Below, piece after piece: positions 1 to 60,180 of a DNA stretch of 60,180 nt. The stretch comes from an uncultured Pseudomonadota bacterium (lineage in GTDB: Bacteria > Pseudomonadota > Gammaproteobacteria > Steroidobacterales > Steroidobacteraceae). The notes beneath the pieces were generated by a model. It ran no database searches, was not told where the DNA came from, and worked only from the letters and a program-made list of their open reading frames with translations. Both the position numbers and the translations under genes were made by a program. Position 1 is the first letter of the stretch; every line of letters starts with the position of its first letter. The DNA is taken from the NCBI GenBank assembly GCA_903839465.1, contig CAIMCI010000007.1, positions 1 to 60,180 of the forward strand, read 5' to 3'.

Positions 1-111
1 GCTGCCGCCGAGTTCGCGCTGGAGCTTGTAGTCGCTCTGGGCTGGCAGGTGGTGAGCGACGTCGAGGCGGCGCAGTTCGGTCAGTTCGGCAGTCGGCATC
101 TTGGCAGCCAT
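1..111 (-). CDS. Class III aminotransferase, N-terminal 37 codons only (putrescine:pyruvate type)
   Basis: The reading frame starts at an ATG preceded by AAGGAG at good spacing and runs off the left edge. The visible residues (LRRLDVAHHLPAQSDYK) resemble the N-terminus of SpuC-like and omega-amino-acid class III PLP transaminases, which begin with a similar Leu-Asp-x-x-His-His-Leu stretch. Such enzymes transaminate putrescine or other omega-amines with pyruvate. It is the last visible gene in a minus-strand run behind potA and a spermidine-dehydrogenase-like gene, which supports a polyamine role. The PLP lysine lies outside the window, so the substrate is an inference. Confidence 0.6.
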   Translation of the reverse strand, partial: MAAKMPTAELTELRRLDVAHHLPAQSDYKLQRELGGS

Positions 112-167
112 GTGGCTTACTCCTTGGCAATAGCAAAGCGTGGTGGTCTTTCGGACCGAGAACCGTC

Positions 168-2102
168 TCAGGCGAGCAATTCGTTCACGGCGCGCCCGGC
201 CTGTTCCATCGCGACGTCGGTGTAGGCGCCGCCTCCCGCATCGCACTTGGCGATCGCGATGCTACCGAACCGTCGGCGGCCCAACACCCAGGCCCGCTCG
301 TTCTCCGGCACTTCCGGGTCCCAGAGCGCGTTGTATTCCGGGGCGTAGCCGTGCGGCCAGCGATTCACGGTGATCGCCGTGATATCCCGTGCGGGGTCGA
401 AATCGCCACCGGCCAGCGTGCGGCCGAGCTGGCTGCGGATTTCCCGTTCGAACGTCGCGAACGAGGTGGCCAGCAATTCGGCGCGCCCGGCGCGGTGCTG
501 GTCATGCTCCGACAGGCCCGGCTTGCACGGCGTCCGCACGAGGTGGACCAGCGTCGGCTCCTCGGGCGAGGACGAACTCTCGTAGTCTCCGATCTTCGTG
601 TGCCAGTCGAGGAAGAAGTAGCTGTGGTAGCCGCCCGGCGCGTAGACGCGGTCGATACCGAGCTTTTGGAAGGCCGTCCAGTTACGGAGTGCGACGCTCG
701 TGTACACCAGCGGTGTCTTGACGAGCTCGTGCTGCGCCGCCTTCTGCTCCTCCGGAAGCTCCGGGCACAGATACGGAATCATGTGGTTGTAGCAGGCAAG
801 AACGACCGAGGATCCGCTGACCGAGAAGGCGCGGCCGCCCCTGACGTAGGTGACCTCGGCGCCGGTAGCCGACTTCGGGTCGCCGATGTTCCGCACCCGC
901 GTCACCAGGCTGTTGAGCCGGATGCGCGCCGGGTTGCCGGCCCGGTCGAGTTTCGCGTAGTCGACCCGCGCCGTGACGACGTCGCTGGCCGTGGACCCCG
1001 GCACGGCGTCCGGCACGAGGCTGCGCACCAGCAGTCGCGCGATGGAGGCGTTGCCGTCCGGAAAATGGTAGCGCGCGCTGCCGCCGGTGTCGGCGTAGCC
1101 GGCCGGCGTAAAGCCCATTCGCGCGGTGGAGCCGCGCGCAAGGTTCATCCCGGCGAAACCCGGCAGGCCGATTCCCCAGCAATCGAGCGCCGAAATCGCA
1201 TCGGTTCCGACGCCCCATTCGCCGTGCGTGCGCGCCGCGTAGAAGCGGACGACCAGCGGATCGGCCTTGACGACATCGCGCAGGAACGCTTCATAGCTCA
1301 TCCGCGACAGGCGGTCCTTCTTCTGGTCGGATGTCAGTCCGGGCAGAAAGTCCGTCCTGCCGCCTTCGATGCGAATGAAGTCGTCCTGGGCGCGCGCGCT
1401 GAACGGCGTGCCGGCGAGCAGCTGGGCGGGCGGCACCGAACCGATGCCGACCAGAAGCTTGTCGACGCCAAACGTTTCCCTGTCGAGGAACGCAGCGGCT
1501 TTCATGCCAAGGTTGGTATAGAAAGCCGGATCCCACGCGGATTTCCCGAGTTCCACCGCATCGATGCCGAGCGACGTCATCACGCCGGCCGCGACGGGCC
1601 CGTACGGCCGCGGGCTGTCGATGAGGAGCGTGCCGCCGTTCATCAGGCGCATCCGGCCGTTCAGGTTGAACTCGTTGCGCTTGGCGTGACCGCCGAAATC
1701 GTCGTGGTTGTCGAGCACGAGTACCCGCGCCTGCGGACCGGCCTTCTGGCGGAAGAGGTGGGCCGCCGTGAGCCCGCTGATTCCCCCGCCCACGACGACG
1801 AGGTCGTAGTGTTCGTGGGTCGCGCTTGGCAGCAGCGGCAGGCCGTTGCCGTCGCGCAGCGCATGCGCGGCCTCGAAGGACCCCGGATGGCTGCCGCGCA
1901 GACCGTTCAGCAGAGGTGGGTAATAGCCGGGCGCGTCCTGGGCGGCAGCCGCCGCCCCGCCGCCCGGAAGTTCACAAGCCGACAGGAGGGGAGCGGCCAG
2001 CGCGGATACGGCGACGCCGTGCACGAAGTCCCGGCGGGAGATCGGCCGGTCCATGCCGAGGTCTACGTCCGAAGTTTTGGGCGGGGTCTGCTGGTCGGTC
2101 AC
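168..2102 (-). CDS. spdH: Spermidine dehydrogenase-like FAD amine oxidoreductase, Tat-exported
   Basis: The 644-residue protein carries a twin-arginine signal (SRRDFVHG, residues 23-30) followed by a hydrophobic stretch ending in LLSAC, so it should be folded before export to the periplasm, possibly as a lipoprotein. The mature part has YYPPLLNGLRGSHPGSFE, then an FAD dinucleotide-binding motif (VVVGGGISGLTAA, about residue 103) and a second FAD region. This order matches the SpdH family of about 620 residues, which oxidises spermidine to 1,3-diaminopropane and 4-aminobutanal. It follows potA on the same strand and precedes an aminotransferase. The family is clear. That spermidine rather than another amine is the substrate is inferred. 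Confidence 0.75.
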   Translation of the reverse strand: MTDQQTPPKTSDVDLGMDRPISRRDFVHGVAVSALAAPLLSACELPGGGAAAAAQDAPGYYPPLLNGLRGSHPGSFEAAHALRDGNGLPLLPSATHEHYDLVVVGGGISGLTAAHLFRQKAGPQARVLVLDNHDDFGGHAKRNEFNLNGRMRLMNGGTLLIDSPRPYGPVAAGVMTSLGIDAVELGKSAWDPAFYTNLGMKAAAFLDRETFGVDKLLVGIGSVPPAQLLAGTPFSARAQDDFIRIEGGRTDFLPGLTSDQKKDRLSRMSYEAFLRDVVKADPLVVRFYAARTHGEWGVGTDAISALDCWGIGLPGFAGMNLARGSTARMGFTPAGYADTGGSARYHFPDGNASIARLLVRSLVPDAVPGSTASDVVTARVDYAKLDRAGNPARIRLNSLVTRVRNIGDPKSATGAEVTYVRGGRAFSVSGSSVVLACYNHMIPYLCPELPEEQKAAQHELVKTPLVYTSVALRNWTAFQKLGIDRVYAPGGYHSYFFLDWHTKIGDYESSSSPEEPTLVHLVRTPCKPGLSEHDQHRAGRAELLATSFATFEREIRSQLGRTLAGGDFDPARDITAITVNRWPHGYAPEYNALWDPEVPENERAWVLGRRRFGSIAIAKCDAGGGAYTDVAMEQAGRAVNELLA

Positions 2103-2263
2103 GGGGCATTTCCACGGGTGGAGGGTACGGCCGCCGCCAAGGCGGTGCCGCAGGGAGGACGATCAGTCAGGCCCCGACGCTACCGATCGGCCCGACCGGA
2201 GTCAACGCACTGTGACACCAGATAAGGCGACCCAGCCCTAAGCGGCCGTCCCTGGCGGATCAA

Positions 2264-2325
2264 CTTTAGTGCGCTTAAGTTATTGTTATAAATAGTATTA
2301 TATGTTCTTCGACCGAGGGCGTCAC
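2264..2325 (-). promoter_or_regulatory. Sigma-70-like promoter and imperfect palindrome before the spermidine dehydrogenase-like gene
   Basis: This is the AT-rich part of the 305-base gap between potA and the flavoprotein gene. Read on the minus strand, GTGACG (2320-2325) lies 17 bp before a perfect TATAAT (2297-2302). Just downstream, inside the expected transcript, is the imperfect palindrome CTTTAGTGCGCTTAAG (2264-2279, 6 of 8 positions symmetrical), a possible operator. No gene fits in the gap. The -10 element is convincing by sequence and the operator is a guess. Confidence 0.45.
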
Positions 2326-2407
2326 GAGTCTCGGGCGGAAGCAGCGTTCAGTGTGATCACAGACAGCAAAGCCGGGTCCGTGCGCGCGGCAGTGCAACGA
2401 AACCGGG

Positions 2408-3556
2408 CTAGGACTCGAGGACGATCGCCCCGTTGATCTCCCAGCTGGCATAGACCGTGTCGTTCCAGTCGATTGCCCGCTCGGCCGTGCGGCGGTCGTT
2501 CTGCAGGAAGGCCGTCAGAATTTTCCCGCGGTCGGTCCGGATCTGGTACGTGGAACGGTTACCGAGGTAGCCCAGTTCCCAGACCGTGCCACGGACCTGG
2601 TTGACGGTATCGCCGGCGACCGGCTCCTTGCTGAGCCAGATCTTCTCGGGACGGACGGCCAGCCACACGCGTTGCCCGGCACTGACCCGACCGACGTCAT
2701 CGACCCGGACCTCGCAGTCGAGCTCGTGGGCGTAAATCGTGATCAGCCCAGGGCTCGCCTTGACGACCGTGCCTTCGAGGAAATTGGTCGTGCCGATGAA
2801 GTCGGCGACGAATCGCGACTTCGGAAACTCGTAGATCTCGGACGGGCTGCCGACCTGCAGGACCTTGCCCTGGTTCATCACCGCGATCCGGCTCGACAGC
2901 GCCATCGCCTCGTCCTGGTCGTGGGTGACGATGACGAACGTCGTACCCACCTCGTACTGGATATCCATCAGTTCGAACTGCGTCTGTTCACGCAGCTTCT
3001 TGTCCAGCGCCGACAGCGGCTCGTCCAGCAGCAATACCTTCGGCCGCCGGATCAGCGCACGGGCGAGCGCCACCCGCTGGCGCTGCCCGCCGGAAAGCTG
3101 GTGCGGCTTGCGCTTGCCGAGGTGCCCGAGCTGCACCAGCTGCAGCGCGTCGTCGACGCGCTTTCGCTTCTCGTCGGCCGGAATCCTGAGCGTCCGCAGT
3201 CCGTAGCCGACGTTGGCCTCGACGGTCATGTGCGGAAAGAGCGCGTACGACTGGAACATCATATTGACCGGACGCTCGTGCGCCGGTACGCCGACCATGT
3301 CCGCATCGTCGATCACGATTCGTCCCGACGTGGGCTCGGCAAATCCCGCCAGCATGCGCAGCAGCGTGGTCTTGCCGCAGCCCGACGAACCGACGAGCGC
3401 GAATATCTCGCCCTTGTAGATACGCAGATCGACGTTATCAACGGCATTGAACGCACCATAGGTCTTGGTGACGTTCTGGATCACGATCTGCGGCTTAGCT
3501 GCAGGGTCCAGCCACGGCCTGTCGCCGGACGGCTTGGTCGACGGAGCGCTGGTCAT
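2408..3556 (-). CDS. potA: Polyamine-type ABC transporter ATP-binding protein
   Basis: This 382-residue ATPase has Walker A (GSSGCGKTT), the ABC signature (LSGGQRQRVALARAL), Walker B (VLLLDEPLSALD), the H-loop (IVTHDQDEAMA) and a C-terminal TOBE-type domain of about 110 residues, as expected for PotA/PotG. It would energise import with the PotB, PotC and PotD homologues found 9-14 kb away in this window, since no other ABC subunits are present. An in-frame TTG 36 bases further upstream is an alternative start; the ATG is preferred because the homologous region begins well after it. The gene follows the GcvT-like gene on the same strand with a gap of about 70 bases. The substrate (polyamine or another organic cation) is not shown by sequence. 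Confidence 0.85.
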   Translation of the reverse strand: MTSAPSTKPSGDRPWLDPAAKPQIVIQNVTKTYGAFNAVDNVDLRIYKGEIFALVGSSGCGKTTLLRMLAGFAEPTSGRIVIDDADMVGVPAHERPVNMMFQSYALFPHMTVEANVGYGLRTLRIPADEKRKRVDDALQLVQLGHLGKRKPHQLSGGQRQRVALARALIRRPKVLLLDEPLSALDKKLREQTQFELMDIQYEVGTTFVIVTHDQDEAMALSSRIAVMNQGKVLQVGSPSEIYEFPKSRFVADFIGTTNFLEGTVVKASPGLITIYAHELDCEVRVDDVGRVSAGQRVWLAVRPEKIWLSKEPVAGDTVNQVRGTVWELGYLGNRSTYQIRTDRGKILTAFLQNDRRTAERAIDWNDTVYASWEINGAIVLES

Positions 3557-3626
3557 CGTGCGCAGCCGCCCCGCCGGGCCCGCCGCGGGCAACCACTCGC
3601 CATCTGACTCGCCGTACGCACGTTGC

Positions 3627-4841
3627 CTAGCGATCCGCGGGCGGCGTCAACCGTCGGCGCTCGGGCGCAAAGAACGGTTTTTCGACCACGGTCGCCTTGA
3701 CCATGCGCCGTTCCCAGAGGAGTTCGCGGTTGAGGTAGATCTCCGCCCATACCTCGGAGCCTACTGAAAAGAACGGCGCGTTGACCATAGCGAGCGCGAT
3801 ATTGCGCTTGCAGGTCGGCGACCACATCGCCGAGGTCACGAAACCGACCTCGGTCTGACCGCTCTTGTCCGTATACAGCAAGGCACTGTGGGCGGGCTTG
3901 TTGCCGTCGATGTCGAGCCCGACGAGCTTGCGGGTGACGCCGCGCTTTTGCTCGGCCACGAGCGCGCGCCTGCCGTTGAAGTGCCCCTTCTTGAAATCGA
4001 CGAGCCAGTCGAGGCCGAGCTCCAGCGGCGACCGGTCACGACCCAGCCGGATCGTGCTCTCCGCGGACACGAAGTCGAAGTGAGGCATCAGGAACCCGGC
4101 TTCGATGCGCACGGCGTTCAGCGCCTGCGATCCGATCGGGCGGATCAACCGCGTTCGTCCGGCTTCCATCAGCCGGTCCCAGATGAATTCCGCCTTCTCC
4201 GGCGGCATCCAGATCTCGTAGCCGAGATCACCGGTAAAGCCGGTCCGGGAAGCCATGACATCGACGCCCTCGACCTGGAAGCGGCCCACTTCGAACGGCT
4301 TCAGGTTCTCGATGCCGGACATTCCGAGCTGCTTCAGCGTCCAGCACGAGGTCGGACCCTGTACGGCGAGCGCGGCGACCTGCTCGGTGACTTCCTCGAC
4401 GGCCACGTCAAAGCCAATCGCCGAATCGAGTAGCCAGTCATACTGCCGCTCAGCACAGCACAGCCAGTACTCGTCCTCGCCGAGCCTGAAGAGCGTGCCG
4501 TCATCGAGGATGTGTCCGTCATCGTTGCACCATACGGTGTAGATGACCCGGTTGACCTTGAGCTTCGAGACGTCGCGGGTAACGAGATGGTTGAGGAAGC
4601 GGAGCGCCCCCTTGCCGGTGATCCGGTACTTGATCATCGGCGTGAGGTCGTACACGCCGGTGGTGTTGCGGACCGCGAAGTACTCCTGCTCCGGCGACGT
4701 GAAAACGTCGACGGTCGTGTACCCGGCCCAGGCCACGAAGCTGTCGTTCTGACTGAGTGCCCGCGCCCGGTTGTGGAACGGGGTCTTCAGCAGAGGCTGA
4801 TTGAAGTGGGTCACGCCGTCGGTGGGATTGCTCATTGTCAT
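3627..4841 (-). CDS. GcvT-like aminomethyltransferase / THF-dependent demethylase family protein
   Basis: The 404-residue protein matches the GcvT/DmdA superfamily along its length: an N-terminal folate-binding region with VYDLTPMIKYRITG and RFLNHLVTRDV, a central ALAVQGP segment, GFTGDLGYEIWMP, and the C-terminal beta-barrel. Members bind tetrahydrofolate and accept a methyl or methylene group. It is not part of a gcvTHP set. Its start overlaps the stop of the upstream flavoprotein gene (ATGA), so translation is probably coupled and the two products may act in sequence, the flavoenzyme oxidising an amine or N-methyl group and this protein trapping the C1 unit on THF. The substrate is unknown; demethylation of an amine is an inference. 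Confidence 0.75.
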   Translation of the reverse strand: MTMSNPTDGVTHFNQPLLKTPFHNRARALSQNDSFVAWAGYTTVDVFTSPEQEYFAVRNTTGVYDLTPMIKYRITGKGALRFLNHLVTRDVSKLKVNRVIYTVWCNDDGHILDDGTLFRLGEDEYWLCCAERQYDWLLDSAIGFDVAVEEVTEQVAALAVQGPTSCWTLKQLGMSGIENLKPFEVGRFQVEGVDVMASRTGFTGDLGYEIWMPPEKAEFIWDRLMEAGRTRLIRPIGSQALNAVRIEAGFLMPHFDFVSAESTIRLGRDRSPLELGLDWLVDFKKGHFNGRRALVAEQKRGVTRKLVGLDIDGNKPAHSALLYTDKSGQTEVGFVTSAMWSPTCKRNIALAMVNAPFFSVGSEVWAEIYLNRELLWERRMVKATVVEKPFFAPERRRLTPPADR

Positions 4842-6391
4842 ACCGCCTTCGCCAGCACGGCCTGCGCGGCCAGCCGTCCGTTTTCACCCGCCACTCCGCC
4901 ACCCGGGTGCGTTGCCGCACCGCAGAGGAAAAGACCTGCCACGGGTGTGGAGTACTGCGCGGCACCGGCCACGGGCCGCACGAAATAGAACTGATCGAGT
5001 GCGAGATCGGCGTGGTGCCAGTGGCCGCCCCGGTTGCCGTAGCGCGCCTCGAGGTCGACCGGCGTCAGGAGCTCCGCCGCCCGGACGGACGAGCGCAGTC
5101 CCGGCGCCAGCCCCTCCAGCTGATCGATCAGAAGAGCCTGATAGGCGTCCCGCTGTTCCGTCCACCCTGCCCGCAGGTCGTAGGCTGCGCATTCGACGAC
5201 TGCCGACAGCACGTGGCTGCCGGCAGGTGCAAGCGACGGGTCGTTGACGGTCGGCACGGTGATTTCCATCGCCGGAGCCGCGGAATATTCCCCGTACTTC
5301 GGTGCGTCAAAGGCACGCTCGACGTAGGTGAGCGACGGCGCCAGCAGCAGCCGGCCGCGCAACGCCGATTCGGGCAGGTTGGCAAATGCCGGCAGCCGGT
5401 CCAGCGCCAGGTGGAGCTTCGCCACGACCCCCTTGGACCGCGCCCGGTCGACCCGGCGGACGAATTCCGTATCCAGGTGTTCGGGGCCGAGGAGATCGAT
5501 GAAGGTCGTTTTGGGATCGGCGTTGGAGACGACGACCGGCGCGAGGTAACTCTCGCCGGAGGACAGCACGACGCCCGTCACCCGGTCGTCGGCGACCAGC
5601 ACGCGGTCGACGCGTACGCCGGTGCGTACCTCCGCGCCGGCGGCCTTGGCCGCCCGGGCGAGTGCGTCGCTGAGCCCGCCCATGCCGCCGACGGGCTGGG
5701 CGAGCCCGACGTTGCCGTCGGCGCCCTGCATCGCGAGCCGGACGAGCCACGGCAGCACCGTGCCCGGGGCGCGCGGTCCAAGATTGCCGCCCAGTGTTGC
5801 GTCGAAGGCCAGGGCACCCTGCAGGAGCGGCGCCTTCAGGTAGTCGGTGCAGAGGTCGTACGCATTCATGCCAATGATTCGCAAGAGCTCGCGCATGTCC
5901 TTGCGGCCCAGGCGGCGGATCTGCCAGCCGAGCTTGAGCAGCGCAATCCGGTCGCTCCAGGCGTCGGTCCCCAGACGCGGCGGCACGCTCGCCAGCATCG
6001 GGCGCAGCGCACCCGCCAGCCTCGTCATCCGCGTCAGGAACGCGGGGTAGGCTTCGGCGTCGACCGGCGAGGCCGCGGCGACGCTCTCGGGCGTCAAGAG
6101 GAGGTGATTGCCGGAAGGAGACAGCGACGTCGTCGCCATGCCATTCGCGGCGAACTGAAGCCCGTGCTGTTCAAGGCCAAGGGCCGTGATCAGTGACCGG
6201 GGCATCAGGTGCATCAGGTGGGCGGTCGAGGCACGAAACCCCGGCGCGAACTCATGCGTCGCCGCGGGACCTCCGACCGACGTCGAGGCCTCGACGATCA
6301 GTACCCGCTTGCCGCGCCTGGCGAGAATGGCGCCGCAAACGAGGCCGTTGTGGCCCGCGCCGATGATGATGCAGTCGTAGTGTGCTTGCAC
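4838..6391 (-). CDS. PYROXD2-like FAD-dependent oxidoreductase (second of a tandem pair)
   Basis: A GTG start gives 517 residues with an N-terminal FAD-binding motif (IIIGAGHNGLVCGAILARRG) and the C-terminal family signature around HPGGGVAGENG. The length and the ends match the PYROXD2/phytoene-desaturase-like branch of FAD amine oxidoreductases, whose natural substrates are mostly unknown. It has a paralogue of the same architecture directly upstream and overlaps the GcvT-like gene downstream by four bases. The neighbours suggest oxidation of an amine or N-methyl compound. There is no carotenoid gene nearby, so a role in carotenoid synthesis is unlikely. Confidence 0.75.
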   Translation of the reverse strand: MQAHYDCIIIGAGHNGLVCGAILARRGKRVLIVEASTSVGGPAATHEFAPGFRASTAHLMHLMPRSLITALGLEQHGLQFAANGMATTSLSPSGNHLLLTPESVAAASPVDAEAYPAFLTRMTRLAGALRPMLASVPPRLGTDAWSDRIALLKLGWQIRRLGRKDMRELLRIIGMNAYDLCTDYLKAPLLQGALAFDATLGGNLGPRAPGTVLPWLVRLAMQGADGNVGLAQPVGGMGGLSDALARAAKAAGAEVRTGVRVDRVLVADDRVTGVVLSSGESYLAPVVVSNADPKTTFIDLLGPEHLDTEFVRRVDRARSKGVVAKLHLALDRLPAFANLPESALRGRLLLAPSLTYVERAFDAPKYGEYSAAPAMEITVPTVNDPSLAPAGSHVLSAVVECAAYDLRAGWTEQRDAYQALLIDQLEGLAPGLRSSVRAAELLTPVDLEARYGNRGGHWHHADLALDQFYFVRPVAGAAQYSTPVAGLFLCGAATHPGGGVAGENGRLAAQAVLAKAV

Positions 6392-6414
6392 GCTGTGATT
6401 CTCTCGGCGATGGG

Positions 6415-8052
6415 TTAGGCGACTTTCTTGAGGTCACGAAGCACGGCCTGAGCCGCGTTGTGGCCCGGGGCGCCCATGACGCCACCACCGGGGTGGGTGC
6501 TGGAACCGCACATGTAAAGGCCGCGCACCGGCGCACGGTACTGCGCGTATCCCGGAACGGGCCTGTTGAAGAGCAGCTGATCCATCGTCAGCTCACCCTG
6601 GAAGATATTGCCTTCCGTCAGGCCGACCTCGCGCTCGATATCGAACGGCGTCCGGACCTCGGCATGCAGGATCAGGCTCTTGAAGTTGGGGCTTTGCCGG
6701 GCGATGGTCTCGATGACCGAGTTGGCGAAGCCCTGCTTCTTTTCCGGGGTCCACGGCCCATCGGCGAGCTCGTACGGACAGTATTGCGTGAACACCGACA
6801 TGTAGTGCTTGCCGTTGGGCGCCATCGTCGGGTCGATCTGCGACGGCATGAGCATGTCGATGTACGGCGCCTGAGACCAGCGTCCTGCTTTCCAGTCGTC
6901 GTACGCCCGTTCCATCATATCGATGGTGTCGGTGACGTGCATGTCGCCGCGGATGCACGGCGCCCCTTTCGGGATCGCCGGAAACTCGGGCAGGCCGTCG
7001 AGCGCGATATTGAGCTTGCCCGACGAGCCGCGGATCTTGAACTTGCGCACCTGCTCGACGAACTCGGACGGCAGGTCGCTGGCATCCATCGACTCGAGGA
7101 ACGTCCGCTTGACGTCCATGTTCGACATGATCGTGTTGGCGTAGAGCTCCTCGCCGTCGCTGAGCGCGACGCCAACGGCGCGCTCGTTGCGCACCAGGAA
7201 CTTGGATACTCCGGCTCCTGCGCGGATGGTGCCGCCGCTGGCCTCGAACGACGCACCCAGTGCCTTGGACACGGCGCCCATGCCGCCACGCGCAAAGCCC
7301 CAGGCACCGACCGTGTCGTCGATGTCGCCCATGTAGTGATGGAGCAGCACGTAGGCAGTGCCCGGCGAGCGGGGCCCGAGGGCCGTACCGATGATCGAGC
7401 TGCCCGCGTAATGCGCCTTGACGATTTCGCTCTCGAAGTACTCGTCGAGGAAATCCGCCGCGCTCATGGTCCAGAAGCGGATGGTGTCGTACATCCGCTT
7501 CTCGCCCATGTTGTGGAAGCGCTTGCCGATGTAGAGCAGTTCCTGGATATCCCGGATCTTGAACGACGTCGGATCCGGCGGCTCGCGCAGCAGCAGCGGC
7601 TTGATGAATTTGCACTGGCGCATGACATCGCGCGCGTACCGGTCGTAGGCTTCGGCGTCACGCTTCGAGTGCCGCGAGATCTCCCGGCGCAGCGCGTCGT
7701 GATTGTCATAGAGGGCAAAATGATTGCCGTCGTGCATCATCGTGCAGCCGCCCTCGTAGGGAATCACCTGCAGGCCGAACTTCGGCAGCTCGAGCTGGCG
7801 CATGATCTCCGGCCGCAGCAGGCTGCAGACATAGGAGCAGTTCGAGTAGGTGAATTCCGGGTAGAGCGACCGGCTCACCGCCGCACCGCCGATGTAGTCG
7901 TTCCGCTCCAGGACGAGGACGTTCAGTCCGCTGCGCTGCATATAGCAGGCAGCGACAAGTCCGTTGTGCCCGGCGCCGACGACGATTACGTCGTAGCGCT
8001 TCGAGTTTCCGCTGGCTGCACTCACTCTGTTCTGCTCCCCCGGCGACGGCAC
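6415..8052 (-). CDS. PYROXD2-like FAD-dependent oxidoreductase (first of a tandem pair)
   Basis: This 545-residue flavoprotein starts at GTG right after the stop of the upstream aminotransferase gene. It shows VVGAGHNGLVAACYMQRSG for FAD binding near residue 25, a conserved GGMGAVSKAL segment in the middle and STHPGGGVMGAPGHNAA near the C-terminus, the hallmark of the PYROXD2 group. It is a diverged paralogue of the next gene; duplicated genes kept in tandem suggest a hetero-oligomer or two consecutive oxidation steps. The operon (aminotransferase, two flavoproteins, GcvT-like protein, PotA) points to catabolism of an imported amine. The reaction itself is not known. Confidence 0.75.
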   Translation of the reverse strand: MPSPGEQNRVSAASGNSKRYDVIVVGAGHNGLVAACYMQRSGLNVLVLERNDYIGGAAVSRSLYPEFTYSNCSYVCSLLRPEIMRQLELPKFGLQVIPYEGGCTMMHDGNHFALYDNHDALRREISRHSKRDAEAYDRYARDVMRQCKFIKPLLLREPPDPTSFKIRDIQELLYIGKRFHNMGEKRMYDTIRFWTMSAADFLDEYFESEIVKAHYAGSSIIGTALGPRSPGTAYVLLHHYMGDIDDTVGAWGFARGGMGAVSKALGASFEASGGTIRAGAGVSKFLVRNERAVGVALSDGEELYANTIMSNMDVKRTFLESMDASDLPSEFVEQVRKFKIRGSSGKLNIALDGLPEFPAIPKGAPCIRGDMHVTDTIDMMERAYDDWKAGRWSQAPYIDMLMPSQIDPTMAPNGKHYMSVFTQYCPYELADGPWTPEKKQGFANSVIETIARQSPNFKSLILHAEVRTPFDIEREVGLTEGNIFQGELTMDQLLFNRPVPGYAQYRAPVRGLYMCGSSTHPGGGVMGAPGHNAAQAVLRDLKKVA

Positions 8053-9381
8053 TTAGGCCGTTTCCCTGTTCGTTGTGACTCCGGCCTTCAGCGTCGCGTC
8101 GACCGCAATTTCGAACCCGCGGAGCGTGTCCGTCAAGCACGAGTCATCGTGGGCCGCCGAGATGAACCAGGGTTCGCGCGAGTCCGGCTCGCAGAGCACG
8201 CCCTCGTCGTGGAGCACCTGGGCCATCGCGTCGTAGAAGGAGTAGTCGCTGCCCTTCCAGTCGCGGTAGTTGCGCGGCGGTTCGGCCGCGAAGTACAGGC
8301 CGCTCATCGACGGGTGGCCGACGAAGCTGTGGGCAATACCGCGGGCGCTTAAGATCGCCCGCATGCCGTCCCGCAGTCGGGTGCCGTAGGCGGCGATATC
8401 GGCCAGGGCCGAGGTTTCGTCGAGGATCTGCAGGCAGGTTTCGGCTGCCGCGAGCGAGACCGAATGAGCGGTGTAGGTACCGCCATGGGCGACGCCCTTG
8501 CCGATCTTGCGCATGATGTGCTCGCGGCCCGCGAGCACCGAAATCGGGTAGCCGTTGGCGACGGCCTTGGCGAACGTACAGATGTCGGCATGCACGCCGT
8601 ACAGCTCCTGGACTCCGCCCTTGGCCACCCGGAAGCCGGTCTTTACCTCGTCGATGAACATGACCACGCCGTACTTGGTGCACAGGTCACGCGCCGCGCG
8701 AAGGTACTCGGGCTCGGCGGAGATCCCGAGGCAGTTGCCCATGATCGGCTCGATGAGCATGCAGGCGATCTTGCTGCCGTGCTTCTTGAAGACGTCTTCG
8801 AGCTGGTTCGCGTCGTTCGCCTGGACGAAGTGGGCGTAGGAGCGGGTGCCGACCGGAATGCCCTCGCTGTAGGGATGAATCTCAGGCTCACCCTCCTTCT
8901 TCCACTTTTCCATGGGCGTGTACCACATGGCCGCGTCGAACAGGCCGTGGTAGCCGCCCTCAAGGATGACGTAGTCGTCCCGGCCGGTGAAGGCACGCGC
9001 CAGTCGCAGGCCGGCCATGACGGCCTCGGTGCCCGAATTGGAAAAGCGCACGAGTTCCGCCGAGGGCACCATCTTGGCGATGCGGTCGGCAACGATCAGC
9101 TCGCGCTCGGTGGCGAGCGCGAAGACGCCGCCGACTTCCATGCCGCGACGGGCGGCTTCGTCCACTCGCGGGTCCGCGTAGCCCAGGATCGCCGGGCCGT
9201 AGCCGAGCCGGTAGTCGACGTAGTTGTTGTCGTCGATGTCGGTGATCCGTGCGCCGCGCCCGCTCTTGACGTAGATGGTGCGGTCCTCGCCCCAGTATCG
9301 GAAGTTCGATGCCACGCCGAGCGGCAGTCGCTTAACAGCGCGCTTGAACTGTTCGTTGCTCTTCGTAAGTTTTCGGGTCAT
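8053..9381 (-). CDS. Class III PLP aminotransferase of the GSAM/aspartate aminotransferase family
   Basis: The 442-residue protein begins at an ATG with an upstream GAGAGAG. It contains the class III features: GTEAVMAGLRLARA for cofactor phosphate contacts, ILEGGYHGLFDA, the Asp of VVMFIDEVKTGFR and the PLP lysine in TFAKAVANGYPISV, followed by GGTYTAHS. It resembles glutamate-1-semialdehyde aminomutase in layout, but the genomic setting argues against heme synthesis. It is the first gene of a minus-strand operon leading into two flavoproteins, a GcvT-like protein and potA, so transamination of an amine or amino-aldehyde taken up from outside is likely. An upstream extension of the frame to 9507 lacks family similarity and is rejected. 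Confidence 0.8.
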   Translation of the reverse strand: MTRKLTKSNEQFKRAVKRLPLGVASNFRYWGEDRTIYVKSGRGARITDIDDNNYVDYRLGYGPAILGYADPRVDEAARRGMEVGGVFALATERELIVADRIAKMVPSAELVRFSNSGTEAVMAGLRLARAFTGRDDYVILEGGYHGLFDAAMWYTPMEKWKKEGEPEIHPYSEGIPVGTRSYAHFVQANDANQLEDVFKKHGSKIACMLIEPIMGNCLGISAEPEYLRAARDLCTKYGVVMFIDEVKTGFRVAKGGVQELYGVHADICTFAKAVANGYPISVLAGREHIMRKIGKGVAHGGTYTAHSVSLAAAETCLQILDETSALADIAAYGTRLRDGMRAILSARGIAHSFVGHPSMSGLYFAAEPPRNYRDWKGSDYSFYDAMAQVLHDEGVLCEPDSREPWFISAAHDDSCLTDTLRGFEIAVDATLKAGVTTNRETA

Positions 9382-9671
9382 GGCGGACTCTCTCGGAATG
9401 GGTGCCGGGCTTTGTGGACGGAGGCGGCAACGTAGCAGCCCGAATTCGGCGAGTCCATGCAAATTATATGTGTATATAAATAATGCACTGCAGCAGCCGA
9501 TTCTCAAGCCTATTCGGCCCCTTAGAGGTTCTGAGGAACAATTAGCGGCATTTATAGTATTTAAAGGAGATATAAGCGGTTGCTAGGGAATCTCTTTACC
9601 TTGTCGGCGACGCCATTCGCGGGTACCTTAGGTATCCAATTACATGACCATATAGCTCTGGGAGTCGCCCG
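9382..9671. promoter_or_regulatory. AT-rich divergent promoter region between an aminotransferase operon and a Rieske oxygenase gene
   Basis: This 290-base gap is much richer in A+T than its surroundings. For the minus-strand operon a perfect TATAAT lies at 9463-9468, without a good -35 hexamer. For the plus-strand oxygenase several weak -10-like stretches occur (around 9551-9556 and 9650-9656). GGGAG precedes its ATG. No gene fits in this gap. Confidence 0.45.
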
Positions 9672-10835
9672 ATGAACACTCTCGCCGCGGACATCAAGCC
9701 AAACGCCGGACGGACTCAGCGCTACGCGATGCCGGCCTGGATCTACAGTCATCCGGCCATGGCGGCGCTCGAACACGAGCGGATCCTCCGTCCCAGCTGG
9801 CAGATCGTCTGCCACCAGAACTCGATACCGAAGGCCGGCGACTTCGTGACCTTCGAAATAGGTCCCGACAGCGTCGTCGTGGTCCGTGACAAGGACGGCA
9901 GCATCCGCGCGTTCCACAACGTCTGCAGGCACCGCGGTGCCCGCATGCTCGACGGCGCCGGCAAGTGTGGCGGCGCGATCACCTGCCCGTACCACGGCTG
10001 GACGTACCGCCTGGATGGCGGCCTGATCGGGATTCCGTCCAAGGAGACGTTCGCCGACCTCGACCGCGCCGCACACGGCCTCCTGCCGGTGCGGATCGAG
10101 ACGTTTCTCGGCTTCGTGTTTGTCTGCCTCGCGGGCAACCCCCCGTCGCCGCGCGACGTGTTCGGCGAGATGGTCGAGGAGTTCACCCCCTATCGCATCG
10201 AGGACATGGTTCCGCTCGGCCCGATCACGACCGAGATCTGGAACGTGGACTGGAAGCTCGCGATGGACAACTACCTGGAGTCTTATCATGTCCCGATCGG
10301 GCATCCTGGCCTGGCGCGGATGTTCACGCCGGACTACGAGGACCAGCGCGGCGTACCGGGCCTCGCGCGCGGCATTTCCTGGGTGAAGGACCGGCCTTCG
10401 GCTCGCTGGGCGGAGCAGATCTACACCCGCCACATCGCCGACATCGCGACGCACCTCCCCGCGGACAACCGCAGGAGCTGGCGCTTCTACAGCATGCTGC
10501 CGAACCTCGGCATCGACCTCTTCCCGGAGCAGATCGATTTCTTCCAGGTGCTGCCGGGCGGACCCAATCGCACGGTCATCCGCGGCGCCACGTTCGGCCT
10601 GCCCGATGACCGGCGCGAGATGCGCCTGATGCGCTACCTCGGCTCCCGGATCAATGCCCAGGTCAATGCCGAGGACCGCTGGTTGTGCGAGCGCGTCGCG
10701 CAGGGCCTGCAGTCGTCGACCTACGTGCCGGGCCCCCTGTCCGATCTCGAGCGCTGGATGGCCGAGTTCCACGACATGCTGCGCGAGCGCATCCCGGAAA
10801 CCCGTCAGTCGAGCGCGCCGGCCGCCTTTGCCTGA
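9672..10835 (+). CDS. Rieske non-heme iron oxygenase, alpha subunit (quaternary-amine demethylase type)
   Basis: The 387-residue protein has a complete Rieske [2Fe-2S] site (CRH, 17 residues, CPYH, near residues 84-108) and a full mononuclear iron site: DNYLESYHVPIGH supplies two His ligands and NAEDRW the carboxylate. It resembles the group that includes GbcA (glycine betaine), Stc2 (stachydrine) and CntA (carnitine), which remove an N-methyl or split the amine using O2 and electrons from a separate reductase. No reductase gene (GbcB-like) is in the window, so one must be supplied from elsewhere. It is preceded by an AT-rich promoter region and meets the TetR-Rieske gene tail to tail 14 bases apart. 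The family is certain; betaine as substrate is inferred from the many betaine genes around. Confidence 0.8.
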   Translation: MNTLAADIKPNAGRTQRYAMPAWIYSHPAMAALEHERILRPSWQIVCHQNSIPKAGDFVTFEIGPDSVVVVRDKDGSIRAFHNVCRHRGARMLDGAGKCGGAITCPYHGWTYRLDGGLIGIPSKETFADLDRAAHGLLPVRIETFLGFVFVCLAGNPPSPRDVFGEMVEEFTPYRIEDMVPLGPITTEIWNVDWKLAMDNYLESYHVPIGHPGLARMFTPDYEDQRGVPGLARGISWVKDRPSARWAEQIYTRHIADIATHLPADNRRSWRFYSMLPNLGIDLFPEQIDFFQVLPGGPNRTVIRGATFGLPDDRREMRLMRYLGSRINAQVNAEDRWLCERVAQGLQSSTYVPGPLSDLERWMAEFHDMLRERIPETRQSSAPAAFA

Positions 10836-10849
10836 GGCGAACGGCCAGG

Positions 10850-12508
10850 CTAGCGCGCGGTTCGCAGCAGGCGCCGGAAGGCTTCGAGCGGCGAGCCCGC
10901 CGGGGCTGTCGACCCGGGCGCCGGCTGGGCGGACAGGCTGCGTTGCAGGGACTCTATGATCGGCACGTCTTCGCCCAGCATGCGCAGCGCCATGCGCCGG
11001 GCGAGCCAGCCCATTGCCTGCTGGCGGCGATCGGCGCCGGCCGGCCGGTATGCCCGGTACGCGACGTGACTGCCGCCGTCGTAGGCCGGCAGGACCGAGA
11101 GCACGCCCAGGCCGCCGGGATGCTGTTCGATCACGAGATTGGGCGCTATGAAGCGTCGGCGCCAGTTGGCATCGCCGCCAGCGGCGGCCAGGGTGGCAAA
11201 ACGCCCGGCCGCAAAGCCGGCGCCGAAGGTCCTGCCATCGGCCACCCAGTCGCTGCCGCCCGACTCATCGTCGACGCTGCACCGTGCGGGCGAGTCGATC
11301 GCGCCGAACCGCACCGTCGCCGCTGGCGAGAACCACGCGTCGAGCCAGTGCTCGACAACGACCGGCCACTCGGCGCGCACGGCGATGCGCGAACCCTTGT
11401 CGAGCGGCTGCCAGCCGACCGTGCCGGCCGGCCCGCCGCTCCACCCCTCACGGCCACCGACCCCCGCCGAGGGGCGAAGGAACAAGAGGCCGCCGATCCG
11501 CTCGAGAGGCAGCTCGGTCAGTGCCGCCGCGTCACCGAGCCCGGTTCCGTCCAGACGCCACACGAGGCCGTGCACGGGGCAGCGGATGTCCGGGCCGCCG
11601 CCGACTCGCGGCGGTTGCCACAGCTCGTGCGGCGAGTGGGTGCAGCGATTGATCCAGCCGCGCACGGTGCCCGCCGCGTCGCGGACCACCAGCACGGCGA
11701 CGCCCGCCACCGCCACGGCCTGCCGGTCACCGGGTGCCGGGAGGTCGTCCTCGTGCAGCAGGGGCTGCGCCGTGCGGCCGAACAGTTCCCTGTCGCGGCG
11801 CGCCAGGGAAGCGTCCGGGGTCGTGCCCGCACCGGGCGTCGCCTGACGCACGCCCGTCGCCGCGTCGCTGAACTGGCGGGGGAAGACCGACCGCAGGTAC
11901 GCAGCGCACCGCGCCCTGGCCGCAGGGCGGTCGATATCGGCTTCGAACTGGAACGCAAAGCCCTGCCACAGAACTTCCAGCAGGCCGATGAAGCCGAGGG
12001 ACAGCGCCTCGACGTCGAGATGGCTGTCGCCGCTCTCGGCGACGAGCCGACCCATCAGGTCCCTGACCAGCGCAACGAAGCTGTCGTCCTTGTGACCGCA
12101 GATCTCGTAGTATTCCTGACGGGCGCTGGCCTCGCCCCAGAAGGCGTACCAGACCGAGATCTTGCGCGGACTCGCCAGCTCCGGATCGAGGTAGAGCTCG
12201 ATGAGCCGCCGCATCGCCTCGACGGGCGTCTCGCGCATGGCCATGACGGGCTCGAGCACCTTTTCATCGAATTCGCTGGCAAGATATTGCAACGAGGCAA
12301 CCAGCATCGCGGCCTTGGACTTGAAGTAGAAGCGGACGATGCCCGGCGAGAGGTTGGCGATCGCGACGACCTTCTCGACGGTGGTGCGCGACGGCCCGTG
12401 GATGTGCAGCGCGGAGATGCACGCATCGATGAGGCGCTGCCGCTGGCGGTTGCGCGGCCCGCGCGTGGCCGGCAGGTCGGCACCGGCGGCCGGCAAACGC
12501 GGACTCAC
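10850..12508 (-). CDS. TetR/BetI-like DNA-binding domain fused to a Rieske oxygenase-like domain lacking the catalytic iron ligands
   Basis: A GTG with AGGG eight bases upstream gives 552 residues. Residues about 19-80 form a TetR helix-turn-helix (TTVEKVVAIANLSPGIVRFYFKSK with neighbouring helix), and residues 80-205 the BetI-type ligand-binding region (WYAFWGEASARQEYYE). After a linker, residues about 240-345 are a Rieske domain with C289-T-H291 and C310-P-V-H313, 18 residues apart. The rest aligns end to end with the neighbouring oxygenase: WPVVVEHWLDAWF corresponds to its WKLAMDNYLESYH. Both iron-binding His are replaced (Phe at 393, Thr at 398), while the third carboxylate (GED, Asp513) remains. 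The frame is open throughout, so this is a real fusion. It should be a regulator with an iron-sulfur sensor, not an oxygenase. It is divergent from potB and convergent with the true oxygenase. Confidence 0.85.
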   Translation of the reverse strand: MSPRLPAAGADLPATRGPRNRQRQRLIDACISALHIHGPSRTTVEKVVAIANLSPGIVRFYFKSKAAMLVASLQYLASEFDEKVLEPVMAMRETPVEAMRRLIELYLDPELASPRKISVWYAFWGEASARQEYYEICGHKDDSFVALVRDLMGRLVAESGDSHLDVEALSLGFIGLLEVLWQGFAFQFEADIDRPAARARCAAYLRSVFPRQFSDAATGVRQATPGAGTTPDASLARRDRELFGRTAQPLLHEDDLPAPGDRQAVAVAGVAVLVVRDAAGTVRGWINRCTHSPHELWQPPRVGGGPDIRCPVHGLVWRLDGTGLGDAAALTELPLERIGGLLFLRPSAGVGGREGWSGGPAGTVGWQPLDKGSRIAVRAEWPVVVEHWLDAWFSPAATVRFGAIDSPARCSVDDESGGSDWVADGRTFGAGFAAGRFATLAAAGGDANWRRRFIAPNLVIEQHPGGLGVLSVLPAYDGGSHVAYRAYRPAGADRRQQAMGWLARRMALRMLGEDVPIIESLQRSLSAQPAPGSTAPAGSPLEAFRRLLRTAR

Positions 12509-12579
12509 GGGACGAACCCTGCTGGCAGAGACGTTACGGTCGGGACACGGATGTATGGCACGAGCGAGAGCATAGCCTG

Positions 12580-13542
12580 ATGAACGCCCCTTCGTCCGCA
12601 CACGAACGGTCCGCGCCCGCCGACCCACCCGGGCCCCGGCACCGCTCCGGATTGACCGGTCGCCTGGGCCGCTGGCTGATCGTCCTGCCGCCTCTGGTAT
12701 TCCTGGTCGTCTTCTTCCTCGTGCCGTTCGCGTTCGCCTTCAAGATCAGCTTCGCGCAGACGGCGGTCCGCATCCCGCCGTTCACCGACCTGATCACCGT
12801 CGGCTCGGGCGGAGTATTCGGGTTGTCGTTCAACCTCGGCAACTACGCCTACCTGTTCACCGACGACGTGTACGCAATCTCCTACCTCTACTCGATCAAG
12901 ACGGCATTCTTCTCCACCATCCTCTGCCTGCTGCTCGGCTACCCGATGGCCTATGCCATCGCCCGGTCGCCGAAGGCCACGCAGAACATCCTGCTCCTGG
13001 TCATCATCCTGCCGTTCTGGACCTCGTTCCTGCTGCGCGTATATGCCCTCGAGGGGATTATCCGCGACGGCGGCCTGCTCAACACGGCGCTGCAATGGCT
13101 CGGCATCGTCCACCATCCCGTGAAGATCATGCGCACGACCTTTGCCGTATACCTCGGCATTGTCTACTCCTATCTGCCGTTCATGATCCTGCCGCTCTTC
13201 GCGACACTGGAGAAGCTCGACCACTCGCTGCTCGAGGCGAGCGCCGATCTCGGCAGTCCGCCGTGGAAGTCGTTCTTCGATATCACCTTGCCACTGTCCA
13301 TGCCGGGCGTCATCGCCGGCTCCATGCTCGTCTTCATCCCGGCGATCGGTGAATTCGTCATTCCGTCGCTGCTTGGCGGACCCGACAACCTCATGATCGG
13401 CCGCGTCCTGTGGGACGAATTCTTCAACAATCACGACTGGCCCGTGGCGTCGACGGTCGCCGTCGCGGTACTGGTACTGCTGGCCGGCCCCATCGCGCTT
13501 TACCAGCACTACAACGTCCGGGAAATGGAGCACTACGGGTGA
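12580..13542 (+). CDS. potB: Polyamine-type ABC transporter permease 1
   Basis: This 320-residue inner-membrane protein has a hydrophobic first helix (WLIVLPPLVFLVVFFLVPFA), about six membrane segments in all and the EAA loop (LEASADLGSPPWKSFFDITLPL) that contacts the ATPase, as in PotB/PotH. It starts at an ATG 71 bases from the divergent TetR-Rieske gene, so that regulator is a candidate for its control. Its stop overlaps the GTG of the next permease gene (GTGA). The ATPase and binding protein are encoded elsewhere in the window. A periplasmic loop insertion between helices 1 and 2 is usual for this subunit. Confidence 0.88.
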   Translation: MNAPSSAHERSAPADPPGPRHRSGLTGRLGRWLIVLPPLVFLVVFFLVPFAFAFKISFAQTAVRIPPFTDLITVGSGGVFGLSFNLGNYAYLFTDDVYAISYLYSIKTAFFSTILCLLLGYPMAYAIARSPKATQNILLLVIILPFWTSFLLRVYALEGIIRDGGLLNTALQWLGIVHHPVKIMRTTFAVYLGIVYSYLPFMILPLFATLEKLDHSLLEASADLGSPPWKSFFDITLPLSMPGVIAGSMLVFIPAIGEFVIPSLLGGPDNLMIGRVLWDEFFNNHDWPVASTVAVAVLVLLAGPIALYQHYNVREMEHYG

Positions 13543-14381
13543 GGTCGGGCCGCTTGAGCTTTTCCTTCACGATGCTGATGATCGGCATCGCTTTCCTTTA
13601 CGTGCCGATGCTGGTTCTCATCGGCTATTCGTTCAACGCATCGCCGCTGGTCAGCGTCTGGGGCGGCTTCTCGGTCAAGTGGTACGGCTCGCTTCTGCAC
13701 AACCGCCAGCTGCTCGATGCGGCGCTCCTGTCGCTCGAAATCGCCCTCCTCTCCTCGACGGGCGCCGTCATTCTCGGCCTGCTAGCGGCGACGGCGCTGG
13801 TGCGGTTCCGGCAGTTTCGCGGCCGCCTGCTGCTCACCGGGATGATCAACGCGCCGCTCGTGATGCCGGAAATCATCACGGGCATCACGCAGCTCCTGCT
13901 CTTTGTCTCCATGGCGCAGATGTTCGGCTGGCCGCATCGCGGGCTGACGACGATCGTGATTTCGCACGTGGTCTTCTGCGGCGCCTACGCCGCCGTCACG
14001 ATCCAGTCGCGGCTGATCACGGTCGACAGGTCGCTCGAGGAGGCGGCCCGCGACCTCGGCTCGACGCCCCTGCGCGCCTTCTGGGACGTCACCCTGCCGA
14101 TGATCATGCCGGCACTCGCCTCGAGCTGGCTGCTCAGCTTCACGCTGTCACTGGACGACCTCGTCATCTCGAGCTTCGTGTCCGGGCCGAGTGCGAGCAC
14201 CCTGCCCATGGTCATCTACTCGAAGGTGAAGCTCGGCGTCACGCCGGAGATCAACGCGCTGGCAACGCTGATCATCGTCGCCGTGGGTGCCTGTGTCGTC
14301 TTCGCCGGCTACACGATGCGCCGGGCGGAACGGCAGCGCGACCAGGAGATGCAGGCCGCGTACCGCCAGCCGGCGGGCTGA
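13539..14381 (+). CDS. potC: Polyamine-type ABC transporter permease 2
   Basis: A GTG overlapping the potB stop codon by four bases gives 280 residues; longer upstream frames read through potB and are not coding. Six membrane segments are visible, beginning with FTMLMIGIAFLYVPMLVLI, and the EAA loop is LEEAARDLGSTPLRAFWDVT. It is the PotC/PotI-type partner of the upstream permease. The overlap implies coupled translation and 1:1 assembly. The gene ends 12 bases from the convergent HD-domain gene. Confidence 0.87.
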   Translation: MRSGRLSFSFTMLMIGIAFLYVPMLVLIGYSFNASPLVSVWGGFSVKWYGSLLHNRQLLDAALLSLEIALLSSTGAVILGLLAATALVRFRQFRGRLLLTGMINAPLVMPEIITGITQLLLFVSMAQMFGWPHRGLTTIVISHVVFCGAYAAVTIQSRLITVDRSLEEAARDLGSTPLRAFWDVTLPMIMPALASSWLLSFTLSLDDLVISSFVSGPSASTLPMVIYSKVKLGVTPEINALATLIIVAVGACVVFAGYTMRRAERQRDQEMQAAYRQPAG

Positions 14382-14405
14382 CGGGCCCGCGATTCAGCCG
14401 CCGGG
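14370..14405. terminator. Bidirectional terminator-like hairpin between potC and the HD-domain gene
   Basis: An inverted repeat (CCGGCGGGCTGA at 14370-14381 and TCAGCCGCCGGG at 14394-14405) pairs with a single bulged base across a 12-base loop and contains both stop codons. There is no T-tract. It could end transcription from both sides, but this is inferred from shape alone. Confidence 0.4.
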
Positions 14406-14972
14406 CTTTACGTACCGCTCATCGTGCGCCTCGCGGCCGAAAATGCGGCGCAGGTACGGCTCGAAGGCTTCCAGCGGCAGCGAGTCGTACGTCGGATCGA
14501 AGGACGACTGGTCCCACTTCTCGCAGAACGCGGCACAGGACGCGTACCAGGGATGATCCCGGTGCCGGTCGCGCATGTTCCGGTCGCCACCCATGTGGTG
14601 CACGTAGTAGTAGGCCTGGAACAGGCCGTGCTGCTCGACGATCCACGTCACCTCCGGTCGCACGTACGGACGGAGGATTGCCGCGGCGATTTCCGCGTGA
14701 TTGTATGGCGCGAGCTCATCACCCACGTCGTGGACCAGCGCGGCAACGATCAGCTCGTCATCGGCACCGTCGCGCAGCGCCCGCGTAGCGGTCTGCAGCG
14801 AGTGCTCCAGGCGGCTAACCGGGTACCCCTCGATGGACTCGTTGAGGCGGCGCAGGGACGCCAGGATCCGGTCGGGCAGCGATCTCGCGTGCTCGCGCTC
14901 GGCGCCGTCGAGCAGTTCGAAGTCGTCCCGCGTGCCGTCCTTCATCTGCCGGAAACTGACGATTCTGGTCAT
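14394..14972 (-). CDS. HD-domain protein of the PhnZ/TmpB-like diiron group
   Basis: The 192-residue protein has the ligand pattern H...HD...H: LEHSLQTA, ALVHDVGD, NHAEIAAAILRPY and EQHGLF. The context LEHSLQTA-x-A-x5-GADDELIVAALVHD is close to PhnZ, an HD-fold mixed-valent diiron oxygenase that splits 2-amino-1-hydroxyethylphosphonate; TmpB of the same group makes glycine betaine from a trimethylammonio-phosphonate. As I recall the PhnZ sequence, its Glu seven residues before this first His is Tyr here (GYPVSRLEH), so the chemistry may differ. It follows a YbaY-META gene by 23 bases. Ordinary HD phosphohydrolase activity remains possible; an oxygenase role is an inference. Confidence 0.6.
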   Translation of the reverse strand: MTRIVSFRQMKDGTRDDFELLDGAEREHARSLPDRILASLRRLNESIEGYPVSRLEHSLQTATRALRDGADDELIVAALVHDVGDELAPYNHAEIAAAILRPYVRPEVTWIVEQHGLFQAYYYVHHMGGDRNMRDRHRDHPWYASCAAFCEKWDQSSFDPTYDSLPLEAFEPYLRRIFGREAHDERYVKPGG

Positions 14973-14995
14973 CGCTTGCCGTCCTTCGGTGAATG

Positions 14996-15748
14996 CTAGA
15001 AATCCACTGCCTGAAACGTCGCCAGGACCTTGCCGGACGCGTCGGTCAGCGTCAATGAATCGCCCGCCGTGCGGTATCCGTTCGTCGCCGCCAGGGCGGC
15101 GTAGAACGCCGACTCCACTTCCATCCCGTCGACGCAGGCCATCATGGTCGAGGCGACCGATGTGATCGAGAGCTTCTTCCCGTCCGCCTGGTAGGTACCG
15201 GTGTAGGTATTGCAGCCCCCCGACCCGGTGGCCCGCATCGCATCGACGTGCAGCAGCAGGTGGGGCTCCCGTCCCGGGCCGCGAAAATGCACTGGCTGCC
15301 CGTCGAGCGTCACTAGGCGCCAGTACGTGTTGGCCAGGGGGCGATCGACGCGGGCAGGCTCGGCGTGTACGCGCTCGACACGGATCGTTCCGGCATCGGT
15401 GTTCGCCGGATCGGCCAGCACCGGATACATCCGGGTGGTGGTGAACCAGAGCGCGTCGCCGACGCGGAGGGTGGCCCTGACGGCGTAGCGGTGACCCGGC
15501 TGAACGCTGGCGGGGTCGTACTGCACGCTGAATGGAATCGGCACCTGCCCGGGCTGGGGATTGGTGGACAGGCCCAGCGTCCTGGCAGGCGCATCCGCGA
15601 GCGACACGTCCTCGAGCCGGACTTCCAGTACGGCATCGGGCGGCAGCGCCATGCGCTCGAGGTACACGACCGTGCCGGTCACGTTGGCGGCTCCGGCGGG
15701 CAGGCCGAGCGAAAGCGTCGTGGCGATCAGCAGGGTCTTCAGGTACAT
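14996..15748 (-). CDS. Exported YbaY-domain plus META-domain protein
   Basis: An N-terminal signal peptide (LLIATTLSLGLPAGAA) is followed by a YbaY/YscW-like beta domain (about residues 22-120) and a META/HslJ-like domain (about 138-250, with GCNTYTGTY, Met-rich ASTMMACVDGMEVE and the conserved Cys pair). There is no lipobox cysteine, so it is probably a soluble periplasmic protein. The two domains occur together in several proteobacteria; no enzymatic role is known, and HslJ is linked to heat and novobiocin resistance. It lies between potD and the HD gene on the same strand. A role in transport is not indicated. Confidence 0.65.
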   Translation of the reverse strand: MYLKTLLIATTLSLGLPAGAANVTGTVVYLERMALPPDAVLEVRLEDVSLADAPARTLGLSTNPQPGQVPIPFSVQYDPASVQPGHRYAVRATLRVGDALWFTTTRMYPVLADPANTDAGTIRVERVHAEPARVDRPLANTYWRLVTLDGQPVHFRGPGREPHLLLHVDAMRATGSGGCNTYTGTYQADGKKLSITSVASTMMACVDGMEVESAFYAALAATNGYRTAGDSLTLTDASGKVLATFQAVDF

Positions 15749-15815
15749 GCCGGTCTCCTCCGGGGCGACGGCCCTGAGTATAGCCCGGGGGCGGGTCTGC
15801 CCGGCCCGCCGTTCC

Positions 15816-17018
15816 CTAGTGATTCGTCTTGATGCGGGTCCAGATCCGGGTCCGGACGCGTTCGAACTCGACGCTCGCTTCGTTAGCCGTGTACGTACGC
15901 TTCATGACCTCGGGGGTCGGGTACATCGCCGGATCGTTGAGGATCGCCGGATTGACATACCTTGTCGCCGCCAGGTTCGGGTTCGAATAGTGCGTGTCGT
16001 TAGTGACTTCGGCGATCACTTCCGGCCGCAGGATGTAGTTCAGGAACTTGTGTGCCGCCTCGCGGTGCGGCGCGCCGGCCGGAATCAGGAGCGAGGTAAC
16101 GGAAAAGTTAGAGCCCTCTTTCGGGACTGTGAAACGCAGGTTGATGTCACGGCCGGCTGCCTTCGCTCTCGCCTTCGCGGTGGAGTAATCGCTGGACCAG
16201 GCCATCACCAGGCACATCTCGCCGCTGGTGACGGTGGAGAGGAACTCGCTCGAGTCAAAGGTGCGCACGTAGGGCCGGATCGCGACGACCAGCTGCTCGG
16301 CGTCGTGCAGGTCCCCGGCATCGTGGGAATTCGGGTCGCGCCCGAGGTAAGCCAGGGCCAGCTGGATCACGTCTTCGGCGGAATCCAGCAGCGATACCCC
16401 GCAGTCTGCGAACTTCGAGACCACGGCCGGATCGAAGATCATCCGCAGGCTGTCGCGGGGCGCGTTCGGCATTCGTTCCCTGATCATGTCCTCGTTGTAG
16501 ATAAAGCCGTTCAGGGAATTGAGGTACGGCATCGCGTACTGGTTCCCGGGGTCGCCAACCTCGACCGTTTTCAGCAGCTGCGGATCGAGGAAGTGCCAGT
16601 TGGTCAGGCGGCTGCGGTCGAGCTTCTCGTACGCGCCGGCTTTGATCTGCCGGCTGTAGTAGTCGAGCGCCGTGGCGACGACGTCATAACCCGAGTCGCC
16701 CGCCATCAGCTTGGCTTCGAGCGTGGAGTCGGCGTCGAAGGTATCGTAGACGACCCTGATACCCGTCTCCCGCTCGAAGTTCGCGATCGTCGACTTGCCG
16801 ATGAAATCGACCCAGTTGTAGATGTAGAGCACGTGCTCATCGGGTGGGGGCGCGCCCGTACCCGAGCCCGCGCCCGGCCTGGGGCCGGAACAGCCGGCTG
16901 CCGCCAGCAGCGCGGATCCCAGCAGCAGGAACGCCAGTTTGGTTGGCAGGCCGGCGCGCGCGCCGCGGCGTCTGGCAGCTGTCAAATCGGTATCCCCTCG
17001 TTGCGGACGGCGCAGCAT
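15816..17018 (-). CDS. potD: Polyamine-type ABC transporter periplasmic binding lipoprotein
   Basis: The ATG at 17018 has GGAG eight bases upstream and gives 400 residues. A membrane-spanning signal with lipobox (LLAAAGC) predicts a lipoprotein on the outer face of the inner membrane. The mature part starts with VLYIYNWVDFIGKSTIANFERETGI, typical for PotD/PotF, and continues with FDADSTLEAKLMAG and GYDVVATA. It would deliver substrate to PotB, PotC and PotA. It is divergent from the carnitine operon (cdhC) with a 159-base gap, and separated from its permeases by two unrelated genes on the opposite strand. The exact ligand cannot be read from sequence. Confidence 0.85.
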   Translation of the reverse strand: MLRRPQRGDTDLTAARRRGARAGLPTKLAFLLLGSALLAAAGCSGPRPGAGSGTGAPPPDEHVLYIYNWVDFIGKSTIANFERETGIRVVYDTFDADSTLEAKLMAGDSGYDVVATALDYYSRQIKAGAYEKLDRSRLTNWHFLDPQLLKTVEVGDPGNQYAMPYLNSLNGFIYNEDMIRERMPNAPRDSLRMIFDPAVVSKFADCGVSLLDSAEDVIQLALAYLGRDPNSHDAGDLHDAEQLVVAIRPYVRTFDSSEFLSTVTSGEMCLVMAWSSDYSTAKARAKAAGRDINLRFTVPKEGSNFSVTSLLIPAGAPHREAAHKFLNYILRPEVIAEVTNDTHYSNPNLAATRYVNPAILNDPAMYPTPEVMKRTYTANEASVEFERVRTRIWTRIKTNH

Positions 17019-17059
17019 AGCCCGACTCCGCCGGGCCGGCGCGGGCGAATGCGACGGCT

Positions 17060-17083
17060 GTATTATTTGCGCTATGATATTAC
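17060..17083. promoter_or_regulatory. 24-bp AT-rich imperfect palindrome upstream of cdhC, repeated upstream of cdhA
   Basis: The site begins GTATTATT and ends ATATTAC; the 7-base arms are inverted copies at 6 of 7 positions. The same 24-base element, 18 of 24 identical, sits upstream of the carnitine dehydrogenase operon (27111-27134). The spacing to the start codon is similar (about 95 and 77 bases). It lies in the only AT-rich patch of the potD-cdhC gap. A TetR/BetI-like repressor encoded in the cdhA operon is the obvious candidate to bind it; that link is inferred. Confidence 0.6.
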
Positions 17084-17177
17084 CCGCCAAGCCATCCGGT
17101 TGGTGCATTGCAACAGGCCGCGCGCGCCGACCGCGGGTGTCCGCTGGCAGCAGCCGCTTCTGTCACGAGGAAACTCC

Positions 17178-18077
17178 ATGAATCCCGACGTCATCATTAC
17201 CTGCGCAGTCACCGGCGACGACACCAAGGTCACGAAGAGCCCGCACTGCGCCGTGACTCCGCGCGAGATCGCCGATACGGCAATCGCCGCCGCCAAGGCC
17301 GGCGCCGCGATCGTCCACATCCACGTGCGCGAGCCGGAGACGGGCACCTTCAGCATGGAGACGAAGCACTACCGCGAAGTCGTCAAGCTGATCAAGGAGT
17401 CGAAGACCGACGTCATCATCAACCTGACCTGCGGGATGGGCGGGTACATCGTCGTCGGCGACAACGGTCTCAAGGACACGCCCGCGCCGGGTTCGGACTT
17501 CTGCAGCCAGGAAGACCGCATGCGGCACGTGATTGACCTCTGCCACGAGGGCCTGTACCGCCCGGACATCGCCACGATCGACTGCGGCAGCCTCAATTTC
17601 GGCGACGGCAACCGCGCCTACATTTCGACGCCGAATTACCTCCGCCAGGGCGTGCAGATCGCCCGCGACCTCGGCGTGAAGCCGGAGCTCGAGGTGTTCG
17701 ACACCGGCAACCTGTGGTTCGTGAAGCAGATGATGAAGGAAGGCCTGCTGAACGACCCGGCCATGATCCAGCTGTGCATGGGTATCCCCTACGGCGTGCC
17801 CGCCGACACGGGTCACCTGCTGGCAATGGTCAATTCCCTGCCGTCGAACACCGTCTGGAGCTCGTTCGCCATCAGCCGCATGCAGATGCCGTGGGTTGCC
17901 CAGTCGATCCTGCTCGGCGGTCACGTGCGGGTCGGCCTCGAGGACAACCTGTACCTCTCCAAGGGCGTGTACGCCAGCAACGCCCAGCTCGTCGAGCGTG
18001 CGCGGACGATTATCGAGGCGATGGGCGCCAAGGTGATGACGGCGGCGGACGCGCGCGAGCGCCTGAAGCTGGGCTGA
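17178..18077 (+). CDS. cdhC: BKACE-family 3-dehydrocarnitine cleavage enzyme
   Basis: The 299-residue protein is a beta-keto acid cleavage enzyme (DUF849): N-terminal VIITCAVTGDDTKVTKSPHCAVTP, the zinc-binding VHIHVRE, INLTCGMGG and PELEVFDTGNLWF. In carnitine-degrading bacteria CdhC of this family combines 3-dehydrocarnitine with acetyl-CoA to give betainyl-CoA and acetoacetate. That role is supported by the adjacent thioesterase gene, the CaiD-like gene in the same operon and the carnitine dehydrogenase 8 kb away under a shared operator-like element. GAGG precedes the ATG. A different beta-keto acid substrate such as 3-keto-5-aminohexanoate is possible but less consistent with the context. 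Confidence 0.82.
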   Translation: MNPDVIITCAVTGDDTKVTKSPHCAVTPREIADTAIAAAKAGAAIVHIHVREPETGTFSMETKHYREVVKLIKESKTDVIINLTCGMGGYIVVGDNGLKDTPAPGSDFCSQEDRMRHVIDLCHEGLYRPDIATIDCGSLNFGDGNRAYISTPNYLRQGVQIARDLGVKPELEVFDTGNLWFVKQMMKEGLLNDPAMIQLCMGIPYGVPADTGHLLAMVNSLPSNTVWSSFAISRMQMPWVAQSILLGGHVRVGLEDNLYLSKGVYASNAQLVERARTIIEAMGAKVMTAADARERLKLG

Positions 18078-18081
18078 CGGC

Positions 18082-18558
18082 ATGGCAGGCAAGGAAATTG
18101 GTCGCACCGGCATCCGGCCGGACTGGATCGACTACAACGGCCACCTGCGCGACGCGTACTACGTGGTCATCCTGTCCGACATGACCGACCGGTTCATGGA
18201 CCAGATCGGCGTCGACGCGGCCTATCGCGAGTCGACGAGATGCACGCTGTACACGCTCGAGATGCATCTGAATTACCTGCTCGAGGTCAAGGAGAGCGAC
18301 GAGCTTCGGACCGACATCCGGCTTGTCGCCCACGACAGCAAGCGGATCCACGCCAGCTTCGAGATGTACGTGCCGCGCCATGCGACACCGGTGCTGACCG
18401 CCGAGTGCATGCTGCTGCACGTGCATCAGGGCGAAACCGTCGGTTCGGCGCCGTTTCCGGCCAGCGTCCTTGCCGAGCTCGCCGCCTGGCAGGCCCTGTC
18501 GGACGGGCTGGCGCCGACCGAGCCCGGTTCACGCCAGATCGCCCTGCGCCGCCGCTGA
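18082..18558 (+). CDS. cdhB: Hot-dog thioesterase, betainyl-CoA type
   Basis: This 158-residue single-domain hot-dog protein starts four bases after cdhC. The segment RPDWIDYNGHLRDAYYV holds the catalytic Asp and NGH typical of 4-hydroxybenzoyl-CoA-thioesterase-like enzymes. It is clearly related to the C-terminal domain of the carnitine dehydrogenase in this window (PPDWVDYNGHMTDFRY). In Pseudomonas the cdhCAB genes include such a thioesterase that frees glycine betaine from betainyl-CoA. It should act in the cytoplasm directly after CdhC. Carnitinyl-CoA is an alternative substrate. Confidence 0.78.
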   Translation: MAGKEIGRTGIRPDWIDYNGHLRDAYYVVILSDMTDRFMDQIGVDAAYRESTRCTLYTLEMHLNYLLEVKESDELRTDIRLVAHDSKRIHASFEMYVPRHATPVLTAECMLLHVHQGETVGSAPFPASVLAELAAWQALSDGLAPTEPGSRQIALRRR

Positions 18559-18619
18559 CCGAGTCGCCCAACCGCGTCGTGGTGGCGGACAGCCACCCGC
18601 CCGTCTACCCGAGGCCGGA

Positions 18620-20680
18620 ATGAGCTCCAGACCCATCGACCGACTGCTCGTCCCCAGGAACGTCGCGCTGGTCGGCGGGACGTGGACCGATGCCGTTGCC
18701 AAGTCCTGCCAGACCATCGGCTTCGACGGTCCGGTCTGGCGGATCCACCCGACCCGCCCGTCGACGGCCACGACCCACTATTTTCGTTCGATCGACGAGC
18801 TGCCGGAGGCACCCGACGCGACGTTCCTTGCCGCACCCAACCGCGACGTGCCGGCGGTTGCGGCCGCGCTGAAACGGCGCGGCGCGGGCGGGTTTGTCTG
18901 CTTTGCGGCAGGCTTTTCCGAAACGGCGACGGAGGAAGGGCTGCGCCTGACGCGCGAACTCGACGAAGCCGCGGGCGACCTGCCCTTCTTCGGTCCCAAC
19001 TGCTACGGGTTCATCAACTTCTTCGACCGCGTGGCGCTCTGGCCCGACCAGGTGGTCGGTGAGCCGACCCGGCGCGGCGTCGCGCTGATCTGCCAGAGCG
19101 GCACGATTTCCCTGAACCTGATGTTCAGCCAGCGCTCGCTGCCCATCGGCTATCTCATCACGGTCGGCAACCAGCAGCGGGTCGCGCTCGAGGACCTGAT
19201 CGAACTGATGTGCGATGACGACCGCGTCACGGCATTTGGCCTCTACATCGAGGGGATCAAGGATCCGGCCCGCTTCGCCCGCGCCGTCGACAAGGCCCGC
19301 CGCGCCGGCAAGCCGATCGCGCTGGTCAAGACCGGGCGGACGGCGGCCGCTGCCCGGACCACGCAGAGCCACACCGGCGCGCTGGCCGGGGTCGATGTCG
19401 TGTTCGACGCCTATTGCCGGGATGCCGGCATTGCCCGACTCGATTCGCTGGGGGCGCTCTGCGAAACGCTCAAGGTCCTGCACGCGGGCGGCCCGCTGCC
19501 CGGCCGGCGCGTGCTGATCCTCGGCGCCTCCGGCGGCGACATGGCGATGACCGCCGATACGGCCCGTGACCTGGGTCTCGAGTTTCCGCCGATCGAACCG
19601 TCCAACGTCACTCGCCTGCGCGACATCCTCTCCGAACGCGTGACCATCGCCAACCCGTTCGACTTCCATACCTACATCTGGTTCGACCTGCCGAAGCTGC
19701 ACGCACTATTCAGCGAATCGACCCGGGCCGGCTACGATGCCGTCGGCTTCATGGTCGACTGCCCGCCGCCGGAAACGACGGATCCGAAAAGCTACTACGA
19801 GGCGATCGACCAGTTCATCTCCGCGGCCAGGGATGCTCCCTCCCGTGGCGCCGTGATCAGCTCGTTGCCGGAGTCGATGGCCGCCGTTACCCGCAAGGCA
19901 TGCCTAGCCGGCGGCGTCGTGCCGCTCCAGGGCCAGCGGGACGCGCTCGTCGCGCTCGATGCCGCAGGTTCGATTGGCGAGGTCTGGGGTGGGGCGCGCC
20001 GCGTGGAGCTGCGCATCCCACAGCAGACGGGCGGCGCCACCCGGGCGCTGACCGAAGCCGATGGCAAGGCCGCGCTTTGCGCCTACGGCCTTGCGGTGCC
20101 GAAGGCGGACGTCGTGGCGCCGGACCAGGTGGCCGCCACGGCGAGCAGGATCGGCTTTCCGGTGGTACTTAAGGCCGTCGGCGAGCACCTGCAGCACAAG
20201 TCCGAGGTCGGTGGCGTCATCGTCAATGTCCGCACGCCGGCCGATGCCGCGGCGGGCGCGGCGAAGCTCGCGACGCTCTCGGATCGCATCCTCGTCGAGG
20301 AGATGATCGCCGACGGCGTCGCCGAGATCCTGGTCGGCGTCATGGTCGATGCGCAGTTCGGGCAGGTCCTGCTGCTCGGCGCCGGCGGGATCACGACCGA
20401 GCTCTGGCATGACACGGTTACCCTGCTGCCGCCGTTTACCGCACAGTCGATCGAGGCGGGACTGAAGCGGCTGACGGTCTGGAAGCTGCTGGCGGGCTTT
20501 CGCGGCAAGCCCGCTGGCGACGTTGCTGCGCTCGTCGAGGCGGCCCTCGCCGTTACCCGCTATGCCGCGGACCACCTCGAGACGCTGTCGGAACTCGATG
20601 TCAACCCGATCATCGTGCGGCCCGCCGGACGCGGCGCCGTTGCTGTCGATACTCTGATTCGGCTTGCGGAGGAAACCTGA
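18620..20680 (+). CDS. NDP-forming acyl-CoA synthetase, single-chain (candidate betaine/butyrobetaine:CoA ligase)
   Basis: The 686-residue chain contains the CoA-binding domain (NVALVGGTW onwards), a succinyl-CoA-ligase-like domain with the phosphohistidine motif SHTGALAG, and a C-terminal ATP-grasp domain (about 470-686, GFPVVLKAVGEHLQHKSEVGGV). It is thus an ADP-forming ligase, unlike the AMP-forming CaiC. The ATG at 18620 follows the thioesterase gene by 61 bases, and its stop is one base from the ATG of the CaiD-like gene. The operon suggests activation of gamma-butyrobetaine, crotonobetaine or carnitine with CoA, which the hydratase and acyl-CoA dehydrogenase need. The substrate is inferred; acetate or another acid cannot be excluded. 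Confidence 0.75.
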   Translation: MSSRPIDRLLVPRNVALVGGTWTDAVAKSCQTIGFDGPVWRIHPTRPSTATTHYFRSIDELPEAPDATFLAAPNRDVPAVAAALKRRGAGGFVCFAAGFSETATEEGLRLTRELDEAAGDLPFFGPNCYGFINFFDRVALWPDQVVGEPTRRGVALICQSGTISLNLMFSQRSLPIGYLITVGNQQRVALEDLIELMCDDDRVTAFGLYIEGIKDPARFARAVDKARRAGKPIALVKTGRTAAAARTTQSHTGALAGVDVVFDAYCRDAGIARLDSLGALCETLKVLHAGGPLPGRRVLILGASGGDMAMTADTARDLGLEFPPIEPSNVTRLRDILSERVTIANPFDFHTYIWFDLPKLHALFSESTRAGYDAVGFMVDCPPPETTDPKSYYEAIDQFISAARDAPSRGAVISSLPESMAAVTRKACLAGGVVPLQGQRDALVALDAAGSIGEVWGGARRVELRIPQQTGGATRALTEADGKAALCAYGLAVPKADVVAPDQVAATASRIGFPVVLKAVGEHLQHKSEVGGVIVNVRTPADAAAGAAKLATLSDRILVEEMIADGVAEILVGVMVDAQFGQVLLLGAGGITTELWHDTVTLLPPFTAQSIEAGLKRLTVWKLLAGFRGKPAGDVAALVEAALAVTRYAADHLETLSELDVNPIIVRPAGRGAVAVDTLIRLAEET

Positions 20681-20681
20681 T

Positions 20682-21470
20682 ATGAAGAGCGAATTCGTCG
20701 ATGGCGTGCGCACCGAGGTCGATGGTCCGATAGTGACGGTCACTCTCGACCGCCCGAAGGCCAACGCCATTGACCTGAAGGCGAGCCGGCGCCTGAACGA
20801 TGTGTTCACCGAGTTCAAGAACGATCCGTCGGTCCGGGTCGGCATCGTCACTGGCGCGGGCGACCGCTTTTTCAGCCCGGGCTGGGACCTGAAGAACGCC
20901 GCTACCGGCGAGGCTTCTGATTCCGACTGGGGGGTCGGCGGCTTCGGTGGCCTGAACCACCCCCGCAATCTCGACAAGCCGCTCATCGCCGCCGTCAACG
21001 GCATCTGCTGCGGCGGTGGGTTCGAGGTCGTGCTGGGCACCGACATCATCGTCATGGAGGAGCACGCGCGCTTTGCGCTCCCGGAAATCAACGTCGGCGT
21101 GCTCGCCGACGCCGGCACGATCAAGCTTAGGCGCCGGATTCCCTACCACGTCGCCGTCGAGTTCCTGATGACCGGGCGCTGGATGGACGCGACGGAGGCC
21201 AAGCACTGGGGGCTTGCCAATCACGTCGTCCCGCAGGGACAGGGCCTCGCGAAGGCGATGGAGATCGCCCGGCAGCTCGCCGACGGTCCGCCCCTGCTGT
21301 TCCCGGCCATCAAGCAGCTCATGGAACATACCGAGATGGTCCCCCAGGCGCAGGCCTTCCTGGTGCACGATGCGCTCGCCGCCGTGCAGAAGGTATTGCG
21401 GTCCGAGGACCTGATCGAGGGTGCGACGGCGTTCTCGGAGAAGCGCAAACCCGCCTGGAAGGGCCGGTAG
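20682..21470 (+). CDS. caiD: Crotonobetainyl-CoA hydratase (carnitinyl-CoA dehydratase), crotonase family
   Basis: The 262-residue protein follows E. coli CaiD nearly along its full length, as recalled from memory: TLDRPKANAID near the start, FSPGWDLKNAATGEA, the LDKPLIAAVNG and GGGFE oxyanion-hole region, LPEINVG, and the C-terminal SEDLIEG...FSEKRKPAWKGR. Both crotonase catalytic Glu positions (GGGFE and ALPE) are kept. It should hydrate crotonobetainyl-CoA to L-carnitinyl-CoA, or the reverse. A strong GGAGG lies nine bases before the ATG, and the gene is coupled to the CoA ligase upstream. In an aerobe this step would channel gamma-butyrobetaine or crotonobetaine into carnitine. Confidence 0.85.
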   Translation: MKSEFVDGVRTEVDGPIVTVTLDRPKANAIDLKASRRLNDVFTEFKNDPSVRVGIVTGAGDRFFSPGWDLKNAATGEASDSDWGVGGFGGLNHPRNLDKPLIAAVNGICCGGGFEVVLGTDIIVMEEHARFALPEINVGVLADAGTIKLRRRIPYHVAVEFLMTGRWMDATEAKHWGLANHVVPQGQGLAKAMEIARQLADGPPLLFPAIKQLMEHTEMVPQAQAFLVHDALAAVQKVLRSEDLIEGATAFSEKRKPAWKGR

Positions 21471-21501
21471 TCCGCCGCTCGGGGCCGGGGGCCAGTCGGG
21501 C

Positions 21502-22272
21502 TTACCCGGCCTGTGCCGGCCGGCACAGGCCCCGGAGCGCGGCCCATTGTTCCGCGCTGAGCACCGCTCGAACCGGGTAACCGCGGAACCGGGCGGCCCG
21601 GTCCGCCCGGTCGGTATCGGCGGGATGGCTCGACAGGATCGCCGGCGCGGAGCCTGAGCGGGCCGCCCGTTCGAAGAACCGCACGAGCCCGTCGGCGTCG
21701 ACACCGGCCGTCCGCAGGCGGCGAAGTCCGTCCTCGTCCGCCTCCGCCTCCTGCTCCCGACTGAAGCTGAGCGTCAGCAGGGCGTGGGCAACCCCGGCGT
21801 CGGCCGCACCGCCGACGATGGCTTTCAGCCCGCCCCACGTCGCCGCGGAGACGACGACGCCCTGGATGATGTGCCGATGCCGGACGTGCTCGATCTCGTG
21901 CGCGAGGACGCCCGCCAGCTCCTCGGGCGACCGGGCCTGCTGCAGCAGGCCGTCGTAGAGGTAGATTCGCCCGCCGAGCGTCGCGAAAGCGTTGACCGTA
22001 TCGCCACGCAGCAGTGCCACCTCAATGGGGATGGTCCGGTCCTCGGCATCCAGAGGATAGAGGCGCACGACCAGCCGGTTCAGGGCGTCGCTGCCCGCTG
22101 CCGGCGGGGCGTCGTGACAGACGCTGGCGCCCTGCGGACCGTCGGTCAGGCCGGCAAGCCAGCGCTCCACGCGCCACGGGATGTGCTTCGCGAGCGCCGG
22201 CAGGCCGACGCTCGCCACGACGGCCAGTCCCGCCGCCAGTCCCGCCCACACCAGTCCCTTGCGCTTCGACAT
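21502..22272 (-). CDS. M48-family membrane-anchored metalloprotease
   Basis: An N-terminal membrane anchor (GLVWAGLAAGLAVVASVGLPALA) is followed by a periplasmic domain with the zinc motif HEIEH, preceded by EELAGVLA, and the third ligand in EAEADEDGLR. The 256-residue length fits small M48 (HtpX/LoiP-like) quality-control proteases. The product of the upstream gene on the same strand, a triple-YbjQ protein, ends in a C-terminal membrane helix, and the genes are six bases apart, so the two may work together at the membrane. No link to amine metabolism is visible; the pair looks inserted between the two carnitine operons. Confidence 0.8.
   Translation of the reverse strand: MSKRKGLVWAGLAAGLAVVASVGLPALAKHIPWRVERWLAGLTDGPQGASVCHDAPPAAGSDALNRLVVRLYPLDAEDRTIPIEVALLRGDTVNAFATLGGRIYLYDGLLQQARSPEELAGVLAHEIEHVRHRHIIQGVVVSAATWGGLKAIVGGAADAGVAHALLTLSFSREQEAEADEDGLRRLRTAGVDADGLVRFFERAARSGSAPAILSSHPADTDRADRAARFRGYPVRAVLSAEQWAALRGLCRPAQAG
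21508..21531. terminator. Perfect 24-bp GC-rich palindrome at the convergent caiD/M48 gene ends
   Basis: The palindrome has arms GGCCTGTGCCGG and CCGGCACAGGCC without a spacer and overlaps the last codons of the M48 gene, 38 bases past the caiD stop. As RNA it forms a stem of about 10 pairs with a small loop in either direction. The lack of a T-run makes it a tentative bidirectional terminator. Confidence 0.4.
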
Positions 22273-22278
22273 GTCGGC

Positions 22279-23535
22279 TCAGTGGTGGCCGAAGATCCGC
22301 AGCAGGTAGAAGATGAGTACGAAGATGAAGACGATGATGCCGAGCGGACCGCCCTGCACGCGCCGGGCCGAGGCGGCGCTGGAGCTGGCGATGTTGACGG
22401 TCGTGGCCCTCGAGTCGGACGCGTCGACGAAGGTCTCGCGGTCCTGGATGACCGCCTGCGGCGGCAGGCTCGCGGACTTCGTCTTGGCGCCCTCGATGCG
22501 CTTCACCGCCGTACCGATCGCCATGAACTCGATCAGGCCGCCACCGAGGTCGTAGATGTTGGTTTTGACGCCCACGACCTCGTCGGCTCCGCACTGCTCC
22601 GCATCGAGTTCGATGCGGGCCAGGGCCTTTTCGCGTGCCTCGTAGAGGATTTCCGTCAGCCCCTGCACCTCTCCGCCGCCCAAGGTCTGCAGCGCGGAGA
22701 AAATACCGCCCTTCAGTCCGAGCGAATAGACGGACACCCCCATGACGAGACGGATCGGCAGGAACCCGACGTTCACCATGTTCCAGAGTTCCTCGTTCGT
22801 CATGTCACTGGTGACGGGCTTCAGGTCGAAGGCGTCGATGAGCGGATGGTGGGACGCGGTCCCGACCATCATCATTTCCTGCGCCCCCAGGAGCGGCGTG
22901 ATGGTCGTCTCAATGCCGATGACGGCGTTCGCGCCGCAGCGCTTGGCCTCGTCGGTGATGCGGCTGAGCGCGAGATGCCGCGTGCGCTCGAAGATCTCCG
23001 TGTACTGCGGGACTTCGCCACGGGCGAGGCTGCGCAGCCCGCCGCCGATGGTGCCACCGACGCCGATGGAATAGGCGACGTTGCCGAATACGAAGCGTAT
23101 CGGCCGAAACCCGGCATCGACCTGGCAGAAGAGCTTCGCGACATCGGCCGAGGTCGAGAACCGGACCTTGTCGGCCGCCGGCGCATCGCCGGCAACGTCC
23201 TTCTTGTGGATCGTCGAGCCGATCGTGATGAATTCGAGGTTGCCGCCGTGGTTGACGAGGTCGAACGACACGCCGGTCACGCCGGCACCGCCGTACGTGT
23301 CCGCCTCGGCCATCATCCGGTCATAGGCACGGGTCCGCCCATCATGGACCAGGCGGGTGACCTCCTCGATCTCGCCACCACCCAGCGTCGACAGTCCGGC
23401 GCCGATGCCGCGCGCCACGCCCAGAGCAACCACGCTGTTGCCGACGCAGAGCTGCCCGGGCCGGTAGCCCATGCGCTCGAGGAAATAGATCTCGTTGCCC
23501 GACAGGCCGGAAATCCGCTGGTGCTTGGCGTTCAT
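22279..23535 (-). CDS. Three tandem YbjQ-like (UPF0145) domains with a C-terminal membrane anchor
   Basis: The 418-residue protein consists of three diverged copies of one domain at about residues 20-115, 140-235 and 258-350. Each shows a Val-x-Gly/Asn...Ser-x-Gly core, a glycine-rich turn (LSTLGGGEIEEVT, LRSLARGEVPQYT, LQTLGGGEVQGLT), a helix with Arg-Ala/Leu and a Cys/Tyr-Gly-Ala/Gly-x-x-Val strand. After an Ala/Ser-rich linker the protein ends with a hydrophobic helix (IIVFIFVLIFYLLRIF). YbjQ proteins are single-domain pentamers of unknown function sometimes called heavy-metal binding; no metal-ligand pattern is evident here. It is co-transcribed with the M48 protease gene. Confidence 0.75.
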   Translation of the reverse strand: MNAKHQRISGLSGNEIYFLERMGYRPGQLCVGNSVVALGVARGIGAGLSTLGGGEIEEVTRLVHDGRTRAYDRMMAEADTYGGAGVTGVSFDLVNHGGNLEFITIGSTIHKKDVAGDAPAADKVRFSTSADVAKLFCQVDAGFRPIRFVFGNVAYSIGVGGTIGGGLRSLARGEVPQYTEIFERTRHLALSRITDEAKRCGANAVIGIETTITPLLGAQEMMMVGTASHHPLIDAFDLKPVTSDMTNEELWNMVNVGFLPIRLVMGVSVYSLGLKGGIFSALQTLGGGEVQGLTEILYEAREKALARIELDAEQCGADEVVGVKTNIYDLGGGLIEFMAIGTAVKRIEGAKTKSASLPPQAVIQDRETFVDASDSRATTVNIASSSAASARRVQGGPLGIIVFIFVLIFYLLRIFGHH

Positions 23536-23617
23536 CTGGGCTCCCGACGACGGTAGACGACGGCCGGCTGGTGCATTGCCGAGAGCCTAGCCGGATTCGC
23601 GCGCAAACTCACCGGCC

Positions 23618-23635
23618 CGGCCCGGGAAATCCCGG
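23618..23635 (-). terminator. Hairpin after the acyl-CoA dehydrogenase gene
   Basis: GCCCGGG and CCCGGGC flank a four-base loop about 75 bases past the acyl-CoA dehydrogenase stop, in the 171-base gap before the triple-YbjQ gene on the same strand. The stem is strong, but there is no T-run. Nothing else was seen in this gap. Confidence 0.4.
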
Positions 23636-23706
23636 GCACCGGGGCTTGGCCGCCCCGCGGGCGCGGCAGCCGACCGCGCCCGTCACGACGCGGGCTCCCC
23701 GGGGTG

Positions 23707-24870
23707 TCAGCCGCCCAGCGGGCGCAGGAGCGCACGGGAAATGATGTGCCGCTGCACCTCGCTCGTGCCGTCCCAGATCCGCTCGATCCGGGCGTCGCGC
23801 CAGATGCGCTCGAGCGGCAGGTCGGACATCAGCCCCATCCCGCCGTGGATCTGCAGGGCCTCGTCGGCCACCATCGCCAGCATTTCGGTCGCCTTGAGCT
23901 TCGCGATGGCCATGTCCGAATCGGTGGCCGTGCCCTGGCCGAGCTTCCAGGCAGCCTCCATCGTCAGGAGCTCCGCGGCCCGCAGCTCGACCGCCATGTC
24001 CGCGAGCTTGAACGACACGCCCTGGAACTTGCCGATCTGCTGGCCGAACTGCACGCGATCGACCGCCCACTGCTTGGCAAGGTCAAGGGCCCGCTCGGCG
24101 CGACCGAGGCAGGTGGCCGCGACCTGCAGGCGGGTCGCGCTCAGCCAGGTATTGGCAACCTCGAAGCCCTTGTGCAGCTCGCCCAGCATCTGTGACTTGG
24201 GCACCTTGCAGTCGTTGAATTCCAGGATGCAGTTGTTGTAGCCGCGGTGCGATACGTTCTTGTAGCCGGGGCGGACCTCGAAGCCCGGCGTGCCCATGTC
24301 GACCAAGAGGGCGGTGATGAGCTTCTTCTTGCCGCGCGGCGACTCCTCCTCGCCCGAGGCGGCGAACAGAATCACGAAGTCCGCATGGTCGGCGTGGCTG
24401 ATGAAATGCTTGGTGCCGTTGATGACGAAATGGTCACCCTTGAGCACGGCCGTGGTCTTCATGCCGCGGACGTCCGATCCGGCCGACGGCTCGGTCATCG
24501 CCAGGCAGTCCACCCGTTCACCCCGCACGGACGGGTAGAGGTACTTCTCGCGCAGCTCGCCTTCGCAGGCAAGCAGGATGTTCGAGGGCCGGCCCACGCA
24601 GTTGTAGTGCAGCGCGTAGTGCGCCTTGCCGAGCTCCTTCTCATAGAGGATCCAGGCCACCGGGTCGAGGCCGGCGCCCCCGACATCGGTCGGCATGTTC
24701 GCCGCGTACAGGCCGGCGTCGATCGCCTTCTGCTTCAGCTCCCGGTGCAGATCGGGGCGGAGCACGCCCGTCTCCTCGAGCTCCTTCTCGTGCGGATACA
24801 GCTCGTTCTCGACGAAGTCCTTCGTCGCCTTGACGATCATGCTCTGCTCGTCGGTCATGCCGAAATTCAT
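23707..24870 (-). CDS. Acyl-CoA dehydrogenase (candidate gamma-butyrobetainyl-CoA dehydrogenase)
   Basis: The 387-residue flavoprotein has the family signatures AMTEPSAGSDV and the C-terminal QIHGGMGLMSDLPLERIWRD. The position of the usual catalytic Glu (YEGT) is Asp here (WDGTSEVQ), and the alternative helix position used by CaiA and isovaleryl-CoA dehydrogenase is Thr (SATRLQ), so Asp is the likely base. It is the third gene of the carnitine dehydrogenase-TetR operon, with GGAG before its ATG and a start just downstream of the TetR stop. The operon suggests oxidation of gamma-butyrobetainyl-CoA to crotonobetainyl-CoA with electrons passed to ETF. A short-chain fatty acyl substrate is the alternative. 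Confidence 0.78.
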   Translation of the reverse strand: MNFGMTDEQSMIVKATKDFVENELYPHEKELEETGVLRPDLHRELKQKAIDAGLYAANMPTDVGGAGLDPVAWILYEKELGKAHYALHYNCVGRPSNILLACEGELREKYLYPSVRGERVDCLAMTEPSAGSDVRGMKTTAVLKGDHFVINGTKHFISHADHADFVILFAASGEEESPRGKKKLITALLVDMGTPGFEVRPGYKNVSHRGYNNCILEFNDCKVPKSQMLGELHKGFEVANTWLSATRLQVAATCLGRAERALDLAKQWAVDRVQFGQQIGKFQGVSFKLADMAVELRAAELLTMEAAWKLGQGTATDSDMAIAKLKATEMLAMVADEALQIHGGMGLMSDLPLERIWRDARIERIWDGTSEVQRHIISRALLRPLGG

Positions 24871-24874
24871 TGCT

Positions 24875-25552
24875 CTATCTCCGTTGATTGGCGATCGCGC
24901 GCGACGGCCCGGTCCGCGGACCCTGTCGCACTGCCACCGCACCGTTGTCCAAAGCCGCCGTTTCCAGCGCATGCCGTCGCAGCAGCTGCAGCTGCAGTTT
25001 CAGCTGACCCAGCTGGCGCGCGGGCGGCCAATCCGCGCGGTTGGGCACCGCACTCGCCGTCACGCCGTTGAGGAAGGTGATCAGGGAGCGCAGCGTCTCG
25101 TCGCGCAGTCCTTCCGGCCAGCTCTGCCATTCCGGCCAGTGCGAGCGCAGGCAGCGCTCGAACAACCGATGGTATTCGCGATGCACCCAGGCGTTCAGGC
25201 GCTTGAGCTTCTTGTCGGTCGAAACCTGGCCCCAGAACGCCGTCCAGAAAGCGCACTCGGTAAAGCGCTGCTCGTCGACCGGCAGCGCCTCGGCGAGCAC
25301 GGTCAGGAGGTCCGCCCGCGGATCGGCGCCCTGCGACAGCCTCTCCTCGATGCGGCGGAGATTGAGGCGCAGCGCCGCGAGGATGATTTCCTGTTTCGAC
25401 TCATAGTAGTGCGCGATCATTCCCGTCGTGTAGCCGGTCTCCTTCGCGATCCGGGCGACGGTCGCCTGCTCGAAGCCGTAGGTCGCTACCACGCGGCAGG
25501 CGACGAGCGCGATGTCGTCCCTGCGCTTGTCGTGGTCGACGAACTTCGGCAT
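24875..25552 (-). CDS. TetR-family regulator, BetI-like
   Basis: The 225-residue protein begins with a TetR helix-turn-helix (RRDDIALVACRVVATYGFEQ, then TGYTTGMIAHYYESKQEI) and continues with a BetI-type C-terminal region (AFWTAFWGQVSTDKKL). BetI senses choline or betaine derivatives. It is the second gene of the cdhA operon, seven bases after cdhA, a typical place for a self-regulating repressor. The 24-bp palindromic element found before both cdhA and cdhC is its most likely target. The ligand could be carnitine or a carnitine-derived compound; this is inferred. Confidence 0.82.
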   Translation of the reverse strand: MPKFVDHDKRRDDIALVACRVVATYGFEQATVARIAKETGYTTGMIAHYYESKQEIILAALRLNLRRIEERLSQGADPRADLLTVLAEALPVDEQRFTECAFWTAFWGQVSTDKKLKRLNAWVHREYHRLFERCLRSHWPEWQSWPEGLRDETLRSLITFLNGVTASAVPNRADWPPARQLGQLKLQLQLLRRHALETAALDNGAVAVRQGPRTGPSRAIANQRR

Positions 25553-25558
25553 GCAGCT

Positions 25559-27034
25559 TCAGCCCTTCTTCATGCCGATGCTGCGCCCCTTCTGCGCGGG
25601 CACCGGCAGCGCCGCGTGGGCCTTGGCAAGCGCCTGCAGCTTCGCGCCGACCGTCGGGTCGACCGGCGTCGCCTTGGCGGCCTTGCTGTCGACATGCAGA
25701 TGCATCTGCTCACCGGTGGCGACGACCGCCGAATCGTGCCGACGATACAGCGTGTGGAACAGGTGCAGCCGCTTGTCGTCGACGTGCAGGACCTGCGTCA
25801 GCACGTACAGGGCGTCGCCCGCCTTGGCTTCGGCGCCGTGCACGACGTGGCTCTCGACGGTGTAGTACATGTGGCCCCTGGCGCGGAACGCATCATCGAT
25901 ACCGACGCTGCGGTAGAGCGCATCGGTCGCGTCGCCGAACACGTGGGTGTAGCGGAAGTCGGTCATGTGGCCGTTGTAGTCGACCCAGTCCGGCGGCACC
26001 GTGATATCGAGGCGCAGCGCCTGGCCGGGCTCGGCCTTCGGCGCATTCCTGGCAGCCTCCTCGTAAAGCCGCGTCTCGACGGCCTTGAGGGTCGCGCCGG
26101 CGCCGATGTTGTACTGGCGCAGCACCTGCTGGATGGCGACGAGGTAGTCGTCCCGGAGCCGCTCCAGTTCGCGGATCGAGCGGCCGGCTGCCTGGGCCTG
26201 CGTGCCCTCGACCATGCGATCGATCAGCTGGTCGGTCAGTTCCGGTGCCTCGAGCTTGGTCCAGGGCCACTTCAGGCAGGGCCCGAACTGCGCCAGCATG
26301 TGGCGCATGCCGGGCTGGCCACCCGCGAGGTGGTAGATCATGTTGGTGCCCATCGCGGCCCAGCGCAGGCCGGGGCCGTAGATGATCGATTCGTCGAGTT
26401 CGCCGGTGGTGGCGACGCCGTCGTTGACCATGTGCAGGATTTCGCGCCACAGCGCTTCCTGCAGGCGGTCGGTCAGGTGACCGGGCACTTCGTGGCGGAC
26501 GTGCAGGGCATGCATGCCGATGTAGGTGTAGAAGACCCGTGCCGCTTCGATGGTCTCCGCCGACGTCTTCTTGCCGCCAACGAGCTCGCAGAGGGGAAGC
26601 AGGTACACCGGGTTGAACGGGTGACCCACCATCAGCCGCTCCGGCGCGATCATGTCGCGCTGCAGATCGGTCGGCATGATGCCGGAGGTGCTCGAGGCGA
26701 TGATGACGTCGGCAGGCGCCGTGCGGCTGATGTCGGCGAGCACCCGCTGCTTGAGCTCGATGTTCTCCGGGATGTTCTCCTGGATGAAATCGGCCTTCGC
26801 CGCCATCTCGTGCATGTCGGTCGTGAACGTCAGCTTGCCCTTGGGCGGCAGCGGCGCAAAGGTGAGCCGGCTGAGCGCGGGTTCGGCATTGGCGACCGCG
26901 CCGCGGATCCATTCCTCCATTTCGGGTTTGACGTCGGCGGCGATCACGTCGATGCCGTAATGCAGCGCGCGGGCGGCCCAGCCACCACCGATCACGCCGG
27001 TGCCGAGCAAGCCGAGGGTCTTCACGGTACGCAT
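25559..27034 (-). CDS. cdhA: L-carnitine dehydrogenase fused to a hot-dog thioesterase
   Basis: Residues 1-320 form a 3-hydroxyacyl-CoA-dehydrogenase-like NAD enzyme (LGLLGTGVIGGGWAARAL; catalytic GHPFNPVYLLPLCELVGG; C-terminal helical domain with ALWREILHMV). Residues about 350-470 form a hot-dog domain (PPDWVDYNGHMTDF). This fusion of 491 residues is the form of carnitine dehydrogenase known from rhizobia and Agrobacterium; Pseudomonas encodes the parts separately. It oxidises L-carnitine to 3-dehydrocarnitine, while the thioesterase part may release a CoA ester of the pathway. GAGG precedes the ATG, and the 24-bp operator-like element lies 77 bases upstream. It is the first gene of the cdhA-tetR-acyl-CoA dehydrogenase operon. 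Confidence 0.85.
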   Translation of the reverse strand: MRTVKTLGLLGTGVIGGGWAARALHYGIDVIAADVKPEMEEWIRGAVANAEPALSRLTFAPLPPKGKLTFTTDMHEMAAKADFIQENIPENIELKQRVLADISRTAPADVIIASSTSGIMPTDLQRDMIAPERLMVGHPFNPVYLLPLCELVGGKKTSAETIEAARVFYTYIGMHALHVRHEVPGHLTDRLQEALWREILHMVNDGVATTGELDESIIYGPGLRWAAMGTNMIYHLAGGQPGMRHMLAQFGPCLKWPWTKLEAPELTDQLIDRMVEGTQAQAAGRSIRELERLRDDYLVAIQQVLRQYNIGAGATLKAVETRLYEEAARNAPKAEPGQALRLDITVPPDWVDYNGHMTDFRYTHVFGDATDALYRSVGIDDAFRARGHMYYTVESHVVHGAEAKAGDALYVLTQVLHVDDKRLHLFHTLYRRHDSAVVATGEQMHLHVDSKAAKATPVDPTVGAKLQALAKAHAALPVPAQKGRSIGMKKG

Positions 27035-27061
27035 ACTTAAACCTCAAGAGTCGGGCGGAAA

Positions 27062-27098
27062 TTCGGGCCCCGTCGCGGCGGGGCCGGGCGGGCCCGAA
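27062..27098 (-). promoter_or_regulatory. GC-rich hairpin in the cdhA leader
   Basis: TTCGGGCCC and GGGCCCGAA form a perfect 9-bp stem around a 19-base loop that contains alternative GC-rich pairings (GGCCCCG with CGGGGCC). It lies between the operator-like element and the cdhA start, so it is either a leader structure or the terminator of pabC, which ends 100 bases upstream on the same strand. Confidence 0.4.
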
Positions 27099-27110
27099 GG
27101 GGCCCGGCCG

Positions 27111-27134
27111 GTAATGTCATGGTCGTAATAATAC
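27111..27134. promoter_or_regulatory. 24-bp AT-rich imperfect palindrome upstream of cdhA
   Basis: Read on the minus strand, the element starts GTATTATT and ends ACATTAC, with 18 of 24 positions identical to the element before cdhC (17060-17083) and the same length. Its arms are inverted copies at 5 of 7 positions. The identical block of eight bases and the conserved right arm in a GC-rich setting make a shared operator or promoter likely. Confidence 0.6.
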
Positions 27135-27197
27135 AACGGCCGGCGCTTCCGGCGAAGCGGCGCAGGCAAAACGCTGTGTGCAGTGCCGCAATCCCGC

Positions 27198-28013
27198 TCA
27201 GGACCAGCGGTCGAGCCACTCCTGCGCGCGGCGCACCGCCGGTCCGGGCCGGAACACGGCATCCCCGACGCGGTTGACGGGCACGGCGCCGGCGACGGCA
27301 TTGGTCAGGAAGACCTCGGACGCGCCAAAGAGGTCGGCGAGACGAAGATCCGCGACCCGGCTGTGCACGCCGGCCTCCTTTGCGGCTGCCAGGAGCGCAG
27401 CCCGCACGGTGCCGGCCACGCCGCAGCGGCCGAGGTCCGGCGTCACCCAGACACCGTCGAGCACGCAGAAGACATTGCTCATCGTGCCGCAGACCAGGCG
27501 CTCCTGGGCATCAAGCATCAGCCCTTCCCACGGCTCCGGCTCGGCCCATTCACTGCGCGCCAGCACCTGCTCGAGGCGGTTCAGCGTCTTCAGGCCGGCG
27601 ACGGCGGGCTGCTCGGCCAGCCGCGTCCGACACAGCCGCACGGCCACGCCGTCGGTGTGGAAAGCCGCCGGGTAGGCCGGCGCCTCGTAGGCCGCCAGCC
27701 AGCGCGTCGCCGCCATCCCCGGCACGGCGCGGTAGCCCCGGCCGCCGGCGCCCCGGGTAACGATCAGCTTGACGACGCCGGCGCCCGGCGTCGCGGCCGC
27801 CACCGCGATTTCCCGCCGCAGCACGGCCTCGTCCGGGAGCGCGATGCCCAGCACCGCCGCCCCGCAGCGCAGGCGATCCAGATGCCGCTCGAGCAGCCGC
27901 GGCCCGCTGGCCGTCACGGCCATGGTCTCGAACAGTCCGTCGCCGTAGTGCCAGCCACGATCGCCGTGGCTGAGCGCCGCGTCGCGTTCGCCGTTGACCC
28001 ACACCGAGAGCAT
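27198..28013 (-). CDS. pabC: Aminodeoxychorismate lyase (fold-type IV PLP enzyme)
   Basis: The 271-residue protein has GDRGWHYGDGLFETM at the start, the PLP lysine in GLKTLNRLEQVLAR and CGTMSNVF in the C-terminal part, all typical for PabC. It splits 4-amino-4-deoxychorismate into pyruvate and p-aminobenzoate for folate synthesis. It follows pabB with a one-base overlap. D-amino acid or branched-chain aminotransferases share the fold, but the pabB neighbour decides the call. Confidence 0.88.
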   Translation of the reverse strand: MLSVWVNGERDAALSHGDRGWHYGDGLFETMAVTASGPRLLERHLDRLRCGAAVLGIALPDEAVLRREIAVAAATPGAGVVKLIVTRGAGGRGYRAVPGMAATRWLAAYEAPAYPAAFHTDGVAVRLCRTRLAEQPAVAGLKTLNRLEQVLARSEWAEPEPWEGLMLDAQERLVCGTMSNVFCVLDGVWVTPDLGRCGVAGTVRAALLAAAKEAGVHSRVADLRLADLFGASEVFLTNAVAGAVPVNRVGDAVFRPGPAVRRAQEWLDRWS

Positions 28014-29350
28014 CAGGGCAGCCCCAGCCCACGCAGCAGCCCACGCGCCTTCGCGCGCGTCTCCTCGAGTTCGCGGGCCGGCAGGGAATCGGCGACGATG
28101 CCGGCGCCGGCGCGGATATCGAGCACGTGCCCGGTGACGGTTGCGGTCCGGATCAGGATATTCAGATCCATGCTGCCATCACGGTTCAGGTAGCCGAACG
28201 ACCCGGTGTAGGCGCCGCGCGGCGCCGCTTCGATCTCGGCGATGAGTTCCATGCAGCGGACCTTCGGGCAGCCGGTGATCGTGCCGCCCGGGAACAGCGC
28301 GCGGATGACATCGCCGGGCGTCGTCTGCGGCAGGATCTCGCCGCGTACGTTGGACACCAGGTGGTGCACGTGGGCATAGGACTCGACGACACCGAATTCG
28401 CTGACCTCGACCGTGCCGGGCCTGCAGATCCGACCGAGGTCGTTGCGCTCAAGGTCGATCAGCATGACGTGCTCGGCGCGCTCCTTGGCACTGGCGACGA
28501 GTTCGGCGATCGCTGCCGCGTCGTCGGCGCCGCGCGGCCGCGTCCCGGCGATCGGCCGGGTCTGGATGCGGCCATTGCGGACCTCGACCAGCCTTTCGGG
28601 CGACGTGCTCAGCACGTCCATGCCGGGCAGCGAGAGGATGCCGGCAAACGGCCCCGGGTTGGCTTTGCGCAGGTGACGGTAGAGCTCGGCCGCCGACACA
28701 GCCTCCGGCATGGTCGCCTGCCAGCGGCGGGAGAGATTGGCCTGGTAGATATCGCCGCGCGCGATGTGCTCGAGGGCACTCTCGACCGCCAGCCGGTAGC
28801 GTTCCGGGTCTTCCTCCGTCACCACGTACCGCCCGCCGACATCCGCCACCTCGGGCGGCGGGCTCATCAGATCCTGCTCCAGGGCGTCGAGCAGACTCTC
28901 TGCGCCTCGCTCGGCGACCAGCCACGCCTCGCCCGCCACATGGTCATAGACGGCGGCCGCCGGGCAGCGGATCGCGTGCGCGACGAGGCCTTCGCCTGCC
29001 GGCAGGCGCAGTCGCGGTTCGACCTCACCGGCCAGCTCATAGCCCAGGTACAGGCACCAGCCACCCTGAAACGGCAGGCCGAGCGCCTCCGGGTCGACGC
29101 GCTCCTGCCGCCAGAGCCGATCGAGTTCATCGAGGAAGCGCGTCCCGTGCGCCGCGCCGCTCACCCGGCCATCGGCCGTGGCCGACAGCGCCGGTCCCGC
29201 GGCCCGCAGCAGGATGTCATAACGTCCGAGCGGCGGACCCACCGCGGCACTTTCGAGTAAGCCCGGGTAACGCCCGGGAAAGCGGGCCTGCCAGCGGGCG
29301 AAGTCCGGCCTGGCGGCAATCGGGAGGCGGCGGACGAGCGTGGCTGTCAT
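28013..29350 (-). CDS. pabB: Aminodeoxychorismate synthase component I
   Basis: The ATG at 29350 gives 445 residues; a longer frame starting at 29482 adds a low-complexity Arg-rich stretch without similarity. The chorismate-binding domain shows ARGDIYQANLSRRW, STSPERLVEV, RPIAGTRPRG, DLERNDLGRICRPG and GGTITGCPKVRCMELI. The enzyme aminates chorismate with ammonia from PabA to give aminodeoxychorismate. The amidotransferase subunit is not in the window. Folate genes here fit the heavy tetrahydrofolate demand of the demethylation pathways. Confidence 0.87.
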   Translation of the reverse strand: MTATLVRRLPIAARPDFARWQARFPGRYPGLLESAAVGPPLGRYDILLRAAGPALSATADGRVSGAAHGTRFLDELDRLWRQERVDPEALGLPFQGGWCLYLGYELAGEVEPRLRLPAGEGLVAHAIRCPAAAVYDHVAGEAWLVAERGAESLLDALEQDLMSPPPEVADVGGRYVVTEEDPERYRLAVESALEHIARGDIYQANLSRRWQATMPEAVSAAELYRHLRKANPGPFAGILSLPGMDVLSTSPERLVEVRNGRIQTRPIAGTRPRGADDAAAIAELVASAKERAEHVMLIDLERNDLGRICRPGTVEVSEFGVVESYAHVHHLVSNVRGEILPQTTPGDVIRALFPGGTITGCPKVRCMELIAEIEAAPRGAYTGSFGYLNRDGSMDLNILIRTATVTGHVLDIRAGAGIVADSLPARELEETRAKARGLLRGLGLP

Positions 29351-29562
29351 ACGGGAATTGGCGGCACCGGAAACGTGGCGAACCGACCGCCGGCGGGGAC
29401 GGTGCGAGGCGCCCGCATTATAGTGCCGGCGCGGCGCGGGACGTGACGCGAGAACCCGGCCGGCCGGTGGCTTGCTTGACATGCCCGTCCAGCACAGGTA
29501 CCTAGGCGACCGGCCCGCCCGCGAACCGTTCCCAGATCCGCCCTTTCCTATCGAGGTTCTCC

Positions 29563-30426
29563 GTGACAGCGCAAATCATTGATGGTCGCCTGGTCGCACG
29601 CAAGCTGCGCGCCGAATACGCCGAACGGGTCAAGGCGCTGACAGCGCACGGCCGGGCGCCGGGCCTCGCTGTCATCCTGGTCGGCGACAGCGCCGCCTCG
29701 CAGGTCTACGTCCGGAACAAGGTGAAGGCGTGCGCCGACATCGGCATCGAGTCGCGCTTCATCGGCCTTGGCGCCGAGACCACCCAGGCAACGCTCCTGC
29801 AGACCGTCGACGACCTGAATGCCGACCGCGCCGTGGACGGCATCCTGATCCAGCTGCCGCTGCCCGCGCACATCGACATACGGGCGGTGCTTGAGCGGAT
29901 TTCGGTGGAGAAGGATGTCGATGGCTTTCACCTCTACAACGTCGGCGGCCTGGTAACCGGCAGCACCGTATTCTCGCCGTGCACGCCGTACGGGGTGCAG
30001 AAGCTGCTGGAACACGAAAATATCGAGGTGGCCGGCAAGAACGTCGTCGTCGTCGGCGCCAGCAACATCGTCGGCAAGCCGACGGCGCTGATGCTGATGA
30101 GCCAGGACGCCACGGTCTGCATCTGCCACAAGAAGACGCGGGATCTCGCCCAGTTCACGCTGCTCGCCGACATTCTCGTCGTCGCCGCCGGCGTGCCGGG
30201 CCTGATCGTCCCGCAGATGGTCAAGACCGGCGCCGTGGTCATCGACGTGGGCATCAACCGCCTGCCCGACGGGCGCATCATCGGCGACGTCGACTTCGAG
30301 GGCGTTCGGCAGAAGGCCTCCTACATCACCCCGGTACCCGGCGGTGTCGGCCCGATGACAGTCACGATGCTCCTGCACAACACGCTGGTCTCGGCGGAGC
30401 GAACGCTGGCCGCTGCCGGCGGCTGA
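29563..30426 (+). CDS. folD: Methylene-THF dehydrogenase / methenyl-THF cyclohydrolase
   Basis: A GTG start gives 287 residues. Family motifs are the catalytic Tyr-Lys region VYVRNKVKACADIGI, IQLPLP, EKDVDGFHLYNVGGL, VVVGASNIVGKPTALML and the C-terminal TPVPGGVGPMT. The enzyme converts 5,10-methylene-THF to 10-formyl-THF in two steps with NADP(+). In this window it links MetF and the DMGDH/sarcosine oxidase enzymes, which yield methylene-THF, with PurU, which releases formate. It is divergent from pabB with a 212-base gap. Confidence 0.93.
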   Translation: MTAQIIDGRLVARKLRAEYAERVKALTAHGRAPGLAVILVGDSAASQVYVRNKVKACADIGIESRFIGLGAETTQATLLQTVDDLNADRAVDGILIQLPLPAHIDIRAVLERISVEKDVDGFHLYNVGGLVTGSTVFSPCTPYGVQKLLEHENIEVAGKNVVVVGASNIVGKPTALMLMSQDATVCICHKKTRDLAQFTLLADILVVAAGVPGLIVPQMVKTGAVVIDVGINRLPDGRIIGDVDFEGVRQKASYITPVPGGVGPMTVTMLLHNTLVSAERTLAAAGG

Positions 30427-30438
30427 CGCCGCGCCCGT

Positions 30439-31017
30439 TCACGGCGCCGGCCAGTCGATGCGCAGCCAGCGCTCGCCGGCCGCTGCCGGGCGCTCGGCCG
30501 GGAACGCGCCCTTGGCGAGCACGCAGTTGCTGATGGCGTTGTCGACGGCCGGATCGCCGCTGCCCTGCACGACGCGCACATCCAGGGGGCGGCCGCCCGG
30601 GTCGACGCGGGCGAGCAGCGTCAGCGCGGTCGCCGGCCTGAGCTCGGCGGCGGTGGACGGGTACGCGGTCGCGCAGGTTTCCCGCAGCGCACGCCCGTCG
30701 ATGCCGGTGCGCGCGGCGGGCAGCGTCGGGCTGCGCACGGCGGGGCCTGACCCCGACGCGAGCGCGTAGGCCGTCGGTGGAACGGCGCCGTCGGTGGGCG
30801 CGACGTCCGGCGGCGTCAGGACCGGTCGGTCGGGTTCGCTGCGATCGGCCGCCACCTCCGGCACCGGCGCCTCGAGCGCAAACAGCAGGCGCGCGACGAT
30901 GGGCTCGGCGCGTGCGACCCGGACCTCGCCGGGACGGTAGCTCGCGGCGTACCAAGCGGCGAGCCCGTGCAGGGCGACGACGACGGCGGCAACCGCCGTG
31001 CGCACCCGGCCGCGCAA
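30439..31017 (-). CDS. TonB-like energy-transducer protein
   Basis: A TTG start five bases after the amidase stop gives 192 residues; longer upstream frames overlap the amidase and are not coding. An N-terminal membrane helix (TAVAAVVVALHGLAAWYAA) is followed by a Pro-rich periplasmic linker (VLTPPDVAPTDGAVPP) and a C-terminal TonB-type domain (LLARVDPGGRPLDVRVVQGSGDPAVDNAISNCV). TonB passes proton-motive energy to outer-membrane receptors. No ExbB, ExbD or receptor gene is nearby, so its partner is unknown. The start codon is uncertain (a GTG four codons later is possible). Confidence 0.6.
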   Translation of the reverse strand: MRGRVRTAVAAVVVALHGLAAWYAASYRPGEVRVARAEPIVARLLFALEAPVPEVAADRSEPDRPVLTPPDVAPTDGAVPPTAYALASGSGPAVRSPTLPAARTGIDGRALRETCATAYPSTAAELRPATALTLLARVDPGGRPLDVRVVQGSGDPAVDNAISNCVLAKGAFPAERPAAAGERWLRIDWPAP

Positions 31018-31022
31018 GGCCG

Positions 31023-32468
31023 TCAGAGGAAACTGGCCGCCAACGCCGCCAGCCGCGAAGCCCAGGGCCGTTCGCGCTCGAGGTGGGCCGCCACGGTCAG
31101 CAGCAGGGCATCGGCGCCGAGTGGCGCGACCAGCTGCATGCCGATCGGCAGGCCGTCCGGGCTCTCGGCGAGCGGCAGCGATATCGCCGGCTGCCCGGTG
31201 GCGTTGAAGAGTTCGGTGAATGGCGCGTACCCGTAGGACGCCGCCGCCCACTGCACGAGGTCGGTGGTCGCGCTGCGCCCGTCGATCTCGCCGGTGCGCG
31301 GCGGCAGCGACGCCGTAGTGGGTGTCAGCAGGAGATCGAATGCCCCCATCGACTCGACAACCGCCCGGGTGGCCGCCGTGCACGCACGGCGTGCGCGCAC
31401 GTAGTCGACGGCGGTCGCACCGTGTGCGACGCGCAGGCACTCGCGCGTGACCGCCTCCAGTTCGGCCGGGTCCGGCGGACCACCGACGACCGCTTCGTAG
31501 TAGGCGATCTCCTCGGCAATCGCCGTCATCCAGATCAGGGCTGCCGGCTGGCCGATGTCCGCTTCCGCGGGGAACGCGTACGGCACGAGCGAGTGACCGG
31601 CAGCGGCCAGCTGGCGCACCACGGTCTCGAGCGCATCGCCGACCACGGCGGTAGCCGTCGCGCCACCGGGCGCCCGCGCCGCGTAGCCGATCTTGAGGGG
31701 CCGAAGAGGCGCGGCGAGCGCCTCCACGTACGGCGTCGGGTGGCGGGCGTACGGATACCGGCTGACGGCATCGGGACCCGCCGTGACATCGAGCAGGCGT
31801 GCCGAGTCGCGCACGGTGCGCGACAGCACGTGACTGACGTCGAAGCCGCCGGCCAGCTCGTCGTGGGCAAGACCCACGGGCGTGACGCCGCGGCTGGGCT
31901 TAAGCCCCACGAGGCCGCAGGCCGATGCCGGCACCCGGATCGATCCACCGGAGTCGGTGGCATGGGCGACGGGCACCATGCCCGAGGCGACCGCGGCCGC
32001 CGCCCCGCCGCTGGAGCCACCCGGCGAACGCGCGAGATCCCAGGGATTGGCGGTCGCGCCGCGCCAGGTCGGCTCCGTGACGAAGTCCTCGGCCCACTCC
32101 GGCGTGTTGGTTCGCCCGAGGATCGTCAGCCCGGCGTCGCGCCACCGCCGGGCGAGCGGCGCGTCGACCGTGGCCGCCGGCAGGCGCGACAGCCAGCGAC
32201 AGGACGCCGTCAGGCGCAGGCCGGCCACTACCGTATCCATGTCCTTGGCCAGAAACGGCACGCCGGCCAGCGGTCGCGCCAGATCGGCGTCGCGCGCGGC
32301 GAGCCGCGCCGCCTCGTAGTTGGTCTCGACGACGGCGTTGAGCCGCCCGTTCAGCGCCTCGATGCGCTCGATGGCGGCATCGGCCAGCTCCAGCGCCGAA
32401 ACTTCGCCGCGCTGCACCAATTCGCTGAGCCCCGCCGCGTCATAGGCCACGTAGTCCTGCGCATCCAT
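31023..32468 (-). CDS. Amidase-signature family amidase
   Basis: The ATG at 32468 gives 481 residues. The Ser-cisSer-Lys triad is visible: Lys in VPFLAKDMD, the first Ser and cis-Ser in GGSSGGAAAAVASGMVPVAHATDSGGSIRVPA, followed by the family-specific GLVGLKPSRG. The enzyme hydrolyses an amide; the substrate cannot be told, since the family includes GatA-like, indoleacetamide and aryl-acyl amidases. It is not GatA, as no gatB or gatC is near. It is divergent from an NCS1 permease gene (133-base gap), so it may act on a compound that the permease imports. Confidence 0.83.
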   Translation of the reverse strand: MDAQDYVAYDAAGLSELVQRGEVSALELADAAIERIEALNGRLNAVVETNYEAARLAARDADLARPLAGVPFLAKDMDTVVAGLRLTASCRWLSRLPAATVDAPLARRWRDAGLTILGRTNTPEWAEDFVTEPTWRGATANPWDLARSPGGSSGGAAAAVASGMVPVAHATDSGGSIRVPASACGLVGLKPSRGVTPVGLAHDELAGGFDVSHVLSRTVRDSARLLDVTAGPDAVSRYPYARHPTPYVEALAAPLRPLKIGYAARAPGGATATAVVGDALETVVRQLAAAGHSLVPYAFPAEADIGQPAALIWMTAIAEEIAYYEAVVGGPPDPAELEAVTRECLRVAHGATAVDYVRARRACTAATRAVVESMGAFDLLLTPTTASLPPRTGEIDGRSATTDLVQWAAASYGYAPFTELFNATGQPAISLPLAESPDGLPIGMQLVAPLGADALLLTVAAHLERERPWASRLAALAASFL

Positions 32469-32601
32469 TGCCGCCTCGCTTTCCGGCACCGCGCCGAACC
32501 GCGACGCTAGCACAGCGGGCGGTACCCGCGATCGGGCAGCGGCGCTCGCCCCGGTATATCCTTCGCCGTCCGCACCCGGCCGGACTTCGGAGTCGCCCCG
32601 C

Positions 32602-34014
32602 TTGGCAAACGTCAAACTGTTCGAACATCGCAGCATCGACTACGTCCCGCTCGCGGAACGCCATGGCAAGGTCTGGCACCTCTGGCCGGTCTGGTTTTCG
32701 GGTGAAGCCCACCTCGCAACCGTCGCGACCGGCGTGGTGGGCGCGGCCCTCGGCGGCACCTTCCTCTGGATGGCCGTCGCCGTCGTGCTGGGCTGCGCGC
32801 TCGGCACCTTTTTCATGGCCTTCCATTCGACGCAGGGACCGCAGCTCGGACTGCCGCAGATGATCCAGTCGCGGCCGCAGTTCGGCTACGTCGGCGCACT
32901 GCTCGTCTGGGGAGTCGCGCTGATCGCCTACATCGGCTACAACGCGTTCAACCAGGCGATGGCGGCGCAGACGATCCACACGCTGTTCGGTGGCGAGGAG
33001 CGCCAGACCATGGTTGTGTTCGCGGTGCTCGCCGTCAGCATCGCCTTCGCCGGTTACCACGTCATCCACATTGCCCAGCGCTGGGTCGCCGGCATCATGA
33101 TCGTGGCCCTGCTGTTCTTCACGGTGGCCGGGGCGTTCAGGCTGCACCTGCCCGACTCGCAGCTGTCCTGGGCCGGGTTCAAGGCAACGCCGTTCCTCGC
33201 CCAGCTTTTCGCGGCAGCGGCCTACCAGATCTCGTGGTCGATCTACGTATCGGACTACTCGCGCTACCTGCCGCGCGATGTCGGCGTCAGCGCGTCATTC
33301 TGGTGGACCGCGCTCGGCGCCTTCATCGGCGGCGTCTGGACGATGCTGGTCGGTACGGTCGCGGCCGCGATCTTTCCGAGCCTGGACCTGTCGCAGGCCA
33401 TCCGTGCGGCCGGCGACGTCGTCTATCCCGGCTTCGGTACCGTCCTGCTGGTCACGTCACTGGCCGGGCTCGTGACCATCACGACGCTCAATTTCTACGG
33501 CGCCTCCCTGACCCTGCTCTCGGTGGTGGATTCCCTCAAGCGGATCGAGCCGACCCTCGGCAAGCGCGTCGCCTCGCTGGCGCTCTGCCTGGTCTGCACG
33601 CTGGTGCTGTCGCTCGTGATGTCGAAGGATCTGATTGACCGCTTCGGGGAGTTCCTCGCGATCCTCCTCTACCTCTTCACGCCGTGGACCGCGATCAACC
33701 TGGTCGACTTCTACGTCGTGCGCAAGGGGCACTACTCGGTGCGCGAGATTTTCAATCCCGACGGCATGTACGGCCGCTGGAACTGGCGCGGACTGACCGC
33801 GTATTTCGTCGGCTTCGTGGCGATGATCCCTTTCTTCTCGACGGAGATCTACACCGGACCGGTCGCTGAAATGCTCGGCAAGGCCGACGTGGCGATGCTG
33901 GTGGGCCTGGCCGTATCGGCCGGGATCTACCTGTGGATGTGCCGCTCGGTCGATATCGCCGCCGATGCCGAGCGCGCACGGGTGGCCGATCTCGGCCTTG
34001 ACCCCGACCAGTAG
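32602..34014 (+). CDS. NCS1-family nucleobase/allantoin-type permease
   Basis: The 470-residue integral membrane protein has about twelve hydrophobic segments, the N-terminal RSIDYVPLAERHGKVWHLWPVWFS typical of cytosine/allantoin permeases and SRPQFGYVGALLVW in helix 3. NCS1 carriers take up nucleobases, hydantoins or allantoin with protons or sodium. The best start is a TTG with GGAG 11 bases upstream. The divergent amidase suggests an amide or ureide substrate. A quaternary-amine carrier (BCCT) would look different. Confidence 0.78.
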   Translation: MANVKLFEHRSIDYVPLAERHGKVWHLWPVWFSGEAHLATVATGVVGAALGGTFLWMAVAVVLGCALGTFFMAFHSTQGPQLGLPQMIQSRPQFGYVGALLVWGVALIAYIGYNAFNQAMAAQTIHTLFGGEERQTMVVFAVLAVSIAFAGYHVIHIAQRWVAGIMIVALLFFTVAGAFRLHLPDSQLSWAGFKATPFLAQLFAAAAYQISWSIYVSDYSRYLPRDVGVSASFWWTALGAFIGGVWTMLVGTVAAAIFPSLDLSQAIRAAGDVVYPGFGTVLLVTSLAGLVTITTLNFYGASLTLLSVVDSLKRIEPTLGKRVASLALCLVCTLVLSLVMSKDLIDRFGEFLAILLYLFTPWTAINLVDFYVVRKGHYSVREIFNPDGMYGRWNWRGLTAYFVGFVAMIPFFSTEIYTGPVAEMLGKADVAMLVGLAVSAGIYLWMCRSVDIAADAERARVADLGLDPDQ

Positions 34015-34032
34015 CCGCTAGCCTGCCCGCAC

Positions 34033-34060
34033 GCAGCACCCTCAGCGCTGGGAGTGCTGC
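34033..34060. terminator. Hairpin at the convergent NCS1/betA gene ends
   Basis: GCAGCAC (34033-34039) and GTGCTGC (34054-34060) pair over a 14-base loop, overlapping the betA stop codon. It is a possible bidirectional terminator with no T-run. Confidence 0.4.
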
Positions 34061-35703
34061 CAGTTCGCGGCCACGTAGTAGGCGGCCTCGTCGGCGACGA
34101 GCGGCGGCCGTCCGCGGATGATGTCCGCCGCCTTCTCCGCCAGCATGATGGTCGGCGCGTTGAGATTGCCGGTCGTGATCGACGGCATGATGGACGAGTC
34201 GACGACGCGCAGGCCGTCCACGCCAATCACGCGGGTCGACGGATCGACCACGGCCATCGGGTCGGTGGCGCTGCCCATCTTGCACGAGCACGACGGATGG
34301 TAGGCGCTCTCCAGCTTGCGCTTGACGAACGCATCGATGTCGGCGTCCGACTGGACTGACTCGCCGGGCTGGATCTCGCGGCCACGGTAACGGTCGAACG
34401 CCTTTTGCGCGAAGATTTCCCGGGTCAGACGCACGCAGGCCCGCATCTCGGTCCAGTCGTCGGGATGGCTGAGATAGTTGAACGTGATCCGCGGCGGATC
34501 GCGCGGGTCGGCCGAACGCAGGCGGATCCAGCCGCGGCTCTTCGAGCGCATCGGCCCGACGTGGGCCTGAAAACCGTGCTCATCGGCCAGGGAGCTGCCG
34601 TCGTAGCTCACCGCCATCGGCAGGAAGTGGTACTGGATGTCGGGAAACTGGATGCCGGGGCGGCTGCGAATGAACCCGCACGTCTCGAAGTGATTCGTCG
34701 CTCCCAGACCGTCCTTGAACAGCAGCCAGCGCGCACCGATCGCCAGTTTCGCCAGTGGCTTGACCGCCGAATAGAGCGTGATCGGCTCCTTGCAGGCCAC
34801 CTGGAAGTAAAACTCGAGGTGATCCTGCAGGTTCTCGCCCACGCCGGGGCGATCGGCAACGACCTCGATGCCGTGTTCGCGAAGCTCGGCGGCCGGGCCA
34901 ACACCGGACAGCTTCAAGAGCTGCGGCGAATTGATCGACCCGGTGGCCACGATCACCTCGCGGCGCGCCCGCACGGTCGTCGACTGCTCGCCACGCACGT
35001 AGCGGACGCCGACTGCCCGGCCCTGCTCGAAGACGATCCGGGTGGCGAGCGCGTGGGTGCGGACCTCGAGATTGGCCCGCTTCATGGCGGGCCGCAGGTA
35101 GACGTTCGAGGCGCTCGCGCGCCGACCACCGCCAACGGTCATGTCCATGCGACCGAAGCCTTCCTGCTGGTAGGCATTGTAGTCGGCGGTCGGCGGATAG
35201 CCGGCCTCGGCGGCAGCGGCCAGCCATGCCGCGTGCAGCGGGTTGTCCGCCGTGCCGTAGCGGGTATTCAGCGGTCCGTCGCCCCCGCGGTAGGCATTGC
35301 CACCCTCCTCGCGCGTCTCGGCGCGCTTGAAGTACGGCAGCACGTGGCGGTAGTCCCAGTCCGTGGCGCCCTCGGCGGCCCAGCGCTCGAAGTCGAGCGG
35401 GTTGCCGCGCACGTAGACCATGCCGTTGACCGACGAGGACCCACCGAGCACCTTGCCGCGCGGCGTGTGCAGCCTGCGGCCGTCGAGGTGGACTTCGGGT
35501 TCGGTGAAATAGCGCCAGTCGTATTTCGGGCTGTTCATCGGAATCGACAGCGCGCTCGGCATCTGGATGAACACCGAGCGATCCGAGCCGCCGTACTCCA
35601 GCAGCAGCACGGTCGCAGCGCCGTCCTCGGTCAGTCGGTTGGCCAGTACACAGCCGGCCGAGCCGGCGCCAACGATGACGTAATCGAAAGTTTCCTCGGC
35701 CAT
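34042..35703 (-). CDS. betA: Choline dehydrogenase, GMC oxidoreductase
   Basis: The 553-residue flavoprotein shows the GMC features in order: DYVIVGAGSAGCVLANRL for FAD, GRGKVLGGSSSVNGMVYVRG-type signature 1 (RGKVLGGSSSVNGM), signature 2 around ATGSINSPQLLKLSGVGP, and the C-terminal catalytic segment YHPSCSCKMG with DSSIMPSITTGNLNAPTIM. This is the pattern and length of BetA, which oxidises choline to betaine aldehyde and further to glycine betaine at the inner membrane. No betB or betI gene adjoins it. It feeds the betaine pathway encoded to its right. Another alcohol substrate of the GMC group is possible but less likely. Confidence 0.88.
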   Translation of the reverse strand: MAEETFDYVIVGAGSAGCVLANRLTEDGAATVLLLEYGGSDRSVFIQMPSALSIPMNSPKYDWRYFTEPEVHLDGRRLHTPRGKVLGGSSSVNGMVYVRGNPLDFERWAAEGATDWDYRHVLPYFKRAETREEGGNAYRGGDGPLNTRYGTADNPLHAAWLAAAAEAGYPPTADYNAYQQEGFGRMDMTVGGGRRASASNVYLRPAMKRANLEVRTHALATRIVFEQGRAVGVRYVRGEQSTTVRARREVIVATGSINSPQLLKLSGVGPAAELREHGIEVVADRPGVGENLQDHLEFYFQVACKEPITLYSAVKPLAKLAIGARWLLFKDGLGATNHFETCGFIRSRPGIQFPDIQYHFLPMAVSYDGSSLADEHGFQAHVGPMRSKSRGWIRLRSADPRDPPRITFNYLSHPDDWTEMRACVRLTREIFAQKAFDRYRGREIQPGESVQSDADIDAFVKRKLESAYHPSCSCKMGSATDPMAVVDPSTRVIGVDGLRVVDSSIMPSITTGNLNAPTIMLAEKAADIIRGRPPLVADEAAYYVAANWQHSQR

Positions 35704-36294
35704 GATCTAAGGTCCTCGTTGCGGCGCGTCCGTCGGCCGGCTGGCGCCGCGCGCTCATCGGTTACGGTCAGTCGGCGTGGCGATCGGTCGATTCGGGCCC
35801 GGCATTGTCACGATCTGTGGCCGAGGGTGTCCAGCCGCACACGGTCGACGGTCGGCGGGTCGCCGACGACCTAGCGGTTTCGAGGGCCGCGGCCCGCCAC
35901 CGCTCCGGGTGGCGCGCACGATGGCGCCCGCGGGGCGACGCGGTATTGGCCGTCCGGCTCCCGACTTGTTCTATATATGGCTTTAATATCCGTGGGTTAC
36001 GACGTCGCATTGGCCGGAATCCCCGGCCGTCGGCGAGCCGACGCCGTCCCCTCCGCGATGGCAGCGCCGCGCGGCCCCGGCGACCCCCGGCACGGTTCGG
36101 CCGGCCAGACCCAGACTGGCGGTTCTGGGCAAGTCCGTGGCGCAAACGGGTATGCCGGTCGCGCCGTCCGTGACCATACTGGCACCTTGATCCAACGCGA
36201 CCCGGTGCCTCGTGGCCGCCGGCGTCGCGACGTCTGACGTGGCGCACCGGCTAGCCTTGCCCGTGCAGCACCGCCCGCACTGGAGACGCACCGT
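35704..36294. promoter_or_regulatory. 590-base divergent intergenic region between betA and an MttB gene
   Basis: No convincing gene is present; open frames here are Arg-rich and unlike proteins. An AT-rich patch (35966-35992) is the likely promoter zone for one or both genes. Further right are two adjacent hairpins (GGCCGG/CCGGCC at 36012-36028 and CGTCGGC/GCCGACG at 36028-36043) and a third (CCCAGA/TCTGGG near 36107-36127). A single GTCGCAT half-site lies at 36004-36010. GGAG precedes the MttB gene start. Confidence 0.45.
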
Positions 36295-37878
36295 ATGAAC
36301 GACACGACCTCCGAATCGACCAGCGACAATGCCCGCGTAGCCCGCCGTCCGGGCGGCCGCGATGCCAAGCGCGCTGCCCGCGCCGCGCGCACCGGCGTCA
36401 CGACCCCGTACATCACCCGCCGCATTCCGTACTACGAGGTGGTCGACGAAGAGGGCCTCGCGCTGCTCGAGGCAAACGCCGACACCATCCTCGAGGAGAT
36501 CGGCATCGACTTTCGCGACGACCCGGAGGCTCTCGAGATCCTCCGCAAGGGCGGCGCGGACGTGAAGGGCGAGCGCGTTCATTTCCCGCGCGGGCTGTGC
36601 CGCAGCATCATCCAGAAGAACGCGCCGCGCGAATTCACCCAGCATGCCCGCAACCCGGCACGCAGCGTCGTCATCGGCGGCAAGAACACCGTGTTCGCCC
36701 CGGCCTACGGCTCGCCCTTCATCCGCAATCTCGACGAAGGCCGTCGCTACGCGCGCATCGCGGACTTCGAGAACTTCGTGAAGCTGGCCTATCTGGCGCC
36801 ATCACTGCACCACTCGGGCGGCACCATCTGCGAACCGGTCGACCTGCCGGTCAACAAGCGCCATCTGGACATGGTCTATGCGCACCTCAAGTACAGCGAC
36901 AAGCCCTTCATGGGCTCGGTCACGGCGCCGGAGCGGGCCGAGGACTCGGTCGAGCTGGCGAAGATCGCCTTCGGCGGCGACTTCACGGACCCGCTGACGG
37001 GCCGGCCCAAGACCGCGATCATCAACCTGATCAACGTCAACTCGCCGATGACCTATGACGCGACGATGCTCGGCGCCGCCAAGGTCTACGCCCGCGCCAA
37101 CCAGGCAACGATCATCACGCCGTTCATCCTGGCCGGCGCGATGTCGGCGGTCACCGTGGCCGGCACCGTCGCCCAGACGCTCGCCGAAGCACTTGCCGGC
37201 CTCGCGTTCGTGCAGCTGGTCAATCCCGGGGCGCCGGTCGTCCTCGGCAGCTTCGCCTCCTCGATTTCGATGCAGTCCGGTGCGCCGACCTTCGGTACGC
37301 CGGAGCCGGCGCTGGTGCTCTACACGATGGCGGCGCTGGCGCGCCGCCTCGGCGTTCCGTTCCGCTCGGGCGGCAGCCTGTGCGCGTCGAAGATCCCCGA
37401 CGCGCAGGCGGCGTTCGAGTCGGCGCAGACCCTGCTGCCGACCTGCCTCGCCGGCGTCAATTTCGTGCTGCACACCGCCGGCTGGCTCGAGGGTGGGCTG
37501 TCGATGGGCTACGAGAAGTTCGTGATGGACGTCGACCAGGCCGGAATGATGCATACGCTGCTCGCCGGCGTCGACCTGTCGGACAACGGCCAGGCCCTGT
37601 CGGCGATCCGCGAAGTCGGCCCGGGCAAGCACTTTCTTGGCTGCGCGCACACGCAGGCGAATTTCGAGAACGCGTTCTACCGCTCGCCGCTCGCCGACAA
37701 CAACAGCTTCGAGCAGTGGGACGCGGAGGGTGCGCAGGACATGACCCAGCGCGCCAACACCAGCTGGAAGCGCCAGCTGGCCGAATACGTGGCTCCGGAC
37801 CTCGATCCGGCCGTCGACGAAGCGCTGCTGGCGTTCATCCGCCAGCGCAAGGCCGCCTTCCCGGACTCCAACGTCTGA
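36295..37878 (+). CDS. MttB-family (COG5598) amine:corrinoid methyltransferase without pyrrolysine, copy 1
   Basis: The 527-residue protein has a basic N-terminal extension (residues 1-35) and then the MttB TIM-barrel: GIDFRDDPEALEIL near the start, SGGTICEPVDLPVNKRHLDM, INVNSPMTYDATMLG, FILAGAMSAVTVAGT and LHTAGWLEGGLSMGYEKFVMD. The frame has no internal amber codon, so it belongs to the non-pyrrolysine branch that includes MtgB (glycine betaine) and the related proline betaine, carnitine and butyrobetaine enzymes. It would transfer one methyl group to the corrinoid protein encoded at 45039-45743. Glycine betaine is the likely substrate given the dimethylglycine and sarcosine enzymes nearby; carnitine or butyrobetaine remain possible. 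Confidence 0.82.
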   Translation: MNDTTSESTSDNARVARRPGGRDAKRAARAARTGVTTPYITRRIPYYEVVDEEGLALLEANADTILEEIGIDFRDDPEALEILRKGGADVKGERVHFPRGLCRSIIQKNAPREFTQHARNPARSVVIGGKNTVFAPAYGSPFIRNLDEGRRYARIADFENFVKLAYLAPSLHHSGGTICEPVDLPVNKRHLDMVYAHLKYSDKPFMGSVTAPERAEDSVELAKIAFGGDFTDPLTGRPKTAIINLINVNSPMTYDATMLGAAKVYARANQATIITPFILAGAMSAVTVAGTVAQTLAEALAGLAFVQLVNPGAPVVLGSFASSISMQSGAPTFGTPEPALVLYTMAALARRLGVPFRSGGSLCASKIPDAQAAFESAQTLLPTCLAGVNFVLHTAGWLEGGLSMGYEKFVMDVDQAGMMHTLLAGVDLSDNGQALSAIREVGPGKHFLGCAHTQANFENAFYRSPLADNNSFEQWDAEGAQDMTQRANTSWKRQLAEYVAPDLDPAVDEALLAFIRQRKAAFPDSNV

Positions 37879-37958
37879 GTCGGCACCGGTCTGCCGGCGG
37901 CATGGAGCCGTCGGCAGCGAAGCGCCCGGGGTGACCCGGGCGACGCAGGCTGCAACGC

Positions 37959-39521
37959 ATGGCGACGTTCGAGAATGTCCTGGTCAGCGCACTGCCCGGC
38001 GAGCCGCTCGCCGGCCCGGAGCGGCGCCAGGTATACGGCCTGTATTCCCGGGTGCTGCCCACACCGGTCCCGGCGCCGCGGCTGATCGCCAGTTCGCCCG
38101 AAGTGGTCGCGCTGCTGGGCTTCGATCCGGCCTGGGTAGCGACCAGCGAGTTCGCCGCCGTCTTCGCCGGCAACCAGCTGCTCCCGGGCATGGACCCGTA
38201 CAGCGCCAACTACGGCGGCCACCAGTTTGGCAACTGGGCTGGCCAGCTGGGCGACGGTCGCGCGATCACGCTGGGCGAAGTCGTTACACCCTCAGGGAGC
38301 CGGCAGGAACTGCAGCTCAAGGGCGCGGGACCGACGCCGTATTCACGCACGGCCGACGGTCGGGCGGTGCTCCGCTCCTCGATCCGCGAGTTCATCTGCA
38401 GCGAGGCGATGCATCACCTCGGCGTGCCGACGACGCGCGCGCTGTCGCTTATCGCGACGGGAGATGCCGTCGTGCGCGACATGTTCTACGACGGACGACC
38501 CGAGGCCGAGCCCGGTGCCATCGTCTGTCGCGTTGCCCCGTCGTTCATTCGCTTCGGCAATTTCGAGCTGCCCGCCTCGCGCGGTGATACGGCGCTGCTG
38601 CGTGTGCTGGCGGACTTCACGATCCGGCAGTTCTATCCCGAACTGCTGGCCGATGAGGCCTCGCCGGACGCCGGAACGTACGCTGCCTTCTTCAGGGAAG
38701 TCTGCGCCCGCACGGCGGTTACGATCGCCCACTGGCAGCGGGTCGGGTTCGTGCACGGCGTCATGAACACCGACAACATGTCGATCCTCGGCCTGACGAT
38801 CGACTACGGCCCCTACGGCTGGATCGACAACTTCGACCCCGACTGGACACCGAACACGACCGACGCGGGCAACCGCCGCTACCGCTTCGGCCAGCAGCCG
38901 AGCATCGCCTACTGGAACCTGACGCGACTGGCCGGCGCGCTGCTGCCGCTGGTCGTGGACGAGGCGCCCCTGCACGACGGTCTCGAGCATTTCGTGCGGA
39001 CCTACCAGGACCACGATCGCCGCTTCACGGCGGCGAAGCTGGGGCTCGAGGCGCTGACCGATGACGATGCGCCGCTGCTGCTTGAGTTGCGCGCGATTCT
39101 CGCCGAGGGCGAGATCGACATGACGCTTTTCTACCGCGCGCTGGCCGGGATCGACGCCGCCCGTCCCGACGCCGGCGTGTTCGACGCGGCGTTCTACGAC
39201 GCGGACAGGCGCGCCGCGGTCCTCGCCCGCCTGGAGACCTGGCTCGCGGCCTACGCGGCCAGGGTCACCGGCGAGGCGGCGGATCCGACCGAACGCCGCA
39301 CCCGGATGAATGCGAGCAACCCGCTCTACGTCTTCCGGAATTACCTCGCGGTCGAGGCGATCGAGAAGGCGACAGCCGGCGACGACAGCGGCGTGCACGA
39401 GCTGCTGAGCGTACTCCGCAGGCCCTACACGCCGCAGGCGGGCCGGGAACGGTACGCAGCCCGGCGACCCGACTGGGCGCGCAATCGCGCCGGCGCCTCG
39501 ATGCTCAGCTGCAGCAGCTGA
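37959..39521 (+). CDS. selO: Protein adenylyltransferase SelO (YdiU family)
   Basis: The 520-residue pseudokinase-fold protein shows NYGGHQFGNWAGQLGDGRAI, LQLKGAGPTPYSR, VLRSSIREFICSEAM, GVMNTDNMSILGLTIDYGP and the C-terminal SCSS, where eukaryotic SELENOO has selenocysteine in place of Cys. SelO transfers AMP to Ser/Thr/Tyr of target proteins and is linked to redox stress. It lies between an MttB gene and the corrinoid operon, but nothing shows a direct role in methyl transfer. The stop is six bases from the convergent activator gene. Confidence 0.92.
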   Translation: MATFENVLVSALPGEPLAGPERRQVYGLYSRVLPTPVPAPRLIASSPEVVALLGFDPAWVATSEFAAVFAGNQLLPGMDPYSANYGGHQFGNWAGQLGDGRAITLGEVVTPSGSRQELQLKGAGPTPYSRTADGRAVLRSSIREFICSEAMHHLGVPTTRALSLIATGDAVVRDMFYDGRPEAEPGAIVCRVAPSFIRFGNFELPASRGDTALLRVLADFTIRQFYPELLADEASPDAGTYAAFFREVCARTAVTIAHWQRVGFVHGVMNTDNMSILGLTIDYGPYGWIDNFDPDWTPNTTDAGNRRYRFGQQPSIAYWNLTRLAGALLPLVVDEAPLHDGLEHFVRTYQDHDRRFTAAKLGLEALTDDDAPLLLELRAILAEGEIDMTLFYRALAGIDAARPDAGVFDAAFYDADRRAAVLARLETWLAAYAARVTGEAADPTERRTRMNASNPLYVFRNYLAVEAIEKATAGDDSGVHELLSVLRRPYTPQAGRERYAARRPDWARNRAGASMLSCSS

Positions 39522-39527
39522 CCGCGG

Positions 39528-41567
39528 CTAGACGGCCGTCGGCGCCGCATCGGCCCGGCGCGGCCGGCGTCCCCGCGTCTCGTTCTGGCTGGCGGAGGCC
39601 TTCGGCGCCGGCAGCGTCACGACCTTAGAGAGGTGCGGATACGCCGCCGTCTTGTGCGGGATCGCCATCGCCTCGACGAAGTGTTCCTGGAAGCGCGGCT
39701 CGATGGCGGTCTCGACCTTCTCGACGTCGCGCACCAGGCGCTCGATGGTCGCGCGCGCGGTCGAGTCGAGCAGCGCGATGCGGGCACCGGTACCGGCCGC
39801 GTTGCCGGCCGAATCGACCTTGGCCAGGTCGCAGTCCGGAATCATGCCGAGCACGGTGGCGTACTTGACGTCGATGTGGCTGCCGAAGGCGCCCGCGAGC
39901 CGGATCCGCTGGACCGTCTCGACCCCGAGCCGTTCCATCAGCAGCTTGATGCCGGCGTAGAGGGCGGCCTTCGCCAGCTGGATCGCCCGTACGTCGTTCT
40001 GGGTGATCTTCAGGTCGACCGCACCCTGATGCAGCACGTAGGCGTGGGTCCTGCCGTTCTGCACGATGCGCGGACTGCGCGCCGCCAGCTCGCCGTCGAC
40101 AACGCCATCCTGGTTGATGACACCCGAGAGGTACATCTCGGCGATGATTTCGATGATCCCGGAGCCGCAGATGCCGGTCACGCCGGTCTTCTTCGTGGCC
40201 TCGGCAAAACCGGGCTCATCCGACCACAGGTCGCAGCCGATGACCCTGAAACGCGGCTCCAGCGTCACCGGGTCGATGCGCACCCGCTCGATCGCACCAG
40301 GCGCTGCGCGCTGTCCGCAGCTGATCTGGGCGCCTTCAAAGGCGGGACCCGTCGGACTCGAGCAGGCGACAAGCCGGTGCCGGTTGCCGAGAACGATTTC
40401 CGCGTTCGTGCCGACGTCGACAATCAGTGTCATCTCGTCCGTCAGGTCCGGCCGTTCGGCGAGCATCACGCCGGCAGCATCGGCTCCCACGTGACCGGCG
40501 ATGCACGGCAGGACGTAGGCGCGCGCGTTCGGATGAAGCTTGAGGCCCAGTTCCCGGGCCGGCAGGGATATCGAGGTATCCGTCGCCAGCGCGAAGGGGG
40601 CGCCGCCGAGCTCGACCGGATCGATGTTGAGCAGGAGGTGGTGCATGATCGGGTTGCCGACCATGGTGATCTCCAAGAGGTCCTCGACCGCCACTCCCGC
40701 CTCGCGCGCGACCTCCTGCGCAAGTTCGTTGAGAGCCTCGCGCACGGCAACCGTCATCTGGGCGGCGCCACCGGGATTCATCATCGAGTAGGACACGCGG
40801 CTCATCAGATCCTCGCCGAAGCGGATCTGCGGGTTCATCAGGCCCGCCGAGGCGACTACGTCACCACTGAGGATTTCGCACAGATGAGCGGCGATGGTCG
40901 TCGACCCGATGTCGACGGCAAGCCCGTAGACCACTTCCTTGAGGCCCGGCCACGCCGCGACGATCTGCCTGCCGTCATGGACCGCGACGGTGATCTTCCA
41001 TTCTCCCTGGCGCAGGATCGGCTGCAGCGTCTGCAGGACCTGCAGGTCGCAGTCGAGGCCGCGGATCTGCCATTCCCGCTCCAGCGCCTCGTTCAGCCGG
41101 CGCAGGTCGCCGGACGGTTCGTGCATGTCCGGTTCGCGCACTTCAACGTAGTAGAGGCGAACCAGCGGATTGAGGTCGATCTCCCGGGCCTCGGCGGCCT
41201 TGCGCACCACCTGGCGGTGGACCTGGCTGCTCTCCGGAACGTCGATCACGACGTCGGCCAGGATCTTCGTCGAGCACGACAGGCGCCGTCCCTCGGCCAG
41301 CTTCGCCCGCCGCCCGAAGCGCAGCTCCGGCTCGCTGACCGGCGTCAGGCTCGCCGCGGACGAGCTGACGCCGTGCTTGGCAAACTCGCCCTCGGCAACC
41401 AGCACCTGGCACCGGCCGCAGAGCCCGCGGCCGCCGCACACCGAATCAATGTCCACGCCGAGCGCCCGCGCTGCCTGCAGGACCGGCGTACCGACCGGAA
41501 AGCGGCCCCGCTTACCGGACGGTGTAAAAACGATCAGGGCGTCGGCTTCTGGCATCGCTGCGGACAT
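39528..41567 (-). CDS. Reductive activator of corrinoid protein: [2Fe-2S] ferredoxin plus ASKHA domain
   Basis: The 679-residue protein starts with a plant-type [2Fe-2S] ferredoxin domain (Cys44, Cys50, Cys53 and Cys98; DSVCGGRGLCGRCQ and RRLSCST), followed by a linker and the ASKHA ATPase-like domain of RACo-type proteins (VDIGSTTIAAHL, ATKKTGVTGICGSGIIEI, LAGAFGSHID). Such proteins use ATP and an electron to bring Co(II) corrinoid, inactivated by chance oxidation, back to Co(I). It closes the seven-gene corrinoid operon 47 bases after the methyl-THF methyltransferase gene. An activator is especially needed where oxygen is present. It differs from RamA, which has 4Fe-4S clusters. Confidence 0.85.
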   Translation of the reverse strand: MSAAMPEADALIVFTPSGKRGRFPVGTPVLQAARALGVDIDSVCGGRGLCGRCQVLVAEGEFAKHGVSSSAASLTPVSEPELRFGRRAKLAEGRRLSCSTKILADVVIDVPESSQVHRQVVRKAAEAREIDLNPLVRLYYVEVREPDMHEPSGDLRRLNEALEREWQIRGLDCDLQVLQTLQPILRQGEWKITVAVHDGRQIVAAWPGLKEVVYGLAVDIGSTTIAAHLCEILSGDVVASAGLMNPQIRFGEDLMSRVSYSMMNPGGAAQMTVAVREALNELAQEVAREAGVAVEDLLEITMVGNPIMHHLLLNIDPVELGGAPFALATDTSISLPARELGLKLHPNARAYVLPCIAGHVGADAAGVMLAERPDLTDEMTLIVDVGTNAEIVLGNRHRLVACSSPTGPAFEGAQISCGQRAAPGAIERVRIDPVTLEPRFRVIGCDLWSDEPGFAEATKKTGVTGICGSGIIEIIAEMYLSGVINQDGVVDGELAARSPRIVQNGRTHAYVLHQGAVDLKITQNDVRAIQLAKAALYAGIKLLMERLGVETVQRIRLAGAFGSHIDVKYATVLGMIPDCDLAKVDSAGNAAGTGARIALLDSTARATIERLVRDVEKVETAIEPRFQEHFVEAMAIPHKTAAYPHLSKVVTLPAPKASASQNETRGRRPRRADAAPTAV

Positions 41568-41614
41568 GGAATGGCCTCGGGTCGGCGCGGCTCACGCCGC
41601 GCGGTTGGATACGG

Positions 41615-42538
41615 TCAGGTCGCCTGACGGCGGCGGGCGCCACCCTCGCGGCGGCCGCGCGGGCCCTCGCCGCCGGGCGTGCTGCCGGCCGGAGGCGGCT
41701 CACGGAAGCGCTTGATCCAGCGAGCGCAATCAGGGTCATGCCCCATCATGACGTCTGCACCCAGCACCGCTGCCATGGTCTCTACATGCAGCGGATTGGT
41801 GATCGCCGAGGTCATGCCCGAGCCGATCGCCATGGTCAGGAACGCCGCGTTGACGCCGTGCCGGTTGGGCAGGCCGAAGCTGACGTTCGACGCGCCGCAG
41901 GTCGTGTTGACCTTGAGCTCGGTACGCAGGCGATGGACGAGCCGCATCACCTGGACGCCGGCCTTGTTGATCGCGCCGATCGGCATCACCAGCGGATCAA
42001 CGACGATGTCCGAGTAGGGAATTCCGTGGTCACGGGCCCGTTCGACGATCTTCTTGGCGACGAGGAAGCGTACGTCCGGGTCCTCGGAAATGCCGGTCTC
42101 GTCGTTCGAAATGGCGACCACGGCCGCGCCGTACTTCTTGATGAGCGGCAGGACGGTCTCGAGGCGGTCCTCTTCGCCCGTCACGGAGTTCACCAGCGGC
42201 TTGCCCTTGTAGACCGCCAGACCCGCTTCGAGGGCGGCGACAATCGAAGAGTCGATCGCCAGTGGCACGTCGGTGATCGACTGCACCAGCTGGATGGCCT
42301 TGGCGAGGATCGCGGGCTCGTCGGCGAGCGGGATACCCGCGTTCACGTCAAGCATCTGCGCGCCGGCCTCCACCTGCGCGCGCGCATCCGCCTCGACGCG
42401 GCTGAAGTCACCCGCCGCCATCTCGGCCGCGAGGATCTTGCGACCGGTGGGATTGATGCGCTCGCCGATGATCACGAACGGCCGATCGAAGCCGATCACT
42501 ACTTCTTTGGTCGCGGAACTGATTACGGTATCGGTCAT
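41615..42538 (-). CDS. Methyl-THF:corrinoid protein methyltransferase (pterin-binding domain)
   Basis: An ATG overlapping the metF stop by four bases gives 307 residues. It has the pterin-binding TIM-barrel: FVIIGERINPTGRK, GAQMLDVNAGIPLADE, PLAIDSSIVAALEAGL, KPLVNSVTGEED and NTTCGASNVSFGLPNRHGVN. These motifs match AcsE and MtgA. The enzyme would move the methyl from the corrinoid protein to THF during betaine breakdown. It is not MetH or DHPS: no homocysteine or activation domain is present and the C-terminus is a short Arg/Gly-rich tail. Confidence 0.87.
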   Translation of the reverse strand: MTDTVISSATKEVVIGFDRPFVIIGERINPTGRKILAAEMAAGDFSRVEADARAQVEAGAQMLDVNAGIPLADEPAILAKAIQLVQSITDVPLAIDSSIVAALEAGLAVYKGKPLVNSVTGEEDRLETVLPLIKKYGAAVVAISNDETGISEDPDVRFLVAKKIVERARDHGIPYSDIVVDPLVMPIGAINKAGVQVMRLVHRLRTELKVNTTCGASNVSFGLPNRHGVNAAFLTMAIGSGMTSAITNPLHVETMAAVLGADVMMGHDPDCARWIKRFREPPPAGSTPGGEGPRGRREGGARRRQAT

Positions 42539-43551
42539 GACTGTGTCCTGTGCTCGCCTTCGTTTTGCGCCGCACCGGGCTGCCAGGGCTTGCGGCCCTT
42601 GAGCACTCCGGAACGATCGATGATTTCTGCCACGGCTTCTTCCTGTCGGTAGGCCATGACGTGCACGCCGTGGATGCCGGCGATTTCCCGCATTTCCTGG
42701 ATAAGCTCGACGCAGATCTGCTTGCCTTCGGCAAGCTGGTCCTTGGAGCCCGCCATGCGCGCGATGAGCGCATCGGGAATGTGGATGCCGGGCACGTTGG
42801 TGCGCATCCACTCGGCGGTCTTCGCCGAGCGCAGGGGCCCCACGCCGGCCAGGATGTAGACCCGGTTCGCGTAGCCGAGGGCCTCGACTTCCTTCATGAA
42901 GGAACGCAGCAACGGCATGTCATAGCAGTACTGGGTCTGGATGAACTGCGCGCCGGCGTCGACTTTCTTTGCCAGCCGGCGGGCGCGCCACTCATAGGGA
43001 AGGCCGGAGGGATTTTCCGCTGCGCCGAGGAAGATGCGCGGTGCGGAGGTTATTTTCCGGCCCGACTGGAAATGCAGCTCATCGCGAAGCGCGCGGGCGA
43101 TCGTCAGGAGCGACATGCAGTCGAGATCAAAGACGGGCTTGGACTGTGGATGGTCACCCGCTTGCACGCCGTCGCCCGTCAGGCAAAGCATGTTGCAGAC
43201 GCCGAGGGCCGCGCCGCCCAGGATATCGCCCTGGATCGCGATACGGTTTTTGTCGCGGCAGGAAATCTGCATCACCGGCGAGTATCCGACTCTCGCCAGC
43301 AGCGCCGACACCGCGACCGAGGACATGTGGCAGTTCGCGCCGCTGCCGTCGGTCGCGTTGATGGCATCGACATAGCCATCGAAGACGCTGGCCCGCTTGT
43401 AGACATCATTGGGATCGGCCGAGTCCGGTGGCGCCACTTCCGCCGTGATCGCGAACGCGCCGGAGCGGAGCACGGCCTCGAGGCGGCCGGGCGAGGTGTG
43501 CCCGGTGGGCACTTCCGGCACCGGAATGCTGGCAATGGGGGTGGCCGACAT
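42535..43551 (-). CDS. metF: Methylene-THF reductase
   Basis: The 338-residue TIM-barrel flavoprotein contains ITAEVAPPDSADPNDVYKRA, the MISCRDKNRIAIQGD-like segment (QISCRDKNRIAIQGD) and LGVCNMLCLTGDGVQAGDHPQ, followed by DAGAQFIQTQYCYD. In this operon it probably runs in the oxidising direction, converting methyl-THF from the corrinoid pathway to methylene-THF. It overlaps the MetV-like gene upstream by one base. In acetogens MetF and MetV form a complex, so a heteromer with the next gene product is expected. Confidence 0.87.
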   Translation of the reverse strand: MSATPIASIPVPEVPTGHTSPGRLEAVLRSGAFAITAEVAPPDSADPNDVYKRASVFDGYVDAINATDGSGANCHMSSVAVSALLARVGYSPVMQISCRDKNRIAIQGDILGGAALGVCNMLCLTGDGVQAGDHPQSKPVFDLDCMSLLTIARALRDELHFQSGRKITSAPRIFLGAAENPSGLPYEWRARRLAKKVDAGAQFIQTQYCYDMPLLRSFMKEVEALGYANRVYILAGVGPLRSAKTAEWMRTNVPGIHIPDALIARMAGSKDQLAEGKQICVELIQEMREIAGIHGVHVMAYRQEEAVAEIIDRSGVLKGRKPWQPGAAQNEGEHRTQS

Positions 43552-44006
43552 TACTTGTCCCCTGTCTTTTCGCGCACAACCTTCAGCCACGACGACTTGC
43601 CCTTGAGTCGCTGGTCGACGGCGAACTGCACGACCTGCATGGCGGGCACGCCGCCCGGCATGCGCTCGGCGCCACGGAAGCCCTCCAGCCAGACGCAGCG
43701 CATCTCGGGCTTGACCTCGCACATGCCGTTGGCGCGCACGCCGCCGCACGGCCCGTTGCGCAGCGTCTTCGGGCAGTTCATGGGGCAGGACATGCCGGTT
43801 GAGCTCAGGGCGCACTGACCGCACATCTGGCAGTCGAACAGCAACCCCTTCACCGAGCGCTCAACCGCGGCGACCGGTCGCTCGAGGCGGTCGTAGCCGA
43901 TCGCCTTGAACAGCGGATGCAGGCGCACCAGAAAGGCCTCGAACCCCCTGTAGAAGGCATTCAGTCCGCGTGCGTGCCGGACCGACCACAGGCGGACGCT
44001 GTACAT
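43551..44006 (-). CDS. metV: MetV-like methylene-THF reductase C-terminal domain protein
   Basis: The 151-residue protein is dominated by a cysteine cluster: DCQMCGQCALSSTGMSCPMNC, then PKTLRNGPCGG and GMCEV. This is the MTHFR_C pattern (PF12225) found in MetV of acetogens, where it partners MetF and carries iron-sulfur or zinc sites needed for activity with a non-NADH electron carrier. Its one-base overlaps on both sides with metF and the PF13769 gene imply strict co-expression. Such a two-subunit reductase in a presumably aerobic amine degrader suggests that methyl-THF oxidation is linked to a higher-potential acceptor; that is inferred. Confidence 0.8.
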   Translation of the reverse strand: MYSVRLWSVRHARGLNAFYRGFEAFLVRLHPLFKAIGYDRLERPVAAVERSVKGLLFDCQMCGQCALSSTGMSCPMNCPKTLRNGPCGGVRANGMCEVKPEMRCVWLEGFRGAERMPGGVPAMQVVQFAVDQRLKGKSSWLKVVREKTGDK

Positions 44007-44341
44007 CAGCCCTCTCCGTCGGCGGCAGCCGCGTCGGCCGGCGGTGCACTGAGTCCCTTGCTGCGGATGAGCTTCTCGAGTGCCTCATCCGTATAGGCAG
44101 CCTCGATGCGGGCAGCTTCCGCAGCCGCCTCGGCATCGAGGTCCTCGCCGCAGGCGCGCGGGTCGCTGCGCTTCCAGTCGGCGAGGTAGGCATCGGAACT
44201 GCCGCGACCGGCACGCATCGCCGCGCGGTCGACCGCCTCCTGGAAACGGTGGGAAAGCTGGACCTTGGCGGTCTGCCTGCCCTGCTTGACTACGACCTGG
44301 GCGGGAATGTCGCGCCAGGAAATGATCGTGAGTGAGGCCAT
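44006..44341 (-). CDS. PF13769-type small protein in the corrinoid operon
   Basis: The 111-residue protein begins SLTIISWRDIPAQVVVKQGRQTAKVQLSHRF and continues with DRAAMRAG...DAYLADWKRS. I recognise this as the small family labelled 'virulence factor' (PF13769), a name without biochemical support. The N-terminal half looks like a mixed alpha/beta domain with a Trp-Arg-Asp-Ile-Pro turn; the C-terminal third is Ala/Glu/Asp-rich. It has no signal peptide and no Cys cluster. Its place between MetV and DUF1638 genes suggests a part in methyl-THF or corrinoid handling. The function is unknown. Confidence 0.65.
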   Translation of the reverse strand: MASLTIISWRDIPAQVVVKQGRQTAKVQLSHRFQEAVDRAAMRAGRGSSDAYLADWKRSDPRACGEDLDAEAAAEAARIEAAYTDEALEKLIRSKGLSAPPADAAAADGEG

Positions 44342-44352
44342 TCGTCGTTTCC

Positions 44353-45009
44353 TTAAGCCGCAGGCAGCGCGGCGGCCAGACTGGTGCCCAGACCGCCGTA
44401 GCCCGTCAGGTGAAATTCGTAAGCCAGATTCATCCGCCGGGCGATGCCTTCGGCCGCCTGCCGATCCGCGGCGGTGGCCTTCTGGCCGAGGTAGACCACG
44501 CGGCGGTAGTTGCCAAAGTACATCGCGTACAGTTCCGGGTGCCTGTCGATGCCAAGACCGCGAATCACCAGTCGATCGAAGTGCCGCACGAGAAAGTCGG
44601 TCAGGTAGAACGTGCCCGGCTCCGCGTCGGACAGCGCAGCGAATACCTCGCTGCCCGCGTAAAACTCGTAGCAGTGGACCCCGGGGATTCGCTCGATCTC
44701 GACCCCGAGTTCACTGCACAGCCTGGCAATCACGTCGTCGAGTCCACCGGCCGTGCCGCAGTCGGCGTAGCCGACGACGATCCGGTCGAACTGTCCTGCC
44801 GTCTCCCGCACGACCCGCTCGACCGCGTCCGGAATCCTTTCGGGGCGGTTGTGGAGTTCCGGTGCAAGATACCGGACCGCCACGTCGCGCCAGTCGTTCG
44901 CCGACCTCAGTGCGGCGATCTCCCGAGCCAGTGCCCCGCACGCAAGGACGAGAGCCCTCGGCCTTGCCGCGCCGCTCTCCCGAGCCGGCGAGTCACTCGA
45001 GGTCTTCAC
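44353..45009 (-). CDS. DUF1638 protein in the corrinoid operon
   Basis: A GTG start gives 218 residues. Visible motifs are LVLACGALAREI, the YLAPELHNRPERIPDAVE region and VVGYADCGTAGGLDDV, followed by PGVHCYEFYAG and a C-terminal LTGYGGLGTSL. These identify DUF1638, a family that often neighbours MttB-type methyltransferases and corrinoid proteins. The conserved Cys (ACGAL, ADCGTAGG, HCYEF) and Tyr residues suggest a ligand- or metal-binding site. A role in corrinoid loading or repair is only a guess. It lies between the corrinoid protein gene and the PF13769 gene with short gaps (29 and 11 bases). Confidence 0.72.
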   Translation of the reverse strand: MKTSSDSPARESGAARPRALVLACGALAREIAALRSANDWRDVAVRYLAPELHNRPERIPDAVERVVRETAGQFDRIVVGYADCGTAGGLDDVIARLCSELGVEIERIPGVHCYEFYAGSEVFAALSDAEPGTFYLTDFLVRHFDRLVIRGLGIDRHPELYAMYFGNYRRVVYLGQKATAADRQAAEGIARRMNLAYEFHLTGYGGLGTSLAAALPAA

Positions 45010-45038
45010 GACGCCGGCGACTCCTGCCGTTGGCCCGC

Positions 45039-45743
45039 TCAGTGCACCCGGGCGGCGCGGCGCTGTGCGATCAGGGACTTCGCTGTTTCCACGGCAATCG
45101 CCGCATCGCGACAGTACGCGTCAGCACCCACCGCCTTGCCAAACTCCTCGTTCAGCGGCGCACCACCCACGAGCACGATGAAGTCGTCGCGCATGCCCTT
45201 CTCTTTGAGCGTGTCGACCACGACCTTCATGTACGGCATCGTCGTCGTCAGCAGGGCCGACATGCCGAGGATGTCCGGCTTGTGGGTCTCGAGCGCCTCG
45301 AGGTATTTCTCGACGGCATTGTTGATGCCGATATCGATGACCTCGAAGCCGGCGCCTTCCAGCATCATGGCGACCAGGTTCTTGCCGATGTCGTGGATGT
45401 CGCCCTTGACGGTGCCGATGACGACCTTGCCGATCGGTTCGACGCCGGTCTCGGCCAGCAGCGGCCTGAGGATCTCCATGCCGCCCTTCATCGCGTTGGC
45501 GGCGAGCAGCACTTCCGGCACGAACAGGATGCCGTCGCGGAAATCGATGCCGACGATCCGCATGCCCTCGACCAGGGCGTCGTTGAGCGTCTTCTCGGCG
45601 GACCAGCCACGCTTGAGGAAGATGTGGGTCGCTTCTTCGACCTCCGTCTTCAGGCCGTTATAGAGGTCGTCGTGGACCTGCTCGATCAATTCCTCGTCGT
45701 TGAGGTCGTTCAGATCGAATTCGGCCTGGGTATCGTCAGACAT
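45039..45743 (-). CDS. Corrinoid protein (MttC/MtgC-like, cobalamin-binding)
   Basis: The ATG at 45743 has GGGAGAG upstream and gives 234 residues; an earlier ATG adds twelve residues. An N-terminal four-helix cap domain (DEELIEQVHDDLYNGLKTEVEEAT, PEVLLAANAMKGGMEIL) is followed by a Rossmann-like B12-binding domain with Asp115-x-His117-x-x-Gly120 (GDIHDIGKNLV), the His giving the lower cobalt ligand, and ALLTTTMPYMKVVVDTL plus VGGAPL. It carries the methyl group between an MttB enzyme and the methyl-THF methyltransferase. It is the first gene of the operon, behind a 297-base regulatory gap. Confidence 0.9.
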   Translation of the reverse strand: MSDDTQAEFDLNDLNDEELIEQVHDDLYNGLKTEVEEATHIFLKRGWSAEKTLNDALVEGMRIVGIDFRDGILFVPEVLLAANAMKGGMEILRPLLAETGVEPIGKVVIGTVKGDIHDIGKNLVAMMLEGAGFEVIDIGINNAVEKYLEALETHKPDILGMSALLTTTMPYMKVVVDTLKEKGMRDDFIVLVGGAPLNEEFGKAVGADAYCRDAAIAVETAKSLIAQRRAARVH

Positions 45744-45819
45744 GCCGTCTCTCCCGAGTATTTTGCGTGTCAGGTCCATGCCTTACACGCCGCTGGCTGG
45801 CTTTCAATGGTACGGGTCC

Positions 45820-45897
45820 CGGGCGACCGGGACTGGCTAATCCGCGACGGTCGCATATCCAGACGCGACAGTCCAAGCCCGGAGTCCCGGTCGCCCG
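45820..45897 (-). other. Inverted repeat with 15-bp perfect arms in the corrinoid-operon leader
   Basis: CGGGCGACCGGGACT (45820-45834) and its exact reverse complement (45883-45897) enclose 48 bases. Inside, read on the minus strand, GTCGC and GCGAC form a smaller hairpin with a ten-base loop. Together they would fold into a nested stem in the 5' leader of the corrinoid operon mRNA, 77 bases before the start codon. It does not match a riboswitch that I can recognise; the B12-box was not found. Confidence 0.55.
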
Positions 45898-45913
45898 CAC
45901 CGCCGGTCCGATC

Positions 45914-45975
45914 GTCGCATCTGCAGCACTTATTGTCGCATTCAGACAACCGGCTTCGCGGCCGGTTTCTACACT
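45914..45975 (+). promoter_or_regulatory. Activator-type promoter of purU: two GTCGCAT half-sites 21 bp apart and TACACT
   Basis: GTCGCAT occurs at 45914-45920 and 45935-45941, exactly 21 bases start to start, the two-helical-turn spacing used by AraC-family activators. After 28 bases follows a -10-like TACACT (45970-45975), and the purU ATG comes 65 bases later. There is no good -35 hexamer, as expected for an activated promoter. The DMGDH gene at 55889 has the same layout with the same spacings. A further GTCGCAT lies at 45850-45856. GbdR, a GlxA-type regulator, controls purU in Pseudomonas aeruginosa, and a GlxA-type regulator is encoded at 54546-55550. Confidence 0.6.
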
Positions 45976-46040
45976 AGCGCCTGTCCAGTAAACCGGCACT
46001 GCAGACCGTCCGTTTCACCGTCCCCAGGGAGATCCCGCGC

Positions 46041-46910
46041 ATGACCTTCGATACCGCCCATCCGTTCGTACTGACCGCCAGCTGCGGGAGTCGCATGGGG
46101 ACTACGGCGCGCGTCACGACCTTCCTGGCCGACCGTCGCCTCTACATCATGGAGATGCAGCAGTTCGACGACACGCTGTCGGGCCGCTTCTTCGTCCGCG
46201 TGACCTTCTGCGGCGTCGCCGGCGAAACCCTGGATCTCGACCGCCTGCGCCAGGAATTCACGGCCGTCGCCCAGGTCGAGGAGATGGACTGGGCCATCCA
46301 CGACACGGCGCACCGGACGCGGGTGCTGATCCTGGTGTCGAACTTCGACCACTGCCTCGAGGACCTCCTGTACCGGCACCGCATGGGCGAGCTGCCGATG
46401 GACGTGGCGGGCATTGCCTCGAACCATCCGACCCTGCGCCCGGTGGCCGAGCGCTACGGCGTTCCGTTCACCCACCTGCCGATCACGGCGGACACCAAAC
46501 CCCAGCAGGAAGCAGCGCTCCTCAAGCTGGTTGCCGATACGAAGACCGATCTCGTCCTGCTCGCCCGCTACATGCAGATCCTGTCCGACGATCTTTGCCG
46601 CGCGCTGTCCGGCCGGGCCATCAACATCCACCACTCGTTCCTGCCGGGCTTCAAGGGCGCGAAGCCCTACCACCAGGCCCACGCGCGCGGCGTGAAGCTG
46701 ATCGGCGCGACCGCCCATTACGTGACGGCGGATCTCGACGAAGGCCCGATCATCGAGCAGATGGTCGAACGCGTCGATCACAGCTTCACGCCGGCGATGC
46801 TGGCCGCCGCCGGCCGCGATTCGGAGCGTCGGGCCCTGTCGACGGCCGTCCGCGCCGTTCTCGAGCACCGCGTCCTCATGAACGGCGACCGCACGGTCGT
46901 CTTTAAATAG
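46041..46910 (+). CDS. purU: Formyltetrahydrofolate deformylase
   Basis: The 289-residue protein has an N-terminal ACT domain (residues about 7-85, VLTASCGSRMGTTARVTTFLADR) and a formyltransferase fold with GIASNHPTLRPVAERYGVPF, INIHHSFLPGFKGAKPYHQA and the catalytic Asp in ATAHYVTADLDEGPIIEQ. PurU hydrolyses 10-formyl-THF to formate and THF. Here it is the outlet of the one-carbon chain fed by FolD. GGGAG lies ten bases before the ATG. It has its own activator-type promoter and is divergent from the corrinoid operon. No formate dehydrogenase gene is in the window. Confidence 0.93.
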   Translation: MTFDTAHPFVLTASCGSRMGTTARVTTFLADRRLYIMEMQQFDDTLSGRFFVRVTFCGVAGETLDLDRLRQEFTAVAQVEEMDWAIHDTAHRTRVLILVSNFDHCLEDLLYRHRMGELPMDVAGIASNHPTLRPVAERYGVPFTHLPITADTKPQQEAALLKLVADTKTDLVLLARYMQILSDDLCRALSGRAINIHHSFLPGFKGAKPYHQAHARGVKLIGATAHYVTADLDEGPIIEQMVERVDHSFTPAMLAAAGRDSERRALSTAVRAVLEHRVLMNGDRTVVFK

Positions 46911-47045
46911 ACTGCCGGCTGCCGGCCGCCCGGTGCGGCAGCCTCCCGACCCTATCGAAGTTCACCGCCGCGCCTTATAGTTGGCGTGGCAGCGACTTCC
47001 GTCCTGCGCGCCCGCCTTCCCTCGTCCGCCAACCATGGGAATCAG

Positions 47046-48071
47046 ATGGCCACTATCGACGTGCGTTCGGACACCGTTACCCGGCCGACCCCGGCAATGC
47101 TCTCGGCCATGATGGCGGCGCGCGTCGGCGACGACGTGTACGGCGAGGACGAGAACGTCAACGCCCTGCAGCAGAAGGCGGCTGCCATGTTTGGCATGGA
47201 GGCCGGGCTCTTCTGCCCGAGCGGGACCATGACCAACCAGATTGCCATCAAGCTGCACACGCAGCCCGGCGACGAGGTCATCTGCGATGAGCTCGCCCAC
47301 ACCTACCTCTACGAGGGTGGTGGCATTGCCTTCCATTCCGGCGCCTCGGTCAGGACCCTGCGGGGTGCCAACGGCCGCTTCACGGCGGAGCACGTCCGCG
47401 ACAACGTCAATCGCCGCGATGATGCCCACCTGCCCTGGACACGCCTGGTCGCTGTCGAGAACACGGTCAACAAGGGTGGCGGCTGCTGCTGGGATCTCGA
47501 CGAGTTGCGTCGCATCCGCACGACCTGCGATGAGCTCGGCCTCGCCCTGCATCTGGACGGCGCGCGACTGTGGAACGCGCTGGTAGCGCGCGGGGAGAGC
47601 CCGCGCGACCACGGCGCGATTTTCCACACGATCTCGATCTGCCTGTCGAAGGGCCTCGGCGCGCCGACGGGCTCGCTTCTCCTCGGCAGCCGCGAGCACA
47701 TCGGCCGGGCGCACCGGCTGCGAAAGCTGATGGGCGGAGGTATGCGCCAGGCCGGCTACATCGCCGCCGCGGGACTCTATGCGCTGGAAAACCACGTCGA
47801 CCGCCTCGGCGCCGACCATGCGAAATCAAGACACGTGGCGGACGAACTTCGTACCGTGCCGTACATCGCCTCGGTGCTGCCGGTAGAGACCAATATCGTC
47901 ATATTCCACCTCGCCGACGGCCTGTCCACCGAGGCCTACCTCCGCCACCTGGCCGAGCGTGGCATTCGTGCCGGCTCGATGGGCAGGCAGACGATCCGCT
48001 TCGTTTTCCACCTCGATGTGAGCGATGAGCAGGTGGATGCGCTGCTCTCCGCCGTGCGCGCTTTCCACTGA
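47046..48071 (+). CDS. ltaE: Low-specificity L-threonine aldolase (beta-eliminating lyase family)
   Basis: The ATG at 47046 gives 341 residues beginning [19 protein letters not shown], the usual family start. Other signatures are [46 protein letters not shown] and the PLP lysine in [14 protein letters not shown]. The enzyme splits threonine or related 3-hydroxy amino acids into glycine and an aldehyde, or runs in reverse. In this setting it may draw on glycine from sarcosine oxidation, as an alternative to GlyA. It lies in the same direction as purU with a 135-base gap, so it may be a separate unit. An upstream start at 46986 is less likely. Confidence 0.87.
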
Positions 48072-48228
48072 CCGGGCCGGGCGCTGGAAACTCGATCGGC
48101 GTATCTGAAAAAGGCATTGGCGCCGGACCGGGAATCGGGCGAGGCTTGACGGCGGGGCGACCCGTTCCGGGCCAAAGGGCCCTGCTTGGCCAGGCGCCCG
48201 CCCGGCCCCGGCCTGCTAGGAGTACGTC

Positions 48229-49194
48229 GTGGACACCGTGCGCATAGACCGCCGCTGGCTGCCGCTCAACGCCCTGCGGGCGTTCGAAGCGGTCGCCAAG
48301 CACGGCAGCTTTACCGCGGCGGCCAATGCACTGCTGATCTCGCAAAGCGCGCTGTCGCGCCACGTCATTTCACTCGAGAAACTCGTCGGAACGCCGCTCT
48401 TCGAACGGCGACCCCATGCGCTCGCCCTGACCAAGGCGGGTGAGCACCTGCTGCCGGCCGTGACGAAGTCGCTCGACCGGCTGGAGTACGCGCTCGATGA
48501 CATCCGTCATGACGGGGCGCCGACGCTGCGTACCCTGCGGGTGCAGATGCCGCCCAGCTTCGCCATGCACGTCGCCGTCCCGATACTGCGCGAATTCCGC
48601 CGCGCCAATCCCGAGGTCGACATCGACCTGGTCAGCCCGTACGACGTCGGCCCGGCCCAGACCGACACCGATGTGGCCGTCGTCTACTCGCGCCCGACGG
48701 TGACGAATCTCGTCTCCGACCTACTCTGGCCGGAACACCTCGGCATCCTCTGCCATCCCGACCTCGCCGCGCGCCACGCCGGCAAGGATCTGGGCGAATT
48801 CGTGCAGGCGAACGAACTGATCCACGTCCGCCTCGCCAACCTGCCGCGTCACCACCTGTGGACGCAGTTCGCCCTGCAGTCCAATCTCGGGATGGCGGCC
48901 GTCGAGCGGGGCCTCGTGTTCGACACGGCCCTCCTCGCCGTCCAGTACGCCCGCAGCGGCGAGGGCCTGGCCCTGGTCGACCTGAACCTGTTTGCCGACG
49001 ATGTGGCCGCCGGACGGCTGGTCCAGCCGTTCCGGCAACGCCTCGACGGCGGATTCGGTTACTACCTGACCATCCACCCGGAGGCGCTGAGCGACACCGC
49101 CGTGGCCCTGTTCCGGACCTGGCTCATCAGCCGCTTCGGGCCGCCGCAGGCCAGTGACGAACCCGTTGTGCGCCTGGCCGTGTCGAACGACTGA
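48229..49194 (+). CDS. LysR-family regulator, GcvA-like
   Basis: A GTG with AGGAG seven bases upstream gives 321 residues. The N-terminal winged helix (LPLNALRAFEAVAKHGSFTAAANALLISQSALSRHVISLEKLVGTPLF) is followed by a substrate-binding domain (VQMPPSFAMHVAVPILREF onwards) of the GcvA type. GcvA activates glycine cleavage genes in response to glycine. The gene stands directly before an MttB gene in the same direction (52-base gap), so it may control glycine/betaine catabolism locally and be transcribed with it. The ligand is unknown. Confidence 0.85.
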   Translation: MDTVRIDRRWLPLNALRAFEAVAKHGSFTAAANALLISQSALSRHVISLEKLVGTPLFERRPHALALTKAGEHLLPAVTKSLDRLEYALDDIRHDGAPTLRTLRVQMPPSFAMHVAVPILREFRRANPEVDIDLVSPYDVGPAQTDTDVAVVYSRPTVTNLVSDLLWPEHLGILCHPDLAARHAGKDLGEFVQANELIHVRLANLPRHHLWTQFALQSNLGMAAVERGLVFDTALLAVQYARSGEGLALVDLNLFADDVAAGRLVQPFRQRLDGGFGYYLTIHPEALSDTAVALFRTWLISRFGPPQASDEPVVRLAVSND

Positions 49195-49246
49195 CACCCC
49201 GCATCCCCCGCCTTCCTGAACACCGCCGATTGCCTGGAGACTGTCC

Positions 49247-50806
49247 ATGACCGAGAGCTCTGACACCACGATGCGCCGCGCGCCGCGCCGCCGGCCTGCC
49301 GCTCCTGCACCCGCGGAACCGGTTCCCGAGCGTTCCCGCGCCTACCGCCAGCTGGAGTGCCCGTTCGAACCGCTGAAGGTCTTCTCGGACGACCAGATCG
49401 CCTCGATTCACGAGGCCGCCCTCGGCCTCATGGAAAACACGGGCTGGAAGGTGCTGTCCGAGCGCGCGCTGCGCAAGTACGAGGAGGCGGGCGCCGACGT
49501 CGACCACGCCTCGCAGATGGTGAAGCTCGACCGCGGTCTCATCGCCAAGGCTCTCGCGACCGTCCCGCACGCGTTTGACGTCCATGCCCTCGATCCGTCC
49601 CGCTCCATCCACATGGGCGGGAGGCACGTGTCGTTTGCGCCGACCTCCGGTCCGCCCAACATCATGGACCTGGAACGCGGCCGCCGGGCCGGCACGTTCG
49701 ACGATTTCTCGAACATGATGAAGCTCTGCCAGATGTACGACGTGATCCACGTCCTGGGCGGAGCCACGGAGCCGCAGGACATCCCCATCAACGTGCGCCA
49801 TCTGGACGTGACGCGTGCGCAGCTACTCCTGACCGACAAGATCCCGTTCATGTTCTCGCGGGGACCGGACCAGGTCCGCGACAATTTCGAGCTCATCCGC
49901 CTGGCGCATGGCGTGTCGCCCGACGACTTCAAGAAGCGGGTGTACGTCTATTCGATCATCAACACGAACTCGCCGCTGCAGCTCGATACGCCGATGGCCG
50001 AGGGAATCATGGACTTCGCGCTGGCCGGGCAGCCGACGGTGATCACGCCCTTCACGCTGGCCGGCGCGATGGCGCCCGTTACGATCGCAGGTGCTCTGAC
50101 CCTGGCCCACGCGGAGGCGCTCGCCGGCATCACGCTCGGCCAGATGACCAACCCCGGGGCGCCGATGATGTACGGCAGTTTCACCTCGAACGTCGACATG
50201 AAGTCCGGATCCCCGGCCTTTGGCACGCCCGAGTACACGAAGGCCCAGTTCGGCGCCGGCCAGCTCGCCCGCTACATCAAGATGCCGTGGCGCAGCTCCA
50301 ATGCGACGGCCTCGAACGTGCCGGACGCACAGGCCGCCTACGAGTCACAGATGAGCCTGTGGGGCGCGCTGCTCGGCCATTGCAACTTCATGCTGCACGC
50401 GGCCGGCTGGCTCGAGAGCGGTCTTTCGACCTCCTACGAGAAGTTCATCCTCGACATCGAGATGCTGCAGATGTTCGCCGAAGTGTTCCAGCCCGTCACT
50501 GCGACGACCGATGACCTTGGCATGAGCGCCGTCGCCGAAGTCGGACCTGGCGGCCATTTTTTCGGCTGCGCGCATACCATGGCCCGGTACCGGACCGCGT
50601 TCTACACGCCGCTCGTGTCGGACTGGCGCAACTTTGGCCAATGGACCGACGACGGCTCGAAGACGGCAACCCAGCGCGCCAATACCGTCTGGAAGGAGGC
50701 ACTGCGCAACTACGAGCAGCCCAAGCGCGATCCGGCCATCGTCGAAGCGCTGAACGACTACGTTGCTCGCCGCAAGGCGGAGGGTGGCGCGCCGCCGATG
50801 ACCTGA
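49247..50806 (+). CDS. MttB-family (COG5598) amine:corrinoid methyltransferase without pyrrolysine, copy 2
   Basis: The 519-residue protein again has a basic, Pro/Ala-rich N-terminal tail (residues 1-35) and then the MttB barrel: HEAALGLMENTGWKVLSERAL, GGATEPQDIPINVRHLDVTRA, INTNSPLQLDTPMAEGIMD, FTLAGAMAPVTIAGALTLAHA and LHAAGWLESGLSTSYEKFILD. No internal stop codon is read. It is clearly a paralogue of the protein at 36295 but diverged, so it probably uses another methylamine. It is followed at 49 bases by a DMGDH-like gene and preceded by a LysR gene. No second corrinoid protein is present, so both copies should share the one at 45039-45743. Confidence 0.82.
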   Translation: MTESSDTTMRRAPRRRPAAPAPAEPVPERSRAYRQLECPFEPLKVFSDDQIASIHEAALGLMENTGWKVLSERALRKYEEAGADVDHASQMVKLDRGLIAKALATVPHAFDVHALDPSRSIHMGGRHVSFAPTSGPPNIMDLERGRRAGTFDDFSNMMKLCQMYDVIHVLGGATEPQDIPINVRHLDVTRAQLLLTDKIPFMFSRGPDQVRDNFELIRLAHGVSPDDFKKRVYVYSIINTNSPLQLDTPMAEGIMDFALAGQPTVITPFTLAGAMAPVTIAGALTLAHAEALAGITLGQMTNPGAPMMYGSFTSNVDMKSGSPAFGTPEYTKAQFGAGQLARYIKMPWRSSNATASNVPDAQAAYESQMSLWGALLGHCNFMLHAAGWLESGLSTSYEKFILDIEMLQMFAEVFQPVTATTDDLGMSAVAEVGPGGHFFGCAHTMARYRTAFYTPLVSDWRNFGQWTDDGSKTATQRANTVWKEALRNYEQPKRDPAIVEALNDYVARRKAEGGAPPMT

Positions 50807-50854
50807 AGCCGGGCGAACGGCGCGAACACTATTCGAGTACGGACCGGGAGCACG

Positions 50855-53266
50855 ATGATGCGGACGCAGACCAGGGTGGCGGTCATTGGTGGTGGCGTGG
50901 TCGGAGCCAGCGTGCTCTACCACCTGACCAAGGCCGGCTGGAAGGACGTGATGCTGATCGAACGTGCGGAGCTGACCTCCGGCTCGACCTGGCACGCGGC
51001 CGGTGGCATGCACACGGTCAACGGCGACCCGAACGTCGCCAAGCTCCAGCAGTACACCATCAATCTCTACAAGGAGATCGAGCAGATCTCCGGCCAGAGC
51101 TGCGGCGTGCACATTACCGGTGGCCTGATGCTGGCCGGCACCAAGGAGCGGCTCGACTGGCTGAAGATGGCGAAGGCGCGCGGCCGCTACCTCGGCATGG
51201 ACCTGGAACTCATCTCCGTCGATGAGGCGGCGAAACTCTTCCCGCTGATGGACAAGAAGCACTTCGTCGGCGCGATGTACGACCCTATCGAGGGCCATGT
51301 CGACCCGTATGGCGTGACGCATGCCTACGCCAAGTCGGCGCAGATCGGCGGGGCCGAAATCGTCCGCCAGACGCGGGTGGTGGACCTGCGGCAGCGGCCG
51401 GACTCGACCTGGGACGTGATTACCACGCACGGCAATGTCCATGCCGAGCATGTCGTCAATGCCGGTGGCCTCTGGGCGCGCGAAGTCGGACGCATGGTCG
51501 GGATCGAGCTGCCGATCCTCGCGATGGAGCACCAGTACCTGATCACGGAGGACATGCCGGAACTCGTGGGCCTGAAGGAGCAGCTGCACTGCATAGACTT
51601 CGAGGGCGAGATTTACACCCGCCAGGAGCGCGGCGGCATGCTGATGGGGACCTATGAGCGCGCGGGCGTCCCCTGGTCCGAGCGCGAAACGCCGTGGGAC
51701 TTCGGCCAGGATCTCCTGCCGAACGACCTCGAGCGGATCGCACCGAGCCTCGAAGTCGGCTTCGAGCATTTCCCTGCCTTTGCGAAGGCGGGGATCAAGA
51801 AGGTCGTCAACGGGCCGTTTACGTTCGCACCGGATGGCAACCCGCTGATCGGTCCGGTTCGTGGGCTGCGCAATTACTGGGTGGCCTGTGGCGTCATGGC
51901 CGGCTTCAGCCAGGGTGGAGGCGTCGGGTTGTCGCTTGCCAACTGGATGGTCGAGGGCGATCCCGGCGCGGACATCTGGGGCATGGATGTCGCCCGCTAC
52001 GGTGACTGGACTACGCTCGCCTACACGAACGCCAAGGTCCGCGAGAATTACTCGCGGCGCTTCAGGATCCGGTTTCCGAACGAGGAGCTGCCCGCGGCCC
52101 GTCCGCTGCGCACGACCCCGATCTACGAGCGGCTGGAAGCTCAGAATGCGGTGTTCGGCGACTACTGTGCGCTTGAGCATCCGCTGTGGTTTGCGCCCAA
52201 GGGAACGCCGCCGGTCGAGGAAATCACCTTCCGGCGCTCGAACGCGCACCCGCACGTGGCCGCCGAGTGCCATGCCGTCGCCACGGGCGTCGGGCTGCTC
52301 GAAACGTCGAACTACGGAAAATTCGACATTACTGGCGCGGGCGCCGCCGCCTGGCTCAATCGCGTCATGGCGAACAAGGTTCCGGAGGTCGGTCGCATCA
52401 CGCTCGCGCCCATGCTGAACGAGCGGGGTCGCCTGATCGGCGATTTCACGATGTGCCGCGTGGCGACGGACCGGATCTTTCTCGTCGGCACCTACGCGGC
52501 GGAGGAGTACTACCGACGCTGGTTCGAACACACGGCGCCGCCTGCCGATGTCCATGTCCGGCCGTGCGCGATGGAGTACACCGGACTGTCCATCGCCGGC
52601 CCCCGTTGCCGTGAATTGTTGCAGAAGCTCGTCCGCGACGATCTGACCACCGGCGCCTTTCCGTTCCTGTCGTTCCGGCGGATGGAGATCGGCATGGTGC
52701 CGGCGCTCGTCGGGCGCATTTCATTCACCGGCGAACTGGGTTACGAGTTCTGGGTGACCACCGATTACCAGCGCGCGCTGTACGACCTCCTCTTGCAGGA
52801 GGGCGCGCCGTTCGGGATACGGCCCTTTGGCGGCAGGGCACTGAACTCGATGCGCCTTGAAAAGAGCTTTGGCAACTGGGCGCGGGAGTTCCGGCCCATA
52901 TACGGGGCCTTTGAGGCGGGCCTCGGGCGGTTTATCGACTTCAAGCGCGCCGACTTCATCGGCCGCGACGCGGCGCTGGCCGAAAAGGCTAATGGAGGCG
53001 AGCGGCGTCTGGTCGCGCTCAAGGTGGACGCCGCCGACGCGGACGCCATCGGCGACGAGCCCATTTGGCACGGTGAGAAGGTCGTCGGCTGGGTCACGTC
53101 CGGCGGCTACGGACACCGCGTCGGGCACTCCATCGCGCTCGGGTACGTGGACAGGGAATACGCCGAGGCCGACGACTTCGCGGTCGAACTGATCGGCGAA
53201 TTGCGGCAGGCAACGCGCCTCGTCGAGCCGGCGTATGATCCCAAGGGCGCGAAAATGCGCATCTGA
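50855..53266 (+). CDS. DMGDH-like FAD oxidoreductase fused to GcvT domain, copy 1
   Basis: The 803-residue fusion has an N-terminal DAO-type FAD domain (VAVIGGGVVGASVLYHL; LTSGSTWHAAGG with His47 at the covalent-FAD position of DMGDH) and, from about residue 430, a GcvT-like folate domain (VGLLETSNYGKFDITGAGA, ELGYEFWV, ARGEPIWHGEKVVGWVTSGG-type end). Such fusions oxidise an N-methyl group and pass the C1 unit to THF as methylene-THF. GGGAG precedes the ATG. It sits between an MttB gene and a DAO-family oxidase. It differs considerably from the copy at 55889, so dimethylglycine is not certain as substrate; another secondary or tertiary methylamine is possible. Confidence 0.82.
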   Translation: MMRTQTRVAVIGGGVVGASVLYHLTKAGWKDVMLIERAELTSGSTWHAAGGMHTVNGDPNVAKLQQYTINLYKEIEQISGQSCGVHITGGLMLAGTKERLDWLKMAKARGRYLGMDLELISVDEAAKLFPLMDKKHFVGAMYDPIEGHVDPYGVTHAYAKSAQIGGAEIVRQTRVVDLRQRPDSTWDVITTHGNVHAEHVVNAGGLWAREVGRMVGIELPILAMEHQYLITEDMPELVGLKEQLHCIDFEGEIYTRQERGGMLMGTYERAGVPWSERETPWDFGQDLLPNDLERIAPSLEVGFEHFPAFAKAGIKKVVNGPFTFAPDGNPLIGPVRGLRNYWVACGVMAGFSQGGGVGLSLANWMVEGDPGADIWGMDVARYGDWTTLAYTNAKVRENYSRRFRIRFPNEELPAARPLRTTPIYERLEAQNAVFGDYCALEHPLWFAPKGTPPVEEITFRRSNAHPHVAAECHAVATGVGLLETSNYGKFDITGAGAAAWLNRVMANKVPEVGRITLAPMLNERGRLIGDFTMCRVATDRIFLVGTYAAEEYYRRWFEHTAPPADVHVRPCAMEYTGLSIAGPRCRELLQKLVRDDLTTGAFPFLSFRRMEIGMVPALVGRISFTGELGYEFWVTTDYQRALYDLLLQEGAPFGIRPFGGRALNSMRLEKSFGNWAREFRPIYGAFEAGLGRFIDFKRADFIGRDAALAEKANGGERRLVALKVDAADADAIGDEPIWHGEKVVGWVTSGGYGHRVGHSIALGYVDREYAEADDFAVELIGELRQATRLVEPAYDPKGAKMRI

Positions 53267-53277
53267 GCGGGGTTGCC

Positions 53278-54552
53278 GTGCCGTTGAAGGGTTCGTACTG
53301 GCTGGAGGACTCGGCGCTGCCAAGTGGAACGACCGAGGCGCTGCCCGACGCCGTCGACGTGCTTGTCGTCGGCGCCGGCTATACGGGCCTGAGCGCCGCG
53401 CGCGAGACGTCCCTCGGCGGATTGAGCACGCTCGTGTGCGATCGCGGACTGGTCGGCAGCGGCTGCTCGGGCCTGAACGGCGGACAGGTGGCCTATTCGT
53501 TCAAGCCCTCGCTGGACGAGTTGTCGGCCCGGCACGGGGCGGATCTCGGATTTCGCGTCGCCGAGGAGGCCCGTCATGCGCTCGTCAATCTGCGACGGCT
53601 TGCCGAGTCCGAGGGCCTCGACTGCGACTGGCAACCGCGGGGCAGCTTCTATGGCGCGCACTCCGCGCGACATTTCGCGCAGATTGTCCGCGACGCCGAA
53701 ACGCAGCCGAAGGGCCTCGAGCAGCGCATAACGATAGTCCCGCGGGCGGACCTTCGTGGAGAGGTCGACTCCGACCTGTACCAGGGCGGCGCCGTGTTCC
53801 ACGATGACGCCTCCGTACAGCCGGCGAAACTGCTGAACGCCGTGTACCGTCGCGCGGCCGAGGCTGGCGCAACGATCATCGGGAACTGCGCCGTCACCGC
53901 CATCGAGCGGTCGTCGGGCGGCTTCCGGGTCGCAACGGCACGCGGCACGGTTCGGGCGACCAAGGTTCTGGTCGCGACCAACGGGTATACGACCTCGTTG
54001 ACGCCCTGGCATCGGCGGCGGGTCATTCCCATCGGCAGCTATCAGATCGCGACCGAGTCCCTGGGTGCCGAGCGCGTGCGGACCCTGATCCCCAACCTGC
54101 GCAATGTCGGGGACACCCGCCGCGTCATCGTCTACCTCCGCCCGTCGCCGGATGGAACGCGGATTCTGTTTGGCGGCAGGGCGGCGCTGTACGAGTCCGA
54201 TGCGGCCCGCTGCGTGCCGCGCCTCGAATCGATGCTGACCGAGGTCTTCCCGTCGCTGGCCGGCGTATCCGCCACCCATGCATGGATGGGATTCATCGCC
54301 TACACGTTCGACGCGATGCCGCACCTCGGCGAACACGACGGCCTGTTCTACTGCCTGGGTTACTGCGGCCAGGGCGTGCCGACGGCGACCTACTTCGGGA
54401 TGCGCATCGGTCAGCAGATGGCGGGACGGCCCGAAGGCCGGACGGCGCTCGACGGCCTGTCGTTCAGCACGAGGCCGCTCTACTACGGCAACCCGTGGTT
54501 TCTCGCGCCGTCGATCTTCTCCTACCGGCTGCTCGACCGGCTCGGCTACTGA
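53278..54552 (+). CDS. DAO-family FAD oxidase, PuuB/OrdL-like
   Basis: A GTG start 11 bases after the DMGDH-like gene gives 424 residues. It has the DAO features: VDVLVVGAGYTGLSAA for FAD, LVGSGCSGLNGGQV after the first beta-strand group, WQPRGSFYGAHS and the C-terminal LFYCLGYCGQGVPTATYFG. The start SYWLEDSALP resembles gamma-glutamylputrescine oxidase (PuuB) and related amine oxidases. It lacks a GcvT domain. Substrate candidates are sarcosine-like or gamma-glutamyl amines. It ends in a 7-base convergent overlap with the regulator gene. Confidence 0.75.
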   Translation: MPLKGSYWLEDSALPSGTTEALPDAVDVLVVGAGYTGLSAARETSLGGLSTLVCDRGLVGSGCSGLNGGQVAYSFKPSLDELSARHGADLGFRVAEEARHALVNLRRLAESEGLDCDWQPRGSFYGAHSARHFAQIVRDAETQPKGLEQRITIVPRADLRGEVDSDLYQGGAVFHDDASVQPAKLLNAVYRRAAEAGATIIGNCAVTAIERSSGGFRVATARGTVRATKVLVATNGYTTSLTPWHRRRVIPIGSYQIATESLGAERVRTLIPNLRNVGDTRRVIVYLRPSPDGTRILFGGRAALYESDAARCVPRLESMLTEVFPSLAGVSATHAWMGFIAYTFDAMPHLGEHDGLFYCLGYCGQGVPTATYFGMRIGQQMAGRPEGRTALDGLSFSTRPLYYGNPWFLAPSIFSYRLLDRLGY

Positions 54553-55550
54553 CCCTGGCGAAGGTCCGGCAGCTTCGTCGACCGCTCGGCGCTGGGCGGA
54601 TGGCCGAACTGCTTGCGGTAGCACTTGGAGAAATGGGGCGGCGACTGAAAGCCGCACGCGGTCGTGATATCCATGATCGGCATCGAGGTCTGCAGCAGCA
54701 ATTCGCGGGCCCGGCGCAGTCGCATCTCGAGGTAATAGCGCTTCGGGACGCAGTTCAGGTGGCGGCGAAACAGGCGTTCGATCTGCCGCCGCGACAGGGC
54801 CGTGGCCGTCGCGATTTCGTCGAGCGACAGCGGCCGCTCGATGTTCTTTTCCATCAGTTCCGCCACCTTGATCAGCCCCTTGTGCGAAAGGCCGACCTGG
54901 GCACGCAGCGGAATGTACTGGCGATCCTGATCGTTGCGGACGCGTTCGACGATGAACTGCTCCGAGACGAGCTGGGAAATGCGTGGCCCGAGCTTGCTGC
55001 GGATCAGGTTCAGCATCAGGTCGAGGGGGGCCACGCCGCCGGAGCAGGTGAACCGGTCCCGGTCGATCGTGAAGAGCTGGTCGGAAATCAGTACCCGTGG
55101 AAACTCCTCGCGCAGCGCGGAAAGGTTTTCCCAGTGAATCGTCGCCCGGTACTGGTCGAGCAGGCCCGCTCTCGCCAGCGCGTAGCCGCCCGTGCACAGC
55201 GCGCCGAGCGGCACCCGCTGGTCGGCGAGGCGCCTCAACAGGGAGAACAGCGCCGGGGAGACCGCATCCTTGACGTTGATGCCGCCGCAGACGAACAGGA
55301 TGTCCACCCGTCCCAGCTGGTCGAGGCCGACCGTGGGCGACAACGCCTGCCCGCTCGAGGACGTGACCGTCTGCCCGTCGAGGCTGATGATCGGCCACTC
55401 GTAGATCGTCTGGCCCGACAGGCTGTTCGCCATCCGCAGCGGCTCGAGGGCGTTGGCGAGCGCGATGAGCGAATAGTTCGGCAGCGTCAGAAAGCCGTAC
55501 CGAGAGCGGCGCACGACCGCGGCCGACTTGGAGGACGAGGATTCCGGCAT
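54546..55550 (-). CDS. GlxA-family AraC regulator, GbdR/CdhR-like
   Basis: The 334-residue protein combines a DJ-1/PfpI-like amidotransferase fold (residues about 12-195: RYGFLTLPNYSLIALANALEPLRMAN, LFVCGGIN, GALCTGGYALARAGLL) with a C-terminal AraC helix-turn-helix pair (ERPLSLDEIATATALSRRQIERLFRRHL and DITTACGFQSPPHFSKCYRKQFG). In Pseudomonas, GbdR, SouR and CdhR of this type respond to betaine and dimethylglycine, sarcosine, and carnitine. It is divergent from the DMGDH/sox operon, whose promoter carries a two-half-site pattern suited to an AraC-type activator. Which amine it senses cannot be read from sequence. Confidence 0.85.
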   Translation of the reverse strand: MPESSSSKSAAVVRRSRYGFLTLPNYSLIALANALEPLRMANSLSGQTIYEWPIISLDGQTVTSSSGQALSPTVGLDQLGRVDILFVCGGINVKDAVSPALFSLLRRLADQRVPLGALCTGGYALARAGLLDQYRATIHWENLSALREEFPRVLISDQLFTIDRDRFTCSGGVAPLDLMLNLIRSKLGPRISQLVSEQFIVERVRNDQDRQYIPLRAQVGLSHKGLIKVAELMEKNIERPLSLDEIATATALSRRQIERLFRRHLNCVPKRYYLEMRLRRARELLLQTSMPIMDITTACGFQSPPHFSKCYRKQFGHPPSAERSTKLPDLRQGQ

Positions 55551-55620
55551 AGACTCTCCGCGGTGCGTCGGTCGGCCCCGGCGGGACGGCCGGCGGGATG
55601 GAATTCCAGGGGCGGCAGTT

Positions 55621-55648
55621 GCCAGATTACGACATCTTGTTGTCGCGT
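55621..55648. promoter_or_regulatory. Weak second half-site pair in the GlxA/DMGDH intergenic region
   Basis: GTCGCGT at 55642-55648 has a poor partner (GCCAGAT) 21 bases upstream. It overlaps the inverted repeat CGACA-N6-TGTCG (55630-55645) and is followed by the 12-base palindrome GCGATCGATCGC (55659-55670). It may serve the regulator gene itself. No TACACT follows at the expected distance. Confidence 0.3.
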
Positions 55649-55765
55649 TTCAAATATTGCGATCGATCGCCGGGGCATTGAGCGACGCTAAGCCCGTGAT
55701 TTCGCGCATTCCGGGCCCGGTATCGGGGTCCCGGGTGGCTGGCACCGGGTTCGTGGCGCAGTGCC

Positions 55766-55827
55766 GTCGTTGGAAAGCATCTCATTGTCGCAATTGGACC
55801 CGTGCAGGCATCTCCGCTGGTTACACT
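55766..55827 (+). promoter_or_regulatory. Activator-type promoter of the DMGDH/sox operon: GTCGC half-sites 21 bp apart and TACACT
   Basis: GTCGTTG (55766-55772) and GTCGCAA (55787-55793) are 21 bases apart, with ATTGTCGCA identical to the purU site. A TACACT follows after 28 bases (55822-55827), exactly as before purU, and the ATG of the DMGDH gene is 61 bases beyond it (65 for purU). The rest of the 338-base gap contains no gene. Confidence 0.6.
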
Positions 55828-55888
55828 GGGACGATAGCCGGCGACCGCGCAAGCCGCTGGGCCCCCATCTGGTACGGAGAGCTCCTTA

Positions 55889-58345
55889 ATGAAGACTCAT
55901 GCTCGAGTGGTCGTGATCGGCGGCGGTGTCGTAGGCGTCAGCACGCTCTACCACCTCGTCAAGAAGGGCTGGTCGGATGTCGTGCTCCTCGAGCGCTCGG
56001 AGCTGACCGCGGGCTCGACCTGGCATGCGGCCGGTCTGCTGCCACTCTTCAACATGAGCTATACGGTCGGCCAGCTGCACAAGTACTCGGTTGACCTGTA
56101 CAAGCGCCTGCCGGCGGAAACCGGCCAGGACGTGAGCTTCCACGTGACCGGCAACCTGCGCCTTGCGACCTGCAAGGACCGCATGGACGAGTACCTGAAG
56201 TACTGCAGCACGGCGAACACCATCGGCGTTCCGTTCAAGGTCATCACGCCGAAGGAAGTGAAGGACCTCTGGCCGCTCGTGAACCTCGGCGGTGGTGACA
56301 CGCCGGAGATCATCGGCGCGCTCTACCATCCGGATGACGGCCACATCGCGCCGGCCGACCTGACCATGGCGCTGCGCAAGGGTGCCCGTACCGGCGGTGC
56401 CGAAATCTACGAGCAGACCGAGGTGACCGCCGTCGAGCAGTCACCGAGCGGCGAGTGGAAGCTGACGACCAACAAGGGCGTCATCACCTGTGAGCACGTC
56501 GTCTGCGCGACCGGCAACTACGCGCGCCAGACGGGCCGCATGTTCGGCATCAACGTGCCTGCCATACCGGTCGAGCACCAGTACATCGTCTACGACGAAT
56601 CGCCGGAACTGAAAGCCTATCGCTCCCAGGGCGGCCGTGAACTGGCGGTACTGCGCGAATCGGACAAATCCTACTACCTGCGTGAAGAGCGCATGGGCTG
56701 GATACTCGGGCCCTACGAGCACGGCGCTCCTGCGCGCTTCGCCGACGGCGTGCCGGACTGGTTCGGCAAGAGCCTCTTCGAGGGTGACCTCGATCGCCTC
56801 CTTCCGCACGTCGAGGCTGCCATCAAGCGCGTTCCGGCCCTTGAGCACTGCGGCATCAAGGACATCGTCAACGGCCCCATTTCCTACACGCCGGACGGGT
56901 CACCGCTGATCGGCCCGGCGGGCCTCAAGCGTAACGTCTGGCTCAACGAGGGCCACTCCTTCGGCATCACGGCCGCGGGCGGCTCCGGCTGGCAGCTGGC
57001 CGAATGGATCGTCGAGGGCGAACCCGGGATCGACATGCTGGCAACCGATCCGCGCCGCTTCGGCGGCTATGCCGGCAAGCGCTACACGGTCGCCAAGAAC
57101 GAGGAGACCTATCGCGAGGTCTTCACGATCCACTACCCGGACGAAGAGCGCGCGGATGCGCGGCCCGCCAAGACCACGCCGATCTATGACAAGCTCGATC
57201 GCATGGGCGCCGTCTTCGGTGCGCGCTACGGCTGGGAGCGCGCGAACTGGTTCGCGCCGGAAGGCGTCGAGCGCAAGGACAAGTGGAGCTTCCGCCGCTC
57301 GAATTACTTCCCGCACGTCGGCCGCGAAGCGCTGCTGATGCGCGAGAAGGTCGGCGTCATCGACCTGACGCCGTTCAGCAAGTACGAAGTGACCGGCGCC
57401 AGTGCCGAAGCCTGGCTGGACTCGCTGGTGGCCAACAAGGTTCCGACCAAGATCGGACGCATCGCGCTCTGCCACGCGCTGACCCAGCGCGGCGGGATCC
57501 GGTCCGAGTTCACGATCACGAAGCTCGCCGAGCATCACTACTATGTCGTCAGTGCCGGCGCCGCCGAGCGCTACGACACCGACTACCTGCAGAAGGCGCT
57601 GCCGGCCGACGGTTCGGTGCAGCTGCGCCCGATCACGACGTCGCGCGGCTGCTTCGTCGTCGCCGGTCCCCGCTCGCGCGACCTGCTCGCCAAGCTGACC
57701 GACACGCCCCTCGACAACGCCTCCTTCCCCTGGCTGACGAGCCAGGTCATCGAGGTGGGCCTTGCGACCGACGTCTACGCGCTGCGCGTCAACTTCGTCG
57801 GCTCGCTCGGCTGGGAGCTGCACTTCCCGATCGAGTACGCCAACCACCTTTTCGACCAGCTGTTCGCGGCGGGTAAGGAATACGGTATTGGCATGGTCGG
57901 CATGCGGGCCATGGAGTCGCTGCGCATGGAGAAGTCGTACCGCATGTGGGGCAGCGATCTGACGCGGGACTACACGCCGTTCGAGGCGAGCCTCGACCGC
58001 TTCGTGCGCATGAGCAAGCCGGACTTCATCGGCAAGGCGGCACTTGAGTCGCAGCTGAAGAAAGGCGTCCCGAACCGCTTCATCACGGTGGAGGTCCATG
58101 GCGTGACGGATGCCGATCCGCTCGGCAATGAGCCGCTGTTCGACCTCAAGGGCAACATGATCGGACGGGCGACTGCCGGCTACTACGGTCACTATCTGAA
58201 GAAGAGCCTCGCGATCGGCTACGTCAAGCCGGAGTACACGACACCTGGGACGGAACTGGAAATCGAGATCCTTGGCGAGCGCAAGCGGGCGACCATCCTG
58301 GTCGAATCGCCGCACGACCCGGAAAACCTCGAGCTCAAGGCCTGA
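55889..58345 (+). CDS. Dimethylglycine dehydrogenase (FAD domain fused to GcvT domain), copy 2
   Basis: The 818-residue protein starts VVVIGGGVVGVSTLYHL, has LTAGSTWHAAGLLPLF with His46 at the covalent-FAD position, a DAO-type FAD domain to about residue 370 and a GcvT-like THF-binding domain from about 440 (VGVIDLTPFSKYEVTGASA, GSLGWELHFPIEYA). Its similarity to mitochondrial and bacterial DMGDH and its place before soxB and soxD support conversion of dimethylglycine to sarcosine with methylene-THF formation. GGAG lies upstream of the ATG. It is the first gene of a plus-strand operon that continues past the right edge. Confidence 0.87.
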   Translation: MKTHARVVVIGGGVVGVSTLYHLVKKGWSDVVLLERSELTAGSTWHAAGLLPLFNMSYTVGQLHKYSVDLYKRLPAETGQDVSFHVTGNLRLATCKDRMDEYLKYCSTANTIGVPFKVITPKEVKDLWPLVNLGGGDTPEIIGALYHPDDGHIAPADLTMALRKGARTGGAEIYEQTEVTAVEQSPSGEWKLTTNKGVITCEHVVCATGNYARQTGRMFGINVPAIPVEHQYIVYDESPELKAYRSQGGRELAVLRESDKSYYLREERMGWILGPYEHGAPARFADGVPDWFGKSLFEGDLDRLLPHVEAAIKRVPALEHCGIKDIVNGPISYTPDGSPLIGPAGLKRNVWLNEGHSFGITAAGGSGWQLAEWIVEGEPGIDMLATDPRRFGGYAGKRYTVAKNEETYREVFTIHYPDEERADARPAKTTPIYDKLDRMGAVFGARYGWERANWFAPEGVERKDKWSFRRSNYFPHVGREALLMREKVGVIDLTPFSKYEVTGASAEAWLDSLVANKVPTKIGRIALCHALTQRGGIRSEFTITKLAEHHYYVVSAGAAERYDTDYLQKALPADGSVQLRPITTSRGCFVVAGPRSRDLLAKLTDTPLDNASFPWLTSQVIEVGLATDVYALRVNFVGSLGWELHFPIEYANHLFDQLFAAGKEYGIGMVGMRAMESLRMEKSYRMWGSDLTRDYTPFEASLDRFVRMSKPDFIGKAALESQLKKGVPNRFITVEVHGVTDADPLGNEPLFDLKGNMIGRATAGYYGHYLKKSLAIGYVKPEYTTPGTELEIEILGERKRATILVESPHDPENLELKA

Positions 58346-58382
58346 CCAGGGCGTTCCACGGGCGAGCGAAGGACAGCAACAC

Positions 58383-59636
58383 ATGCAGCGGTTCTCAGCA
58401 CTGTCGATTTTCCGCCGCGGGCTCGCCGGCCACGAGAGCTGGCAGCCGCAGTGGCGCCGGGCGGCACCGAAGGGCGCGTACGATGCCATCATCATCGGCG
58501 GCGGCGGACATGGACTGGGAACGGCCTACTACCTCGCCGCGGAACACGGCCTGACCAACATCGCCGTCGTGGAAAAGGGCTGGGTCGGCGGCGGCAATAC
58601 CGGCCGCAACACCACGATCATCCGTTCGAACTACCTGTTCGACGAGAGCGCGGCACTCTACGACCACTCGCTCAAGCTCTGGGAGGACCTGTCGCAGGTC
58701 CTGAACTACAACGTGATGTACTCGGCGCGCGGCGTCATGATGCTCGCCCACAACGTGCATGACGTACAGGTCGCGAAGCGCCACATCCATGCGAACCGTT
58801 GCAACGGCGTCGACAATGAGTGGCTGACCCCCGAGCAGGCGAAGGAATTCTGCCCGCCGCTGAATATCAGCCCCGATATCCGCTACCCGATCCTGGGTGC
58901 GGCGCTGCAGCGGCGCGGCGGTACCGCCCGGCACGATGCGGTCGCCTGGGGCTACGCCCGCGCCGCGGACGCGCTGGGCGTGGACATCATCGAGAACTGC
59001 GAGGTCACTGCCATACGGCGCGACGCGTCCGGCGCGGTCGAAGGCATCGACACGACGCGTGGCGCCCTCAACACGAGGAAGCTCGGCGTGGTCGCGGCGG
59101 GCAATACAAGCGTCGTCATGGCGATGGCCGGCGTGCGGCTTCCGCTCGAGAGCTTCCCGCTGCAGGCGCTGGTCTCGGAGCCGGTGAAGCCCGCCTTCCC
59201 GTGCGTCGTGATGTCCAACACGATCCATGCCTACATCAGCCAGTCCGACAAGGGTGAGCTGGTAATCGGCGCCGGCACGGACGCCTACACGTCCTACACG
59301 CAGCGCGGCGGCCTGCACATCAACACCCATACGCTCGATGCGATCTGCGAGCTGTTTCCGATGTTCCGGCGGATGCAGATGCTGCGCAACTGGGGCGGCA
59401 TCGTCGACGTCACGCCCGACCGGTCGCCGATCATCGCCAAGACGCCGGTGCCTGGCCTGTACGTCAACTGCGGCTGGGGCACCGGTGGGTTCAAGGCGAC
59501 GCCCGGCTCGGCGAACGTGTTCGCCCACACGATCGCCCGCGACGAGCCGCATCCCATCAACGCACCGTTCAATATCGAGCGCTTCCGCGACGGCTTCCTC
59601 ATCGACGAGGCGGCGGCGGCGGCCGTGGCGCACTGA
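58383..59636 (+). CDS. soxB: Heterotetrameric sarcosine oxidase, beta subunit
   Basis: The ATG at 58383 gives 417 residues; the frame in front of it belongs to the DMGDH gene region. It begins RFSALSIFRRGLAGHESWQPQW, typical of SoxB, followed by DAIIIGGGGHGLGTAYYLA for FAD, VGGGNTGRNTTIIRSNY and the C-terminal NCGWGTGGFKATPGSANVFA. The subunit carries FAD and covalent FMN with SoxA and oxidises sarcosine to glycine, formaldehyde or methylene-THF, and H2O2. It lies 37 bases after DMGDH and ten before soxD. Confidence 0.93.
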   Translation: MQRFSALSIFRRGLAGHESWQPQWRRAAPKGAYDAIIIGGGGHGLGTAYYLAAEHGLTNIAVVEKGWVGGGNTGRNTTIIRSNYLFDESAALYDHSLKLWEDLSQVLNYNVMYSARGVMMLAHNVHDVQVAKRHIHANRCNGVDNEWLTPEQAKEFCPPLNISPDIRYPILGAALQRRGGTARHDAVAWGYARAADALGVDIIENCEVTAIRRDASGAVEGIDTTRGALNTRKLGVVAAGNTSVVMAMAGVRLPLESFPLQALVSEPVKPAFPCVVMSNTIHAYISQSDKGELVIGAGTDAYTSYTQRGGLHINTHTLDAICELFPMFRRMQMLRNWGGIVDVTPDRSPIIAKTPVPGLYVNCGWGTGGFKATPGSANVFAHTIARDEPHPINAPFNIERFRDGFLIDEAAAAAVAH

Positions 59637-59646
59637 GGCACTACCG

Positions 59647-59937
59647 ATGCTATTGATCCAATGCCCGTATTGCGGCGAGCGCCCCGAGTCGGAATTCGCC
59701 TACGGTGGCGAGGCCCACATCGCCCGACCGGCCGATCCCTCGACGCTCAACGACGACCAGTGGGCCGCCTTCCTCTACATGCGCAGCAACACCAAGGGCA
59801 TCCACGCCGAACGCTGGCGCCACGCGCGGGGTTGCAATCGCTTCTTCAACGCGCTGCGTGATACCACCAGCGACCGGTTCCTGGCGTTCTACAGGACCGG
59901 GACACCCCGCCCCGCGTTGCCGGAGCGCCAGCCATGA
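59647..59937 (+). CDS. soxD: Sarcosine oxidase, delta subunit
   Basis: The 96-residue protein starts LLIQCPYCGERPESEFAYGGEA and has HARGCNRFFNALRDT; the Cys residues bind zinc in known SoxD. The length is normal. Its TGA overlaps the soxA start (ATGA), as in other soxBDAG operons. Confidence 0.93.
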   Translation: MLLIQCPYCGERPESEFAYGGEAHIARPADPSTLNDDQWAAFLYMRSNTKGIHAERWRHARGCNRFFNALRDTTSDRFLAFYRTGTPRPALPERQP

Positions 59938-60180
59938 GCCAGTTTCGCACCCCGTCCGGCGGCAGGATCGATCGTTCGCGACCTGTCGCGTTCGAGTTTG
60001 ACGGCGAGCGCCTGAGCGGCTGTGCCGGCGATACGCTGGCCTCGGCATTGCTCGCGAACGGGATCCACCTGATGGGGCGCTCGTTCAAGTATCACCGGCC
60101 GCGTGGCGTGCTGGGCGCCGGCCCCGAGGAACCGAACGCTCTGGTCGGCGTGTGGCGGGACGAGGCGCGCTATACACCCA
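59934..60180 (+). CDS. soxA: Sarcosine oxidase, alpha subunit, 5' end only
   Basis: The visible 82 codons begin SQFRTPSGGRIDRSRPVAFEFDGERL and contain GCAGDTLASALLANGIHLMGRSFKYHRPRG, the N-terminal 2Fe-2S-type fold of SoxA/NoxA proteins. The gene runs off the right edge. The full protein of about 1000 residues would carry NAD, the shared FMN and a GcvT-like THF domain. The order soxB-soxD-soxA is the usual one; soxG is expected next. Confidence 0.92.
   Translation, partial: MSQFRTPSGGRIDRSRPVAFEFDGERLSGCAGDTLASALLANGIHLMGRSFKYHRPRGVLGAGPEEPNALVGVWRDEARYTP

Follow-up and report, generated by a model that had tools for sequence, protein, structure and literature searches.

The fusion gene and its neighbourhood

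Within the window (the whole stretch of DNA analysed, 60,180 nucleotides of contig CAIMCI010000007.1 from an uncultured bacterium of the family Steroidobacteraceae), a single reading frame of 552 codons runs from a GTG at 12508 to a stop at 10850, joining a TetR/BetI-type regulator to a Rieske-type oxygenase domain. The gene, its neighbours and its domains are as follows:

10850..12508, minus strand: fusion of a TetR/BetI-type half to an apparently inactive Rieske oxygenase, 552 aa, defined by its reading frame and orthologues
9672..10835, plus strand: intact Rieske oxygenase alpha subunit, with CxH, CxxH, DN..E..H....H and D all present; convergent with the fusion gene
8053..9381, minus strand: class III aminotransferase (HemL/GntE-like), divergent from the oxygenase gene and first of the aminotransferase-FAD-FAD genes
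4838..8052, minus strand: two CrtO/CrtI-like FAD oxidoreductases (4838-6391 and 6415-8052)
12580..14381, plus strand: PotH/PotB- and PotI/PotC-like permeases, divergent from the fusion gene
17181-29482 and 2408-4841: carnitine-type catabolic genes and a GcvT/TMAO-demethylase-like gene that flank the locus
12296..12430, minus strand: TetR_N helix-turn-helix, aa 27-71 (Pfam PF00440)
11882..12226, minus strand: BetI-type TetR_C_6 ligand/dimerisation domain, aa 95-209 (Pfam PF13977)
11543..11767, minus strand: Rieske-type domain, aa 248-322 (Pfam PF00355 and fold match to Rieske oxygenases)
10853..11368, minus strand: predicted oxygenase catalytic-domain fold without iron ligands, aa 381-552 (residue alignment and models)
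11330-11332 and 11315-11317, minus strand: Phe393 and Thr398, in place of the two iron histidines

The gene order is conserved among relatives, with potC-potB divergent from the fusion gene, the oxygenase gene convergent with it and the aminotransferase and two FAD oxidoreductase genes following, and the orientations given in an earlier, sequence-only reading of this DNA are correct. Around the locus lie a carnitine 3-dehydrogenase (25559-27034; score 604.8 against a cut-off of 592), a BKACE enzyme, a thioesterase, acyl-CoA-ligase-like, crotonobetainyl-CoA-hydratase-like and GcvT/TMAO-demethylase-like proteins, and a PotFGHI-type transporter. The locus likely serves a quaternary-amine pathway, and the carnitine-type genes nearby make it plausible that quaternary amines are relevant to the regulator; the neighbouring oxygenase scores far under the GbcA cut-off (171 versus 670). 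One branch of the family carries an extra divergent Rieske oxygenase gene between the fusion gene and the usual oxygenase gene (loci L068 at 13196-14467, L071, L073-L075, L094, L107, L110, L122 and L127), its product being 26-32% identical to the usual one. At 22279-23535 of the window, three YbjQ_1 (PF01906) matches stand in one chain.

The open frame and the Pfam matches agree with the earlier description of a TetR helix-turn-helix, a BetI-type region and a Rieske-oxygenase fold in one frame. In the window protein, TetR_N scores 24.0 bits, exactly at its cut-off of 24.0, TetR_C_6 scores 44.9 (cut-off 27) and Rieske 36.8 (cut-off 20.3), and Ring_hydroxyl_A gives a sub-threshold match to the C-terminal tail (17.6 versus 24.9). 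Among relatives, the helix-turn-helix is nearly invariant and a WY-FWGE aromatic stretch is conserved in the TetR_C_6 domain. The N-terminal half has the same domains (PF00440 plus PF13977) and fold as BetI and other TetR-family repressors, although, at 68.9 against the BetI equivalog cut-off of 201.3, the protein is not BetI by that model. Unlike these repressors, the fusion carries an apparently dead oxygenase of about 320 aa, and its residues 215-549 do align end to end, as first noticed, with the intact oxygenase at 9672-10835 (BLASTP, 23% identity, E 2e-15).

Distribution, fold and selective constraint

Some 50 separate assemblies of environmental Steroidobacteraceae-type genomes carry the full-length fusion without a break and with its neighbours in the same order; two congeners (60% and 54% identical) and further genera of the family also have it unbroken. 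Relatives were found in 75 of the 217 genomes of the family searched, and a scan of named genomes yielded 80 loci, mostly from Gammaproteobacteria/Steroidobacteraceae MAGs from lake, bog and soil; the relatives are thus largely metagenome-assembled genomes. Across Pseudomonadota, a sample of 398 genomes searched without a positive control held no full-length intact fusion at E<=1e-150 and gives no support to a wide spread of the fusion. Plasmid searches returned TetR-only or short matches, and no match to the fusion was found in the viral contigs searched. At L130 (9029-10686), the fusion lies in two frames, one for the TetR part and one for the dead-oxygenase part, through either a real split or an assembly error.

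Residue conservation was read from 56 fusions less than 85% identical to each other. Phe393 and Thr398 do replace the two iron histidines in the window protein, as the first reading had it, and both histidines of the facial triad occur together in none of the 56. The carboxylate described there as remaining is an Asp in the window protein, but the position varies in the family (D 11, E 11, Q 11, A 9; n = 56), and the bridging-Asp position is mostly Glu (48/56). Since the iron ligands are gone from the family, oxygenase activity has probably been lost.

The fold is predicted to have outlived the ligands. AlphaFold2 models of the window protein and of its relative at L091 (pLDDT 87.7 and 90.4) present a complete oxygenase fold, with VIA Z of about 26 to CntA, NagGH and terephthalate dioxygenase over about 300 residues; Stc2 is likewise matched, CntA and Stc2 giving VIA Z of about 25-26 against the C-terminal half. 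The N-terminal half matches TetR structures at Z of about 19 (19.7 for 3e7q). CntA carnitine monooxygenase, Stc2 stachydrine demethylase and GbcA are quaternary-amine Rieske oxygenases with which the fusion likely shares its pathway context, and its C-terminal half is modelled with the fold of CntA and Stc2. The fusion differs from all three in having no iron ligands, in its remodelled Rieske site and in being joined to a regulator.

Pairwise dN/dS values are 0.05-0.2 for the TetR half, 0.1-0.5 for the Rieske part and 0.2-0.5 for the catalytic remnant, staying below 1 in every pair tested (about 0.5 for the C-terminal half of the window protein against L059). The C-terminal half evolves faster than the TetR half and is under constraint that is weaker but real. 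Unbroken frames in independent assemblies, together with this purifying selection, mark the fusion as real rather than a frame error.

The putative metal site and its origin

The residues that concern the putative metal site are these:

11642..11644, minus strand: Cys289, first metal-site cysteine, with zero changes on the tree
11636..11638, minus strand: His291, the canonical Rieske histidine (Cys+2), present here and variable in the family
11627..11629, minus strand: His294 (Cys+5), near-invariant in the fusion family and absent from the free oxygenases of the set
11570..11581, minus strand: Cys310-x2-His313, second half of the metal site

The earlier claim that the Rieske ligands are kept is right for the window protein, which has both Cys289-x-His291 and Cys310-x2-His313, but does not extend to the family, where the His291 position is His in only 8 of 55 (R 15, Q 10, H 8, E 7, V 7, A 3, others). 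In the other 47 it is R, Q, E, V, A, N, S, K or I, with Arg and Gln in the two nearest relatives of the window protein. Cys289, His294, Cys310 and His313 are kept in 55, 55, 55 and 54 of the 56 fusions, fall within the nine most conserved columns of the C-terminal half and are its only highly conserved Cys or His residues. The exceptions include two early-branching members with Asp at the His313 position and L124, where most of the loop is missing. On a tree built without the ligand columns themselves, these four residues underwent 0, 0, 1 and 1 changes and His291 underwent 19, the median of C-half columns; the chance that four random C-half columns would all be as slow as the quartet is about 8e-6.

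Because His291 changes freely and the quartet is nearly fixed, the family has given up the Rieske pattern for Cys-x4-His...Cys-x2-His; judged from the alignment, the canonical Rieske [2Fe-2S] ligand pattern is not conserved in it, and the window protein resembles a normal Rieske motif because it happens to have both His291 and His294. The Cys+5 position is presumably that of the loop-1 disulphide cysteine next to the cluster in the bc1 Rieske protein, which makes a ligand there sterically plausible. The invariance of His294 could instead reflect a structural role without metal binding.

In oxygenase-domain trees, all dead domains fall in a single clade that joins the intact TetR-oxygenase fusions (support 99/96); the free oxygenases, including the neighbour at 9672-10835, lie outside. 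The grouping of the fused half with these intact fusions in two trees overturns the idea that it derives from the oxygenase next door; duplication of that gene as its source is ruled out. The intact fusions come from the cultured Inquilinus limosus, one Hyphomicrobiales MAG and relatives in the family and order of the window (L132, L133, L134, L136 and L137, with matches near 1725-11770, in the group L132-L137 that includes Inquilinus limosus; L023 at 195-2096; L024 at 8444-10303). They have the same domain order as the dead fusions, carry His at Cys+5 and are nearest to the dead domain; they differ in keeping both canonical Rieske histidines and the iron triad, and may for that reason be active enzyme-regulators, one protein possibly serving as both repressor and enzyme. 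We found no paper on them in the open-licence literature.

The motif of this intact group is CxHxxH, with His at both Cys+2 and Cys+5 (the outlying L138 has Ser), whereas Cys+5 is Ala, Thr or Ser in 74 of 74 free oxygenases read and His in 0/74. As CxHxxH is already present in intact fusions and in none of the free oxygenases read, the simplest sequence of events is gain of the extra histidine in a fusion that was still intact, followed by release of the first one. At L026 (7049-8925), the gene for an intact oxygenase shares 4 bases with a BetI-like TetR gene on the same strand, a layout that could plausibly have preceded a fusion.

Candidate operator sites and the regulatory reading

Two copies of a putative operator palindrome, TTATATGnnCATATAA, lie between the intact oxygenase gene and the aminotransferase gene:

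9464..9479, plus strand: operator-like palindrome TTATATGTGTATATAA, one mismatch to TTATATGnnCATATAA, about 80 bp upstream of the aminotransferase ATG
9640..9655, plus strand: operator-like palindrome TTACATGACCATATAG, two mismatches to TTATATGnnCATATAA, 16 bp upstream of the oxygenase ATG

The two copies compare with 0.05 expected in the window and are the sole matches at two mismatches in the 3.86 Mb genome. The earlier proposal of a regulator target in 9382-9671 thereby gains candidate sites; the other proposed binding region, the TetR-potB gap at 12508-12580, holds no good copy. The palindrome recurs in 46 of 47 homologous intergenic regions, usually with one copy near each start, accompanies domain-less TetR relatives too and is absent from outgroup loci with a different TetR. 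A palindrome beside a catabolic promoter fits a TetR dimer, and since the fusion is the only regulator recognised among the cluster genes scanned, it is the obvious candidate to bind these sites.

Standalone TetR proteins nest among the fusions in the TetR tree, suggesting several later losses of the oxygenase half. Regulators without it occur at L115/L116, L111/L112/L118/L119/L126, L114/L120/L121 and L113; domain-less loci keep the operator-like palindrome wherever the intergenic region is covered, and those of the L111 type have the oxygenase upstream of the TetR gene on the same strand. Because the TetR half and the operator persisted through several losses of the C-terminal half, that half appears not to be essential to the basic switch.

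The best explanation of the whole, to which we give a probability of roughly 60%, is a TetR/BetI-type repressor that acts at the oxygenase/aminotransferase promoter and is tuned by its metal-bearing dead oxygenase half. Through the two palindromes, the fusion would repress the promoter region from which the intact Rieske oxygenase gene and the aminotransferase-FAD-FAD operon diverge. Its C-terminal half would descend from an ancestral TetR-oxygenase fusion with catalytic ligands intact, the change from enzyme to non-enzyme having come with loss of the mononuclear iron ligands and of the constraint on the first Rieske histidine. The retained Cys-x4-His...Cys-x2-His would most likely bind metal, as Zn2+ or as a [2Fe-2S] cluster whose histidine ligand has moved, and the dead half would act as an accessory sensor or stabiliser that tunes the TetR half; pathway substrate or redox/metal state would be signalled by the metal site and/or the former substrate cavity. 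The sequences themselves show the fusion, the missing iron ligands, the conserved quartet, the kinship with intact fusions, the operator-like sites with their position, and purifying selection; site binding by this TetR protein, repression, metal binding and the signal sensed are steps that we infer. The earlier reading's general idea of an oxygenase turned regulator is supported.

A sharper version holds that the Rieske fold has been naturally re-ligated to Cys-x4-His/Cys-x2-His and that the TetR half binds DNA under allosteric control by Zn or a re-ligated [2Fe-2S] cluster, which would make this a new metal-dependent one-component regulator with an intact, ancestor-like form still alive; we offer it tentatively, at clearly less than even odds.

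The strongest rival sees the dead half as a degenerating remnant of an earlier bifunctional fusion that persists for the sake of solubility or oligomerisation and is nearing loss, with the TetR half alone sensing the amine and regulating. We consider this unlikely, although it accounts for the repeated losses that spared TetR and operator, and the faster evolution of the C-terminal half and the lack of conservation at former active-site residues also speak for it. It does not account for the invariant quartet, four exact metal-type residues kept in nearly all of the 56 proteins although the domain around them has diverged strongly; a dN/dS that stays under 1 in each tested pair and the complete oxygenase fold predicted by the models likewise tell against it, and pure decay would not predict a variable His291 beside an invariant His294.

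Rather less probable is the original proposal that the regulator senses redox state or oxygen through a canonical Rieske [2Fe-2S] cluster. All four canonical ligands stand in canonical spacing in the window protein, and there are precedents for redox proteins in regulation: in Sphingopyxis granuli, the electron-transfer proteins ThnA3 and ThnY of a Rieske-type oxygenase system act as regulators, ThnY being a reductase-like protein recruited for this role (PMC4814904), and RsrR, of the Rrf2 family, is a transcription factor with a redox-active [2Fe-2S] cluster (PMC5015018). ThnA3/ThnY are the nearest functional precedent, as redox proteins of an oxygenase system that regulate its genes, but they are separate proteins working with a LysR activator and involve neither fusion to a DNA-binding domain nor a dead oxygenase; RsrR is unrelated in fold and family. 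With His291 free to vary, even in both closest relatives, and the conserved quartet being C289/H294/C310/H313, such a cluster does not hold up as a conserved reporter, and the model could apply only to the His291-keeping minority that includes the window protein, or with His294 as a substitute ligand.

It is very improbable that the fusion is an enzyme component, its Rieske half feeding electrons to the adjoining intact oxygenase in a mixed trimer or serving other chemistry: a conserved Glu at the bridging-Asp position (48/56) and the usual adjacency of the two genes would suit that role, but no member has the iron triad, the canonical cluster histidine is not conserved and the domain is fused to a conserved DNA-binding protein. 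An assembly or frame error joining two genes, for which one could cite relatives whose regulator stops after the TetR domain, is rejected on the strength of the full-length frame in some 50 separate assemblies.

We found no description of TetR-Rieske regulators, Rieske pseudoenzymes or zinc in a Rieske fold in the open-licence literature. Together these proteins provide a natural graded series, from free oxygenase through TetR-oxygenase fusion with every catalytic ligand and dead, sensor-like fusion with a remodelled metal site to domain loss, in which the change from enzyme to transcriptional sensor is directly testable. The natural shift of a Rieske ligand also offers a test case for metalloprotein design, namely which metal a Rieske fold takes up once the first histidine moves three residues, and the identification of a likely operator and likely target genes gives assays an immediate starting point.
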